A stretch of DNA of 64,000 nucleotides from Leptasterias polaris. Taxonomy: Eukaryota; Echinodermata; Asteroidea; Forcipulatida; Asteriidae. Positions 1-64,000 of this stretch are shown one piece after another; the stretch's first letter is position 1, and the number at the start of each line of letters is the position of its first letter. The position numbers were made by a program, and so were the translations under genes. Location: the NCBI GenBank assembly GCA_037783415.1, contig JAZGTN010000044.1:1054001-1118000 (forward strand), given 5' to 3'. The notes under the pieces were generated by a model. The model was given only the letters and a program-made list of their open reading frames with translations. It ran no database searches and was not told the origin of the DNA.

Positions 1-1
1 C

Positions 2-427
2 GCTAATCAAATTTGTCAGTACTACACGCATACACACAGAAGTTTGAAATGGTGGAAACGGGTGTTTTTTTGTTTGTTGAACATATGTATGCTCAATGCT
101 ACGGTAATTTTCAACAGCATACCAACAAATAAGCATGTCAGTAATCTTGACTTCCGTATTCAAGTTATAGACGGCTTGCTCACGGGTTGGGAGCGTTCTA
201 CAATGCTGCGTTGTAGACGATCCAATGCGAATAACCTTCCTGTTGGGATGATAGAGAAAATGCATTATCCTGGCAAAAACCCTTCCGGAAGAAAACGTGA
301 CTGCATCGTTTGTAGTAACCGTCGATTACACAAGAGAAAACAAACGAGGATGATTTGCAAACAATGTACATATCCAATGTGCGTCGTTCCTTGCTTTGAG
401 AATTACCATACATTGCACTTGGTTTAA
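2..427 (+). CDS. piggyBac-type transposase, C-terminal part (5' end outside window)
   Basis: The frame is open from base 2 to a stop at 425-427 (141 residues), so the gene starts before the window. The first third carries the helical stretch common at the end of the piggyBac catalytic core (YYTHTHRSLKWWKRVFF, then FRIQVIDGLL). The last third is the cysteine-rich zinc-binding domain of the family: CIVC near residue 95, then CKQC, CVVPCF and a final YHT. In the family this domain binds the transposon ends. No inactivating change is seen in the visible part, but the DDD catalytic core is not in the window, so activity cannot be judged. AATAAA lies just after the stop, at about 438. Several TTAA-flanked MITE families in the window could be mobilised by an enzyme of this type. 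Family assignment is confident; whether it is a domesticated PGBD-like gene or a transposon copy is not known. Confidence 0.85.
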   Translation, partial: ANQICQYYTHTHRSLKWWKRVFFCLLNICMLNATVIFNSIPTNKHVSNLDFRIQVIDGLLTGWERSTMLRCRRSNANNLPVGMIEKMHYPGKNPSGRKRDCIVCSNRRLHKRKQTRMICKQCTYPMCVVPCFENYHTLHLV

Positions 428-481
428 ATTTATGGCATAAATAAATATGTAGCTCCATATTTGTAGGCATTTTTAACAATA

Positions 482-613
482 GCCCCCAGCCCCCCCCCCC
501 CCCTGCCCCCCCCCCCTGCCCCCCCTATTCAATGTTGCCGCCAAAAATGTGTTCGTGTGTCCGCAATCCAAGGCAACTTTGAAAGAGGGGGGGAGGGGGA
601 GGGGGGAAGGGGG
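482..613. repeat. Low-complexity C-rich and G-rich tracts
   Basis: Runs of C (about 485-525) and purine-rich G runs (586-612) flank a short unique piece. Homopolymer lengths here are prone to sequencing error. No gene is seen. Confidence 0.8.
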
Positions 614-615
614 TG

Positions 616-786
616 GTCGTTTGTCAACACTTTTTTGTGGTTCATTTGTATTTAATGTCCTTCAATAAATAGTTCAGTGACATAAAATTATGTACATTTG
701 GTCGTTTGTCAACACTTTTTTGTGGTTCATTTGTATTTAATGTCCTTCAATAAATAGTTCTGTGACATAAAATGATTTAGATTTGG
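616..786. repeat. Tandem duplication, 85-bp unit, two copies
   Basis: The sequence beginning GTCGTTTGTCAACAC at 616 recurs at 701 almost unchanged, including an AATAAA in each copy. It may be a duplicated end of the neighbouring transposon. No coding potential is seen. Confidence 0.8.
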
Positions 787-1008
787 TGGTATGCTATAAT
801 GCTATTTGATTTACTGACACCATGGAGGATTAGACTGTATGCCTGTACAGTGCATACAATACACATGAAAAATCACTCACTGCACATTGGGGGCGCTCTT
901 CATTAAAATCCACACAAATTCGTTGGTGCAGAAGCATTGTGAGGGGTAACACACTGCTGGTATGCAAGGTCCTACTGTGAAATATTTGCTGGTAATGATA
1001 GGGATAAC

Positions 1009-1190
1009 GGCGCACCCAGGATTATGGGGGATTTTTTTTGGGGGGGGGGGGGGGGGGCTCAAACCAATGTATTGGGTGGGGTCCAGGGGCCGGCCTTACG
1101 GCCCCTGGTGGGGTCCAGGGCGAAGCCCCGGTGGGGGTCCAGGGGGAAAATCCCCCTTGAGCTCTGAGCTTTTGGCGTTTTAGGGGTGAA
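1009..1190 (+). repeat. Dispersed G-rich repeat with GGGGTCCAGGG subrepeats
   Basis: It starts GGCGCACCCAGGATTATGGGGGATTT in two steps, passes through a poly-G run, and then has three degenerate copies of GGTGGGGTCCAGGG. An inverted relative lies at about 2035-2136. Frames open across it are composition artefacts. Confidence 0.6.
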
Positions 1191-2034
1191 AAATCAAGCC
1201 TCTTTATGCATAAAATTAGAAAAAACGTACTAGTTTTAAGCACTTCTGATCCATATAAATTTTTAAAGTTTATTTAAACAAAATCCCACCTACTTTTCAT
1301 CACTGGGCGGCAAATTCCATTAATAAGTGGGCGGCAAACCCATATCCTACAGATAAACCTTTGTTTTGCGAAAGTGGTGTCACATAATAATAATTTATAT
1401 CAGATTACTGTTAAAAAATGAAATTATAAGTTTAACCAGGGCATGAATGTGATGTGTAATTTGGAAAGGGTAGGATTGCAGACCTTTTTCATCCCTGAAT
1501 ATAGCCGACTAAAATGAAAAATGTGGAAAAGAAGCAACGCGTGATTATATTCATTTTTGATCTGGTCGGTATCTGGTTCCATGCATATTCATTAAAAACA
1601 TCGCGGGTAAAAAAAATTACTATCCGGCGTTTCTCAAATTCAAGTGTAGTACTACAGGCAATGCATAAGGGGGAAAAACCATTGAATGCCGGAACGACGT
1701 GAGACATATTTTATCCTGGACAAATTAGCCCGTTGGTTTCAAATGCTTAATATGTTATTGTTGCAAGTTTAAACAATTATAAGGAGTTGTCATAAAATGG
1801 TGTTCAAAATCTTTCACCTCGCACCTCGCACCTCGCGTTATCGAATCTGCCGTATAAAAGAGTAATTTGGCAGGGGAAAAAAAATACGAATGGCAAAGGA
1901 AGAAAATAAAATACTGCCACCGGAAATAAAAACCAAAAGCTACACACACATTTGCACTTTTCTCCCTCGGGTCTTTTTTCCTTCCCCCTTCCTCCCCTCC
2001 CCCATTTTTTCTTTTTCTTTCTTTTCTTCCCTCT
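1191..2034. other. Intergenic DNA, no gene recognised
   Basis: AT-rich sequence with short open frames on both strands (for example around 1490-1707) that overlap each other and match nothing I know. A C/T-rich stretch occupies 1960-2045. Confidence 0.5.
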
Positions 2035-2136
2035 TCCTCCCCCGTTTTTTTTTTTTTTTTTTTTTTGACCCTCTTGGGGGGGGGGGGGCTCAAGCCCCCC
2101 GAGCCCCCCCCCCCCCCCCCCCCCTTGGGTGCGCCG
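2035..2136 (-). repeat. Poly-T/poly-G/poly-C tract, inverted relative of the 1009 repeat
   Basis: A T run, a G run, GGGGGCTCAAGCCCCC and a C run end in CTTGGGTGCGCC, the reverse complement of the GGCGCACCCA start of the 1009-1190 repeat. Confidence 0.6.
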
Positions 2137-3205
2137 TTGCTTCTGGACCATTATGCGTTAATGTAGACTGCGCCACAAAATTTGCAATAGGCTGTGCAAG
2201 TCTCGCGCGCATTCGAACTTCCGGGACCATAGTGGTCCCAACCATATGGAGTTTTACGTGGGCGAGATTTTGTTTCGTCAATTATTTTAGTTTAACGTAG
2301 GTTATGACCTAGAAAAGTATAAATGTTGTTGGGAATGTAATACTAAGTGATAACAACATGTGAAAGTAAAACCAATTCAACAATATAACGAAGAAAACCC
2401 AAGAATTAAACTTGACCTCAGCTTCCGGTTATTGCAAAAAATTAAGAATTTTGTGCTCGCCTCCGATCATAAAACTTACATAAACACTTGTTTTGGATGC
2501 GCAATTATAATCGCCAGATGCTGTAATTGCAAAGCAAACCCTTTTCATTGCAGTCTATGGTTGTTGAGGCGTCAGCATCCTCTTTAAACTGCGATACTTG
2601 TCCATTTAAGACCCGTTTGACCTTCACGAATCCGCGTAAAGGGGTTTCTAAAAAGTTAACATCAAATAGGCATCCTTGTCCCAGAGTTTTATTTTTTTTT
2701 CAATAATAATTTACACACTATTGTGGTTGTTTTTTCAAAAGCTAAAACTTTTCATAAAATTGTAATGATTTATTTTTGTTCTTCAGATTTTGTCATGAGA
2801 TATAATTTAAAACAAAGATTTAATTTCAGAAATAAAATGTTCTTCGTTTGACGTGTTTTCTCGTTCGGATACGCGCGAGACTTGCACAGTCTATATTCAC
2901 TGCTAACTTTTGCGAACCGCTCCTTATCAAAGATCCTTTAATTAACTCAAAAGAAATCTGACAGTTTTTGAATTGTTATACAAAGTGCTCATTGCATCTA
3001 ATGCCACATCCCGTGCCACAATACATTGTTGACAAACAAACAAATTCACCAATAGGAAATTACAACATAGGTCTGTATAATGATTGATTTCTCTAGTTCA
3101 AACGTTTAACTATCATTTTGGTCTCTGTATTATAGCTAGAATACCCCACCTTTAAAATCTAAAGAATATGCCGGCAGAGTATGGAGGAAGCTACCTCCAT
3201 GGTCA
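2137..3205. other. Intergenic DNA, nothing supported
   Basis: AT-rich sequence without a recognisable gene or clear repeat. The motif ACTTGCACAGTC/AAGTCTCGCGCGCATTC appears near 2190 and, inverted, near 2875, suggesting the ends of an old inverted-repeat element of about 700 bp. Confidence 0.4.
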
Positions 3206-3520
3206 GTGTGTGCAAAACAACTGAACAGTGATTATGCCAGCGATACAAGATGGCATGTCGAGTTTTTGCCAAAATGTACTACATTTTTGGTGTTACTGAA
3301 CTTACTGTCTGTTATCAGCATGGTAACTAAGGGTGTCTTTGCAGCGAGAGGCTGCCCTTATAGATGGGTGCCTTATGATGATTCTTGCTACTTGGGTCTG
3401 GATGCATCCATGAAGGGCAACTGGTACTCTGCCGTGATGCAGTGTGGTCGTAACAATGCATGGTCTCAAGCTCAATTTGGGAGAATAGCTAAGAAGAAAC
3501 CCTGCTTTGGGGGTGATTAG
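3206..3520 (+). pseudogene. C-type lectin-like domain, N-terminal fragment
   Basis: The open frame has a hydrophobic segment (TFLVLLNLLSVISMV, about residues 30-45) usable as a signal peptide or anchor. It is followed by the start of a C-type lectin domain: CPYRWVPYDDSCY, then NWYSAVMQC, matching the first cysteines and the alpha-1 helix of the fold. After that the similarity ends without a strong donor site (a weak GTAACA lies near 3451), and the frame stops at 3518. The central part of the domain (the WIGL region) was not found before the next piece at 5215. It is probably a broken gene, although an unrecognised exon in between cannot be excluded. Confidence 0.5.
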
Positions 3521-3674
3521 GGGGAATGTGTTAATTTGGACGTGTGTGAATAAAATTTAGTGAACTTTTGCTGAAATTGGCTGGGTAAACCTAATAAACA
3601 AAGTAAAAATTACATTTAAAAAAATATATATAATCAAACAAAATAAGTTACTGCATTCGTCGGTTGATGTAGCC

Positions 3675-4037
3675 TTAAAGGTATTATACTGGATTGGCAG
3701 AGCTGACAAAATAATCACAGACAGTGTTCATGTTTTGTGTAATCAACCACATACATGAAATAACAAACCTGTGAAAATTTGAGCTCAATTGGTCATCGAG
3801 GTCACGAGAAAATAGTGAAAAGAGACCTTATGTGTTTTCTGTTTTTCAAACATCGAGTTTATTATCGCGCGCGATAAAAACTATTGTTTTACTCATTTCT
3901 CAGAAACGATAGCATTTTAGGCAGAAATATTTTAAGGAACCCTTTCTACCATTACTTACTTTAAATCATGTAAGTTATGTGTGAATCTGTGAACATTTGT
4001 GTTTTTCGATCTTACCAATAGTGTACAGGGCCTTTAA
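3675..4037 (+). mobile_element. TTAA-flanked MITE, family B (copy 1)
   Basis: 363-bp element bounded by TTAA on both sides, beginning TTAAAGGTATTATAC and ending GTACAGGGCCTTTAA. Near-identical copies lie at 22372 and 55201. The TTAA target duplication and AAAGG ends fit a piggyBac-type non-autonomous element. It has no coding content. Confidence 0.85.
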
Positions 4038-4536
4038 GGAAATGTTTGTATAAGACAATATTAAAGGTATAGTAAATATTTCAAAAGAATAACAGCTCAG
4101 ACTAGATTCTTTTTTATGTACATTCCAAAATTCCATAATATACTTGTTTTGATTGGATTTAAATGTGGGAAACCAACAATCACATTCAGACACTTAATAC
4201 CCTCTATAGTCACTGTACCACCCAAAGCTGCAGCAAAGTTTAGCGACATGACATACTTGCAGTAAAACAATAGAATCATTGTTCAAAAGCCGTATATTAG
4301 GCTTAATTATCGCGTTATTTTTTGATTATAATTTTCGTTAGCATCAGTCACTGAAAAACGGTTGATGTCATGTTCAGAAGTGAAGTGAGAGAACTAAATC
4401 CAGCGCCGTTCCTAGGGTCAATTTTTAAAGGAGCACAAGGGGTGCACCATTTTATTTTTATTTATGTTGGTTTTTTTTTGGGGGGGGGCACTTCTGGCCA
4501 AGTTTTCGTTAGACTATTTCCTAAACAAAACCCTTT

Positions 4537-4884
4537 TTAAAGGGTGTGTACAACATTGGTAAAAGACCAGTATCCACACTTGATGTGACCTGACATAATA
4601 CATGCAATAACAAACCTGTGAAAGATTAAGCTCAATCGGTCTTCGGAGTCATGAGAAAACAATGAAAACCCCCGTTATATGTTTTAAATTGTTTTCAAAC
4701 ATCGGATTTTATCCTGCAGGATATAAGACTACTGTTTTACTCATTTCCTAAAAACTATGGCATTTCAAGCACAACTATTTCAAGGGAGGTTTTCCACCAT
4801 GACCATCTTTATACCATGTAAGTTATGTGCAAAACTGTGAACATTTATATTTATAATCTTACCAATGTTGTACACACCCTTTAA
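4537..4884 (+). mobile_element. TTAA-flanked MITE, family C (copy 1)
   Basis: 348-bp element with terminal inverted repeats TTAAAGGGTGTGTACAACAT and its complement, and TTAA at both borders. Other copies lie at 16161 and 22921 (inverted). Its interior (AATAACAAACCTGTGAAA and the following stretch) resembles family B, so the two families share an ancestor. Confidence 0.88.
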
Positions 4885-5214
4885 AGTAATTTACTCATTT
4901 TTATAAGATAATCTGGCGTGAGTGTAAAAACATACACTTTGTCTGTGTCTGAATGGAAAAATAGTTTTAAAAACATCGAAATTATCATAACATAGCGAAT
5001 GTATGCTATCACTCTGCAATTGTCCAATCCCAAAAGTTTAGATTTCAAATCGGGAGGGGGTGGGGACAACCGGGGGTGCACGGACATCAAATGGGGTGAG
5101 GGGGGGCACGTGCCCCCTCTTATAGTTACGTCACTGACTGCAACTAATATGCTCAATTAGAGCTTGATTGTGTGTTCATTATTATTTTAATATGTTCTTC
5201 AAATTAAAGATCAG
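4885..5214. other. Intergenic or intronic DNA
   Basis: AT-rich start and a G-rich patch around 5050-5120. No gene is recognised. A pyrimidine-rich stretch leads to the AG at 5213-5214. Confidence 0.5.
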
Positions 5215-5323
5215 TTGTAATGATGCTGAATTAGTTGAAGGTGAATGGAACTGCGACGAGGATGGTAAATATCCGACTGAGTATCAGAATTGGGCGCCAG
5301 GCCAACCAGATAAAGATTATGGC
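5215..5323 (+). pseudogene. C-type lectin-like domain, C-terminal fragment cut by a MITE
   Basis: After an AG acceptor the frame reads CNDAELVEGEWNCDEDG, then YQNWAPGQPDKDYG. This matches the EGxWxW...xNWxPGQP core of C-type lectin domains, where the QPD/EPN triplet governs calcium-dependent sugar binding. QPD would predict galactose-type preference if functional. The reading frame then enters a TTAA-flanked MITE beginning at 5324, before the WND part and the last cysteines, so the exon looks interrupted by insertion. It probably belongs with the fragment at 3206. No other exon was found. Confidence 0.6.
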
Positions 5324-5514
5324 TTAAAGGTACACGTTGCCTTGGATCGCGGGTGAGCTGGTCTATACTAAAAAGCGTGCAATTTCGAGGCAAATTTGTG
5401 TGGATCATTGTATTTTACTTTTAAAACACCTTTCTAACCATATGAATTTTATAACAAACGGTTAAAAACGCTTTTTATAGACCAACTCGCCCGATCCCTT
5501 GCAATGTCATTTCT
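5324..5514 (+). mobile_element. TTAA-type MITE, family A (degenerate copy)
   Basis: It starts TTAAAGGTACACGTTGCC and carries CTTGGATCG and GTGTGGATCATTGTATT. It ends in a decayed complement (ACCAACTCGCCCGATCCC). An intact copy is at 55559-55880. It sits directly against the lectin exon. Confidence 0.75.
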
Positions 5515-6192
5515 ATGGTGGCCCTGAAGTGCGCATCCGTATGTGATGTCGTGAATTTTTTCGCGATTAATACATGCGCATACATATAAGAATATACATA
5601 TGGCCATATACAATGTCATAATTTTTTTCGCATACTTGGTCGCATACCTTTGAATAAAATTTCTTAAGGTTTTGGGAGTTTCTTGCATTCAATTGAGATT
5701 CCAGACTTCAGAGTCAAACACGAAGGGGTCTAACTACTTTCCTGCTACAGTACTACGTACTCCCTAGATCATTAAGAATAATAGTCTGCAACCATGACAT
5801 CATCCCAAAGGTATGCGACAAAATGAAATAAAGTTCACGACATTGCAAATAATGCGCACTTTTATTATTCGCAATCTTTTGTTTTACTATTCACCATTAA
5901 AGGGGCACTGTGGTCATGATCATAGTCTGCTTGTGGCTGGACATGTTCGCTGTTCACTTCTCTCCGAACCTTTGCACTGTCACGAGTCGAAAAGGGCACA
6001 TTGCTTTCGGATCGGGCGCTTTGCGGGGCTATACAAGAAATGAAGACGGTTGGAAAGATGTTTTAAAAGTAGAAGATATAGATTCACACATATCGCTCGA
6101 AAATGCTTGGTTTTCCTTTTATTTCGTGATAAACCATGGATTATCCCTCGGACACGTTGCAGCTGCGTCCTGTCAATTCAGCTTCGCCTATA
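5515..6192. repeat. Repeat-derived DNA with a decayed family A MITE
   Basis: From about 5985 the sequence resembles family A (CGGATCGGGCG, GGAAAGATGTTTTAAAAGTAG, GGTTTTCCTTTTA), interrupted at 6193 by another element. The stretch before it shows no gene. Confidence 0.5.
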
Positions 6193-6458
6193 CAGCAATC
6201 CTTCACCGATCTTGAACTCTTGGTGGCAGCAGATATGCCTCCATTACTGCGGTGTACCTGGGTGGTACTGCGCTGCCTCTAGCGACTGGTATAAGGTTTG
6301 GGCTACACGGCGATCATTTGATCAGTCGCGGGTTATTGGACTTTCACTTTGCAAATCGCTTAAACCCGTCGCTAGGCAGCGCAGTACCACCCAGGTACCA
6401 CCGCAATAATGGCGGTATCTGCTGCCACCAAGAGTTCAAGATCGGTGAAGGATTGCTG
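6193..6458 (-). mobile_element. Foldback element F (copy 1), TATA target duplication
   Basis: 266-bp inverted-repeat element starting CAGCAATCCTTCACCGATC and ending in its complement, flanked by TATA at 6189-6192 and 6459-6462. The inverted repeats are long (over 80 bp with small gaps). It is in the opposite orientation to the copy at 15885. It is non-coding; overlapping open frames are artefacts. Confidence 0.85.
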
Positions 6459-6462
6459 TATA

Positions 6463-7700
6463 CTTGCTGTCATTGTTGCATTGTACCGTTGGAACATGAC
6501 TGTGTATGTGCACTAAAGAACAAATGATCATGAATGAAGCTACTTAAATCAATTAACTCTCTCACGGGAATCATATTAAACCAAGAACATAAAAATGAAG
6601 CACGGGGGAATATTGACTGAACCTGAAAAAATCTTTCCAACAATATCCACAGAATTGAGAAAAAATCTATTCTGAGCAATATTGAATCCCATATAGCCTA
6701 ACTCTCCTCACAAATGAAATTATCATTTTATTTGACCAATCTGAATTTAGCATTTTTCGACTGATACAAAGAAAACGCATGAACTTACAATCCACTGTAA
6801 GTATAATCCATAACCCTAAACACGAAACAAAAGTAAATGCGACATCAACTAAAATTAAAAGTACCAATAACTACAGGAAACTCAATTCTTAAGTAATATT
6901 TTGATTGTCAGAGGTCAATCCTCACACTATACCCGTCCCGCGGAACTTGTGCGCGACATGTTAATTAAACTTCAAATGTTGACATTTCAACAAGGTCACG
7001 TGACCCAAATCAAACCCAGGGGAACTTACTTGCCATTCCAGCAGCACCCCACAACAGACAATGACTTGAACCTGAAGTCATACCTTTTGCGCTTTAATTT
7101 GTAAAATGTCTAGGGTCACATCACTCATGAGCATGTGAGCACAAGTTCAATCAATAATCAGACCATTATAAAAGTGTGTCTTCATTGCTTGAAATCTTGG
7201 GTCGGTAGAAAGCCAAGGCTTATTTCACCCGTCTCGTCAAAGACTCAAATGTAAACACTATAGAGGGGTATTTGCTGCAGGATGAAGTTAAAAGCGAGAG
7301 GCAATTAGGTTATAGTGAGACACATGAGTCTCTATTAATTAGTCGTTCGAACTTCAGGTAGGCCTAAAGAAATATCTGTGTTATCAGGAAGTGGGAATAC
7401 AAATAGTTTGGAAATATTCCATCGTGCGATTTACTTCAGATTTCGACAGGCATTCCATCCATCTCAATTACCATCCTCATTAGCAGAAGTCATACACCGC
7501 AAATGACCGAACACTTATACTGCCCGGCACTTACAGCAGACGGCTGTTTTACAAACCATGTAGACAGAAATACATGTACTTTCAATCAACTACACCAAAC
7601 AGTCATGATAAAAATAGCTAGGTTCCCCCCATCCGTTCAATCGATGTTTTCTGCAATAGGCATGAGTATCGGGGAAGCGCGACGCCGGTGTTTCAGACCA
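6463..7700. other. Intergenic DNA, nothing supported
   Basis: No conserved coding signal is visible on either strand. Short open frames at 6901-7104 and 7503-7709 have no recognisable family. Confidence 0.45.
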
Positions 7701-7701
7701 A

Positions 7702-7852
7702 GTATATAAGAGGTGTTTGCGCGGATTTTGAGACCTTGGTAATTTTGTTACTTTTCTTTTTTAAAAGTTATTACAAACTTTGTATTTCATTCTTCCCTAA
7801 GTAGTAGTAGTGGCTGTTCTGTTCTGATTGTGAAACACGTGTAGGAGAATGG
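7702..7852 (+). promoter_or_regulatory. Possible promoter and untranslated first exon of the SBNO gene
   Basis: A TATA-like TATATAAG lies at about 7702-7709. About 145 bases further on is a strong donor, GGG|GTAAGT, at 7852/7853. The first coding exon at 11144 is preceded by a pyrimidine-rich stretch and CCAG at 11137-11140, leaving only AAAC before the ATG, which implies an upstream untranslated exon. This pair is the best match I see. A second TATA-like site (CTATATATGCC) at about 7983 is an alternative. This is inference from motifs only. Confidence 0.25.
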
Positions 7853-8167
7853 GTAAGTATTTCAGCCGGCTTAGTTTCATAATTATGATTACACCAGTCA
7901 TGCCAGTCATTGCATGACATGAGTTGACAACGTACACACACAGTCATCGCATTTAATTTCCCCCATGCATGCCATGTGATGCCCTATATATGCCTGCCTC
8001 TGGGAGTAGAACTGACTGTCCGGCATTGACCAGGCAGCAAAGTTCCGTAGTAGTGAGTAGTGTCCCCATAATTATGCCGGAGTGTGCTGTAATTTAAAAA
8101 CTGCAATGATGCTTGTGTGGTCTAGTGTCAGACTCAGAGTGTAGTACTACAGTACTATACGGTACTA

Positions 8168-8247
8168 CAGTCATTTGACCAGTTCGGGATCATTGACCAG
8201 TTCGGGATCATTGACCAGTTCGGGATCATTGACCAGTTCGGGATCAC
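8168..8247 (+). repeat. 18-bp tandem repeat, four copies
   Basis: GACCAGTTCGGGATCATT is repeated four times. A single copy recurs at about 8612, and inverted relatives (CTGAACTGGTCAAAC) occur at about 9031 and 9210. Confidence 0.9.
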
Positions 8248-10043
8248 TTCAACTTTGCAATAACCAAATAATTATATTACTTCTCACATTACCAATTTCT
8301 GTTGATACATGTGAAGAATAACATCCATTAAACCAACAAACCCAAAATAAGGTGCCAAAAATCATTGGCAAATAAATTATGGCCGTTTTCCTGAAGTTTG
8401 TCTGCGATATTGATAATTATTTTGTTTAAAAATGTTGGTTGAAAAACGCTGTTAAAACTTCTCACCTTTAGAATTGGAACGCCAGGGCAAAAAACATTTA
8501 TGTAAAATGCTAAGAATGTGTAAAAAATATTTCCTGTAAATACTGAGCAGTCGTCTTGTTTTTTTGAGAAGACAAAATTACCAAAATTGTCTTTGGGGGG
8601 GCATCGTACCCTTGACCAGTTCGGGATCACTCAACATCTCATTGCGTCAAATGGTGCCGCACTAACTTACCAAGTGAGGTAAAAACATACTGCTGCTGTC
8701 GAAAGTTTATTTATTGCTTTTGAGATACATTTTTACTTCAACAAATTCTTGTAGATTGTTTTTTTCTGTGAGAAAATGAAACTTGGAGGGGTCAATAATG
8801 CTTTAGGTGCGCTTCACTTTTTCTTTTGCCTTTGCTGTTGTTTTGTGTTTTTGTCGCTGGGTTTTTGCGCTGCTGTTGAAGACACTTGCATGACATTCAC
8901 TAAAGAAAGGAAGTCCAAGTCCATGCCAACACACTTCTGAAGTTTCGTGTCCTTGAGAGACAGTTTTATGAATGGGAGTATGGGTTTGCAATAAAGGGCA
9001 CGCTACTGATTCAGAATAGAATCAACTGATCCTGAACTGGTCAAACAGGTGACGATACTTTTATCAAAGCCTCTTCAAAAGTACTAATCTTTTTTTGTCG
9101 GTGAATACTTGGTGAGTTTTATGACATGTTTAGGTAAACTTATCAACTTTTTTGTTTAAGATATCAAAGAGATTGCAACAAAAAAACAACGTGAATTCAA
9201 AAAGTGATCCAGAACTGGTCAAACGACTGTACTACTACTACAAGACTAGTGTACTAGTACGGACAAATTTGATTTTGACTGCCAATTTTCACTCACAGTA
9301 TTGTAGTAATGTTACCAAGGAAAAGCAATATAACATCATATTTTTTTGATCAAATTAAGAATGAATAACAGAGTAGTTACTATTTATTAGTATTTTATTT
9401 CATAAATGAATGAAAAAGTGATAGTGTGATACAGGAATTTTACCTGACTTCTTTCCGAGTTCAGTAAGTTAATTAAGTACTAAGTAGTGTGTACTCAGTT
9501 GTTACTTTCTGTACGTACGGCTACCTCCATCCATGGTCAGATAGTGGATACACAATTTTAGCCTATTTTTGTAATAATGTTATGTGATGCGATGTACTCT
9601 GAACGACGGGAGAAATGTTTTTTATTTTATTTGTTTCTTATTCAAAGAAGGTTTTTTTGTTACCCTCGCAATGCTCAATAAAGAGTGCAAAAAACACATA
9701 GAGCTCTAGAGCCTAATTTTGGTGAGATCTGGTTTAAAAAAAGAACTGTCAGGTGTACAAACGGGAAGGGCAAACAGTTTTGAATATAATTTTGTACGTA
9801 TAGTAATAACCTATTAAATTGAGGTTTGTGGAGAATTAATAGCATCAGGAAGTGTGATAATTTTCCAATTAGAAACTAACGTTTTTTGCCGAAACTTTTC
9901 ATCCATAGACTTTAGGAAATTTGGACGGGTATTCACAGTTGTGATCGGTCAATGCATTTGGGGCTAAAAATCTGTACCCTGCAACCACTTCACTCACTTA
10001 ATTTAGGTTGAAATTATATCCAAGCTGTCCAGAAGGGTTGACA
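8248..10043. other. Intergenic DNA, no gene recognised
   Basis: AT-rich sequence with short frames only. A minus-strand frame at 8328-8630 (100 residues) has no recognisable motif. Stray copies of the 18-bp motif from 8168 lie here in both orientations. Confidence 0.45.
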
Positions 10044-10049
10044 GAATGT

Positions 10050-10665
10050 CAGGGTTCTGCCCACGGTGGTCGGTGCCGGAAAACCCGACCGGCACTCATG
10101 ATTCCCCGACTGGCACTCGCAGAATTTTTTCTTTTTCCGACCACCACACATTTTCCCTTTTTTTTGCCCATTTCCTTCAAAATATTTTGAACAACGTGTA
10201 AAACAAATTATTTACCAGTAAACAGTTTTATCCAAAGTTTCGAGTAGCCTACTTCTTTGGTTTGAGTCTATTTTAATGATCCAGGAGCGAGCATTCCTCC
10301 CGCCTGTACGATGTATATATATCCAACGCACGAAACCCGCATTGATTTTGCAATGGTTTCCAGTCACGCTGATTATAGCTTTACGCTTGGAATAACATGA
10401 TACCAGTTTCATCATGTTGCGAACCCTATTCTACAGCGTTTAATACAACGGAAATGAACTGCAGAGTAAGCACCATGCTATAGATGCTGTAAATTGTTTT
10501 CCCATGGCGGTAAAGGCGTGCGTGCACTGAGGGCCTACTTTCAAGGCACAGCTAGCTGCAGGGCGCACGTGTGTAACCACTCCGTGCACGATCGAAAGGA
10601 AATTGACTTGACTGTACTAGGAAAAAAAAATTTCCGGCACTAAACAAATCCTGGGCAGAACCCTG
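10050..10665. mobile_element. Non-autonomous DNA transposon, 6-bp target duplication
   Basis: 616-bp element with inverted ends CAGGGTTCTGCCCA...TGGGCAGAACCCTG, followed inward by GTGCCGG and its complement. It is flanked by GAATGT at 10044-10049 and 10666-10671. No transposase frame is seen. The superfamily is unclear: the CAGGG end looks hAT-like, but the duplication is 6 rather than 8 bp. Confidence 0.8.
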
Positions 10666-10671
10666 GAATGT

Positions 10672-11143
10672 ATACAGAGAGGCACAGGCACTTTGAACAA
10701 TTACTAACTGTCAAAATCATGAAAAAAAAGTCATTTTTAGGTGTCTGGTTGTCTTGACAACGCTGCTTGCTACACTCCATTTTAGTTCCTTCGGAGATGA
10801 GTGCCCTAGAGTTCCGTCCGCATGATGAAATGTGTGCTTCAACTTTTCTTTAAAAATTTAGTGTTTTAGCTACCAAATCCTTATGAGGAATATTACAAAA
10901 AGGGAAATGAAGTACAACATCCATAAGAAAATCAAATAAATCCCTTATAAAGTTGTGGCAGGATACAGATTTTTGTATTTGAGGCTGAGTTTAATAATGG
11001 TGGGTTTTGTGTTAGGGAAAAAAATATTTGCTCACAAAGTCAGTGGCATGTTTTATTAGACACTTGTGGTAGTGTTTCTATACTCTATCATCAAGCAGAA
11101 TAGAAGACGAATTTTACTGTTTTCTTAATTAAAATCCAGAAAC
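10672..11143. other. DNA upstream of the first SBNO coding exon
   Basis: AT-rich sequence. A pyrimidine-rich run and CCAG at 11137-11140 form a good acceptor four bases before the start codon. Nothing else is recognised. Confidence 0.5.
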
Positions 11144-11469
11144 ATGGATAATACTTATTCCCAACTGACTTCATCACTGGTGACATCTCACACACCTACA
11201 GCAGAAAACTTCAAAATCCAAAATGGCGGAGTTGGCAGTAATTCCTTTCACATGACAGATCAACAGATTCAGATGGCTCTGCAACAAAATACATCCAAAA
11301 GTAAAGGGTCGACAACGGCATCAAGAACCGCAGCAGGACCTTCATCATCCATCTCAGGAAATGAATTAAGTATAGGAGGTGTTAGGGTTGGAGGAGGAGG
11401 TGGAAGAAGAAGAGGAGGCAATGAGATGGCTCAAGACGTTTCAGATGAAGGAGTACAAGAGACGCTAAG
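11144..11469 (+). CDS. SBNO: SBNO exon 1 (residues 1-109)
   Basis: Start ATG at 11144 with A at -3 (AAAC before ATG). It encodes a polar Ser/Thr/Gln-rich segment with a [10 protein letters not shown] patch, probably disordered. Donor AAG|GTGAGA at 11470; the exon ends with two bases of a Ser codon. Being low-complexity, it rests on the start codon, the open frame and phase match to exon 2 rather than on similarity. Confidence 0.75.
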
Positions 11470-14400
11470 GTGAGACATTTCAAAGTCCTGGAGTTCCTGA
11501 TCGAATTTGTTTTACTCATTATGTTTTGGGTTTTTTTTTTTTACATGTATTTCACAATTTTTGTTCCTTTGTCAGTAACATTAATTGTTTCTACCATGGC
11601 TTATACTTATATGCTTTATAGACCTTTACCAGTTTTACCCAATCTTTGACCTAGTTCTTAGTATCAGGAATGCCACTTCTTGAACCCGTGGATTTTTGCA
11701 GTTAAAAAGACCTGTTGTTCTCTTTAAGGAAATAATTTGGTTCTGACTGGCACCCCCAAACAACGATAGTGACAAAATAGGGAGACCTCCAACTCCAACA
11801 TTAGGGCTACAGAAAGATAGCTCAGTTGGTAGAGCACTGGCACAGTAATCCGGAGCTTGCAGGTCCATTTTCTGTTTTAGTCAAATTTTCTTTGTTCACC
11901 CCGAAATTGAATTGAAGTTTACCCAGTCAGTTTAGCTTGTGGCTACTCCTTGATATTTGAAATAGAAAGTCGCATCACCTTTAAAAGGTGATCCATGTAC
12001 TGTCACTTCCCATAATAATAATAATAAAGACTTGTTATGCGCACATATCCACCCTGCTGGGTGTTCAAGGCGCAGTAAACCAAAAACAAACAAAAGAAAC
12101 AGATACAACTAAATTATTCCTTGACATAAGATAAGTTTTGAGAAGTGATTTGAATTGTTTGGTACAAAGACAAGATCTAAGATTATGTGGTAGAGAGTTC
12201 CAGATGCGTGGCGCAGCTGCAGAAAAAGACCTGTCACCCCAGGAGTGTTGAGACTTGGGTTCCTTGAGGAGAAGCATGTTACTGGATCGAAGATTCCTTG
12301 ACGGAGTGTAAACTTGAAGTAGTTCTGAGATATAGTGGGGAGCCTTGCCGTTAAGTGCTTTGTGGACAATGAGCATCAGCTTGAAGATGATACGTTGAGA
12401 GATAGGGAGCCAGTGAAGTTGTTTCAGAATGGGGGTGATAGATAGAACAGGATTTTTTAGACAGTGTCACGATGCGGGCTGCGGTGTTTTGGAGGCGTTG
12501 AAGACGGGAAATCTGGTTGTTAGGAAGACTGTAGAGTACCCCAGTTCAATGTTAATGGCTTCAGATTGGCACCCTAAACAAAGGTATTGACAAAGTAGGG
12601 AGACCGCCAACATTAGGGCTACAGTAGATGGCTCAGTTGGTTGAGCGCTGGCATGTTAATACGAAGGTCACAGGTTCAGTAAATTTTTCTTTGCTCACCT
12701 CAAAATTGAATGAAAATTGGTAATAATAGTAATAATGCGCAGTTCTTATAGGGCTTTATTACACACGATGGGCGTCTCAAAGCCCAACGGCGCAAGGTAT
12801 GCAGACCGAGTGTTGAAGTATAAGACCTTTACATAGCACCATGTAATTGTTTACTAGGTGTTGTGGCCCAATTTGCAGCCAATTAAACCAGGAACAACAG
12901 GTGTACACTGTACATCTTCTCTATACGACAAGTGCATTGGATTCTTTTACGTACATTGCACAACACATGGGACCTATGGCTTTACGTTCCATCCGAGGGA
13001 CGAAGCAATAATGGTTAAGCACTTGCTTAGGGACACAAGTGCCGGGATTCGAACCCACACTCTGCTGATCATCAGAAACACCAGAGTTTGAGTTCAGTGT
13101 TCTTATCCACTCGACCCCACAAGCCAGTCAGTCAGTTTCCTTTGTGGTTTATTTCTTAATGAAATCTGTACATGTTGTGATACATGTGTACATGTACAGT
13201 GTGGATAGCAGTGTGTCTATAATAAAAATTCTTGTTCATTCATATAATTTCATGCAGACTGTTTACAGAGAGACGCCTGGTCCTGGTGTAACATTTTGAC
13301 AATTTCCTCTCTTTTTCTTTCAGTGAAGAAGTGTTTACCAAGTACCAAAGCAAAGATCTTATACCAGGAGCACGGATACATCCTGGAGATATAGTAGAAG
13401 CAGCGTCGCTAGCAGTAAGTCATTTTATCATCTCTGGAATGTGAAATCTTTAAATTACATTCCTGTTGTTCAAATCGTAGTTCACTTGTTTCTTCTTGTA
13501 CTGGTTGTATTTTACTGTAAATGATACTCAGCTAAAATTTGTTCAAGCGCACCCAGACTTCACACGCGTAATCGCCATCATCACAAACAAAAGCTTTAGA
13601 GGGCGTCGTCATTATTATTGCTCACACCTGTGCAGTAACTTAGTGAGAGTTTATAATTTATGTCTGGCCACAGTGTCGCTAAGATCACGACGACAGTGCC
13701 CAATTTTAATGACCCGCGCGTATTTGCGATATGCAATGTCCCTTCTGGGCCACCATACCTCAGTTCTTTTGCTTTTCCTCAAACCAGATGTGTGTTAAGC
13801 ACTGTATTGAGTTGACCCCTTGCACGGCGTGCAGCGCAGTGGCCCACTTGCACATGCCTATCCTGTCCCCCATTTTGGGTGTCAAATTGTACACGGATTG
13901 GTAATTTTGTTTTTCTTTGCTACCAGTCTCCAAATCAATATTAAGAATTGTTTGTGAATGCTTCTAGACCGAACACCGTTGACTGGAAATGTCGTAGTTT
14001 TCACATTTATGTTGACTTGTTTACTTGCCTCGGTGTAGGCAGGCATGTAGAGAAATGTTTATTATTGATTAAACATCATTGTAGTCCATCCATTTTTACA
14101 ACGGAACCACCTCCTTGGTTGCATTTGTGTGATTTAAGTCTCAACTATTTTCTTAACTGATCTGATTACAGGCGATTCCATTACCGAAGCCAACTTATAA
14201 CCTTGCAGCCTCCATTCCAAGAGAGCTCATCACTACGGGAAAGTTTAGTCGTCTTCAACTTGAAGGAATCCTCTATGCTGTAAGTATTGTGGAAAAAAAA
14301 CCTCAAGATCTTACTCAAAATTTTACTAAGATTTCTCTTGAACTTTAGGAAATGTCTGACTGTTTTTTCTAACGCTACTTCTAAATTCGTCCCACCCTTA

Positions 14401-17400
14401 CACTGAATCCTATGAAGCCCTCGCTTGTTCTTGTTCTAAAGACTACAGGACTCCAGTAGTAGCATTCACTGAAAGTGGTTTATTTATAGCTCATGACATC
14501 ATCATAAAGCAAGGCTACGGTGGCCTATTAATGCCATTCCATAATATCCCTTTTCCTTAACATAAGGAACAATCTCATTAAAAGTTATGAGGCCACAAAA
14601 AATAACAGTAGCTAGGTTTTTTTGGTGATTAAAAAAAAAGCTCATGATTAAAAAAAAAGCTTTATGATGATGTCATGAGCTATAAATAAACCACTTTCAG
14701 TGAATCCCACTTCTGACACCATGTTCTAAAGACTACAGGACTCCAGTAGTAGCATTCACTGAAAGTGGTTTATTTATAGCTCATGACATCATCATAAAGC
14801 AAGGCTACGGTGGCCTATTAATGCCACTCCATAACAGTTCTCATATTCTTCACCTTCACTCTTGTAGTGTCAGCGCCACCTGACCATCCTACCAAATGGT
14901 ACAAGGGCTGGTTGCTTCATCGGCGATGCTGCTGGTGTAGGTAAAGGCAGACAGGTAAGAAAAAGCAACAGCACCAAACTTATCAAATTGTAAGGGGAAA
15001 ATGAGGCACAGAGATGTGGTTGGGGTGGGGGTAATTGAGTATCTGATCCAATGATGGTGAAAACAAAAATGAATGGTATGTCTGCAAGTGCAAGGTTTGT
15101 TATAAAACAAGAGATAGTGGTATTATGTGACAACTGCATTTAAAGAACTAAAAGTCAATTTATTTAATGCCCAGTTTGAGTATAAAGAGGTGGTGTGGGG
15201 GTCGGCAAATGCCCCTCTTTGTGCCTCTAGCTCTGTCACTGGTAGGGACAAAATTTGCATTCTAAATCTTTGAACATAAAATATTTATTAGGTTTTTTGT
15301 TAATCAGTGATTTCATTACTTTTTCCATGGCATTTTCTGTTTAAGGGAAAGTATAGACGATGTGACCTCTGTTTACATTCAAACCGCCCTCTGTTGACAA
15401 GTCTGTTGTCCAAGTCATGTTCCGCCGGGCAAAAAGACGCGTAGTCATGGTAATATTGCGTGTACTTTCTAGCTGGCTGTCAAGTACACAAAGGTTTTGC
15501 CCGGCGACATGCGCGCGCATCATGTTATGATTTTCAAATGACGTCAGAGGTCACATCGTCTATAGGGTTGGTATTCCTTCTTAAAATTAATTGCAATAAA
15601 AACATACTTGGTTACAAGTACAGCATTTTGAAAATCTTTTCACTTCGAAGTAATGTGGTTATGGAAAAAGATATCAGGTTTTATGCCAACAAATTTGAAT
15701 CTGAGAAACGTTTCTCAGATTGTATATTCATATAGGGATTATTCTCCCTGCTGTTTTTCGGGGAAACCTCAAAACCGCGACCATTTTCCGAAGTGAAACT
15801 TTCACAAGTTTGTTTTATTGTATATCCATATGTACATTTATGTAGGATTAAAACAATCAAACATTTCCAAAAACCAAAGGTATACAGCAATCCTTCACCG
15901 ATCTTGAACTCTTGGTGGCAGCAGATACCGCCATTATTGCGGTGGTACCTGGGTGGTACTGCGCTGCCTAGCGATGGGTTTAAGCGATTTGCAAAGTGAA
16001 AGTCCAATAACCCGCGACTGATCAAATGATCGCCGTGTAGCCCAAACCTTATACCAGTCGCTAGGCAGCGCAGTACCACCCAGGTACACCGCAGTAATGG
16101 AGGCATATCTGCTGCCACCAAGAGTTCAAGATCGGTGAAGGATTGCTGTATACTTTGCCTTTAAAGGGTGTGTACAACATTGGTAATTTTTAAAGACCAG
16201 TATCCAAACTTGATGTGGCCCAACATATACATGAAATAACAAACCTGTGAAAGTTTAAGCTCAATCGGTCTTCAGAGTCATGAGAAAACAGTGAAAAACT
16301 CCATTAGGTGTTTTAACTTTTTTTCAGGATTTCATCCTGCTGGATAAAGACTATTGTTTTATTCATTTCCTAAAAACTTTGGCATTTCAAGCAAAACTAT
16401 TTCAAGGGAAGTTTTCCACCATGACCATCTTTATACCATGTAAGTTATGTGCAAATCTGTGAACATTTATATTTTCAATCTTACCAATGTTGTACACACC
16501 CTTTAATGCAATGATCCCCCCGTAATTTGTTTCCTTTTATTGTCTTTCAAGATTGCTGGAATCATCCTGGACAACTTTGCTCGGGGTCGTACCAAGCATG
16601 TATGGTTTAGCATATCTACTGACTTGAAAGTAGATGCTCAAAGGTATTGATTATTAATAATAATAAAGCATTTATACATGTATAGCGCCTTATGCAAGGC
16701 CTCAAAGCGCTTCACAAAAAGAGTCTCTTTTACCCTAATCCTCAGAAAACCAATTCCTTAGTTTTTGATGAGTTTGATGGATTCAGTGCTGTACATTCAA
16801 CCCAGAGATTTGTGACATGGGGTCAGGCATACAAATCTCCATAGTGGGCCAGGCCCTAATAAGACCCCTGTACTGATGACCTCCAGTTTGTTTACTGCAT
16901 TGCTTAACTTTTTCAGTGCTCGCTGGGTTTTTTTATGTTTTGAACCTAAATAAAAATGCTCAGCTTTTTTTACTTTTTCGAAATTTTGTACTATTAAAAC
17001 AAAAAAAGTCACACCAAACAAAATGTATCTTGCTGATTTGTGCCATCATGTTGACATTGTGATGACGTGATTGCACAGTGGTGTCATTGTGCCATCATGT
17101 TGACATTGTGGTGACATGATTGCACAGTGATGTCATTGTGCCATCATATTGACATTATGATGACATGATTGCACAGTGATATGCCATCATGTTGACATTG
17201 TGGTGAAATGATGACAGTATGGTCACGATGTCATTGTGCCATCATGTTGACATTGTGATGACTTTATGACGTCATGATGATGACACTGGCAATCATGTTG
17301 ACAATGGTTTTCATTGTGCCGTCATTCTGAACTAATGTCATGTCATTGTATTTCTCGGGTTTTGTTGACAGGGATGTCCATGACATTGGCTGCCACATCA

Positions 17401-20400
17401 AAGTGATTGAGGGATGTCAGCAGATTGATAAAGAAACAAGGTAAGCCAATCAAGCTATTATCAGTTACTGTCCTCACTCTGTGTTCCCTTCTTAGGGGAA
17501 TAAAAAGTTTGTAAAAATCCTTGTTTATTCAGCTACCTCAAAGTTGAGACCTCAAAGCATTAAATTGTTTGTGATGGCACCTTTACATACCCAAGTTTCT
17601 CGGGACTTTGTTTTACTGATAATTTTTTTGATTTTATGTCAGAGTTCTTGGACTGCCTAAGGACCTTCAGCATGGTGTTATCTTCAGTACATACTCAACA
17701 CTTGTCTCATCAACACAGAGAGGAGGTAAGAAAGACTGTGAAGATGCGGCTATGATTTGTACACGTATAACAGAGCTGCCAACTCTCCCTGATTCTGCAG
17801 AAAGTTCCCTGAAAAAAGGCCAATCTTTCCATGTTATGATGAACAAATTTGAAAATCTCCCTGATTATGGAAAATTGTCCACTGTTGTGCATACATGTAA
17901 ATGTAACTTTTAAATATCTCCCTGATTGGTGTACAAAATTTTCCTGGTTGTTGGCAGCTGTGGTATAATAAATGATTGTAACGAACAAATTCTGGAAGAG
18001 AAGATGTTATTTGATGATGAAGATCTTATTTGCACCAGTTGCAGGGATGTGATTCCTCCGTTTTTAACCGGAAATCCGCATTTTTTTTGCCCTCCAAAAG
18101 AAGAAATCAAATTTTTATTTTTATTTTTATTTATTTTTTTAAATTCATAAAAAAATGAAGATTAAACCATATATAACGCCCAAGATTGCAGAGTAGGGCT
18201 TTTAAAACCAAAGATAAATGTTATTAGTGGGCTTCGTGTTCGCAAGTTTTCGAGCTCGCAAGCTTTGCGCTTTGCTCTCAGAGTTCATGTTGTTTTTTTC
18301 AACTGCCTATCACATCCCTGCAGTTGGGACAGGGAGCAGAACTCAAGCAGTTCCTTGGATTCTTTCCAGAAAATTGAAAGACTTTTTATTGCAGTGTGTG
18401 GGTTCGAGTCCCGGTCGTGACACTTGTGTCCCTGAGCAAGACACTTAACTATAATTGCTTCTCTCCACCCAGGGGTAAAATGGGTACCTGTGAGGGCAGA
18501 GATGGTTCTTGTGATGGATTTAGCCTAGTAGCGCATATATTGCAGCACAGGCTGTATATACTCCCCAGGGAGCTGATATGGTTTCAGGATTGATAAAAAT
18601 GGCCCAGTGACCAGGGGTAATAATATGCGCCTCGGAATAGCCTAGCTAGATAGATGGCGCTTTATAAATGCTTGATATTATTATTAATATTATTGTTTAT
18701 TTTTGGTTGAAGGTATGTGGGGATCAACGCGTAAAAGTCGATTAGATCAGCTGATCAGTTGGTGCGGAGGGGACTCATTTGACGGCTGTCTCATCTTTGA
18801 TGAGTGTCATAAAGCTAAACATTTTGTCCCGGTAAGTACAAGTTGAAAGTATCTCGGACTACTTGGCAGAACTTCATTGAACAGGAATGAGCGGTCACAA
18901 AACTACAAAACTACAAAAGTTCACTAAAACGACAAGCATAATGTAACATACAGTTGAAGTTGTATTGTTATAAATTGCATCCCTCTGTAGCCACTTTAGT
19001 TCACATAGAGTCTATTCTGTCTTAGTTAAATATCGTACGTACTCACACTGTACTTGTTTATGTTAGTCCATTTGTGTTTTTGTTTGTCTGGGCAAACCTA
19101 CCACAAGCTTTGGCTTTTCTGGCTATGCCCCCATTTCCAATTATCCTCTTTCCGCTCTTTGTTATTGTTCTGATGATTCTCTGTTGGAATGGAAATAAAT
19201 GTCTTGAAATGAAATGGTCGTTAACTTGTGGAGTAATAACCAAAGTCAATTACGTATATGTGGCAGAACTTAGACGTATTTTGCCTCTATTAATCTCTTT
19301 TGAATTCATTTTGGAAAACCCAAGGTTGCATGGAAAATCAGCCATTTGTTTGTTATAAGTTTCTTACTTCAGAGATAAAACTCCTGAAAGCTTTCCTACT
19401 GTTTGCTTGAGATATTTTCATTTACTTTAATGTATTCCCTCTCCACAATTCATGGTCTTTAATTTGCCAAGGAAAGAACGCAGATAGTGTCCAAATTAGA
19501 TCTTCTTGTGATTCAAGTATTTCTTGGCCGAGTGGTTAAGTGTGGTTAAGTGCATCGGACTCAAGTTCTGGTGGCTGAGTCATCAGGGTGTGGGTTCGAA
19601 TCCCGGTCATGACACTTGTGTTCTTGGACAAGACACTTAACTATAATTGCTTCTCTTCACCCAGGGGTAAAATAGGTACCTGCGAGGGTAGAGAAGGTTC
19701 TTGTGAATGATTTATAGCTTGGTGCGCTTTGGCATCACAGGCTGTATACTCCCCAGGGAGCTGAGATGGTTTTAGGAATGAAGTAAATGGCCCAGTGACC
19801 AGGGGTAATAATGTGTGAAGCACAATGATCATTCTTTGGAATTGCGCTGATAAGAGCCGATATTATTATTATTATTTCTTCATTGGTTTCTTTTCTTCAG
19901 GGAAAGGAAGAGCAAAGTACCAAGGTGGCTGCTGCCGTGGTAACCATTCAGAGGTAAGATTAGAACAAATTAAAGAAGTAATGTGTTTTTTCAGTCAGCT
20001 CCTAACCGAGCTACGACAAAAGTAAAAATTTTCTTCTAAAAGTTTGCATCTTTTAAGATAATAATAATACTCGGTGCTTATATAGCGCTTTATCACACCT
20101 CTAGGGGCGTATCAAAGCGCTCAGTATTTTATTTTTCCTGCAAGGTATGTGGAGCTACGTTTTTGAAGTATGAGACCTTTTTCCTTTATAGCACCATGTA
20201 ATGGTTTACACAGTGCTTTGGCGCAATATGCTGCCGATCAGACCAGGAACACCGGGGCAAACCCGTTCTCTTTACGATAAGTGCACTGGGTTCTTTTACG
20301 TGCATTACACAACACATGAGACCTACGGCTGACCAATCACAGACCCCATGTACTATGGACGTACGCCAACTGGTCTATTAGAATGACGCAAAGCTGGCGC

Positions 20401-23400
20401 GTATAGAGCCACGTATATCAAGCTGCGTATTGCATTTGACTGTGAATGCAGTAAAATTTAAAATTTTCTTTCAGTCAGAAATAATAATATAATAAAATTA
20501 ATAACTTGTTCTTATATAGCGCATTTTAAAATAACGTCTCATATAATGTGATTTGTGTTTCAATAATCAAATGTTGGAGGGACAGCTAGTTAACCCGCAA
20601 TACCGAGATTTTTAAAGTCATGGTTTCTACGAACATTTAAATCGTTTTGCTATTTTTAATGTATTTTTTTTTTTCTGCACAGAATGCTACCAAAAGCAAG
20701 AGTGCTTTATTGTAGTGCGACTGGCGTGTCGGATGTCAAGAACATGGTAATCATAGCAACCATATTGTTATTTAAAGAAATTTGAGATGTAAAAGTTGAT
20801 GTGAAAATCAAATTCAATGATTGAGTTCGTAATAGCCCTTTCACACTTCCCCAGCAGGTTTATTCTCTGGGAATTAGATTGTTTTATAAAAAGGGCTTTA
20901 CTTGCTTTTTTATTTGTTTAATTTGAACATTTTTTCCAGTTAAAGCAGGGGTGAAATTATTAACGTTCCAGATACAGGACTGAGTAAAAAAGGTACTTTT
21001 AGTTAATTATTAATCCTGTCTCTTCCAAATGTGTCTATATCGTTTTAGCCAAATTGAAGTATTCAAAAGGCCTAAGGGCTGTAAGCCGAAATAACAGTTG
21101 TTTATTACTGGGTCATGCATTCCAATCTTATCCAAGTCTGATGCAGAGATGCCAACATTTACGATTTAGGCGTAATTTGTACGATTTATTTATCAAATTA
21201 CGACAATACGATCATCGCCTCGTTCTTTACGATTTTATAAATATCTAGTAATATGAAGTCTTGAATCCTATTTATTTTCATAGCGCGTATCACTAAAATG
21301 TATTCGGTATCTGACTTTTTGTGCGAATTGTAGCGCATGAAACAGCGCATACGTAGGCCCTTTTCGAAACGACCGGTGAAAACAACGCGCCCACGGTAGA
21401 AGAGCCTAATTGGGCGTAATAAGTATTAGGCTGGTGTCCTCGATTTACACGTAGACAATGTGTGTTAGAAGACTGGCAACCAGCCATGGTCACTTGCTAA
21501 CCAAATCGCCCCAGGTATACTGATGTTGATATTGGGGCGTTTGAGAAAACCGCGTGTAGTCTTGCTCGTCGTACTACACTGTTGATAAAATCATGTTTAT
21601 TACGGTACTCGTTGTTTACGCGTGCCAGGTAAAACCAATATAATAATACAATAGTTTGATTAGTTTTTCGCTTGTTGGAGTACAACGATGGATTCATTAC
21701 AACATGATTTTATAGAGGATTACAACTTCGTAGTGAAATCTTCTCGCGGTCGCTGTGACTCAACATCAACATTGCACACAGCGCGCCGGAGCATACGACA
21801 TCGTCAAAAAGCACAGAACATGTATGACACTGATCTCTGTTAAATGCTATATATATTGCCTGAGGGCAAATTACTCTTTTTGAATTTGAAATGTTGGCAT
21901 CTCTGTCTGATGTGAAGTGAGATAGGACAGGAGGATATTTGAAGATTGAGCTCACCTGTACGCAAATGTTCCTTTTTAAAAAATAAATAAATGAAACAAA
22001 ATTGTTTTCTCCAAATGTTTGTTATCAGGCTTTTATGGAGCGTCTTGGGATCTGGGGAGAAGGTGCAGCCTTCAAGTCTTTCGAGAATTTCTTGGATGCT
22101 ATTAATAAGAGAGGATTGGGTAAGAGACTCAGTGTCGGGTTTCAACATTAGTATTCTCTAACAAACCAATGTAACAAGTAAACTGAATGACAGACTTTTT
22201 ATTTTGAAGTATGCTGCCCTCTTTCAGTCGAAGGTTGGAAAATGTTGATTGAAAAGCTCCGTAAATTTCACTGTTTTGTAAGTGGAAAATATTTAAGGGG
22301 TGGTGACAGTTTTTATCAGGACTGCTTGTGGTGTCTTTCCCTGCCTTTCACCTCCAGGTTCAAATCCCACCTTAAAGGTATTATACAGGATTGGCAGAGC
22401 TGACAAAATAATCACAGACAGTGTTCATGTTTTGTGTAATCAACCACATACATGAAATAACAAACCTGTGAAAATTTGAGCTCAATTGGTCATCGAGATC
22501 ACGAGAAAATAGTGAAAAAAGACCTTATGTGTTTTCTGTTTTTCAAACATGGAGTTTATTATCGCGCGCGATAAAAACTATTGTTTTACTCATTTCTCAG
22601 AAACGATAGCATTTCAGGCAGAAATATTTTAAGGAACCCTTTCTACCATTACTTACTTTAAATCATGTAAGTTATGTGTGAATCTGTGAACATTTGTGCT
22701 TTTCGATCTTACCAATCGTGTACAGGGCCTTTAAACTAGAGCCTTGTATGCTGATGATGGTTTTTTTAAAGTCCTGCCTGATTTTCACCACTGGTTTTCC
22801 CAAATTGGGGTTTTGGTCCCATATCTTAAACTGAGTATTTCATCACCAGTCCTACGGGTTACCGTGCTAGTCACTTAGGAGGATCCATTGCATTCATTAA
22901 CAGAGAGATAACTGTATAGCTTAAAGGGTGTGTACAACATTGGTAAGATTGAAAATATCAATGTGCACAGACTTTGCACATAACTCACATGGTATAAAGA
23001 TGATCATGGTGGAAAACTTCCCTTGAAATAGTTTTTCTTGAAATGCCATAGTTTTTAGGAAATGAGTATAAGTCTTTATCCTGCAGGATAAAATCTGATG
23101 TTTGAAAAAAAGTTAAAATATATGATGGGGTTTTTCACTGTTTTCTCATGACTCCGATGACCGATTGAGCTTAAACTTTCACAGGTTTGTTATTTCATGT
23201 GTATGTTGGGTCACATCAAGTGTGGATACAGGTCTTTGGCAATTACCAATGCTGTACACACCCTTTAAGTGGCATTGTGATCTCTTGAAGGTGTTGCTGA
23301 GATGTTGGCAATGGAGATGAAGGCATCAGGGATGTACGTCTCTCGTGGTCTTAGCTTCAGAGCGGCAGAGTTTGTTACCATGGAAACAGACCTGACAGAG

Positions 23401-26400
23401 GAGCAAATAAAGATGTACGACACTGCGGCTCATGTCTGGTGAGTCATAGGTGGCATCCAAAATGGCGGCTACAGCTACTGCTATGACTGTTGCTAAGGGT
23501 GTTGCCAAGGAGGAACTAGCTATAGCCGTAGCTGCAGCCGCCTATTTGGACATGGCCAATAGTTTCCACGGTTGATTTTGTAGGATGAGTTTTAGTCATT
23601 GTAAAATAACTAGTTGATGATTTGACTCCTCTGAAATACGTTGTATGCTGAAATCAGGGAATTAAGGAGACATTCAGTTCAGTACAACTCAACATTTATT
23701 TCCATATTGCAAATGCACATACAAGTAATTCGTCGGCGTTTTAACGAACCGGCGAATCCGCCCACGCAGCTGAAACACAACGTTTTGAGAAAAACGCTTT
23801 TGAAGTTGGTCACATTTTGTAAAAGTGTTTGCGCCGGTCCTTAATTTGAAAATGTAAAATATTTTCTATTGATACGGTAGTGTATAACATGACTAGATAC
23901 TTATTTCTTTAATTGGGTGCTTTGTTAGAAAGCTGTTAGGTTCAAAACTTATTCGCCGGTTCGTGAAAACGCAAAAACCTGAGTATGCGGTTTTACCACA
24001 CACAGCGCGCGGATTCGCCGGTTCGTGAAAATGCAAAATACTGAACAACACCGGATTCGCCACACACAGCGCGCGGATTCGCCGGTTCGTGAAAACGCAA
24101 AATGCCAAACACCCCGGATTCGCCACATAAAGGGCGCGTATTCGCCGGTTCGTGAAAACGCAAAATGCCAAACACCCCGGATTCGCCACCCACAGGGTCG
24201 GATTCGCCGGTTCGTGAAAACGCAAATCCGTGAGTGCAGACGATTCGCCGTTTTGGCAATTAACGTAATTAGTAAAGTATTCATTTTCAAGACTTAAAAT
24301 TTTGCAGAAATGTTAAGGACACCTAATACACTAAGAAAAACGAAAAAAACGAAAATGCCACATTGAATCATTTTGGACGGATTCGCCACTTCGTGAAAAC
24401 GCCGACGAATTATAAAGAAGGTCTATTGAACAAAGATGTATGAAGAACTTCTAGAATAATAATTATATGTGAAACAATGAAACAGAGGCACATTTTGAGG
24501 CATATTTGAAAAACCAAGTCTTGTGAAGAAATGCCTTAAAAAACAATGTGCTGGACTTCTGAACAGAGCTTAAATTACAACGTATAGACAAGGACGAAAC
24601 AGGACAATCAAACAAAGCAAACGCTACCTAACGAAATAGGATGGAACAATGGACGTCATTGAGATGCAATAATGCCTCCTTAATCTTTCAACTCCTTTTT
24701 CTTGTTGGAACTTCATGGACTCAAACAGCCATTATGGGTTCCTTGTAATGCAAAATTTATGGTTCTTAAGTTAAAGTAAGAGGGTATTATTGTAGCGTTG
24801 TCCGTTGTAAAGTCAGTTATCCTAATAATAATATGCAGTTTTTGTATAGTGCTTTTGACACCGGAAGGGCGTTCAACAAGAATGCAGAGCTATGTTTGAA
24901 ATTGTAAAACCAATTATCGTCCAGGCCTGGAGTTACACTGAGGCCACAGCCTCTGTTGCCCCTGGTCCTGGTCTTGGCCTTGGTGCCCCTTCAAAAGTGT
25001 CCATAGACTCGAAGATTTTCCAATGGAAGTGCCCTTTGCAAAATGAAAATGGCCACGACCCTCTCAATGAAGAAACCCCAGGCCTGTTTTACGTGTTTAT
25101 TTATACATGCTCCCGTCATAGACTCCTTTTTCATTGTGCTCTCTATTTGCGCTCATTTCATCACCACTTTCTGTATTGATCTATTCTGTATGTTGTGAGG
25201 CTGGGCCTATTTTGTTTTTTGCTATGTCGTTTCTGTTTTGGTGTTATTGTTCCGTTTATTTCCTTGTATTGTATTTTTTGTTCTTGTATTGTTGAGGTAG
25301 AATGGTTTACCCCTGCCAATGTTTGTCTTTTGCATTTGGTGAGTGGGCAACTGTGAAGTTCAAAGTCTGCTGTGATAGAGGACAACTTTGAGAGAAGTAC
25401 TGAAATTACGTCAAATCATCATCTCCCCTTTTTCGTTGAAATGTTCTTTAGGAATGAGTTAAAGAATTCTCTGGAAGCTGCCATAGGGAGGACAAACACA
25501 GGTTCTTCGAGGGTTTGGTCATTTTTCTGGTCTTGTCATCAGCGGTTCTTCAAACAACTTTGGTAAGAATGGGGTTGCTCTGCTCTCATTTAGTTTCCCC
25601 TGTAATTTAGTTGCGTATTTGTATTTTATGAATTTGTATTTATAAATTCACAGTGAAATAATTATGGTGGTTTCTTTGTAGCACTCAAATCCATCACTCG
25701 GTGTGGTTCGAACGAAAAGTTGCCATGAAGTTAATTTTGGAGTTTTATTTTTCTCAGTTTGGGCGTGAAAGTGCCGAACATTGTCGCGGAAGCAAAGAAA
25801 GCCTTGGAAGATGGATACTGTGTTGTGATTGGTCTACAGACTACGGGAGAGGTAAGACTGGTAGTATCAGCCAACAAACCAAACATTTGGGAATTATCAG
25901 CATATCTTTCTTTAAACGGAGTGATAGTTTAGCACATTCAAATATTGAAGTATATAATTTCCAAGATAAGTGTTTTAAATTTTGTTTTTGCATTCTGAAG
26001 TATTGGACATCATTAAAATGCTTTTTTTCTCTTTTTTTTATATTATTTTCTTCTTTCAATTTTGTAAAAAAAAAGAGTCTTCACTGAACTCTCATTCGGT
26101 GAGACAAGGTGTTTGCCAGGATCTAGAAGAAAGGAAATATACGACTGGGTTTACAAATTGTTATTTTCCAACACTTTGCATGTATTCAAGTGACGGATAA
26201 AATAGGGTGTCCAAATGACACCCAGACACCCCTCTTGCTAATACTATTGTTGCGGTACCTTTAGTCTGGATCCCCAAGTCATCCTTGCCCAACCTCAGCT
26301 AGTGTTCAATTCCAAAAAGGGCAAGGGAGAGAAATCATTTTGGGGCAGTATACCACCAGTCGATGCAGAACTCACAACCTAGTGGAGGGGAAAGTAGCAG

Positions 26401-29400
26401 TTGGGACAGCCGGGAGACTCCTTTTGGGACGGACACTTTCACACTCCTATGTTCCTTCAGTAGTATTTTATTATTGATTGCAATTGTCAACATTCTCCCT
26501 TAACAGTGGTTTGCTGGCCAAATGCCACTTAAAACACCTGAGGACCAGTCAGAATTCATTCCAAATGGTCCGGCTGGATAGTTCAGTGTTGAAAAGCATC
26601 CATATTTCATTAGAAACATTGACTAGTAAAAAGCTGCTGAACTAGTGAAATGACAAGCTAACTGGTCCTGCTGGCCAGTTGCTTAAAAAGTAATGGGCAT
26701 ACCCTGATTGTATGTACAGGTGTAAAGATGGAGTTCTAAACAGGTTATTTACTTGCCAACTCATGCCTAAGTTTTCCTGACTAACTCCTCTTTACTGAAA
26801 TGACCACCACATCTCTCAACTGGTCTCGGACAAAGTTCCTTTCGTCCTACATGTAATGTCACACTCTAAAAAAGCGCTGTCACTGAGGCAAAAAAGCCCC
26901 CTCACTGAGGCCAAAGGAGGCAGATCATTGGACGATATGTGTTCTTTGTGTGTAAAAACGTGTGCATGACCTCAGCTTCCCTGTAGCATTTGGCGTTATG
27001 CAAGGGGTCTATTGAGTGTTTCTATTTGGGATTTCTCTTTACAGGCAAGTATGGAGAGTGAGCGCAACAAAGGGGACAGTAGTTCTAGTTCTCAATCGGG
27101 CTTTGTGTCTGTCGCTCGTGAGATTCTTGTTCGATTCATCAACCAGTACTTCCCAACAGTCATCGTTGCGGTGAGAACGTTTTCTTGTTTTGGCAGCTAA
27201 TAATACCATGTGACTTCTGTGCATGTCAGGGCTTAAATTCGGGGGGAAAATCTATAGACCTTTCTTTTGCAACGTCACAGCCCGAGTTTTTGCCAACCCA
27301 GGTTGGAAAAGTATGGAAAGCCGAAATGCAAATCAAAAACAGATTGCCCACAGTTTGGAGCAGTGTTACACAAATATTCAAAAATAGTGTTGAATTTGTT
27401 GGAAACAAATCAACCAATCATGGAAGGTAATTCCGTTCATGAATCTTTACAGAAAATGTTGAATTTGGTCACAACATTTTTTAACACGATTGAATGTTTT
27501 ACTAACATTCGGCCGTCCATGCCATGCCAACCGGCGCACTTTGTTTGTAAACAAAAGAAAGGTCTATAACACCGCAGGGCTCGTAGCTCAAAATACTCAC
27601 TGGACCAGAAATTTCTATATAAGACCAGATTTAAAATGAGGAAAACAAACTTTTCTGACACAGTTTAACATGCATTTAACTGCTTTAAAGGGTCTGTATA
27701 CGTTTGGTAATCACTCTTAACCCTTTCCTTACCGAATTGTTTGGACATAAACAACTGCTGATAACTGCATTGTTTGACCACTCACACGTGAAGCACACAT
27801 TCTTACACAACAGAAAGCTTTAGTTCAAAGGCCATTTTTACAAACCCCATTATCTCCTTGAAGACATTGTTTTACAGCAAAATAAGTAATGAAAAAGTTC
27901 TCACTTATTGAATTCCATTTCATATAATCAAAAAATCATTGAGATCGGTCAATAAATGTCAAAGTTCTTTGTCTTTCTTTCCTCGGTGTGATCTGTAATC
28001 TCAAACACTTTTTTGTACACAACCATATGGCGCTCCGTAGGTGTTTGGCATTTCGGATCTTTCAACTCCAGTTTGAAGAGATTGCAAAATAGCAACCTTA
28101 TTTTATTTGACCATCATTGGAAAGATCCGATCTTTCCCTTTCCAATGATGGTAAGCTTGGGTATGGAGGGCAAACATGGACAAAACTACAGCTTTATTAC
28201 AAATGGCCTTTGTGCTCAGGCTTGAGTGCTTTTTTGTGTGTAAGCTTGGTCGACTAAAGTCGCCAATGGTAAGGAAGAGGGGGTATTAGTGCAGTCGACT
28301 AAAGTCGCCTATGGTAAGTGATCTTAAATGGAATTTGCATATCTCTGAAATTGTTTCCAAAGCCTCTCGTCGCTTGTATACTCTATGCATTTTGAGAAAA
28401 TCAGGGGTTCCCATCCGAGATATGGTTACTGTCTACAAATCCTACATCAGACCCGTTTTAGAATATGCCTCGCCAGTTTGGCATACTTCCATTACTCAAT
28501 CCCAGTCAAAGAAAATAGAATTTATCCAGAAGAGAGCAGTCCAAATAATGCTTGGAAAGAAATACCATTACACTGAAGCTCTTGAATTGACCAAACTACC
28601 ATCTTTGGCTGATCGCAGAAATAACTTACTTCACAATTTTGGGATTAATCTTTTGAAATCGGACCGACACAGACAGTTGCTTCCACCTTCCAAATCTAGC
28701 ACTAATTCTAGGGTCTTACGAAATATGTCTGGTTTAAATTCAATTAAATGTAAAACAGAGAGATACGGGAAATCTACCATTCCACAACTTGCCCAGATGT
28801 TGTAATAGTTTTTTTTATTAATGGTTTTGTTAATTTTGTACTTTTTACTTTATTGCCCTTTAATATGTGATCTTTTATATTTTTACATGTGCTTATATTT
28901 TTACCATTGTTAAGTGACCCTTTCAGCTACTGCTGCTGGTCATTTTGTTTGTATATACCAATAAATAAAAAAAATAAAAAAATAAAAGGGTTAAAATTAA
29001 TGGCAAAAAAACCTATTGTTTAGAAGCCTACAGCAGCTTTTGATAGTATAAAGCATTTTGAGAAACATTTCACTTCAAAGTTTTGTGGTTATTTAAAAAT
29101 GTATCGGGTTCATGCATAGACAAATTCGCTCCGTTTTGGAGCAATATCTAAAAAAAACACAACCACCTTTCAAAATGAAATATTCACAGGTTAGTTTTAT
29201 TTCATTTATCAACATTTTTACAGGATTAAAACAATCGAACGCTTAAAAAAACCAAAGGTATGCTTTGCCTTTAAATGAACAAGCACTAAGATGTGTAAGA
29301 GAAGATTTATCTCATTTGTCGCAAAGATAGATTTCTTGATTACTCGTACAATTGAAAGGTAATTTATTGGACCAAAAATGTCAACACTTGGACAACACAA

Positions 29401-32400
29401 TATCGAGATTTACCGTGAGTTTACTGGCCTGACACTAAAATCACTGGCCTCAGGCCTGTGGTCCAGTGAATTCGAGCCCTCCATGTCACTGCATTTTTCT
29501 ACCTTTGCATGTACCACATGTAACACCTGGCGATGTGAGCTTCCTCCAAGACTGTCATTAAACCTAATTTTATAGAGATATTTTTGCGTGTATTGTTTGG
29601 CAGCAAGATGGAAGACTGTTAAGCCCTTTTACCGGGCATGCTTAGAGAAACAGTCACATTTGTGAAACATGCCTTGTATTTTGTCTCATTTGATTTCAAT
29701 GTGTTGATGTTTTTCTTCCTGCCAATCGGGTTGCAGGATGATCAAGGACCAAGGAATGACGACTGGAGCTTGACAGCTAAGACTATGCTCATTGACTTCG
29801 CCAAGGAGATGCCTTTACCAAACAGGTAATGGATGGATGGAAATCTTAGATCTGTCTGGATAAAGAAAACAGAGCTAACTCTCTTTCAGATTTCTTTGTT
29901 TTTGTACAATTACCCTCCTGTAACTTTCTGATCTGCATCGTCTTCTAAAAATCCCTTCCCCGACCCTTCCTTCACCTCCAGTCCTCTTGATGACATCATC
30001 GATCAACTTGGTGGAGTTTCCACCGTTGCTGAGATGACTGGGCGTAGAGGGCGTATGATACGTGATGGTCCGAATACCTCCGCACGCTTTGAACCTCGCA
30101 CACCGAGCGACTCCACTGACGTGAATAGTATGAATGTCCAAGAGGTAAGGTTAAAGGTTAAATTAATTGAAGAGCAAATTCCAGTTTTGTTAATAACTTT
30201 CAATTTTCAGGAATCGAACTGAATCTTTGAAAGTAATGTGCAATGCATTAATATTATTTACAAATGGTCAAGAATAACACCAAGCTGAATCAGTTTGTAG
30301 CTAAAACCATTTCAAAGGCACAAAATGCTTCTGAATATAGAACATTCATTCAGAAAAAGATATTAGTCAGAACTAGCCTTTTTGTTACAAATTTTCTGAA
30401 ATTCTATTTTTAAAAAAGGGCCTCCAAATTGATCCCTCTCATCGCTTGAGCTGTACATATTTGTACAAATGACACAATGATGGAGATAACTCTGATATTT
30501 AAACTCAAAACAAGGTGCCAAAAGACTTCCTACATCTTTCTGGCTCACAATATATCTTTTAACCCCTTACCTCTTACCTCCTGCCAATTTTGTTCAGGAT
30601 TGTCCTACTGCGGACAGTTTATAATGGAAATATTTTTCAGAATACTGACTTGGAGTGGTTATCTCTAAAATGATTATATTAAAAGTCCAACTGGCTGGAA
30701 CATTTGACCAGAAGTACACGAGTAATGCTCTTGGAATGCACCAATGATTGTCTGGGAACATGCAGACCATCCCCAGAACATCCGCACATGTACATGTAAC
30801 CATTCCAACCTTTAAGAAGCTCCTAGATATAAAAATTCATATATTTATTTAAACAATTTTCAGAGGAATAGTTTTATGTGCGGGAAGAAGTTGGTAGCCA
30901 TTATATCAGACGCTGCTAGTACAGGTAAGACAGCTATTTCAAACTCGACGATCTTTGAGTGTTTAAAAATGTCGTAACTATTTTAATAAATTTAAACATC
31001 TTGCCTTGGAACTTTGATTTGATTTTGTAGACCAATTCATCAGATGTGCTTCGCAAATGTTTCTCCCAAGTGAAAATTGTTTTCGGAGAAAAGGGCACAA
31101 ACAATGTTCTTTGCCTGGTGTTTTTGCTGATGATATTTGTCTATTATTAACAGGCATGATATCCTTCCTACTTTAGTCTGATTTCCGATTTGTTTGCATT
31201 CAGAAAAACAACGAAATTGTTATATTCTAGCCTGACAAAAATAGTTTTTAATTCTTATAGGTCAATTTTAGTAAAAAGTACTCAACAAAAATATGTCCTC
31301 CTTTTTTTTGAAAGTCCAAATACCATGCCTGTATTAACTTGAACGAAACCGCTAAACAAATTTGATCCTTTATATTTTTTTATTGTGGGTTTAGTTATTA
31401 TTTGGTCTGAAGTTTGAAGTTTTCTGCGCTGCAATTTTGCTGAAATTTGATCAGAAACACTTTTTTCAATTTTGAACTAGTGTTTGTTATCGCCGTTTGC
31501 GGCGACCTCGTATGTTCAGAACCGATACATCATACTGCAGACTGGTGAAGATTGTTTATCTCCATATCTAGGAATTTACTGATTGGTTTCTTTGGATCGT
31601 TTCCTATTTCTTCAATTTTGTTTTTCAATAACCTGTGTAAGTTTGTATCATGCCTAGCAAATGTGCTGTCGTGGATTCCAGAAAAAGTAAAGAGAATTCC
31701 AAGGTTATTTCTTCCATTCATTTTGCGAGGAATCTGGCGATGTTTGTTAAGAACTCTTGAAAGGAACTCAAGTTGTCAAAATTGTCCTTGAATGGTTTAT
31801 AAAATGAAGGGATCAACACAAAATGTTTTTTTCGAAAAAAGCTTAAATTATTGTTAAGTTGTTCGTAGATCAAGGGTTGCTACTACAAAGCACCGAAAGG
31901 GACATAATGGTAGGAAAACATTACTGAAAACAGAAATAGTTCAATTTCACATGAAATCATTTATTTTGTGCGCTCAGAATTTATTATTGCCAGAGCTAGA
32001 AATAAATTATTGCAAAGGCTCGAAATAATTATATTGCAAAATCATTTCCTGCTCTCAAAATCATTTCGAAAGTTCAAAACAAATTATTGGAAGAGCTCAA
32101 AATAAATTATTGCGAAATCACTTCCTGCTCTCAAATTCATTTAGATCGAAATCATTTCAAAAGCTCAAACAAATTGTTGCGAGAGCTTTAAATAAAAATA
32201 AAAATTCATTGCGAAATCATTTCATGCTCTCAAAATGTTTTTGAATGCGGCTTTTGGGGACTTTAATCAAATTATTTTTTTTTTTCTCCAAATTTTACCC
32301 CCAAATATGTTTTCTGCATTTGTTGCCTTAACCCTTCGAGCGCCGCCAACAGTCTGAAACGTCGTACTGAATATCCATCCACAGGCTGCCAACGTTTCTC

Positions 32401-35400
32401 TTACGTTCTACTACTTGACCCCCCCAAAAAAAATTGCCCTGTGGATAAAGAATTGCCAAAACGCGACCGGCACTGTAAAGAACCCTTCCAGCGCCGCCAA
32501 CGTTCTGAAACATCATACTGAATCTCCATCCACAGGCCGCCAACGTTTCCTTACGTTCTACTACTCGAACAAAAAATAAATTAAAAATAGCCGGCCTGTG
32601 GATACAGAATTACCAAAACGAGGCTGGCACTGTAAGGGTTAAATGTTTAATTCCACCACGGGAAAAAGTAATTCATTTATATTTAGTAAATTTGGTTTTG
32701 ACTGTTAATCACAGAAAGCTTCACAAACTGAGGATGGTATTGAAGGTAATGTCAACTTTCCTCTTCAAACCAGGCAGAACCAGGGAGTGGGTTTTAAAGG
32801 ATTTGGGAAATGTGAGGTTTAACCAAATACTATATTCTGCCCAGGTATTTCACTGCATGCAGACGCCAGGGCTAAGAATCAACGGAGGAGATTACATCTG
32901 ACGATTGAGCTGCCATGGTCAGCAGATAAAGCTGTCCAGCAAATGGGACGATCACATCGGTCAAACCAGACAAGGTAATAACAAACAAACCCCTCCCCCT
33001 ACCCCAGCAAATGGGACGATCACATCGGTCAAACCAGACAAGGTACTTATTACAAACAAACCCCTCCCCCTACCCCAGCAAATGGGACGATCACATCGGT
33101 CAAACCAGACAAGGTACTTATTACAAACAAACCCCTGCCCCTACCCCAGCAAATGGGACGATCACATCGGTCAAACCAGACAAGGTAATAACAAACAAAC
33201 CCCTTCCCCTACCCCAGCAAATGGGACGATCACATCGGTCAAACCAGACAAGGTACTTATTACAAACAAACCCCTCCCCCTACTCCAGCAAATGGGACGA
33301 TCACATCGGTCAAACCAGACAAGGTACTTATTACAAACAAACCCCTCCCCCTACCCCAGCAAATGGGATGATCACATCGGTCAAACCAGACAAGGTACTT
33401 ATTACAAACAAACCGCTGCCCCTACCCCCAGCAAATGGGACGATCACATCGGTCAAACCAGACAAGGTACTTATTACAAACACACCCCTCCCCCTACCCC
33501 AGCAAATGGGACGATCACATCGGTCAAACCAGACAAGATAATAACAAACAAACCCCTCCCCCTACCCCAGCAAATGGGACGATCACATCGGTCAAACCAG
33601 ACAAGGTACTTATTACAAACAAACCCCTCCCCCTACCCCAGCAAATGGGACGATCACATCGGTCAAACCAGACAAGGTACTTATTACAAACAAACCCCTC
33701 CCCCTACCCCAGCAAATGGGACGATCACATCGGTCAAACCAGACAAGGTACTTATTACAAACAAACCCCTCCCCCTACTACAGCAAATGGGACGATCACA
33801 TCGGTCAAACCAGACAAGGTACTTATTACAAACAAACCCCTCCCCCTACCCCAGCAAATGGGACGATCACATCGGTCAAACCAGACAAGATAATAACAAA
33901 CAAACCCCTCCCCCTACCCCAGCAAATGGGACGATCACATCGGTCAAACCAGACAAGATAATAACAAACAAACCCCTCCCCCTACCCCAGCAAATGGGAC
34001 GATCACATCGGTCAAACCAGACAAGGTACTTATTACAAACAAACCCCTCCCCCTACCCCAGCAAATGGGACGATCACATCGGTCAAACCAGACAAGGTAC
34101 TTATTACAAACAAACCCCTCCCCCTACTCCAGCAAATGGGACGATCACATCGGTCAAACCAGACAAGGTACTTATTACAAACAAACCCCTCCCCCTACCC
34201 CAGCAAATGGGACGATCACATCGGTCAAACCAGACAAGATAATAACAAACAAACCCCTCCCCCTACCCCAGCAAATGGGACGATCACATCGGTCAAACCA
34301 GACAAGGTACTTATTACAAACAAACCCCTCCCCCTACCCCAGCAAATGGGACGATCACATCGGTCAAACCAGACAAGGTACTTATTACAAACAAACCCCT
34401 CCCCCTACTCCAGCAAATGGGACGATCACATCGGTCAAACCAGACAAGGTACTTATTACAAACAAACCCCTCCCCCTACCCCAGCAAATGGGACGATCAC
34501 ATCGGTCAAACCAGACAAGGTACTTATTACAAACAAACCCCTCCCCCTACTCCAGCAAATGGGACGATCACATCGGTCAAACCAGACAAGGTACTTATTA
34601 CAAACAAACCCCTCCCCCTACCCCAGCAAATGGGACGATCACATCGGTCAAACCAGACAAGGTACTTATTACAAACAAACCGCTGCCCCTACCCCCAGCA
34701 AATGGAATGATCGCATCGGTCAAACCAGACAAGGTAATAACAAACAAACCCTTCCCTCCTACCCCAGCAAATGAGATGATCACATCAGTGACCTCCCGGC
34801 CACAACTAACTACCAAATTATTTTATTTGTTGACTAAAAATGTGTTCAACTGGTTTTTTTCAGTGGTCCTGTGTATAAACTACTGACAACCAATCTCGGT
34901 GGAGAGAGACGATTCGCTGCGTCTGTTGCTCGTAGGCTGCAGACCCTTGGTGAGATTTCTAGACTCCATTTCATAGAGCTCATTAGCATAGAGCTCATTA
35001 GCATATAGCTCATTAGCATAGAGCTCATTAGCATAGAGCTCATTAGCAAGAGTTTTACAGCTAAGCAAATATTAGCAGAGGATGGGTCACATCTCAATGT
35101 GGTATTTGGGCTGGGACTTATTTCTGCTAAGCAAGGATATTCTGTACTAACACTTTGACTGCTGCAAATGTTTACACGGTCCCTCCCCATGGTGCTGCAG
35201 ATGTTTTACAAAATTACAAAAAAACTTCATGTTTTAGTTTTACACTGTCCCTCCCCACGATTCTGCAGGTTTTATTTGGAGAACTACATCAAAGATTTAT
35301 AAATAAAAACATTCAAATAAATGACACTGTTGCTTTTATTTTCTATTACACCCCATATCTTTTTTGGAGTGGTATACATCGTAGCAAGGGGTCTGGTGAA

Positions 35401-38400
35401 GTGGAATTTTACACTGTTACTAAAAAATGTTGGCAGAAGTTTACTGTCTGCAAATCACCGTCATCACCGGACGATTCCTGTCGATCAAATTCACTTTCAA
35501 CGTCACTGGCATTACTTTCAGACTCTATATTATCAGAATGATCATTGCCATCAAACTCACTTTCTTCAGAGTCACTATCTGCGAATATTTCAACAACAGC
35601 TCTGCTACACTCAGGCGTTTCCTGGGCGCCGCCATTTTTTAACTCCGAAAGTATAAACTTCCGGGTTACTATACCACTGCTGGTGCCCGGGCCCGATGAG
35701 TAAAACCATCGAAAACAACTCCATTGGTTCCCCTAACATATGTCAATACGTTTTATACATGAAAAGCATTTCAATCCTTGATCTACAGAGGGCAGTACAA
35801 CGTTGTACAACCAGCCCGAGTCAGCCCGAGTATACTCGGGCTCAGTACTAGCTGGGGGGTAAGTCTATCCCGAGTATACTCGGGCTCAGCACCAGCTGGG
35901 GGTAAGTCTATCCCGAGTATACTCGGGCTCAGCACCAGCTGGGGGGTAAGTCTATCCCGAGTATACTCGGGCTCAGCACCAGCTGGGGGTAAGTCTATCC
36001 CGAGTATACTCGGGCTCAGCACCAGCTGGGGGGTAAGTCTATCCCGAGTATACTCGGGCTCAGCACCAGCTGGGGGGTAAGTCTATCCCGAGTATACTCG
36101 GGCTCAGCACCAGCTGGGGGTAAGTCTATCCCGAGTATACTCGGGCTCAGCACCAGCTGGGGGGTAAGTCTATCCCGAGTATACTCGGGCTCAGCACCAG
36201 CTGGGGGTAAGTCTATCCCGAGTATACTCGGGCTCAGCACCAGCTGGGGGGTAAGTCTATCCCGAGTATACTCGGGACAGCAGTCAAAGTGTTAAAGAGG
36301 AAGGGAAGTGTTTTGTACTCTTTTTCTCATACACCTGTAGATAGAGTCCTCATGTGAGCGGGGAAAAATTTACATGTCTCTAACCTCATATTAAAATGGT
36401 GTCAATTGCCATTTTATTCAATACCCTTCCAGTGCAAAAATTTGTCAACATCCAAAACATCTGATGACATCATTCTGAGAAGAATGGACCTCAACATTTT
36501 TGTACGGGGATGTTTTGGTTCAGTCCTGACTTTCAATAAAAGTTCAATCAAAACAGCCTTGACTGTGACATTATGACTGTCAAAAATTCCTCCTTGGAAT
36601 GTAAAGATCCGTTAGTTGTTGAATTATAATGACGTCATGTTTCAAATTTTGCTCAGAAAAAGTACATCCCTGTATAAATGTGTAGTGACCCATTTTTCTC
36701 AGATGATGTCATCAGATGTTTTAGATGTTGACAATTTTTGCAGTGGGTGGGTATAGAATAAAATGGCAGTTTACACCTTTTTAAGGTGAGGTTAGAGACT
36801 TGTAATTTTTTCCCCACTCACATGAGGACTCTATCTAGTGGAAAATGAGTAAATCACAAAATTGAATTTGATATTTCCCTTCCTCTTTAGGTAAAACAAA
36901 TGTTTGTGTTAAGTGTACCTTGCTTACAAAGCTAGCACAGAATACCACAGTAAGTGGGTTAATGTGTAGTGGGTTGTTCACAAGGGACAGACAACTAATG
37001 AACATTTAAGATGCACAAGGACGATAAACAGTTCACTTCATAAAATCCCGAAGGCTGGTAAAATAGAGGTAAAAACTGGCGATGGTTTGCGAAAAACTAT
37101 CAGAAGAAGCAAAGGTACCAGTGTGAACAAAAAACAGTGAAAAGTCATGGGTGAAGCAACATATTTACAGTGCACCAGTGAGCAAGTAAAGTTGCTTTGA
37201 TTGGTCCCTTAATGCATCCTTTGATGTAAATATTTACAAGTACATGCAAATAAGGCAGTCACCATATACTGAAGGAAGGCATAATTTCTTGGCTGAGAAG
37301 AATTATAAAGATAGATATATGTCAACGCTTACTTTATGTGATTTTGACCATTAGGTGCGTTAACACAAGGTGATCGTAGAGCGGCAACCGGAGCTGACCT
37401 GACACAGTTCAACTTTGACACGCCGTATGGCCGTACAGCATTACGTACTATGTACGCTTCTATATGCAATGTAAGTTCGGTAACGAGATGCTATCATTTA
37501 AAATCACAAGTATTTTAACACATGCCACGCCAAAATCAAATTGCTTGAGGTTGATGGATTCAGTACTGCACAGCCAAACCAACCATGCCTAGCATGCCAG
37601 GCATAACAATCTTATTAGAGTCTAAAGGTTTTACCTGAGTTTGATGGATTCAGTGCTGCACAGCCAAACCAACCATGCCTGGCAAGGAAAACCAATCTTG
37701 TCAGAGTCTAAAGGTTTTACCTGAGTTTGATGGATTCAGTGCTGCACAGCCAAACCAACCATGCCTGGCAAGGAAAACCAATCTTGTCAGAGTCTAAAGG
37801 TTTTGCCTGAGTTTGATGGATTCAGTACTGCAAGGCCAAACCAACCATGCCTGGCAAGGAAAATCAATCTTGTCAGAGTCTAAAGGTTTTGTCAGAGTTT
37901 GATGGATTCAGTACTGCAAGGCCAAACCAACCATGCCTGGCAAGGAAAACCAATCTTGTCAGAGTCTAAAGGTTTTGCCTGAGTTTGATGGATTCAGTAC
38001 TGCACAGCCAAACCAACCATGCTTAGCATGGAGCCAGGCACAACAATCTCATTAGAGTCTAAAGGTTTTACCTGAGTTTGATGGATTTAGTAATCAGTAC
38101 TGCACAGTTAAACCAACCATGCCTAGCATAGAGCCAGGCATACCAATCTTATCAGAGTCCAAAGGGTTTGCCTGAGTTTGATGGTTGACTTCTCTATTTG
38201 GACAGAACTGTCAAAGTATTTACAATCATGCAGCTGTTTTAATGAGATATTAGTTTCTAAACACATACCTCACTTCATGAAAAAAACGCTGTATGCAAAT
38301 CAATGCATGTTGTGATACGTTGCTTCGTGAAAACGCTGAACTTAAATAGATAAACAGATATGTCACTTCTTAAAAAGGCAAAAGTCATACTACGCGTGTG

Positions 38401-41400
38401 TTGCACCGTGCCTGTGCTGTGTATTTCAATGCATAAAGTGGCATATCATGATATGTCACTTCATGGAAACACAAAATGGCAAATCTAGTGATACTTTGTT
38501 CATGCTAAGTAGTGTAATTGCAAAACTATTACGTTCTGAAACTTGCTGAAATTGTTAACTTCATGAGCATATCAATAATTTGTACATAAAGTGATTTGCA
38601 AATTGTTGTGTTTTTTACTGATACGTCAGTTCGTGGTGTGACTGACGATGTGATGTCAGGAGCCACATTGCTTACATATTTTTGTCTACAATCCACAGAA
38701 TGAATTGGCCCCAGGCGTTTTGCTATCTGCAATCTCAGCTGGTAAAACAGAGGTCACTTTCCAAGACCTCAACGTTGATTTACAAGACAGTATTTCAGTG
38801 ATGGGCGTGAGGGAGGACAACGTAATCGGCTGTCGGGTCATCGATAAGGACAGTAGAGACGTCAGCAAATTCCTAAACAGAATCCTTGGTCTACGAGTGG
38901 AAAAACAAAACTTGGTAGGACTTCTAAATCGCCAGCTTGGCGATATGTTTTCCCCCAACATACATAATGGTATTCAAGAGGGAAGGCTTGGCAAATGTTT
39001 TACCCCCACCAATTCATACAATTGTATAAACTTTCCAGTAAGGTTTCAGGCGTGTGATTTCTCAGGATTTGTTCCTGATTTTTAGGATTTTCTCCAAAAC
39101 ACCTTGAGCTTTTAAGTTTCTTCTTGAAAGAAGTTTAGCAGTCACCAAAGGGAGAAAGAAGTAGTCCACATTGTGTCAAAACCTGTAGTTTTTTAATTCC
39201 TGGTGATCGTGCATAGAGTACTCAAGCCTGAATTGTATCATCTGGGAGGTTCTAGGTCTGAAATAAGCGGGAACCCAGGCCCACAAGCAATTTTTAGGAA
39301 TTGCAACATTCGCCAAATCTCATCCCTTGGTTTGCGAAACACAGTTGCTTGAAAAAATACCTCTTTCATATTCATGGAGAAACCACAAACCTTACTAGAT
39401 TGTATCTCCACCATGCGAAAATTCAAATCCTACTCATGTACATGGTGTTACAACAAACCTTACTAGATTGTATCTCCACCATGCGAAAATTCAAATCCTA
39501 CTCATGTACATGGTGTTACTGCAAACCTTACTAGATTGTATCTCCACCATGCAAAGTTTCAAATCCTACTCATGTACATGGTGTTACTGCAAACCTTACT
39601 AGATTGTATCTCCACCATGCAAAGTTTCAAATCCTACTCATGTACATGGTGTTACTGCAAACCTTACTAGATTGTATCTCCACCATGCACAAATTCAAAT
39701 CCTACTCATGTACATGGTGTTACTGCAAACCTTACTAGATTGTATCTCCACCATGCAAAGTTTTAAATCCTACTCATGTACATGGTGTTACCACAAACCT
39801 TACTAGATTGTATCTCCACCATGCACAAATTCAAATCCTACTCATGTACATGGTGTTACTGCAAACCATACTAGATTGTATCTCCACCATGCAAAGTTTC
39901 AAATCCTACTCATGTACATGGTGTTACCACAAACCTTACTAGATTGTATCTCCACCATGCAAAGTTTCAAATCCTACTCATGTACATGGTGTTACTGCAA
40001 ATGTTACTAGATTGTATCTCCACCATGCAAAGTTTCAAATCCTACTCATGTACATGGTGTTACCGCAAACCTTACTAGATTGTATCTCCACCATGCACAA
40101 ATTCAAATCCTACTCATGTACATGGTGTTACTGCAAACCTTACTAGATTGTATCTCCACCATGCACAAATTCAAATCCTACTCATGTACATGGTGTTACT
40201 GCAAACCTTACTAGATTGTATCTCCACCATGCGAAAATTCAAATCCTACTCATGCACATGGTGTTACTGCAAACCTTACTAGATTGTATCTCCACCATGC
40301 AAAGTTTCAAATCCTACTCATGTACATGGTGTTACTGCAAACCTTACTAGATTGTATCTCCACCATGCACAAATTCAAATCCTACTCATGTACATGGTGT
40401 TACTGCAAACCTTACTAGATTGTATCTCCACCATGCACAAATTCAAATCCTACTCATGTACATGGTGTTACTGCAAACCTTACTAGATTGTATCTCCAAC
40501 ATGCAAAAATTCAAATCCTACTCGTGTTCATGGTGTTACTGCAAACCTTACTACATGTAGATTGTATCTCCACCTTACTGCAAACCTTACTAGATTGTAT
40601 CTCCACCATGCAAAGTTTTAAGTCCTATCTGTGAACACTTTACAATTTAAGAGCATCATATCCCCATCATATCTTCGGTTCTTTTGTATGGATTACATGT
40701 GTTTTCAAAAAATTTTGTGTAAATGTTTAGAGGTTTTTTTTCATGGCTGCTCATGGTTTTCCATTCTTTAAGGAAAAACAATACTCCCATGACATTGCAA
40801 AAGAAAAACCTAAAGTGTCGAGAGATTTGGTTCAGTTACCTTATTAGCCATTTTAACACGATGGTGGACACATTCTGATGGCACTACTTGGTTTGGGTAA
40901 CTCTGTCTGTAGACACCTATTAAACCAAACAGTGCTGTCCAATATTGTCTGCCATATCATGATCTCAAAGGGCTAGTTGACTCCATTCGGACAAAAAATA
41001 CATAGCTGTCAAATTGTGAAAGTATGTTTTGAATGAGAATTTAACATATTATCTTCCATTTCTAGATTTTTAACTACTTTTACGAGTGTCTCCAAGCTGT
41101 GATTGCTATGGCCAAGAAAGAAGGAAAGTAAGTTGCTTTTTATTCTCTTCAAAACAAACCCCTCCCTCTCACCTGTTCTAAAAACAATCTGAGCTACTTA
41201 TTAGAAAAAAGGTGCTTATATAGAAAGTTTATCTGCTGAACCAGAAATTTGCGTGGAACCAGGCACAATATAATATGTTATTAACTTAGCATTTTGGCTG
41301 GTAATCTGTAATATCTTTCTGTGCTTAGCAAATTTGTGTGTGTCTAAGAATCTTTATTGATTCTGACCCAGATTAACAAACAGTTAATACTTCAATGGTA

Positions 41401-44400
41401 TCCCACCAGATCGATCAAGATTTGTTGTTGTTTACATTTAGGTACACTGAGGGTCTTGTTGACATCAGCGCATCATCTGTAGAGATGGTCTGTTCCCCAA
41501 AGACGGTCTTCAAGGAAGCCAATACAAGCACACCAACCCAGTAAGTTGACATCTGTACAAAACGGCAGTTTCTTGTAGTACTCGCAGACTAAATCCCAGC
41601 TCTTTTGAGTTGTAGACAGTCTATGTCAATTAGTCAATGAATATTGGCAATTGATCCACTCCCTGTAATAGTGACTGCTGATTTTAGACCCCCAGCATCG
41701 TCCTAATGAAGTGATCCATTGATTGGTGGATTGATTGATTGACTGATTGGACAAATCTGCAACGGACCTAAAGCCAAATATCTTTCTCTCATATCTTTGT
41801 GCCAATTTCCATTCTTGTATCATCAAGGCACAATCCCCCCAAAAAAGTATTTCCCCTGTCTGCCCTACCACCTTGGTTATGAACTATTTCAACTTCACAT
41901 TTTACCCAGACTGTTGTCCTTGTCAGTGGATCGAGGTTTAAGCTGGGAGGCAGCCTTGGAGAGATCCGAGAGGTTCACCGGTAAACATGACGGCTTCTAC
42001 TGCTCAAAGAGAGATCAGTTCGGCAAGAAACTGTTTATCCTAGCGACCCAGAAGGATAACTCGTCCCATCTGTTCAAGATTGCAAGGTTAATAACTGGAA
42101 TAAGTAATAATTATTCAGCCCCAACCACAACGAACCATAGAGTTTGTCAGAGGAGTGTTTGGGCGTATTGTAGAAACCCTGTATGCAGTTTGGATGCCCT
42201 GCCTCGTCTGCCATTTACTTACAGAAGTATTGGCGGTGACGAGTTTAAGCGCCTCCGCCAAAAAAAAAGGTTTCTAAACTGTCGAAGCATCAAACCTTGC
42301 TAACCAGAAACGTGTTACCAGTCGGAATACTGTGAAATGTACATTAAGACTCATGACTGGCACCCTTATATAGAACTTTGGTAGTGCCATCCGACATGTT
42401 GAGATCCTGAGATAATTTACCGCAGGATGATGACATCATAAATGTAAGATAATAATAATAATAATAATAATAACCAGTTCTTATATAGCGCATTTCACAA
42501 TAACGTCTCAATGCGCTTTACATTAGTGCCCTGGTCATTGGGCCAATAACATTCCTTTAATCTTTCTCAGCTCCCTGGGGAGTATACAGCCCGAGCTGCC
42601 GTGGTGGCGCTCCGAAGGCTTTTTCAAACACAATATCAACCTCTACCCTCGCAGGTACCCATTTTACCCCTGGGTGAAGAGAAGCAATTATAGCGAAGTG
42701 TCTTGCTCAAGGACACAAGCGTCACGACCGGGACTCGAACCCACACCCCGATGACTAAACCGCCAGAACTTGAATCCGATGATCTAAACCACTCGGCCAT
42801 GACACGCTACAGATGTCAACATTCTGAGATGATTTATCTTGGGATTACGACTTCTTAAAAGTAGAAGGTCGTCTTCAAGATAAATTTTATCTAGGATGAC
42901 GACATCCTAAAAGTAGGATGCTGTCTTCCCAAGATATAAAGTGTATTTAAGGTTCTCGGTGTTATTCAGGATGTTATATAAAGTGTATTTAAGGTTCTCG
43001 GTGTTATTCAGGATGTTATATAAAGTGTATTTAAGGTTCTCGGTGTTATTCAGGATGTTATATAAAGTGTATTTAAGGTTCTCGGTGTTATTCAGGATGT
43101 TATATAAAGTGTATTTAAGGTTCTCGGTGTTATTCAGGATGTTATTATCCCACAAAGAATTATTTTGAGTAGGCGACATCTTACTTTAGGATGTCATCAT
43201 CCCGAGATAAATAATCTTAGGATGTCATCATCTAACGTTTATGATGTCATTATCCTGAAGTAAATTCCTCAGAGCTCGAAAAGAAGGTGACATTTTTTAT
43301 TTATTTATTTTTTTCTGTCGCTAGGCCAAATACTGGAGTCTCACCGACGGATGAGGATTTTGATGATTTGAAGATGCGATATGTACCAATCACCCAAGAG
43401 GAAGCTGGTATGTCATGTTTTATTTGCTTTCCAGGGGTGGGGGGGGGGGGGAAGTTTCTTTTGAATCGTCTACGTACCTTCTTTTCATGGCTACAATAAA
43501 AAAGAGTAGCGTGTCGGGATCAAACTTTACAATCTACTGAAGGTAACTGAGTCATTAGATTTAGGGTTCGAATCCTGCTCAGGCACGTATGTTCTTGGGG
43601 CAAAACACTTACCTGTTGTTCCTTCTCTGAACACACTGTGAGTGCTATGGTACCTATGAAGGTACAATGTAGAGACTGGTATTGTGATTGGTTAGTCATA
43701 CATGTGTGCCAAGTTGACTTCTGGGGCTGCATACTCAAGAGAAGGGGTAGTTATTAGTATATGATGCTTTTAGAATGTTAGCAAAGTTCTTAATTAACGC
43801 CTGTTTTTTGTTATTACTTTTACTATCATCAGAGGAAGGATGGAAGGATCAATACGAAGCAACCAAAGACGGATGTATCCATGGATCACATTGCAAGAAC
43901 CCTGGCAGCTGTACCAGTGAGTGTACATGTAGCTCCAGACCGATGCAAAAATAACCTCTATTATATCGTGGTGATACCCGCTGCTAACACATAGGAGTCA
44001 AACTGCCTCTAGCCACTGGGTTAGCTCGGTGGTCTGGTGGTTAGACATCTGCTCTAGCAATGCAAAGGTCGTGGGTTCTAATCCCACCGGAGTGATTTCA
44101 TAGATTTTAGCAAGCTAGTCGAAACATTGAGACCAATTAAGAACTCACTCAGCGGAAGTGAAGTTAATAACGAGAAGTCCCCTCGATCCACTAAGCGAAA
44201 GTAGTAGTCCCGGCCGATTTCCTACCTTCTGGCCAGAGTAATTAATAAGCAGGACAGTTCTTTTCGGAACTGAGAAGTCTCCCGAAGTCTCCCGAAGTCT
44301 CCCGAATTCCGAATAATCTACTCGGCGGCAGTAGAGTAAATAGCAAGACAAGTTCTCAAGGAACAAAAACTACCTAGCAAGTAGATATATACATGGTGTT

Positions 44401-47400
44401 ACCGCAAACCAAATAAACATTGATACCTCACCATGCAATGCCTCAAATCCCATATTCATGGATTTGCTTGTGGATTTTTTTTCACATAACTCAGGGAAGT
44501 ACTGAGTACACACGGCTTAACACACATTGGTGTAAGGGTAAAAACAAATTATATTCATTGAATTTTTGTGTTTAAGGGTTTTTCCCATGCACCACTAACA
44601 TTTTTTAACCTTTGACCTTTTCAGTTGGTACCCGTCTCCATGGTATGGACTTGTTGTGTGGAGGGATAGTCACCCTGTTGTCAACTCTAGAAATGACGGC
44701 CAACAAACACGCACCGAAACTTGATCTGAGGTACAGTTGGAATTTTGTACTGCATTTCTTAGGGAACCAAATATTTTGATAAGATATTTGTTTCTTTTTA
44801 ACTGTGTGTTAGAACTATAAATAACAAATTGCAATGGTATAATCCTAGTGTCAGTGCAAAGGCATGTGTTACAGACAAGTTTTATAATGTCAAAACGTAT
44901 TTCGCTAAAATAACTCAGCTGTTCGCATAAAACCAATACGCGACGAGAGCATTATGGTGCAAGATATGACACTTGCACAATCAAGACGCGACATTGTTGC
45001 ACTGGTGTGAAGTTGCATTTTTAAGCAGATGAAAATTTTTATATCTGCAACTGAACATCAATGCCCCAACATGATAGCAGCGTTTGCCCTAAACCTTTTG
45101 AGTGACTAGCCAGCGAGGCCAGTTTGCTTGTCATTTCTCTAGTATAATTAGTCCACTAGCATTTTACTTGTCCATATTTATTAAAGGTGCTGTATACGTT
45201 TGGTAATTGGAGCCTACTGATTGTTTCAATCCTATATGTAGGTATATACAATAAAACTAACCTGTGAAAATTTCACTTCAAAAGGTGGTCGCGTTTTTGA
45301 GATATCACCGAAAAACCGGAGCGAATATTTCCACGCAGGAAGAATATTCCCCATTAGGAATACACAGTCTGAGAAGCGTTACGGCCGTAACGCTTCTCAG
45401 ATTCAAATTTGGGGGGATAAAAAGTGATATATTTTTCTATAACTGTAGTACTTAGAAGTGAAAAGTTTCTCAAAATGCATTATACTACCCAAAGCTGCTG
45501 TACTTCTTACCAAGTAAGTTTTTATTGCCATTAATTTTCAGAGTCATTACCAAACGTATACAGACCCTTTAATATATAAAGAATGCTTTTCAATTCTGAA
45601 GAAGCCAGCCGGACTATTTGGAAAGAATTTTGAGTTATCCCGAGATGTTTCAATTGCAGACCTTGTGTTGAGGGAGAATGCTAGATATAGTGGTGTACAA
45701 TTACAAAACAAAACAACCCTTCACTAATGAATGTTGATAATCTCAAATTTTTTGTAAATGCGTGAACCATTGTTTTTATTCAGTAAAAGTGCAAACCAAA
45801 CTTTTTGCGCAGTGTAAAAAGAGAGATACCACAAAATGTTAACAAAATTTGATAAAAATCATTAATTTCTTTGCACTGTAACTTCTTGAAAGTCAAATTG
45901 CCAAATCTAATGAAAAACCAGAAATAATGGTCAACATGGGGTCATGGTAACCCTTGTCTAGAATTTAATGCTCAAAGGGTTTATAACTGAAAAGAAATTG
46001 AAAATCGGGTGTGTAGTTCTTGAGATATGGTCCCACTTCCGGTTGACCCAGAAGTTAAGGTCAACATGGGGTCACGGTTACCCAAGGCTAATATGCAATG
46101 CCCAAGGATTATATAACTAAAACAAGTTTGAAAATCGGTTGTGTAGTTCTTGAGATAGGGTCCCACTTCCGGTTGACCCATAGGTAAAGGTCAACATGGG
46201 GTCACGGTTACCCAAGGCTAATCTCCAATGCCCTGGGAGACTATAACTGAAAAAAGTTTGAAAATCGGTTGTGTAGTTCTTGAGATATGGTCCCACTTCC
46301 GGTTGACCTGGAAGTAAAGGTCAACATGGGGTCACGGTTACCCAAGGCTAATCTCCATTGCCCAAGGAGTCTATAACTGAAAAAAGTTTGACGATCGGTT
46401 GTATACTTTTTGAGATATAGTGGTCTCAAGATTGGCTAATTAAATATTCACCTCGCTGTTGTTAATTGGCTAATTAATTAAGAATTAAAAAAAAATTTAC
46501 ATTGAGAGTTAAGTTCATGTACTAAGCTTTAATTTGATATATGATTTAACTCTTTCGTATTTACGCTCTAGGATATTAGGAGCCAACAAAAAACATGTAC
46601 AAATGCTATGGGATTTAGGTGGAAACAAAGAATAATAATAATAAAAATAATAAAAATCTCGACGAAAACAAAACCTGTTCCGACAGTAGGTCGGAACAGC
46701 TAATAATGTTGCAAATATCCCCTGAAATGACATCACTTAACCAGGCTGTTTTAACCCTCGTACTGTTCGCAACATTTTCAAGTGAGTTGACCAACCATTT
46801 GAAACCATTCAACTGCCAAAGTTGTGTATGGTGGCACAACTGTGCACAGAACTAACTGTGTACTGTGTACATGCATTCCCTCATGGTATCATATTGCAAG
46901 GCTGGCATAGCTTATCTATCATTCAAAACCACAGTGAATGGTATTGAATGGTCAGACAGCAAGAGAGATAAAGAGTATCGTTTTTTCTTGTGATTTTTGT
47001 TCCTGGGATGACCTGATGTTTTGTTATATGTTGGTGTTTTTCGTCCGTAGTAAGACAAGCTACAGCATGCGAGTTGTACGAGTTGCTCTGAGTAACGACA
47101 AACGAGTGATTGGTATTCGCTACCCAGAATGCCTAGTAGAGCTTGCTGAAGAGGTGGTCCGTGAACAGAAGCTACTAGAAACATTGCAGGCGGTAAGAAT
47201 CTTCTATATGAACATGACAATCATTTGAAAAGGGCGCACTCGTAGAGCTGCCAACTCTCCCAGATTCTGTAGAAAGTTCCCTGAAAATGAATAAATCTTT
47301 TTATGTTCTGATGAACAAGTTTGAAAAAGTCTTTGATTATGGAAACTTTGTCCATATTATTTTGAATTTTATTCTAAATATCTCTCGGATTGTTGTACAT

Positions 47401-50400
47401 AATCTCCCTGATTGCAAGATGCAAATGTTGGCAGCTCGGCCCTAGAGGTCAATGGCCCATTCTGTGCACCGCACCCACATGGCGTGGGTTTTCATTGTTT
47501 TACTTCTTAGATGACCTCAATGTCCTTTGGGAAAAAAGGCCAATGGTCACATGTGTTATGTAATACATTTTAAAGAACCCAAGACACATTACATTACAGA
47601 AGGGGGCTTCGGGCATTTCAACTTTTCTTTGTTTAAATAATATTATAGTGCCTTAGAAAACTGAAACTCACTACAAAGCATTGTTCGCTTGCAACCTCTT
47701 TCTCTTTATTTTGCATTTACAAAGTTACATGTCTAGGGCTTGCCACAGTGTTTGTGGCAGCAATTTGTAGCACATAAGTAAGTTTTTATTGCCATTAATG
47801 AGAATATTACAAGGAGGCTAGTCATCCTTACTTGTAGCTGAGAAGCTGAGTTGCGAAGGACGCGGCTACAACATGGTTGAGGCACAGGCATGTAAAGGTG
47901 CCTTTGGCAGCCAACCACATTGACCCTTATTTGACCACGCACAGCCAGATATCTAAATTGTTTGGCTTTTCCAGAGGGAGGAAAACCAGAGGGCCCTGAG
48001 AACAATCTTTGTGGCACAGCTCTACCGACATATGACCCTTGGTAGGGCCACAGTGGTGAGGGGTAGTCGCTTTACACCCTAGCCACCCATGCTACCCATT
48101 TGTATCCCTTTCAAGGTGTTCTGGCTGCTTCAGTCTTACCACCCTAGTGTTGGTAGGGCCACAGTGGTGAGGGGTAGTCACTTAACACCCTAGCCACCCA
48201 TGCTACCCATTTGTATCCCTTTCAAGGTGTTCTGGCTGCTTCAGTCTTACCACCCCAGTGTTGGTAGGGCCACAGTGGTGAGGGGTAGTCACTTAGCACC
48301 CTAGCCACCCATGCTACCCATTTGTATCCCTTTCAAGGTGTTCTGGCTGCTTCAGTCTTACCACCCCAGTGTTGGTAGGGCCACAGTGGTGAGGGGTAGT
48401 CACTTAACACCCTAGCCACCCATGCTACCCATTTGTATCCCTTTCAAGGTGTTCTGGCTGCTTCAGTCTTACCACCCCAGTGTTGGTAGGGCCACAGTGG
48501 TGAGGGGTAGTCACTTAGCACCCTAGCCACCCATGCTACCCATTTGTATCCCTTTCAAGGTGTTCTGGCTGCTTCAGTCTTACCACCCCAGTGTTGGTAG
48601 GGCCACAGTGGTGAGGGGTAGTCACTTAACACCCTAGCCACCCATGCTACCCATTTGTATCCCTTTCAAGGTGTTCTGGCTGCTTCAGTCTTACCACCCC
48701 AGTGTTGGTAGGGCCACAGTGGTGAGGGGTAGTCACTTAACACCCTAGCCACCCATGCTACCCATTTGTATCCCTTTCAAGGTGCTCTGGCTGCTTCAGT
48801 CTTACCACCCTAGTGTTGGTAGGGCCACAGTGGTGAGGGGTAGTCACTTAACACCCTAGCCACCCATGCTACCCATTTGTATCCCTTTCAAGGTGTTCTG
48901 GCTGCTTCAGTCTTACCACCCCAGTGTTGGTAGGGCCACAGTGGTGAGGGGTAGTCACTTAACACCCTAGCCACCCATGCTACCCATTTGTATCCCTTTC
49001 AAGGTGTTCTGGCTGCTTCAGTCTTACCACCCCAGTGTTGGTAGGGCCACAGTGGTGAGGGGTAGTCACTTAACACCCTAGCCACCCATGCTACCCATTT
49101 GTATCCCTTTCAAGGTGTTCTGGCTGCTTCAGTCTTACCACCCCAATGTTGGTAGGGCCACAGTGGTGAGGGGTAGTCACTTAGCACCCTAGCCACCCAT
49201 GCTACCCATTTGTATCCCTTTCAAGGTGCTCTGGCTGCTTCAGTCTTACCATCCTAGTGTTGGTAGGGCCACAGTGGTGAGGGGTAGTCACTTAACACCC
49301 TAGCCACCCATGCTACCCATTTGTATCCCTTTCAAGGTGTTCTGGCTGCTTCAGTCTTACCACCCTAGTGTTGGTAGGGCCTCAGTGGTGAGGGGTAGTC
49401 ACTTAACACCCTAGCCACCCATGCTACCCATTTGTATCCCTTTCAAGGTGTTCTGGCTGCTTCAGTCTTACCACCCCAGTGTTGGTAGGGCCACAGTGGT
49501 GAGGGGTAGTCACTTAACACCCTAGCCACCCATGCTACCCATTTGTATCCCTTTCAAGGTGTTCTGGCTGCTTCAGTCTTACCACCCCAGTGTTGGTAGG
49601 GCCACAGTGGTGAGGGGTAGTCACTTAACACCCTAGCCACCCATGCTACCCATTTGTATCCCTTTCAAGGTGCTCTGGCTGCTTCAGTCTTACCACCCTA
49701 GTGTTGGTAGGGCCACAGTGGTGAGGGGTAGTCACTTAACACCCTAGCCACCCATGCTACCCATTTGTATCCCTTTCAAGGTGTTCTGGCTGCTTCAGTC
49801 TTACCACCCCAGTGTTGGTAGGGCCACAGTGGTGAGGGGTAGTCACTTAACACCCTAGCCACCCATGCTACCCATTTGTATCCCTTTCAAGGTGTTCTGG
49901 CTGCTTCAGTCTTACCACCCCAGTGTTGGTAGGGCCACAGTGGTGAGGGGTAGTCACTTAACACCCTAGCCACCCATGCTACCCATTTGTATCCCTTTCA
50001 AGGTGCTCTGGCTGCTTCAGTCTTACCACCCCAGTGTTGGTTGGTAGGGCCTCAGTGGTGAGGGGTAGTCACTTAACACCCTAGCCACCCATGCTACCCA
50101 TTTGTATCCCTTTCAAGGTGTTCTGGCTGCTTCAGTCTTACCACCCCAGTGTTGGTAGGGCCACAGTGGTGAGGGGTAGTCACTTAACACCCTAGCCACC
50201 CATGCTACCCATTTGTATCCCTTTCAAGGTGCTCTGGCTGCTTCAGTCTTACCACCCCAGTGTTGGTAGGGCCACAGTGGTGAGGGGTAGTCACTTAACA
50301 CCCTAGCCACCCATGCTACCCATTTGTATCCCTTTCAAGGTGTTCTGGCTGCTTCAGTCTTACCACCCCAGTGTTGGTAGGGCCACAGTGGTGAGGGGTA

Positions 50401-53170
50401 GTCACTTAACACCCTAGCCACCCATGCTACCCATTTGTATCCCTTTCAAGGTGCTCTGGCTGCTTCAGTCTTACCACCCCAGTGTTGGTTGGTAGGGCCT
50501 CAGTGGTGAGGGGTAGTCACTTAACACCCTAGCCACCCATGCTACCCATTTGTATCCCTTTCAAGGTGTTCTGGCTGCTTCAGTCTTACCACCCCAGTGT
50601 TGGTAGGGCCACAGTGGTGAGGGGTAGTCACTTAACACCCTAGCCACCCATGCTACCCATTTGTATCCCTTTCAAGGTGCTCTGGCTGCTTCAGTCTTAC
50701 CACCCCAGTGTTGGTAGGGCCTCAGTGGTGAGGGGTAGTCACTTAACACCCTAGCCACCCATGCTACCCATTTGTATCCCTTTCAAGGTGCTCTGGCTGC
50801 TTCAGTCTTACCACCCCAGTGTTGGTAGGGCCACAGTGGTGAGGGGTAGTCACTTAACACCCTAGCCACCCATGCTACCCATTTGTATCCCTTTCAAGGT
50901 GCTCTGGCTGCTTCAGTCTTACCACCCCAGTGTTGGTAGGGCCTCAGTGGTGAGGGGTAGTCACTTAACACCCTAGCCACCCATGCTACCCATTTGTATC
51001 CCTTTCAAGGTGCTCTGGCTGCTTCAGTCTTACCACCCCAGTGTTGGTAGGGCCACAGTGGTGAGGGGTAGTCACTTAACACCCTAGCCACCCATGCTAC
51101 TCATTTGTATCCCTTTCAAGGTGCTCTGGCTGCCTCAGTCTTACCACCCCAGTGTTGGTAGGGCCACAGTGGTGAGGGGTAGTCACTTAACACCCTAGCC
51201 ACCCATGCTACCCATTTGTATCCCTTTCAAGGTGCTCTGGCTGCTTCAGTCTTACCACCCTAGTGTTGGTAGGGCCACAGTGGTGAGGGGTAGTCACTTA
51301 ACACCCTAGCCACCCATGCTACCCATTTGTATCCCTTTCAAGGTGCTCTGGCTGCTTCAGTCTTACCACCCCAGTGTTGGTAGGGCCTCAGTGGTGAGGG
51401 GTAGTCACTTAACACCCTAGCCACCCATGCTACCCATTTGTATCCCTTTCAAGGTGCTCTGGCTGCTTCAGTCTTACCACCCTAGTGTTGGTAGGGCCAC
51501 AGTGGTGAGGGGTAGTCACTTAACACCCTAGCCACCCATGCTACCCATTTGTATCCCTTTCAAGGTGCTCTGGCTGCTTCAGTCTTACCACCCCAGTGTT
51601 GGTAGGGCCACAGTGGTGAGGGGTAGTCACTTAACACCCTAGCCACCCATGCTACCCATTTGTATCCCTTTCAAGGTGCTCTGGCTGCTTCAGTCTTACC
51701 ACCCTAGTGTTGGTAGGGCCACAGTGGTGAGGGGTAGTCACTTAACACCCTAGCCACCCATGCTACCCATTTGTATCCCTTTCAAGGTGCTCTGGCTGCT
51801 TCAGTCTTACCACCCCAGTGTTGGTAGGGCCTCAGTGGTGAGGGGTAGTCACTTAACACCCTAGCCACCCATGCTACCCATTTGTATCCCTTTCAAGGTG
51901 CTCTGGCTGCTTCAGTCTTACCACCCTAGTGTTGGTAGGGCCACAGTGGTGAGGGGTAGTCACTTAACACCCTAGCCACCCATGCTACCCATTTGTATCC
52001 CTTTCAAGGTGCTCTGGCTGCTTCAGTCTTACCACCCCAGTGTTGGTTGGTAGGGCCTCAGTGGTGAGGGGTAGTCACTTAACACCCTAGCCACCCATGC
52101 TACCCATTTGTATCCCTTTCAAGGTGCTCTGGCTGCTTCAGTCTTACCACCCTAGTGTTGGTAGGGCCACAGTGGTGAGGGGTAGTCACTTAACACCCTA
52201 GCCACCCATGCTACCCATTTGTATCCCTTTCAAGGTGTTCTGGCTGCTTCAGTCTTACCACCCCAGTGTTGGTAGGGCCTCAGTGGTGAGGGGTAGTCAC
52301 TTAACACCCTAGCCACCCATGCTACCCATTTGTATCCCTTTCAAGGTGCTCTGGCTGCTTCAGTCTTACCACCCCAGTGCAATCTTATAATTTCTTTTCT
52401 AGCTTTGATGCTGAAATGTATGAATTTATTTTTTCTTGTATAAACAGAAATTGATCCAGAATGTTGCAAATGGTACTACAACTCCAGTCTCCTTAAATGA
52501 CGTTAAATCTCAGCCAAAGCTATCAATGGTTGAAGCAGAATCACCAGTCAATCCTAAGCTGGTAAAGAAAGCCATGACAGCCCCTGTCACCCTCAAAACC
52601 TTCTTCAAATCTACCCCTCGATTTGATAGTGGTGATACCCAAAGCCTTTGTGTAAGGTCCTCTAAAGATGCTGGTATTGTCGCGTCGAAAGGGATTGACG
52701 ACGATAGTGATGATGACTGTTTTGTTGTCAAGGAGGCAGAACTTGATACCACCCCACATAACTCAAAAGGAAGTGTCGGCAAGAGAAGTCGTAAGAAGAA
52801 GCGCAAGAGTGTTGCGGATAAGTCCGAGAGGAACACAAAGTCTACTAAGGTTGAAAGAGAAGATGCTTTAGGTAACTCATCCACTGGTTCAGCAATCGTC
52901 AACAGTGGAAATCCCTACTCAAATGAACCATGTAGTCCGGGTACCAAACGCCCCTTACAGGATAATAACGGACGACCAGCTGAAAGTTTATGCCAAGAGC
53001 CAGCTGCTAAGAAACCAAAGCCACTCAGCAGCTCTGTAGACTCCACACCACAAAAGGAGGTCAAACAGTCAAAGGTCATAACCTGCCCAGTCTGCAATAA
53101 AGACCTTCCACCTGGTACTTTACTGACCATGTTAAACCGACACATAGATGCCTGTCTCCTTAAATCCTAA
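11144..53170 (+). CDS. SBNO: Strawberry notch (SBNO) family helicase-like protein with C-terminal UBZ4 zinc finger; 30 coding exons
   Basis: This is the gene span; the exons are listed separately. Joining the 30 exons at GT-AG borders with matching phases gives 3999 nt, or 1332 residues, close to the roughly 1350-1400 of vertebrate SBNO1/SBNO2 (lengths from memory). Domains in order are: glycine/serine-rich N-terminus (1-108); SBNO N-terminal helicase domain with motif I AGVGKG (Lys201), DECH (315-318) and SAT (354-356); FWSCHQRFF (469-477); the second helicase lobe with [10 protein letters not shown] (503-512), AEMTGRRGR (600-608), GISL (659-662) and motif [15 protein letters not shown] (690-702); the SBNO C-terminal alpha/beta region (about 700-1045); and a tail from 1093 with a PIP-like motif, NLS and UBZ4 finger. 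Family members are nuclear regulators of transcription; helicase activity is expected from the motifs but not shown. All core motifs are intact. Introns from 19 onward are unusually rich in tandem arrays. Confidence 0.9.
11738..11935 (+). mobile_element. tRNA-derived SINE, family 3 (copy 1)
   Basis: CTGACTGGCACCC, CCAACATTAGGGCTACAG, then a tRNA-like GATAGCTCAGTTGGTAGAGC at 11817. A second copy is at 12563-12720. It lies in intron 1. Confidence 0.65.
12066..12460 (-). mobile_element. LINE fragment, reverse transcriptase C-terminal end (CR1/L2-like)
   Basis: On the minus strand the frame reads [46 protein letters not shown] and FKSLLKTYL, the well-known end of ORF2 in CR1/L2-group non-LTR retrotransposons. 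It is 5' truncated, with no catalytic core and a 3' tail towards 12000. It is a dead copy in intron 1. Confidence 0.9.
12563..12720 (+). mobile_element. tRNA-derived SINE, family 3 (copy 2)
   Basis: CCAACATTAGGGCTACAG followed by GATGGCTCAGTTGGTTGAGC, as in 11738. It lies in intron 1. Confidence 0.65.
12722..13128 (-). mobile_element. tRNA-derived SINE, family 2
   Basis: Minus orientation. The tRNA-like end (GCTTGTGGGGTCGAGTGG, and GGGTTCGAATCCCGGC at about 13045) is at 13040-13128. The body has GTGCATTGGATTCTTTTACG. The tail is AATAATAGTAATAAT at 12721. A truncated relative is at 20057-20420. Confidence 0.8.
13324..13414 (+). CDS. SBNO: SBNO exon 2 (residues 109-139)
   Basis: Acceptor TTTCAG|TG, donor GCA|GTAAGT. 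Encodes [21 protein letters not shown] followed by [10 protein letters not shown], the family segment before the helicase domain, where SBNO proteins carry similar PGxxHPGxxVE text. Confidence 0.9.
14172..14279 (+). CDS. SBNO: SBNO exon 3 (residues 140-175)
   Basis: Acceptor TTACAG, donor GCT|GTAAGT. Contains [13 protein letters not shown] and LQLEGILYA; the LQLE...YA block is the SBNO Q-motif-like region just before motif I. Confidence 0.93.
14440..14830. repeat. Direct repeat with an inverted copy between
   Basis: GACTACAGGACTCCAGTAGT plus about 90 further bases occurs at 14441 and again at 14731. Between them (14655-14706) is an inverted copy of its central part, GCTTTATGATGATGTCATGA onward. 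It looks like a foldback element with a partial duplication, in intron 3. Confidence 0.85.
14868..14954 (+). CDS. SBNO: SBNO exon 4, helicase motif I (residues 176-204)
   Basis: Acceptor TTGTAG, donor CAG|GTAAGA. Encodes [15 protein letters not shown], then [11 protein letters not shown]. Lys201 is the nucleotide-binding lysine of motif I. Confidence 0.95.
15352..15564. mobile_element. MITE with perfect 20-bp inverted ends TATAGACGATGTGACCTCTG
   Basis: 213-bp element in intron 4. Its ends begin TATAGAC like the element at 27253. It contains two copies of a GCCCGGC/GCCGGGC pair in inverted orientation. No coding content. Confidence 0.85.
15565..15884. mobile_element. TTAA-type MITE related to family D, left part
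   Basis: CATTTTGAAAATCTTTTCAC, CAAATTTGAATCTGAGAAACG with a palindromic centre, and TAGGATTAAAACAATC match family D and the 28990-29274 copy. The element continues after the insertion at 15885-16148 and ends CTTTGCCTTTAA at 16164. Confidence 0.7.
15885..16148 (+). mobile_element. Foldback element F (copy 2), nested in a MITE
   Basis: 264 bp, ends CAGCAATCC and GGATTGCTG, with TATA at 15881-15884 and 16149-16152. The host MITE without insertion is seen at 29256-29274 (CCAAAGGTATGCTTTGCC), showing that the target was TAT(A/G). Confidence 0.9.
16161..16506 (+). mobile_element. TTAA-flanked MITE, family C (copy 2)
   Basis: 346 bp between TTAA sites. It shares its left TTAA with the end of the preceding MITE, so two TTAA elements sit back to back in intron 4. 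Confidence 0.88.
16552..16643 (+). CDS. SBNO: SBNO exon 5 (residues 205-235)
   Basis: Acceptor TTTCAAG, donor [27 protein letters not shown] continues motif [16 protein letters not shown] across the 5-6 junction is the SBNO motif Ia region. Confidence 0.94.
16651..16745 (-). mobile_element. SINE tail fragment
   Basis: AATAATAATAAAGCATTTAT, ATAGCGCCTTATGCAAGGCC and CAAAGCGCTTCAC match SINE 3' ends in this window. Similar scraps lie at 20480-20545 and 24820-24890. Confidence 0.6.
17041..17340. repeat. Degenerate tandem repeat, about 50-bp unit
   Basis: GTGCCATCATGTTGACATTG, GTGATGACATGATTGCACAG repeat about five times with indels, in intron 5. Confidence 0.85.
17372..17440 (+). CDS. SBNO: SBNO exon 6 (residues 235-258)
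   Basis: Acceptor TTGACAG, donor [28 protein letters not shown]; the DIG text is typical of the family. Confidence 0.92.
17643..17725 (+). CDS. SBNO: SBNO exon 7 (residues 258-286)
   Basis: Acceptor ATGTCAG, donor [29 protein letters not shown] includes the GVIFxTYSxL block of SBNO. Confidence 0.93.
17769..17962 (+). repeat. Dispersed inverted-ended repeat (AGAGCTGCCAACTCTCCC family), copy 1
   Basis: Begins AGAGCTGCCAACTCTCCC and ends GGTTGTTGGCAGCTGTGG, with CCCTGATT inside. Second copy at 47245. It lies in intron 7. Confidence 0.72.
18390..18700 (+). mobile_element. tRNA-derived SINE, family 1 (5' truncated)
   Basis: B-box GGGTTCGAGTCCCGGTCGTG at 18399, CAAGACACTTAACTATAATT, CCCAGGGGTAAAATGGGTAC, CTCCCCAGGGAGCTGATATG, tail ATATTATTATTAATATTATT. 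It lies in intron 7. Confidence 0.85.
18713..18831 (+). CDS. SBNO: SBNO exon 8, DECH box (residues 286-325)
   Basis: Acceptor GTTGAAG, donor CCG|GTAAGT. Encodes [11 protein letters not shown] and [20 protein letters not shown] (315-318) is helicase motif II, which binds magnesium and hydrolyses ATP; the following KAK is typical of SBNO. Confidence 0.95.
19521..19880 (+). mobile_element. tRNA-derived SINE, family 1 (full length)
   Basis: Head TTGGCCGAGTGGTTAAGTG (A box) and GGGTTCGAATCCCGGTC (B box) resemble a class II tRNA such as Ser or Leu, with a small internal duplication (TGGTTAAGTG). The body is as at 18390; the tail is ATTATTATTATTATT. It lies in intron 8, just before exon 9. Confidence 0.88.
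19901..19953 (+). CDS. SBNO: SBNO exon 9 (residues 326-343)
   Basis: Acceptor TCTTCAG, donor AG|GTAAGA. Short exon [17 protein letters not shown] between motifs II and III. Confidence 0.9.
20057..20420 (-). mobile_element. tRNA-derived SINE, family 2 (tRNA end lost)
   Basis: ATAATAATACTCGGTGCTTA, TATAGCGCTTTATCACACC and GTGCACTGGGTTCTTTTACG match 12722-13128, but the tRNA-like end is missing. It lies in intron 9. Confidence 0.75.
20683..20746 (+). CDS. SBNO: SBNO exon 10, motif III (residues 343-364)
   Basis: Acceptor TGCACAG, donor [29 protein letters not shown] contains SAT (354-356), motif III. Confidence 0.95.
21144..21905. mobile_element. Non-autonomous DNA transposon with 7-bp target duplication
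   Basis: 762-bp element with inverted ends CAGAGATGCCAACATTT and AAATGTTGGCATCTCTG, flanked by TCTGATG at 21137-21143 and 21906-21912. It lies in intron 10. The CAG...CTG ends are hAT-like. No intact transposase frame. Confidence 0.85.
22029..22119 (+). CDS. SBNO: SBNO exon 11 (residues 365-395)
   Basis: Acceptor TATCAG, donor TTG|GGTAAGA with GT at 22120. [11 protein letters not shown] then [20 protein letters not shown] is a family signature. Confidence 0.95.
22372..22734 (+). mobile_element. TTAA-flanked MITE, family B (copy 2)
   Basis: 363 bp, nearly identical to 3675-4037, TTAA on both sides. It lies in intron 11. Confidence 0.88.
22921..23268 (-). mobile_element. TTAA-flanked MITE, family C (copy 3, inverted)
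   Basis: 348 bp, in opposite orientation to copies 1 and 2, TTAA on both sides. It ends only 22 bases before exon 12, so it supplies the sequence around the branch-point zone of that acceptor. Confidence 0.88.
23291..23438 (+). CDS. SBNO: SBNO exon 12 (residues 395-444)
   Basis: Acceptor CTTGAAG, donor [27 protein letters not shown] then [12 protein letters not shown], typical SBNO text joining the two lobes. Confidence 0.93.
23727..24411. mobile_element. Inverted-ended element with five internal copies of its end motif
   Basis: Ends AATTCGTCGGCGTTTT and its complement. Inside, ATTCGCCGGTTCGTGAAAAC is repeated at about 23950, 24013, 24078, 24140 and 24205 with 58-64 bp spacing. It lies in intron 12. 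Minus-strand open frames follow the repeats. Confidence 0.85.
25452..25562 (+). CDS. SBNO: SBNO exon 13 (residues 444-481)
   Basis: Acceptor CTTTAG, donor TG|GTAAGA. Ends [16 protein letters not shown], the FWSxHQRFFKxL block of SBNO. Confidence 0.94.
25758..25851 (+). CDS. SBNO: SBNO exon 14, motif IV region (residues 481-512)
   Basis: Acceptor TTCTCAG, donor [28 protein letters not shown] then IGLQTTGE; start of the second helicase lobe. Confidence 0.95.
27045..27170 (+). CDS. SBNO: SBNO exon 15 (residues 513-554)
   Basis: Acceptor TTTACAG, donor GCG|GTGAGA. A Ser-rich linker, then [18 protein letters not shown]; vertebrate members have a similar FVSxxxxxLxxxIxxHFP. Confidence 0.9.
27253..27568. 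mobile_element. MITE with 17-bp inverted ends TATAGACCTTTCTTTTG
   Basis: 316 bp in intron 15, with perfect complementary ends. Shares the TATAGAC start with 15352-15564. Confidence 0.85.
27685..28316 (+). mobile_element. Left part of a family D-like TTAA MITE
   Basis: Begins TTAAAGGGTCTGTATACG. The matching right half (28990-29274, ending CTTTGCCTTTAA) lies beyond a LINE, so an older MITE was probably split by insertion. CGACTAAAGTCGCC occurs twice at about 28250 and 28295. Confidence 0.6.
28317..28990 (+). mobile_element. 5'-truncated LINE, reverse transcriptase C-terminal part
   Basis: One open frame of about 160 residues reads [52 protein letters not shown] and then a Lys/Ser-rich end, stopping at 28803-28805. 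This is the thumb and C-terminal part found in Jockey/CR1-group non-LTR elements. The tail is AATAAATAAAAAAAATAAAA at 28962 onward. No frameshift is seen in the preserved part, so it is a young truncated copy in intron 15. Confidence 0.9.
28991..29274 (+). mobile_element. Right part of a family D-like TTAA MITE
   Basis: Carries TTAATGGCAAAAAAACC, GCATTTTGAGAAACATTTCA and ends CCAAAGGTATGCTTTGCCTTTAA in two steps. Its uninterrupted end gives the empty site for element F. Confidence 0.7.
29737..29825 (+). CDS. SBNO: SBNO exon 16 (residues 555-584)
   Basis: Acceptor TTGCAG, donor [28 protein letters not shown]; less conserved, supported by phase on both sides and by the LP(x)NxLD continuation into exon 17. 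Confidence 0.88.
29982..30144 (+). CDS. SBNO: SBNO exon 17 (residues 584-638)
   Basis: Acceptor CTCCAG, donor [28 protein letters not shown] and GRRGRM: the LDxxIDxLGG...AEMTGRxGR block that marks SBNO. Confidence 0.96.
30864..30924 (+). CDS. SBNO: SBNO exon 18 (residues 639-659)
   Basis: Acceptor TTTTCAG, donor [30 protein letters not shown], the strand and helix before motif V. Confidence 0.94.
31925..32240. repeat. Degenerate repeats of AAATCATTTC/AAATTATTGC
   Basis: AT-rich units of roughly 60 bp with GAGCTCAAAATAAATTATTG and CATTTCCTGCTCTCAAA, in intron 18. Confidence 0.7.
32331..32641. repeat. Dimeric repeat, about 150-bp unit
   Basis: CGCCGCCAAC, TCCATCCACAGG and TTACGTTCTACTACT recur at 32340 and 32490, each unit ending GGCACTGTAA. 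It lies in intron 18, about 200 bp before exon 19. Confidence 0.8.
32845..32974 (+). CDS. SBNO: SBNO exon 19, motifs V and VI (residues 659-702)
   Basis: Acceptor TGCCCAG, donor [25 protein letters not shown] is motif [14 protein letters not shown] is motif VI, whose arginines complete the ATP site in SF2 enzymes. The last 35 nt (32940-32974) are the source of the tandem array that follows. A copy of this length included after the exon changes the frame unless three are included together. Confidence 0.95.
32975..34795 (+). repeat. Tandem array of about 26 mini-exon-like copies of the 3' end of SBNO exon 19
   Basis: Unit of 71 bp (68 bp in some). The first 35 nt equal the end of exon 19 (helicase motif VI, residues 691-702). 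The rest copies the start of intron 19 and ends CCCCTCCCCCTACCCCAG, so each copy is preceded by a C-rich tract and CAG. Most copies are followed by GTACTT, the last full one and the one at about 33150 by GTAATA, and at least four by GATAAT, which removes the GT. The first copied mini-exon is 33008-33042; the last is diverged and truncated (about 34768-34792). Copies are nearly identical, so the expansion is recent or homogenised. Intron 19 is 1889 bp and consists almost entirely of this array. Long plus-strand open frames here follow from the near stop-free unit. Confidence 0.95.
34864..34949 (+). CDS. SBNO: SBNO exon 20 (residues 702-731)
   Basis: Acceptor TTTTTCAG, donor [29 protein letters not shown] then VARRLQTL, matching the GPEYxxLxxxLxGERRFAxxVAxRL block. 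It follows directly on motif VI, so exon 19 to exon 20 is the productive junction. Confidence 0.95.
34971..35050. repeat. 15-bp tandem repeat, five copies
   Basis: ATAGAGCTCATTAGC is repeated five times, one copy with TAT instead of GAG, in intron 20 just after exon 20. Confidence 0.9.
35818..36280. repeat. Minisatellite of 43-45 bp with a perfect palindrome and a donor-like motif in each unit
   Basis: About eleven copies of CCCGAGTATACTCGGG, a perfect 16-bp palindrome, are separated by CTCAGCACCAGCTGGGG and GGTAAGTCTAT. GGTAAGT is a full 5' splice-site consensus, so intron 20 holds about ten strong decoy donors. Open frames on both strands are by-products of the repeat. Confidence 0.95.
36292..36890. 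mobile_element. Long foldback element, about 600 bp
   Basis: Ends TTAAAGAGGAAGGGAA and TTCCCTTCCTCTTTAG are inverted. Further inverted pairs follow inward: ATAGAGTCCTCATGTGAG with its complement, CTAACCTC/GAGGTTAG, AACATCTGATGACATCAT with its complement. Each arm is about 250 bp, with a spacer of about 100 bp. It is non-coding and lies in intron 20. Confidence 0.85.
37355..37470 (+). CDS. SBNO: SBNO exon 21 (residues 731-769)
   Basis: Acceptor CATTAG, donor [29 protein letters not shown] then [10 protein letters not shown]; GALTxGDRRA is a family signature. Confidence 0.95.
37550..38190. repeat. Minisatellite, about 86-bp unit, about seven copies
   Basis: Unit includes GAGTTTGATGGATTCAGTGC, CCAAACCAACCATGCC and GAGTCTAAAGGTTTT, with several-percent divergence and small indels. 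It lies in intron 21. A short related piece (GAGTTTGATGGATTCAGTGC) occurs at about 16770 in intron 5. Confidence 0.92.
38699..38914 (+). CDS. SBNO: SBNO exon 22 (residues 770-841)
   Basis: Acceptor TCCACAG, donor TTG|GTAGGA. Largest internal exon. It contains a divergent middle and ends [18 protein letters not shown], matching the FLNRxLGLxxxxQN block of SBNO. Reading on past the donor loses similarity, and exon 23 restores it. Confidence 0.93.
39375..40617. repeat. Minisatellite, 68-bp unit, about 18 copies
   Basis: Unit reads CTTACTAGATTGTATCTCCA, CCATGCAAAGTTTCAAATCC, TACTCATGTACATGGTGTTA and CTGCAAAC. Two subtypes differ at AAAGTTTC versus ACAAATTC and are interspersed. It lies in intron 22. 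A lone diverged monomer is at 44390-44465 in intron 27. Confidence 0.95.
41066..41127 (+). CDS. SBNO: SBNO exon 23 (residues 842-862)
   Basis: Acceptor TTTCTAG, donor [28 protein letters not shown]: the counterpart of the FxYFxxxLxxxIxxAKxxG helix. Confidence 0.93.
41442..41540 (+). CDS. SBNO: SBNO exon 24 (residues 862-895)
   Basis: Acceptor CATTTAG, donor [29 protein letters not shown]; the YxxGIxDI start is conserved, the remainder less so. Confidence 0.9.
41910..42086 (+). CDS. SBNO: SBNO exon 25 (residues 895-954)
   Basis: Acceptor TTACCCAG, donor AG|GTTAAT (weaker). [32 protein letters not shown]: the ERGxSWExA...DGFYxS block of the SBNO C-terminal domain. Confidence 0.93.
42449..42807 (-). 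mobile_element. tRNA-derived SINE, family 1 (minus orientation)
   Basis: Full-length element in intron 25. The tRNA-like head (GGCCGAGTGGTTTAG and the B-box as GGTTCGAGTCCC on the minus strand) is near 42720-42807. The body has CTCCCCAGGGAGCTGAG and the tail repeats ATT/AAT at 42449-42472. Relatives are at 18390 and 19521. Confidence 0.88.
42935..43147. repeat. Minisatellite, 42-bp unit, five copies
   Basis: TATAAAGTGTATTTAAGGTT, CTCGGTGTTATTCAGGATGT, TA repeated five times in intron 25. The unit is a multiple of three, so open frames appear on both strands. The flanks repeat GGATGTCATCATCC-like text. Confidence 0.93.
43325..43407 (+). CDS. SBNO: SBNO exon 26 (residues 954-982)
   Basis: Acceptor TCGCTAG, donor [29 protein letters not shown]; the YRPNTG motif of the family, with Arg formed across the junction. 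Confidence 0.94.
43505..43745 (+). mobile_element. tRNA-derived SINE remnant
   Basis: Contains GCGTGTCGGGAT, a B-box-like GGGTTCGAATCCTGCTC and CTTGGGGCAAAACACTTACC, as in family 1, but diverged. Confidence 0.6.
43833..43916 (+). CDS. SBNO: SBNO exon 27 (residues 982-1010)
   Basis: Acceptor ATCATCAG, donor [29 protein letters not shown]: the W..QY......C.H region of the family, followed by a Cys-rich CKNPGSCT. Confidence 0.9.
44025..44400 (+). mobile_element. tRNA-derived SINE with an unrelated-looking body
   Basis: A box-like TTAGCTCGGTGGTCTGGTGG and B box GTGGGTTCTAATCCCAC are at 44030-44095. Then GACCAATTAAGAACTCACTC, three copies of CCCGAAGTCT and CAAGTTCTCAAGGAAC follow. It lies in intron 27. 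A decayed relative of the head is at 55075-55200. Confidence 0.65.
44625..44730 (+). CDS. SBNO: SBNO exon 28 (residues 1010-1045)
   Basis: Acceptor TTTTCAG, donor [28 protein letters not shown], matching in position the family xRxxxxxxLxGxVLxxW segment but with different residues. Confidence 0.88.
45181..45572 (+). mobile_element. TTAA-flanked MITE, family D
   Basis: 392-bp element between TTAA sites, with ends TTAAAGGTGCTGTATACG and CGTATACAGACCCTTTAA. Its centre is a 34-bp perfect palindrome (45368-45401). It contains TTACCAAGTAAGTTTTTATT near 45510, a segment that recurs in the telomere-like array at 61.6 kb. Confidence 0.88.
45925..46430. repeat. Minisatellite, 130-bp unit, about four copies
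   Basis: GGTCAACATGGGGTCACGG recurs at about 45929, 46059, 46189 and 46319, with TTCTTGAGATATGGTCCCAC in each unit. It lies in intron 28. Confidence 0.92.
47051..47192 (+). CDS. SBNO: SBNO exon 29 (residues 1045-1092)
   Basis: Acceptor CCGTAG, donor [29 protein letters not shown] then [13 protein letters not shown]; the xRVVRVxxxxxxRxVGIxxP segment is conserved in SBNO. Confidence 0.93.
47245..47445 (+). repeat. Dispersed inverted-ended repeat (AGAGCTGCCAACTCTCCC family), copy 2
   Basis: Begins AGAGCTGCCAACTCTCCC and ends ATGTTGGCAGCTCGG, a rough complement. Similar to 17769-17962. It lies in intron 29. Confidence 0.7.
47446..48029. other. Intron 29 sequence, no gene
   Basis: Nothing coding is recognised. 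AAGTAAGTTTTTATTGCCAT near 47775 is a relic of the family D MITE. Confidence 0.5.
48030..52379. repeat. Large minisatellite, 111-bp unit, about 39 copies
   Basis: Unit contains TGTTGGTAGGGCCACAGTGG, TGAGGGGTAGTCACTTAACA, CCCTAGCCACCCATGCTACC and CTTTCAAGGTGTTCTGGCTG, then GCTTCAGTCTTACCACCCCAG. Variants (CCACAG/CCTCAG, TGTTCTGG/TGCTCTGG, CCCCAG/CCCTAG) alternate, suggesting higher-order repeats in the distal half. Three units have a 4-bp insertion (TTGGTTGGTAGG at about 50037, 50487 and 52045). Each unit has a pyrimidine-rich CCCCAG and a CAAG|GTGTTC or CAAG|GTGCTC around a 79-nt segment with stops in all frames. It fills most of the 5255-bp intron 29, ending about 70 bp before the last exon. 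Confidence 0.97.
52448..53170 (+). CDS. SBNO: SBNO exon 30, terminal: disordered tail and UBZ4 zinc finger (residues 1093-1332)
   Basis: Acceptor TATAAACAG; an earlier AG near 52402 would put TGA in frame, which fixes this one. The exon encodes a low-complexity tail. Features seen are PVTLKTFF (1138-1145), like a PCNA-interacting PIP box but with Pro where Gln is usual; an acidic run ending DDDCFVV (1180-1186), a possible SUMO-interacting motif; a nuclear localisation signal KRSRKKKRK (1204-1212); a second basic patch AAKKPKP; and at the end CPVC (1305-1308), His1324 and Cys1328 in the spacing C-x2-C-x15-H-x3-C of UBZ4 (RAD18-type) fingers, which bind ubiquitin. I know of no UBZ4 finger in vertebrate SBNO1/2. 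The exon could be an acquired module or an invertebrate-specific form. Stop TAA at 53168. Confidence 0.9.
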   Translation, partial: KLIQNVANGTTTPVSLNDVKSQPKLSMVEAESPVNPKLVKKAMTAPVTLKTFFKSTPRFDSGDTQSLCVRSSKDAGIVASKGIDDDSDDDCFVVKEAELDTTPHNSKGSVGKRSRKKKRKSVADKSERNTKSTKVEREDALGNSSTGSAIVNSGNPYSNEPCSPGTKRPLQDNNGRPAESLCQEPAAKKPKPLSSSVDSTPQKEVKQSKVITCPVCNKDLPPGTLLTMLNRHIDACLLKS

Positions 53171-55074
53171 GTTTCCAAAGTCTGTGCAAGTCTCGCACAT
53201 AACGAAAATGAGAAAACAAGTCAAACAAAGACTATAATTTTTTTTGCATGATATCAAATCTTTATTTTAAGTTCTTTATCTTCAAATTTCTTTCAGATAA
53301 AGTACCCACAACCTTTTATTAATAAAAAATACCCTTTGTTTGTAACAATAAAATCATTTGTTAAAATTAACGTTAAAACAAAATTTTAACTTGGGACGAG
53401 GATATTTAAGAAACCCATTTGCAAATCTCGCCCCTGTTTGTGCAACCATTACATAGTTGTTATGATAACATGAACGTCAGTTTGGCAACATTTTTAAAAG
53501 CTTAAAAGTAGCCGGACACAAAGGTGGTCATTTTTATACTCTGGTTTTATTCGTTGTGTGGTTAAATATTATTTCATCGCTAAATTATACTTTCCCAACA
53601 ATATATCATAATTTTTCAGCCATGAACAACACTGAACTAAAGTATTAGACAAAACAAAATCGTACACGCATAAAAACTCAAAATGGTGTTGACCATCTTT
53701 ATTCCTAAATTTTGAATACGCGTGAGACTTGCAAACTAAAGCATTTGAAAAAACAGAAACGCGCACTTGTAAAACTCAATGTGATTGGGACCATCCTGGT
53801 GCCTGAAGTTATAATTTGCCTGAGACTTGCAGAGATTATTTAATCATAAGAAATTAGGTTGTTATCCTGAGTTAACATAAACCAGGCTCAATTTCATCTG
53901 TTAAGTGCTTACTACAGATTTATGTGCTTACAGCCCACAAAATTCTGCACTTAGCGAGGAGCTATAGATGTAAAAGCAAAATAACTGATAATAATAAAGC
54001 TATTCAAGAAGTCGATGTTAAGAAGTCAAAACCTCATCTTTGCATTCAGCGCATGATCAGACATTTCACTTCTTATGGCTACAAATCTGGCTTGGGTTTG
54101 TGTTTAATCTTTAACAAGTTCTTTAGTTTTACCACGCATGAGTGATTTTAAAAACAGAATGTGACTTGAGTTGGACTCGAGTCTGAGAGTTAGACTCGAG
54201 TCTGAGAGTTGGACTCGAGTCTGAGTCACACTATCAAACAAGACGGACTAAAAGGTGCAAACAAAACGCAAGCTTACCATAATTATTGAAAAAATGTGTA
54301 GTAAAAAAACCTTTTACATGATGGTGCTTTACTGTATATGAAAGCTGATAAATCACAGTTGATATATCTTTTGATACTTATGCATATTGGTATCTAATTA
54401 ATATTGTAGATAAAAAAGATTCAAGCAATATTAGCGAATAATTCTTTCACTCTTATTTTGCAAAGTTTGGTCACCTTCCCATCTGTTGTGTGGAGAATTC
54501 TTTCCCATAATAACAGTTGAGTTGTATGTGTTTAGCTGTGTGTGTTTAAATATTGACTGTCCCTATGGCTCTTTGCTTTTAATGCAATGTGTACTTTAGT
54601 ATATGCTGACATAGCTCTCTCTAAGCCGTAGCCAGAGTCACTGTTCCAGACACAACCATCAAAGACCATTGGCTCAGTTATGTTTGCAATTTAATTTATG
54701 TAGCACTCAAAAGACACTTCAATCGAAAATGGCTAAACTAGAAGAAAAGAAACGACACCAAATTTGTTTTTCCTAAAACACCATCTTTGAGCAGATATAT
54801 GACAAATAAGCTTTAAAAAAATACCAGCTCAAAAATGTGTAAAATTAATTTATGAAATTCACACAAACTGTGATGCATTTGGTAAGGATCTTATGAGGCA
54901 GACCAGGCATTTTTACTTTGTTTTAAACTAGTTCAAGATTACTGCAATGTTTACTCAAACTGATGTGATCAAGCACTTTATAGATTTAGTACTTCAGACT
55001 TTCCCCCTGTCCTGTGACAAAAATAAATAAATAAATTGTTATCCCCGATGCAAATTTAATATCTGCTTTAAGGT
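53171..55074. other. 3' UTR and intergenic DNA
   Basis: After the polyadenylation signals no gene is recognised. A 24-bp repeat GACTCGAGTCTGAGAGTT (three copies) is at 54160-54232. Confidence 0.5.
53321..53352 (+). terminator. Polyadenylation signals of the SBNO gene
   Basis: AATAAA at 53321 and again at about 53347, 150-180 bases after the stop, in AT-rich 3' UTR. They are the first canonical signals downstream. Confidence 0.6.
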
Positions 55075-55200
55075 ACCTGCTGCTAAAAATGAAGGATTCG
55101 AACTGCCTGAAGTTATCGGGTCATGGGTTCGAATCTCACCTGAGTGATATGCTTGTGGATTTTATTTACAGGACTTGAGTAAGTACTGAGTATACAGTGC

Positions 55201-55562
55201 TTAAAGGTATTATACAGGATTGGTAGAGCTGAAAAAACAGTCGCAAACAAAGTTCATGTTTTGTGTGATTAACCATATACATGAAATAATAAACCTGTGA
55301 AAATTTCAGCTCAATTGGTCATCGAGGTCACGAGAAAATAGTGAAAAGAGACCTTATGTGTTTTCTGTTTTTCAAACATCGAGTTTATTATCACTCGCGA
55401 TAACAACTATTGTTTTACTCATTTCTCAGAAACGATAGCATTTTAGGCAGAAATATTTTAAGGAAGCCTTTCTACCATTACTTACTTCAAATCATGTAAG
55501 TTATGTGTGAATCTGTGAACATTTGTGTTTTTCGATCTTACCAATAGTGTACAGGGCCTTTA
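55201..55562 (+). mobile_element. TTAA-flanked MITE, family B (copy 3)
   Basis: 362 bp, TTAA both sides. Shares its right TTAA with the family A element that follows. Confidence 0.87.
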
Positions 55563-55880
55563 AAGGGACACGTTGCCTTGGATCGGGCGAGTTGGTCTAT
55601 TAAAAGCGTTTTTAACCGTTTGTTATAAAATGCATATGGTTAGAAAGATGTTTTAAAAGTAGAATACAATGATCCACACAAATATGCCTCGAAATTGCGT
55701 GGTTTTCCTTTTACATCGTGAACTAACACGGTCGGCCATTTTGTGGAGTCAAATTATTTGTGTGGATCATTGTATTCTACTTTTAAAACATCTTTCTAAC
55801 CATATGCATTTTATAACAAACGGTTACAAACGCTTTTTATTAGACCAACTCGCCCGATCCAAGGCAACGTGTCCCTTTAA
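55559..55880 (+). mobile_element. TTAA-flanked MITE, family A (intact copy)
   Basis: 322-bp near-perfect foldback with ends TTAAAGGGACACGTTGCC and GGCAACGTGTCCCTTTAA. Arms are over 120 bp. Reference copy for 5324 and the decayed copy near 6 kb. Confidence 0.92.
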
Positions 55881-56854
55881 TACATATCAGTGTTGGGTCA
55901 AACACACACAAATTTTGTACTTGTACTTTGCAGGTAGTACTGGAATGCCTTCTATTTAAGAGTATGCTGACTGTGTCTGAATTGGCGGCTGTGGCTATAC
56001 AGTTGCTATTAAAGGGTGTTGCTATAGACCATGTGACCTGTGACATCACATGTTTACAAAAGAGCCACAGAGCCTGGTCTTCCTGCAGGCACAGTTTGTA
56101 CGCAGCTCAATGGAAGAAAACAATAAATCTTATGTTTTATGGAGATTGCGCTGTCTGCTTTTTCTCAACTTTTGATTTGAAGAAAGGGGGGGCATCTCAA
56201 AAGCTGTTGCTTTTGTTACTCTTTAATTTATGTGAAAATTTTTACACAAAGTGTAAATTTTCCCATATGGCCAGTGTAGTATCTTCTTATCTTGCCTGTC
56301 GGGAAATGCATTAGAATGTACAAGGTCACTATTTCTGTAAACAAAGGTAACATGGTGTATACGGGCATCCTTTGCTTCAACACATGTTAACATGGTGACC
56401 AGCGGTAGCCATGACTTCCAATTCAGACAAATTTTCTGAACCACTTAACCAGTTTGTTGAAGGATTTTTAACGCCTAACTTTTAATAAAAATAGAAATTT
56501 TGATTAACTCAAGTTTATTTAGATTTTATAAAATATAAAGTAATAAACCACAAGGGAAACTGGATATTTGCTATACTTTTGGTAGTTTTTATTATTTTGA
56601 GGCTTCATCATAGTCTTTGATCACGATCGCAAGAAAATTCACTATGATTTAACAAGCATGCACGAAGCTTCAGACGTATGAAGCTTCAAGCCTATACATG
56701 CAAAGTCACGTTTGATTCAACAAGCGTACAGGAGGCTTCAGATGTATGAAGCCTCAAGCATACACATGCCAAATCATATTGGTGTAATAAGTCCAGCATT
56801 TTTTCAAACTTGGGGAAATTTTTAAGGTGCGATTTTCTGCTCTAAAACAATGCA
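55881..56854. other. Intergenic DNA, no gene recognised
   Basis: An open frame at 55928-56314 (+) has no recognisable domain. A direct repeat with GAGGCTTCA and ATGTATGAAGC lies at 56600-56760, and its AGTTTTNATNATTTTGAGGC part recurs near 57870. Confidence 0.45.
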
Positions 56855-56862
56855 GTAGGTAC

Positions 56863-57799
56863 CAGTGTTGTAGTCGAGTCACCTGTGTCGAGTCCGAGTC
56901 CGAGTCTCAAGTCACTTGGGTCGAGTCCGAGTCCGAGTCACTTGGTCCGAGTCCGAGTCCGAGTCACGAGTCACTTGGTCCGAGTCCGAGTCCGAGTCAC
57001 GAGTCACTTGTTTAAATATTGATTGCAAACCAAATGTCGTAAAATAAGAATTGGAAATGACAAAATAAAACACATTTATTTTAAACAAAGTTCTGTTAAA
57101 GTTTTTGTTAAAGTTGGTATAACCAAAAGAAGCAATACGGAGCGGAACGGCAGATGCCATGATTAAAAAAATGTTGTACTTTTTACTAGTGACGTGACCA
57201 AACTTGACGTCGTGTGTGTGTGTGTGTGTGTGTCGACCATGTGTAGAAACTGGTGCAAACAACACACAGCCATCACAGTGCAATATGCAGGCTGTGTTTT
57301 ACAGGTACCAGACATCCCCCATGCCATTTCCCTGGTAATATGCATCAAGCACAAGCAGTGGCTATGGTGTTAACGTTGACAGAATACCAGCATAATACTG
57401 GTGTCGTGCATCCCATGTTATTATGCGTATTGAACATACGAATCGAACATACACGCGCTGTACGTACGTAGATGGCCATCTACACAATAATCACGAACAC
57501 TATTACTTGCAACACCATACGACAGTGTACTTATTTATTGTGCTAGACGTTAACTCCATGTGCACTCCGAGAATGACGATCGGATCATCGGAATTGTTTT
57601 TAATATTTAAAAAAGTATTGTTTGTGAAAATACGTGACTCGAGTCACGAGTCCTCGGGGACAAGTCCGAGTCATGATAGTCGAGTCCGAGTCCGAGTCCG
57701 AGTCTTTTGCAGACGTGACTCGAGTCAAGTCCGAGTCTTCGAAATTGTGACTCGAGACGGACTCGAGTCCGAGTCCTGGACTCGAGTCATACAACACTG
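56863..57799. mobile_element. Non-autonomous hAT transposon, 8-bp target duplication
   Basis: 937-bp element with inverted ends CAGTGTTGTA...TACAACACTG, the hAT-type terminal sequence, flanked by perfect GTAGGTAC at 56855-56862 and 57800-57807. Subterminal GAGTCCGAGTC arrays lie at both ends, and there is a (GT)11-12 run at about 57210. No transposase is seen. Confidence 0.93.
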
Positions 57800-57807
57800 G
57801 TAGGTAC

Positions 57808-58329
57808 TACTCAGTACTGATTTTTTGTTATGTATTATGAAACTGGATGTTTGCTATATTTTTGGTAGTTTTGATAATTTTGAGGCTTCATCTGATCACC
57901 ATGGCATGACTGTTATCTAACTCTTTCCGTCACAAATTCTTCTAGATCCTCTTTGCAGAAATGAAGGATTCAGAAGGACTGAGGGTTGTTGGCCAAAATA
58001 GCAATCGCTTAGGTCAGGCATTCCAATCTCCTGCAAGTCAAAACATGTTTGTGTGGAATGCCAAAGAAGGATACTTGAGAACTGCAGTCAGGGAAAGGTC
58101 AAGGGAGTGAGGGTTAACAATAACAAGGAATTTCCTGAGGAAATAACCGCAATCGAAAAAGTCTCTATAAAAGTGGGGCGAATCAGGTGGGGGGGGGGCA
58201 TATTCACACCGAGGGCCTAATGTTCAGGCCAAAAAGACCATTATTATATGCTTTAAGATTAAGTTATTTTATATTTTCCCTTTCCTGTAATTGGTTTGGA
58301 CAATAAATACAAATACAAATACAAATTTA
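57808..58329 (+). other. Possible terminal exon or LINE tail, unassigned
   Basis: CTTTGCAG at 57951-57958 is followed by a 49-codon frame (57961-58110), AATAAA at 58302 and an ACAAAT-repeat tail. No family is recognised. This could be the 3' end of a retrotransposed sequence. Confidence 0.25.
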
Positions 58330-58425
58330 ATAGGCCTACATTATGAAATGTTTAGTCTAGTAATTGAAATGAACTGTGAGTTCATTTCAATTACTTAGAC
58401 TAAACATTTCATAATGTAGGCCTAT
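58330..58425. repeat. Long near-perfect hairpin
   Basis: ATAGGCCTACATTATGAAAT and the following bases fold on their complement at 58380-58425, giving about 45 paired bases with one or two bulges and a loop of about 5-8 nt. Either a miRNA-like hairpin or a tiny foldback element. Confidence 0.8.
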
Positions 58426-59393
58426 GATGGCATGGATTATTTTTATTATTTTCTTTTTCATGTTTCCCCCTTTTTCATTTTATTCGAGTTTAATAATTTC
58501 ATATTAGACAATCATTCTCCCATAAAAGTCAAGATAATAAGATTGCAGGCAATTAACACACTACAGTTTTAAAAGCAAGGCAAATATACATGAAAATAAA
58601 GTTTGAAATTAAAAAGAATTCAATCTCCAGCGTGTATATGTGTAAATAAAACAAATGTTAATGTGATATGAATCTGCCACTGACGGAACGATCACTGTGT
58701 GCCAGACTTGAGCCCATTTTAAAGTCTTTTGTAAACAAAGATGTAAGATATATGCTATATTAGATATAATAAAAGAAATCCATGGATAATCTACGGGAAA
58801 ATAGCAATCGATACTATGGACAGAGACTCGTAGGGAGAGATAACACACTATCGCCCATTTTGTTTTGAACAGCACGTACAAAACCATACCATCCAAGTGC
58901 AACTTTCCCCCTTTGTTCTAGGCTGACTTATATTGATATCTGTCCCAGAGATTGGATTGAATTTACGCAATAAAACAAAGTTCAACAGATGTTCATACTC
59001 GAGTGTCAGGATTTCTTATTTATTTTAGAATGTCAGTGTTCAGTCGCAACAGTTACTCCCGTAAATCCGATCATATATCTCACTCCGCAAAAGCCTTTGA
59101 ATAATTATTAATAACAATAGAGCCTACAAAATGAGCAGTATTTACCAACTGAAAGCATGCCTGACCCTTGACCTAGATTCATACAATAACCTAATGCACG
59201 ATGCCTGCTTCATAATTATTTTCTCTCTCAAAAAGTAACTTGCGTAGACCCTTATAGTCACAGACACGTGTCTGTGCTTAAACTTTAAATTGTGGGTTTG
59301 TTTATGAAGTGCGCCCTCTCTAGGTAATTTTGAAACAGTTTTACATGGAGGGAGTTTCGATCTCAATTTCGTTTTCCAAATTTCTACCTAGAA
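58426..59393. other. Intergenic DNA, nothing supported
   Basis: AT-rich with scattered short frames. No repeat or gene is recognised. Confidence 0.45.
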
Positions 59394-60221
59394 ATGTCCC
59401 TTTTTATACGGAACTATGACGCTGTACGGGTTATCTGGCTGTTCACCAAAGGCAGGAGAATCACTGGATGTTATAAAGGTATGTTTTAGATTGATATATA
59501 AGCATAATTTGACGGGTTTGCTATTTTTGTAAATGGTGTATGTTTAAGTTACATAGTACTACATTACATAACATAGGACAGGTGATGACGTTCGTTAGTT
59601 CAGTTGTTAAATAATCCGTCATTAATTGATGTGTTTGGTCTGTATTTCTGCCCCTCGGCCCCACGCCCAACTGACGATGCATGCTGCATGTTTCTTTCAT
59701 CCATGCTCTGGACTCGTCTGATTCTGTGCTATTATTTTTATATAACATTAATTTTTTTAGTTTTTAATTAAATAATTGATATACAATTCAATACATAACA
59801 CATACACATATCCTGTCTCCGAGCTCCCTCCACTACTCACTAGTCTTACTGAGTGACACTGCATGACATTGCCATTGACTCCATAAACAGCTTCAGAAAC
59901 TGCTGACTATTGACCATATTTCAAATTGCAAGTGAGACACAAACAAACTCCCATTGAGTTGACCCATGACCACTCGTCCCTTTCCCGTGGTTGTAGAGTC
60001 TATATGCTATGCCTGGAGGATGGACAAGTTACTGTCTGTCGCCACGGATTACAATTAAGAATGTACAATTCACCACAACTAGCCCCATAAATAGGGCCAA
60101 TCCACTAATTACAACAACAAGAGTGAGTGACAATGAATAACTACATACACACTGCAGTCACCACCACTTCTAACTAGTCCTAGTGTAGCAATTATAATAC
60201 AATATTGACTGCAATGAGTAC

Positions 60222-60336
60222 TATGGTTAAAACTACGACTCCCGAGGTGATCCTCGGCGCATTATATTTCCAAAGGCGAAGCCTCGGTAAAATAGACCGC
60301 TCCGGGGTTCACTGAGGGAGTCGTAGTTTTAACCAT
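60222..60336. mobile_element. Short MITE with 22-bp inverted ends
   Basis: 115 bp with ends TATGGTTAAAACTACGACTC and complement; TA at both borders suggests a Tc1/mariner-type target. Confidence 0.85.
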
Positions 60337-61348
60337 AGGCTATGTAGCATGAGCATTAGCACTAGCAGTCAATATTTGTTTATGACCCCCCCCATACACA
60401 CATTGTGTCTGAGTAGTAGATGTCTACATGTAGGTACCAAGCTGCTTTTGCTACTAGTAAAGTACATTGTTTGCTGCATGTCTAGTTCCCATGGCTTTCT
60501 AGTAAAAATCAGACGTATCCATATATCATATGATGTGCTCTTAACCAATCAGAATCTTAGTAAGGGGTGTTCTAATAGAGTAATATTGACAGTGACACAG
60601 AAGTTGTTGGCTTCTACATGTACATATAGTGGAATGTGTTTTATGGTAATGGACAAATTGTTGATGAGCAGTGGTCTTATCTTGTTTGTTATTTTCAGAT
60701 TGATTATTAATTGACATGAAGGATCTACATGGCCATGCTTGCTTAATACCAACATTGACAATTTGAATCAACGATCAGACTACATCTTTTCTCAGTGACA
60801 GGTCCATAGAAAGTCATATTTAAAAAATGGGATAAATACAAAAATCCCACTAGTACATTACGGTTCCATATTAAATTTGAGTAAAACATTGTACATATGT
60901 ATTTGTTATCATACTCACTTTGGAGTAAATCATTGAGTGAGAACAGAACTGGCCGTTTTTAAAAGATTTTGTTTTTGGTTTGTTCTTGACTTTTTGATCT
61001 GTTTTTGACATTTCTCTGCAGAAGGGGTTTGTATTTGTGTGATTGAATTTCAAACAAGTCCAGTCTGTGCCAACATGTGAGAAAGCCAACTCTACCATTG
61101 AGGGTCTCGCAGTGAAGTTGATAGAAAAACAGAGTCATATTACTGTGAGGAGCTTACCTGTTAATGATGAAGCTGTGAGATGTGGCAGAAGTTGATCAAG
61201 AGTGGAGACACTTCAGAATAGAGCCAGTTGATGGAGATACATCCCCAGAAGTGGATAACAACAAGGTGTGCACCATGTTTTAAGGTAAAAATCATTATCT
61301 AGTTTTTGTCTACAGTCTGTCTATTTTGAGAAACATGGATTCTCTTAA

Positions 61349-61644
61349 AGATAAAGGCAAGGTACACTTTGGATAATTATAAGACCAGTATCCTTACTTG
61401 GTGAACCCCAACATTATGCATAAAATAACAAACAAATAGCAAGGAAATAATGAAAGAAAGTAACACCTTTATGCTTAGAATTAATTGTGTGCTTTCAGAT
61501 GCCTGCGAAAGGCTTCATGCCTGAAGTCTTTCTCAGATTCAAAATTTTGGGGTGAAAATTACCTCTTGTGCTCCAAACCTACAGTACTTCAGAGGGAGTT
61601 GTTTCTCACAATGTTTTATACTACCAACAGCTCTTCAGTGCTCC
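61349..61644 (+). mobile_element. Family D-related MITE, left part
   Basis: TAAAGGCAAGGTACACTTTGG, GATGCCTGCGAAAGGCTTC and TTTATACTACCAACAGCTC match the order of family D. It runs directly into the telomere-like array at TCCTTACCCTAA. Confidence 0.6.
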
Positions 61645-62695
61645 TTACCCTAACCCTAACCCTAGCCCTTGCCAAATACGTTTTTATGCACATTATTTAA
61701 ATCAATAGATCAAAAACCTTTACACCAACCCTAACACTTACTAAATGAGTTTGTATGCACTTGAATTTAAAACTTTTGATCGAAAACCCTAACCCAAGCC
61801 CAAACTCTAACCCTACTTTTGATCACAAACCCTTACCCCAAATCCTAACCCTAACCCCAACATTAACCTTAACCCTAACCAAATAAGTTGTTATGCTCAT
61901 TAATTTAAAACTTGTCATCAACAACCCTAACCCTAACCCTAACCCTAACCCTAACCCTAGCCCTAACCCCAATCCTAACCCTAACCCTAACCCTAACCCT
62001 AACCCTAACCCTAGCCCTAACGCCAATCCTAACCCTAACCCTAACCCTACTTTTGATCACAAACCCTTACCCCAAATCCTAACCCTAACCAAATAAGTTG
62101 TTATGCTCATTAATTTAAAACTTGTCATCAACAACCCTAACACTAACCCTAACCCTAACCCTAACCCTAACCCTAACCCTAGCCCTAACGCCAATCCTAA
62201 CCCTAACCCTAACCCTACTTTTGATCACAAACCCTTACCCCAAATCCTAACCCTAACCCCAACATTAACCCTAACCCTAACCAAATAAGTTGTTATGCTC
62301 ATTAATTTCAAACTTGTCATCAACAACCCCAACCCCAACCCCAACCCTAACCCTAACCCTAACCCTAACCCTACTTTGGATCAAAAACCCTAACCCCAAC
62401 CCTAACCCTAACCCTTACAAAGTAAGTTTTTATGCTTGTTAATTTAAAATGGTTGATCAAAAACCCTAACCCTAAACCTAACCCTAACCCTTACCAAGAA
62501 AGTTTTTATGCTCATTAATTTAAGACTTTTCATCAACAACCCTCCCCAACCCTAACCATAACCCTAACCATAACCCTACTTTTGATTAAAAAAAACCAAC
62601 CCTAAACATAAACCTTACCCCAACATTTACCAATTAATATTTGTATGCTCATTAATTTAAAATATTTTATCAAAAACCCTAACCCTAACCTTAGC
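61645..62695. repeat. Interstitial telomere-like array (CCCTAA)n with a repeated AT-rich spacer
   Basis: Runs of CCCTAA are broken by about eight copies of a spacer containing TTATGCTCATTAATTTAAAA (61682, 61753, 61891, 62101, 62293, 62430, 62505, 62644). Several are followed by ACTTTTGATCACAAACCC. The spacer matches the end of the family D MITE. Frames encoding Asn-Pro repeats are artefacts. Confidence 0.92.
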
Positions 62696-63886
62696 TGTTC
62701 CCTTTTGTCAATACTTGAAAATGAAGTCCTGTTTTAATCAATATGATTTATTATTGTGTGTACAGAAATAGTTCCTATTGGTCTCGCAGGGAGCTTTGGA
62801 ATCTACAACAGGAAAGAAAGGCTGCTCTGCAGAATGCAACAACACACCTTGCATAACTGATATTCTGAAGTATGGAATTCTGATGAAAGCAGATCCTCTG
62901 CAGAATAGATACCATGAACAATGTAGAAGTCAATTGATGATAACACAGATGGAATACCAAACATTCTGCATCAGACTGTTCCAAGGATACATACTTGTGC
63001 TCTGTAGAACTTTTTGTGCTTCGGATTACAACTCTAGAGCGTAACATCGTGAAGAATTTTTATATCAAGACATTAAGTCTGGATTCCAGTAAATGTTAGA
63101 TATTGTTCTGGATGTAAAGGATCAAAGATTTCTGGATACGTATTGTATTAAGTTTTTATTTATATATTTATTGCAAATTATAACTAATTGATCATGAAAT
63201 ATCCAAGCAAAAATTTGAAAGTAAGAAACATAATGAGAAATACAAAAAAAAAGTTACAAAGGATGACCTTCAAAATCTTAGAAACCATTTAGTTTATGTT
63301 CAGAAAAATTGTTTGACAATTTATGACTTCTGATTTTATTATAATATTTAAAATTTTAAGTTAAGCTTCTTATGGAAAAAGTTGGAATACAAATGTTAAT
63401 TTCAGCTTTTGATATTTTTATTAAAGATAATAAAAACCATTAAAAACGCTTCGAAGTTAATTGTACAAAATATGTTGTTTTTATTTTTGTGCAAACAATG
63501 TTTTAAATAAAAAGGTACACTTTCAGCATCTTAACTTTCCTGGTTGTTTTTTTTTTATTTACTCTCTGTCCAACTTGCCAATGTTAATTTTATTAAGAGC
63601 ACAAAATCAGGCTACTTAAAACAAAAAAATCAGCGAGGACACAACAAATATAAAATAGTAACTTTATTTGAGGGAAATGCAATATCCTTTATAATGGGGA
63701 ATTTTGATTTTTTAGGTTGTAGTTTCAAACAGCTAATTATTGCCGATGAGGGCGCCCTCTTAAATAACTAATTTTCGCCGCCGAGGGCGCCCTCTTAAAT
63801 TAACTTGTATAAACGTGCGTTTATATTATACATACCACGTGGCTGTAATATTTATCACGGTTGCAAACTGTTGGTTTGTTGTGGGA
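62696..63886. other. AT-rich DNA with a 36-bp duplication
   Basis: Apart from the candidate exon, the only repeat is GAGGGCGCCCTCTTAAAT twice at about 63745 and 63783. GAGGGCGCCCTC is itself a 12-bp palindrome. Confidence 0.6.
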
Positions 63887-63990
63887 GCGCCGATGGCCTA
63901 GTGGACAAGGTTCACGCACGGAGAGCAAGATCGGAAGACCAGGTTGGGTTCGAGCCCCGGCAAGGACACAAGGTAAGAGTGAAAGGTATA
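63887..63990 (+). mobile_element. tRNA-like sequence, probable SINE head
   Basis: CGATGGCCTAGTGGACAAGG (A box) and GGGTTCGAGCCCCGG (B box, T-arm) have tRNA spacing. The text continues as in SINEs and the window ends, so a true tRNA gene is not excluded but less likely. Confidence 0.55.
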
Positions 63991-64000
63991 AGGTAAACTA

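Follow-up and report, generated by a model that had tools for sequence, protein, structure and literature searches.

Can an intron that is filled with copies of its own upstream splice boundary provide a gene with extra exons, or are such copies simply a minisatellite that is removed with the rest of the intron? A preliminary description of the window (the whole 64-kb stretch of Leptasterias polaris DNA analysed here) raised this question by proposing that a helicase exon end and the start of the following intron had been copied into a cassette of potential exons. Judged from its sequence, the array is very probably a mirage-type minisatellite in a FORGETTER 1-like gene whose copies are spliced out and leave the protein unchanged. 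Mirages, described in the amphioxus globin genes BflGb6 and BflGb9, are minisatellite-like tandem duplications of exon-intron boundaries (PMC3087553, PMC3902484).

Searching Pfam exon by exon, we found AAA_34 (PF13872), Helicase_C_4 (PF13871) and SBNO (PF25373) on the plus strand of the host gene, which is the domain set of the strawberry notch family. From a spliced alignment to a protein of the sea urchin Diadema we obtained 27 exons between 13322 and 47201 with 25 scored junctions, in a gene model that leaves the stretch 27158-29983 without settled structure. A fuller protein model is 92% identical to an Asterias rubens protein named FORGETTER 1-like, 80% to its Patiria and 78% to its Acanthaster counterpart, 68% to that of the brittle star Amphiura and 62% to that of amphioxus (Branchiostoma). 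These values point to a starfish host near to, though probably distinct from, Asterias rubens, and amphioxus was rejected as host. Among the matches listed, the best were invertebrate proteins, many of them named FORGETTER 1-like, and the SBNO1/SBNO2 rows reached about 31-47%. By pairwise identity, the gene is a strawberry-notch-family helicase and stands nearer to the FORGETTER 1-like proteins of invertebrates than to SBNO1/2. The name SBNO used in the preliminary description fits at the level of family domains, and we rejected the vertebrate SBNO1/SBNO2 as closest relatives.

The exon whose end lies in the array matches the Helicase_C_4 profile from 74 to 117 and carries at its end what we take to be helicase motif VI. 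The repeated segment had been said to encode this catalytic motif; it encodes most of it, with the first Gln immediately 5' of the unit. The features of the locus are as follows.

32845..32974, plus strand: host exon, 17th of 27 modelled and numbered 19 in the preliminary description (PF13871 and spliced alignment to the Diadema protein)
32936..32939, plus strand: exonic member of the CCAG pair at which the duplication joins; the intronic member is at 33004-33007
32936..34786, plus strand: minisatellite array of the mirage type that crosses the donor boundary (unit 68-72 bp, 26.3 copies)
32940..32974, plus strand: exonic 35 nt of the founding unit (from sequence and unit splitting)
32975..34863, plus strand: intron of 1889 nt, nearly all of it filled by the array (spliced alignment)
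33923..34484, plus strand: 281-bp block of four units, present twice
34699..34795, plus strand: diverged terminal copies
34864..34949, plus strand: following host exon, which continues the Helicase_C_4 profile from 117 and joins to 32974 without a gap

The array is real. Tandem Repeats Finder reports it with a period of 71, 95% matches and a score of 3311, well above chance level, and both its place and its copy number agree with the roughly 26 copies first described. Each unit consists of the final 35 nt of the exon and the initial 33-37 nt of the following intron, so that the duplication does take in a boundary between exon and intron within a coding gene, as was proposed. There are 27 unit starts from 32940 to 34768. 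The first is the true exon tail (32940), 25 belong to intronic copies that are complete, and the last (34768) belongs to a degenerate partial one. Complete units (n=26) are 68 bp (six), 69 bp (one), 71 bp (17) or 72 bp (two) long with intronic parts of 33, 34, 36 or 37 nt; the earlier range of 68-71 bp was about right and has to be extended to 72. A CAG stands directly before all 26 intronic unit starts, and the GT donor is retained in 21 of the 25 complete intronic copies, 19 of them reading AAG/GTACTT and two AAG/GTAATA, which bears out the earlier statement that most copies have a donor. In the other four, starting at 33503, 33855, 33923 and 34204, the donor GT has become AT. The splice signals are hence kept in many units and not in all.

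The inner units are homogenised and the edge has diverged. The exonic 35 nt are the same as in the true exon in 23 of the 25 complete intronic copies, two four-unit blocks of 281 bp (33923-34203 and 34204-34484) have the same sequence (Tandem Repeats Finder also reports a period of 281), and the last full copy has three exonic changes and is followed by the degenerate partial copy. A 301-bp query against the genome (629.7 Mb), in a search that scores few candidates and passes over very common words, returned 11 matches, every one inside the array, with one candidate region scored, which puts the array at a single locus. A plasmid DNA search gave no match, as expected.

How might such a unit have come about? 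The CCAG tetramers at 32936-32939 in the exon and 33004-33007 in the intron lie 68 bp apart, and we infer that the first tandem duplication took place between them, the founding unit of a minisatellite having happened to cover the donor boundary of an exon. This event would have placed 35 nt of exon and 33 nt of intron inside the intron. A CCAG-to-CCAG duplication gives precisely the unit observed, so each copy begins after an acceptor-like CAG, in agreement with the earlier proposal that the C-rich tract of the intron had been joined to an exonic CAG. Slippage or unequal exchange may then have enlarged and homogenised the array, and the identical four-unit blocks show that at least part of its later enlargement took place in blocks. 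Counting the last partial copy as old intron puts the intron with a single unit at about 129 nt, compared with 195-2405 nt for the 25 modelled introns. Considering a G-quadruplex as a driver, we found no four-tract match on the minus strand; three-tract matches numbered 19.

A boundary-spanning array could seem to call for a special explanation. The gene holds nine arrays, counted as Tandem Repeats Finder rows in the gene span with a unit of at least 15 bp and at least three copies; rows at 25617, 26868, 31983 and 32000 (fewer than three copies), 42449 and 44274 (3- and 10-bp units) and 17134 (an overlapping row) were left out. Under random founding about 1.0 of the nine would be expected to span a junction, and one does. 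Arrays with a unit of at least 20 bp are also frequent here, with 10 in the 64-kb window versus 10 in 180 kb elsewhere (18 stretches of 10 kb at the same offset, each from a different contig). No copies of the other 26 modelled exons were found elsewhere in the window, where four short matches in flanking intron cover 0 nt of exon. Given this abundance, the expected number and the uncopied state of the other exons, arrays are common here and the boundary-spanning one needs no special cause.

Other repeats in the window deserve mention. Downstream of the last modelled exon, Tandem Repeats Finder reports a 111-bp unit present 39 times with 97% matches (48039-52379). Within the host gene, a 44-bp array of 10 copies (35825-36276) has a unit with a palindrome (CCCGAGTATACTCGGG) and a donor-like GGTAAGT, and telomere-like AACCCT arrays at 61772-62688 are contig-internal and interleaved with longer repeats.

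The preliminary description knew of no comparable case in an SBNO gene; the architecture itself has already been published as the mirages of amphioxus genes. Besides the globins, mirages are listed by citation in amphioxus Adh3 and troponin C, with similar repeats in PGBD5 (PMC3087553, PMC3902484). The features reported for them are those of the starfish array, namely duplication of a boundary in a conserved gene, AG/GT signals in many but not all units and a centre that is more homogenised than the edges (PMC3087553, PMC3902484), and the divergence at the edge of the starfish array matches that at the edges of published mirages. We therefore file it as the same kind of array in another phylum. 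Its 26 copies compare with six and three in two BflGb6 haplotypes, and its 68-72 bp unit with 10-72 bp in Adh3 and 150-160 bp in BflGb6 (PMC3087553). Unlike in amphioxus, each starfish copy also acquires a CAG acceptor through the CCAG join. Mirages have been described in cephalochordates, and the starfish host falls outside that group, which is a difference in the place of description rather than in mechanism. Our search of open-licence literature found, among the matches listed by title, no minisatellite at splice sites in starfish or echinoderms. The 26-copy starfish case suggests that the mirage process is not peculiar to cephalochordates. This matters as mirages, described in amphioxus, have been suggested to seed new introns and exons; the globin paper puts forward a part for them in intron gain and adds that their cryptic sites might yield aberrant transcripts (PMC3087553, PMC3902484).

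As other repeats at splice sites show, arrays of this sort can in some cases influence splicing (PMC2812944, PMC5954066). Human segmental duplications contain internal minisatellites at exon-intron boundaries that reportedly can give rise to new introns; these sit in recent paralogues and average 30-bp units in four copies (PMC2812944). A VNTR in intron 18 of human ABCA7 has a 25-bp unit whose first two bases are the donor site, and use of an intronic donor retains one unit out of frame, a disease-linked case in which the effect on splicing has been shown (PMC5954066). Like the starfish array it is an intronic repeat with a donor in its unit (PMC5954066), whereas the starfish unit also contains exon sequence and an acceptor-like end. 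In C. elegans, the CeRep25B minisatellite is over-represented near alternatively spliced regions, and the abstract of that paper does not mention exon-boundary duplication (PMC4039745).

Are the donors of the starfish copies good enough to be used? On a matrix built from the host gene's own 25 junctions, a small sample, the true donor scores 8.8 bits and the common copy donor 5.1 bits, within the authentic range of 0.7-11.7; this value exceeds that of six of the 25 authentic donors, and in two copies the donor is identical to the true one. By score, then, the copy donors are competent. One could imagine that the donor of a later copy is used and units are retained, so that copy number tunes the productive share of mRNA through nonsense-mediated decay in analogy to ABCA7, where the donor in each VNTR unit retains one out-of-frame unit (PMC5954066). 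The 21 GT-bearing copies with their in-range scores would permit this, and intron retention adds NQTR and then a stop directly past the boundary. However, the common copy donor is weaker than the true donor, which is also the one nearest to the exon, and normal splicing has been reported or inferred to be undisturbed by amphioxus mirages, including those of Adh, the globins and troponin C (PMC3087553, PMC3902484). We consider such donor slippage unlikely.

The acceptors bear on the proposal that the copies are spliced in as 35-nt mini-exons, singly or by threes, to repeat motif VI or to control output through the reading frame. Every copy has its CAG and most have a GT donor, as such a cassette would need. 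On the gene's own matrix, however, even the best of the 26 copy acceptors (-8.5 to -5.5) is weaker than the weakest of the 25 authentic ones (range -0.7 to 13.6, with 5.2 for the true acceptor at 34864). A generic vertebrate-style matrix places the copy acceptors at 4.6-9.1 versus 3.3-10.5 for five usable authentic ones, in a comparison that leaves out donors 14955 and 16639 and acceptor 29983 as their provisional coordinates were wrong. By that matrix the copy acceptors are not poor, so their weakness depends on the small gene-own sample. Sizes also speak against mini-exons. The copy exons have 35 nt versus a modelled minimum of 53, and the introns from one copy to the next would have 33-37 nt, far under the 195 nt minimum of the gene's modelled introns (195-2405 nt; n=25, array intron included).

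The reading frame gives a mixed picture. None of the three frames of the exonic 35-mer contains a stop, and the frame is kept by three copies (which add 35 aa) or by six, which a cassette could exploit; in-silico translation gives a premature stop if one, two, four or five copies are included. The 71-nt unit is likewise stop-free in all three frames. For this reason an open frame of 445 aa (32905-34242) runs through the array, and its Pfam matches, including one to motif VI, come from the repeated segments. We rejected this frame as a sign of function, since it is out of the gene's frame and starts 35 nt before 32940.

The direct junction from 32974 to 34864 restores the Helicase_C_4 domain without a gap (profile positions 74-117 followed by 117-149) and aligns to the Diadema protein equally gap-free. 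For a comparison with protein relatives we took the best 120 matches of each of two protein searches, giving 215 relatives, which are predicted proteins picked by similarity so that minor isoforms may escape. The motif pattern was matched in 202 of the 215, with a second copy in none of the 202, and the spacing from the motif to GE(x)RF is exactly 14 residues in 199 (the landmark pattern is absent in the other three). Eleven of the remaining 13 continue without an insert and two are beyond judgement. In the Asterias rubens protein, we looked for an insert at this junction and found none. Taken with the acceptor scores on the gene's own matrix, the sub-minimum sizes and the stops produced by one or two copies, the lack of an insert in all relatives open to judgement speaks against a cassette of exons in use, and we regard it as highly improbable.

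Variation among the copies could be taken to point towards use. Among the 24 inner copies (32940-34698), variable columns number one of 35 in the exonic half versus 11 of 38 in the intronic half (Fisher p = 0.003, in a test that takes columns as independent when a single indel can fill several). Low exonic variability could be read as constraint on a copied exon, which would suit mini-exons. Rather we favour, as a tentative reading, homogenisation combined with a C-tract prone to slippage, given the three exonic changes in the terminal copy and the donor-losing G to A change in four copies. A splicing rheostat would combine several of these elements. Copy donors, and rarely acceptors, would compete with the true junction, copy number would set the amount of productive mRNA, and a three-copy in-frame minor isoform would carry a duplicated motif VI. 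The near-invariant exonic halves would then reflect use. We judge this decidedly unlikely.

In the preferred reading of a mirage-type minisatellite, the spliceosome would keep the first donor at 32974 and the T-rich acceptor at 34864 and remove the whole array. The copies would be by-products, giving rise at most to occasional aberrant transcripts that stop prematurely, and on the sequence features described above the array is most likely silent. If so, splicing tolerates two dozen decoy sites within a single intron. With many site pairs in one short intron, the locus allows an RNA-seq test of the use of duplicated splice sites.

Could the copy number instead have been inflated or collapsed in assembly? 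One amphioxus mirage looked aberrantly assembled in the draft genome (PMC3087553). Here, by contrast, variants are spread over the copies in a mixed pattern, and the array, at 1.85 kb, sits in an assembly whose 334 contigs for 630 Mb suggest long reads. An artefact seems very improbable.

Two other open frames were observed in the window. An intronic frame of 164 aa (28311-28802) matches PF09004 (ALKBH8_N) with 23.1 bits versus a cut-off of 21 and may be a retroelement remnant. The other, of 244 aa (52436-53167), has no Pfam match and contains the stretch CPVCNKDLP, which we take to be zinc-finger-like.
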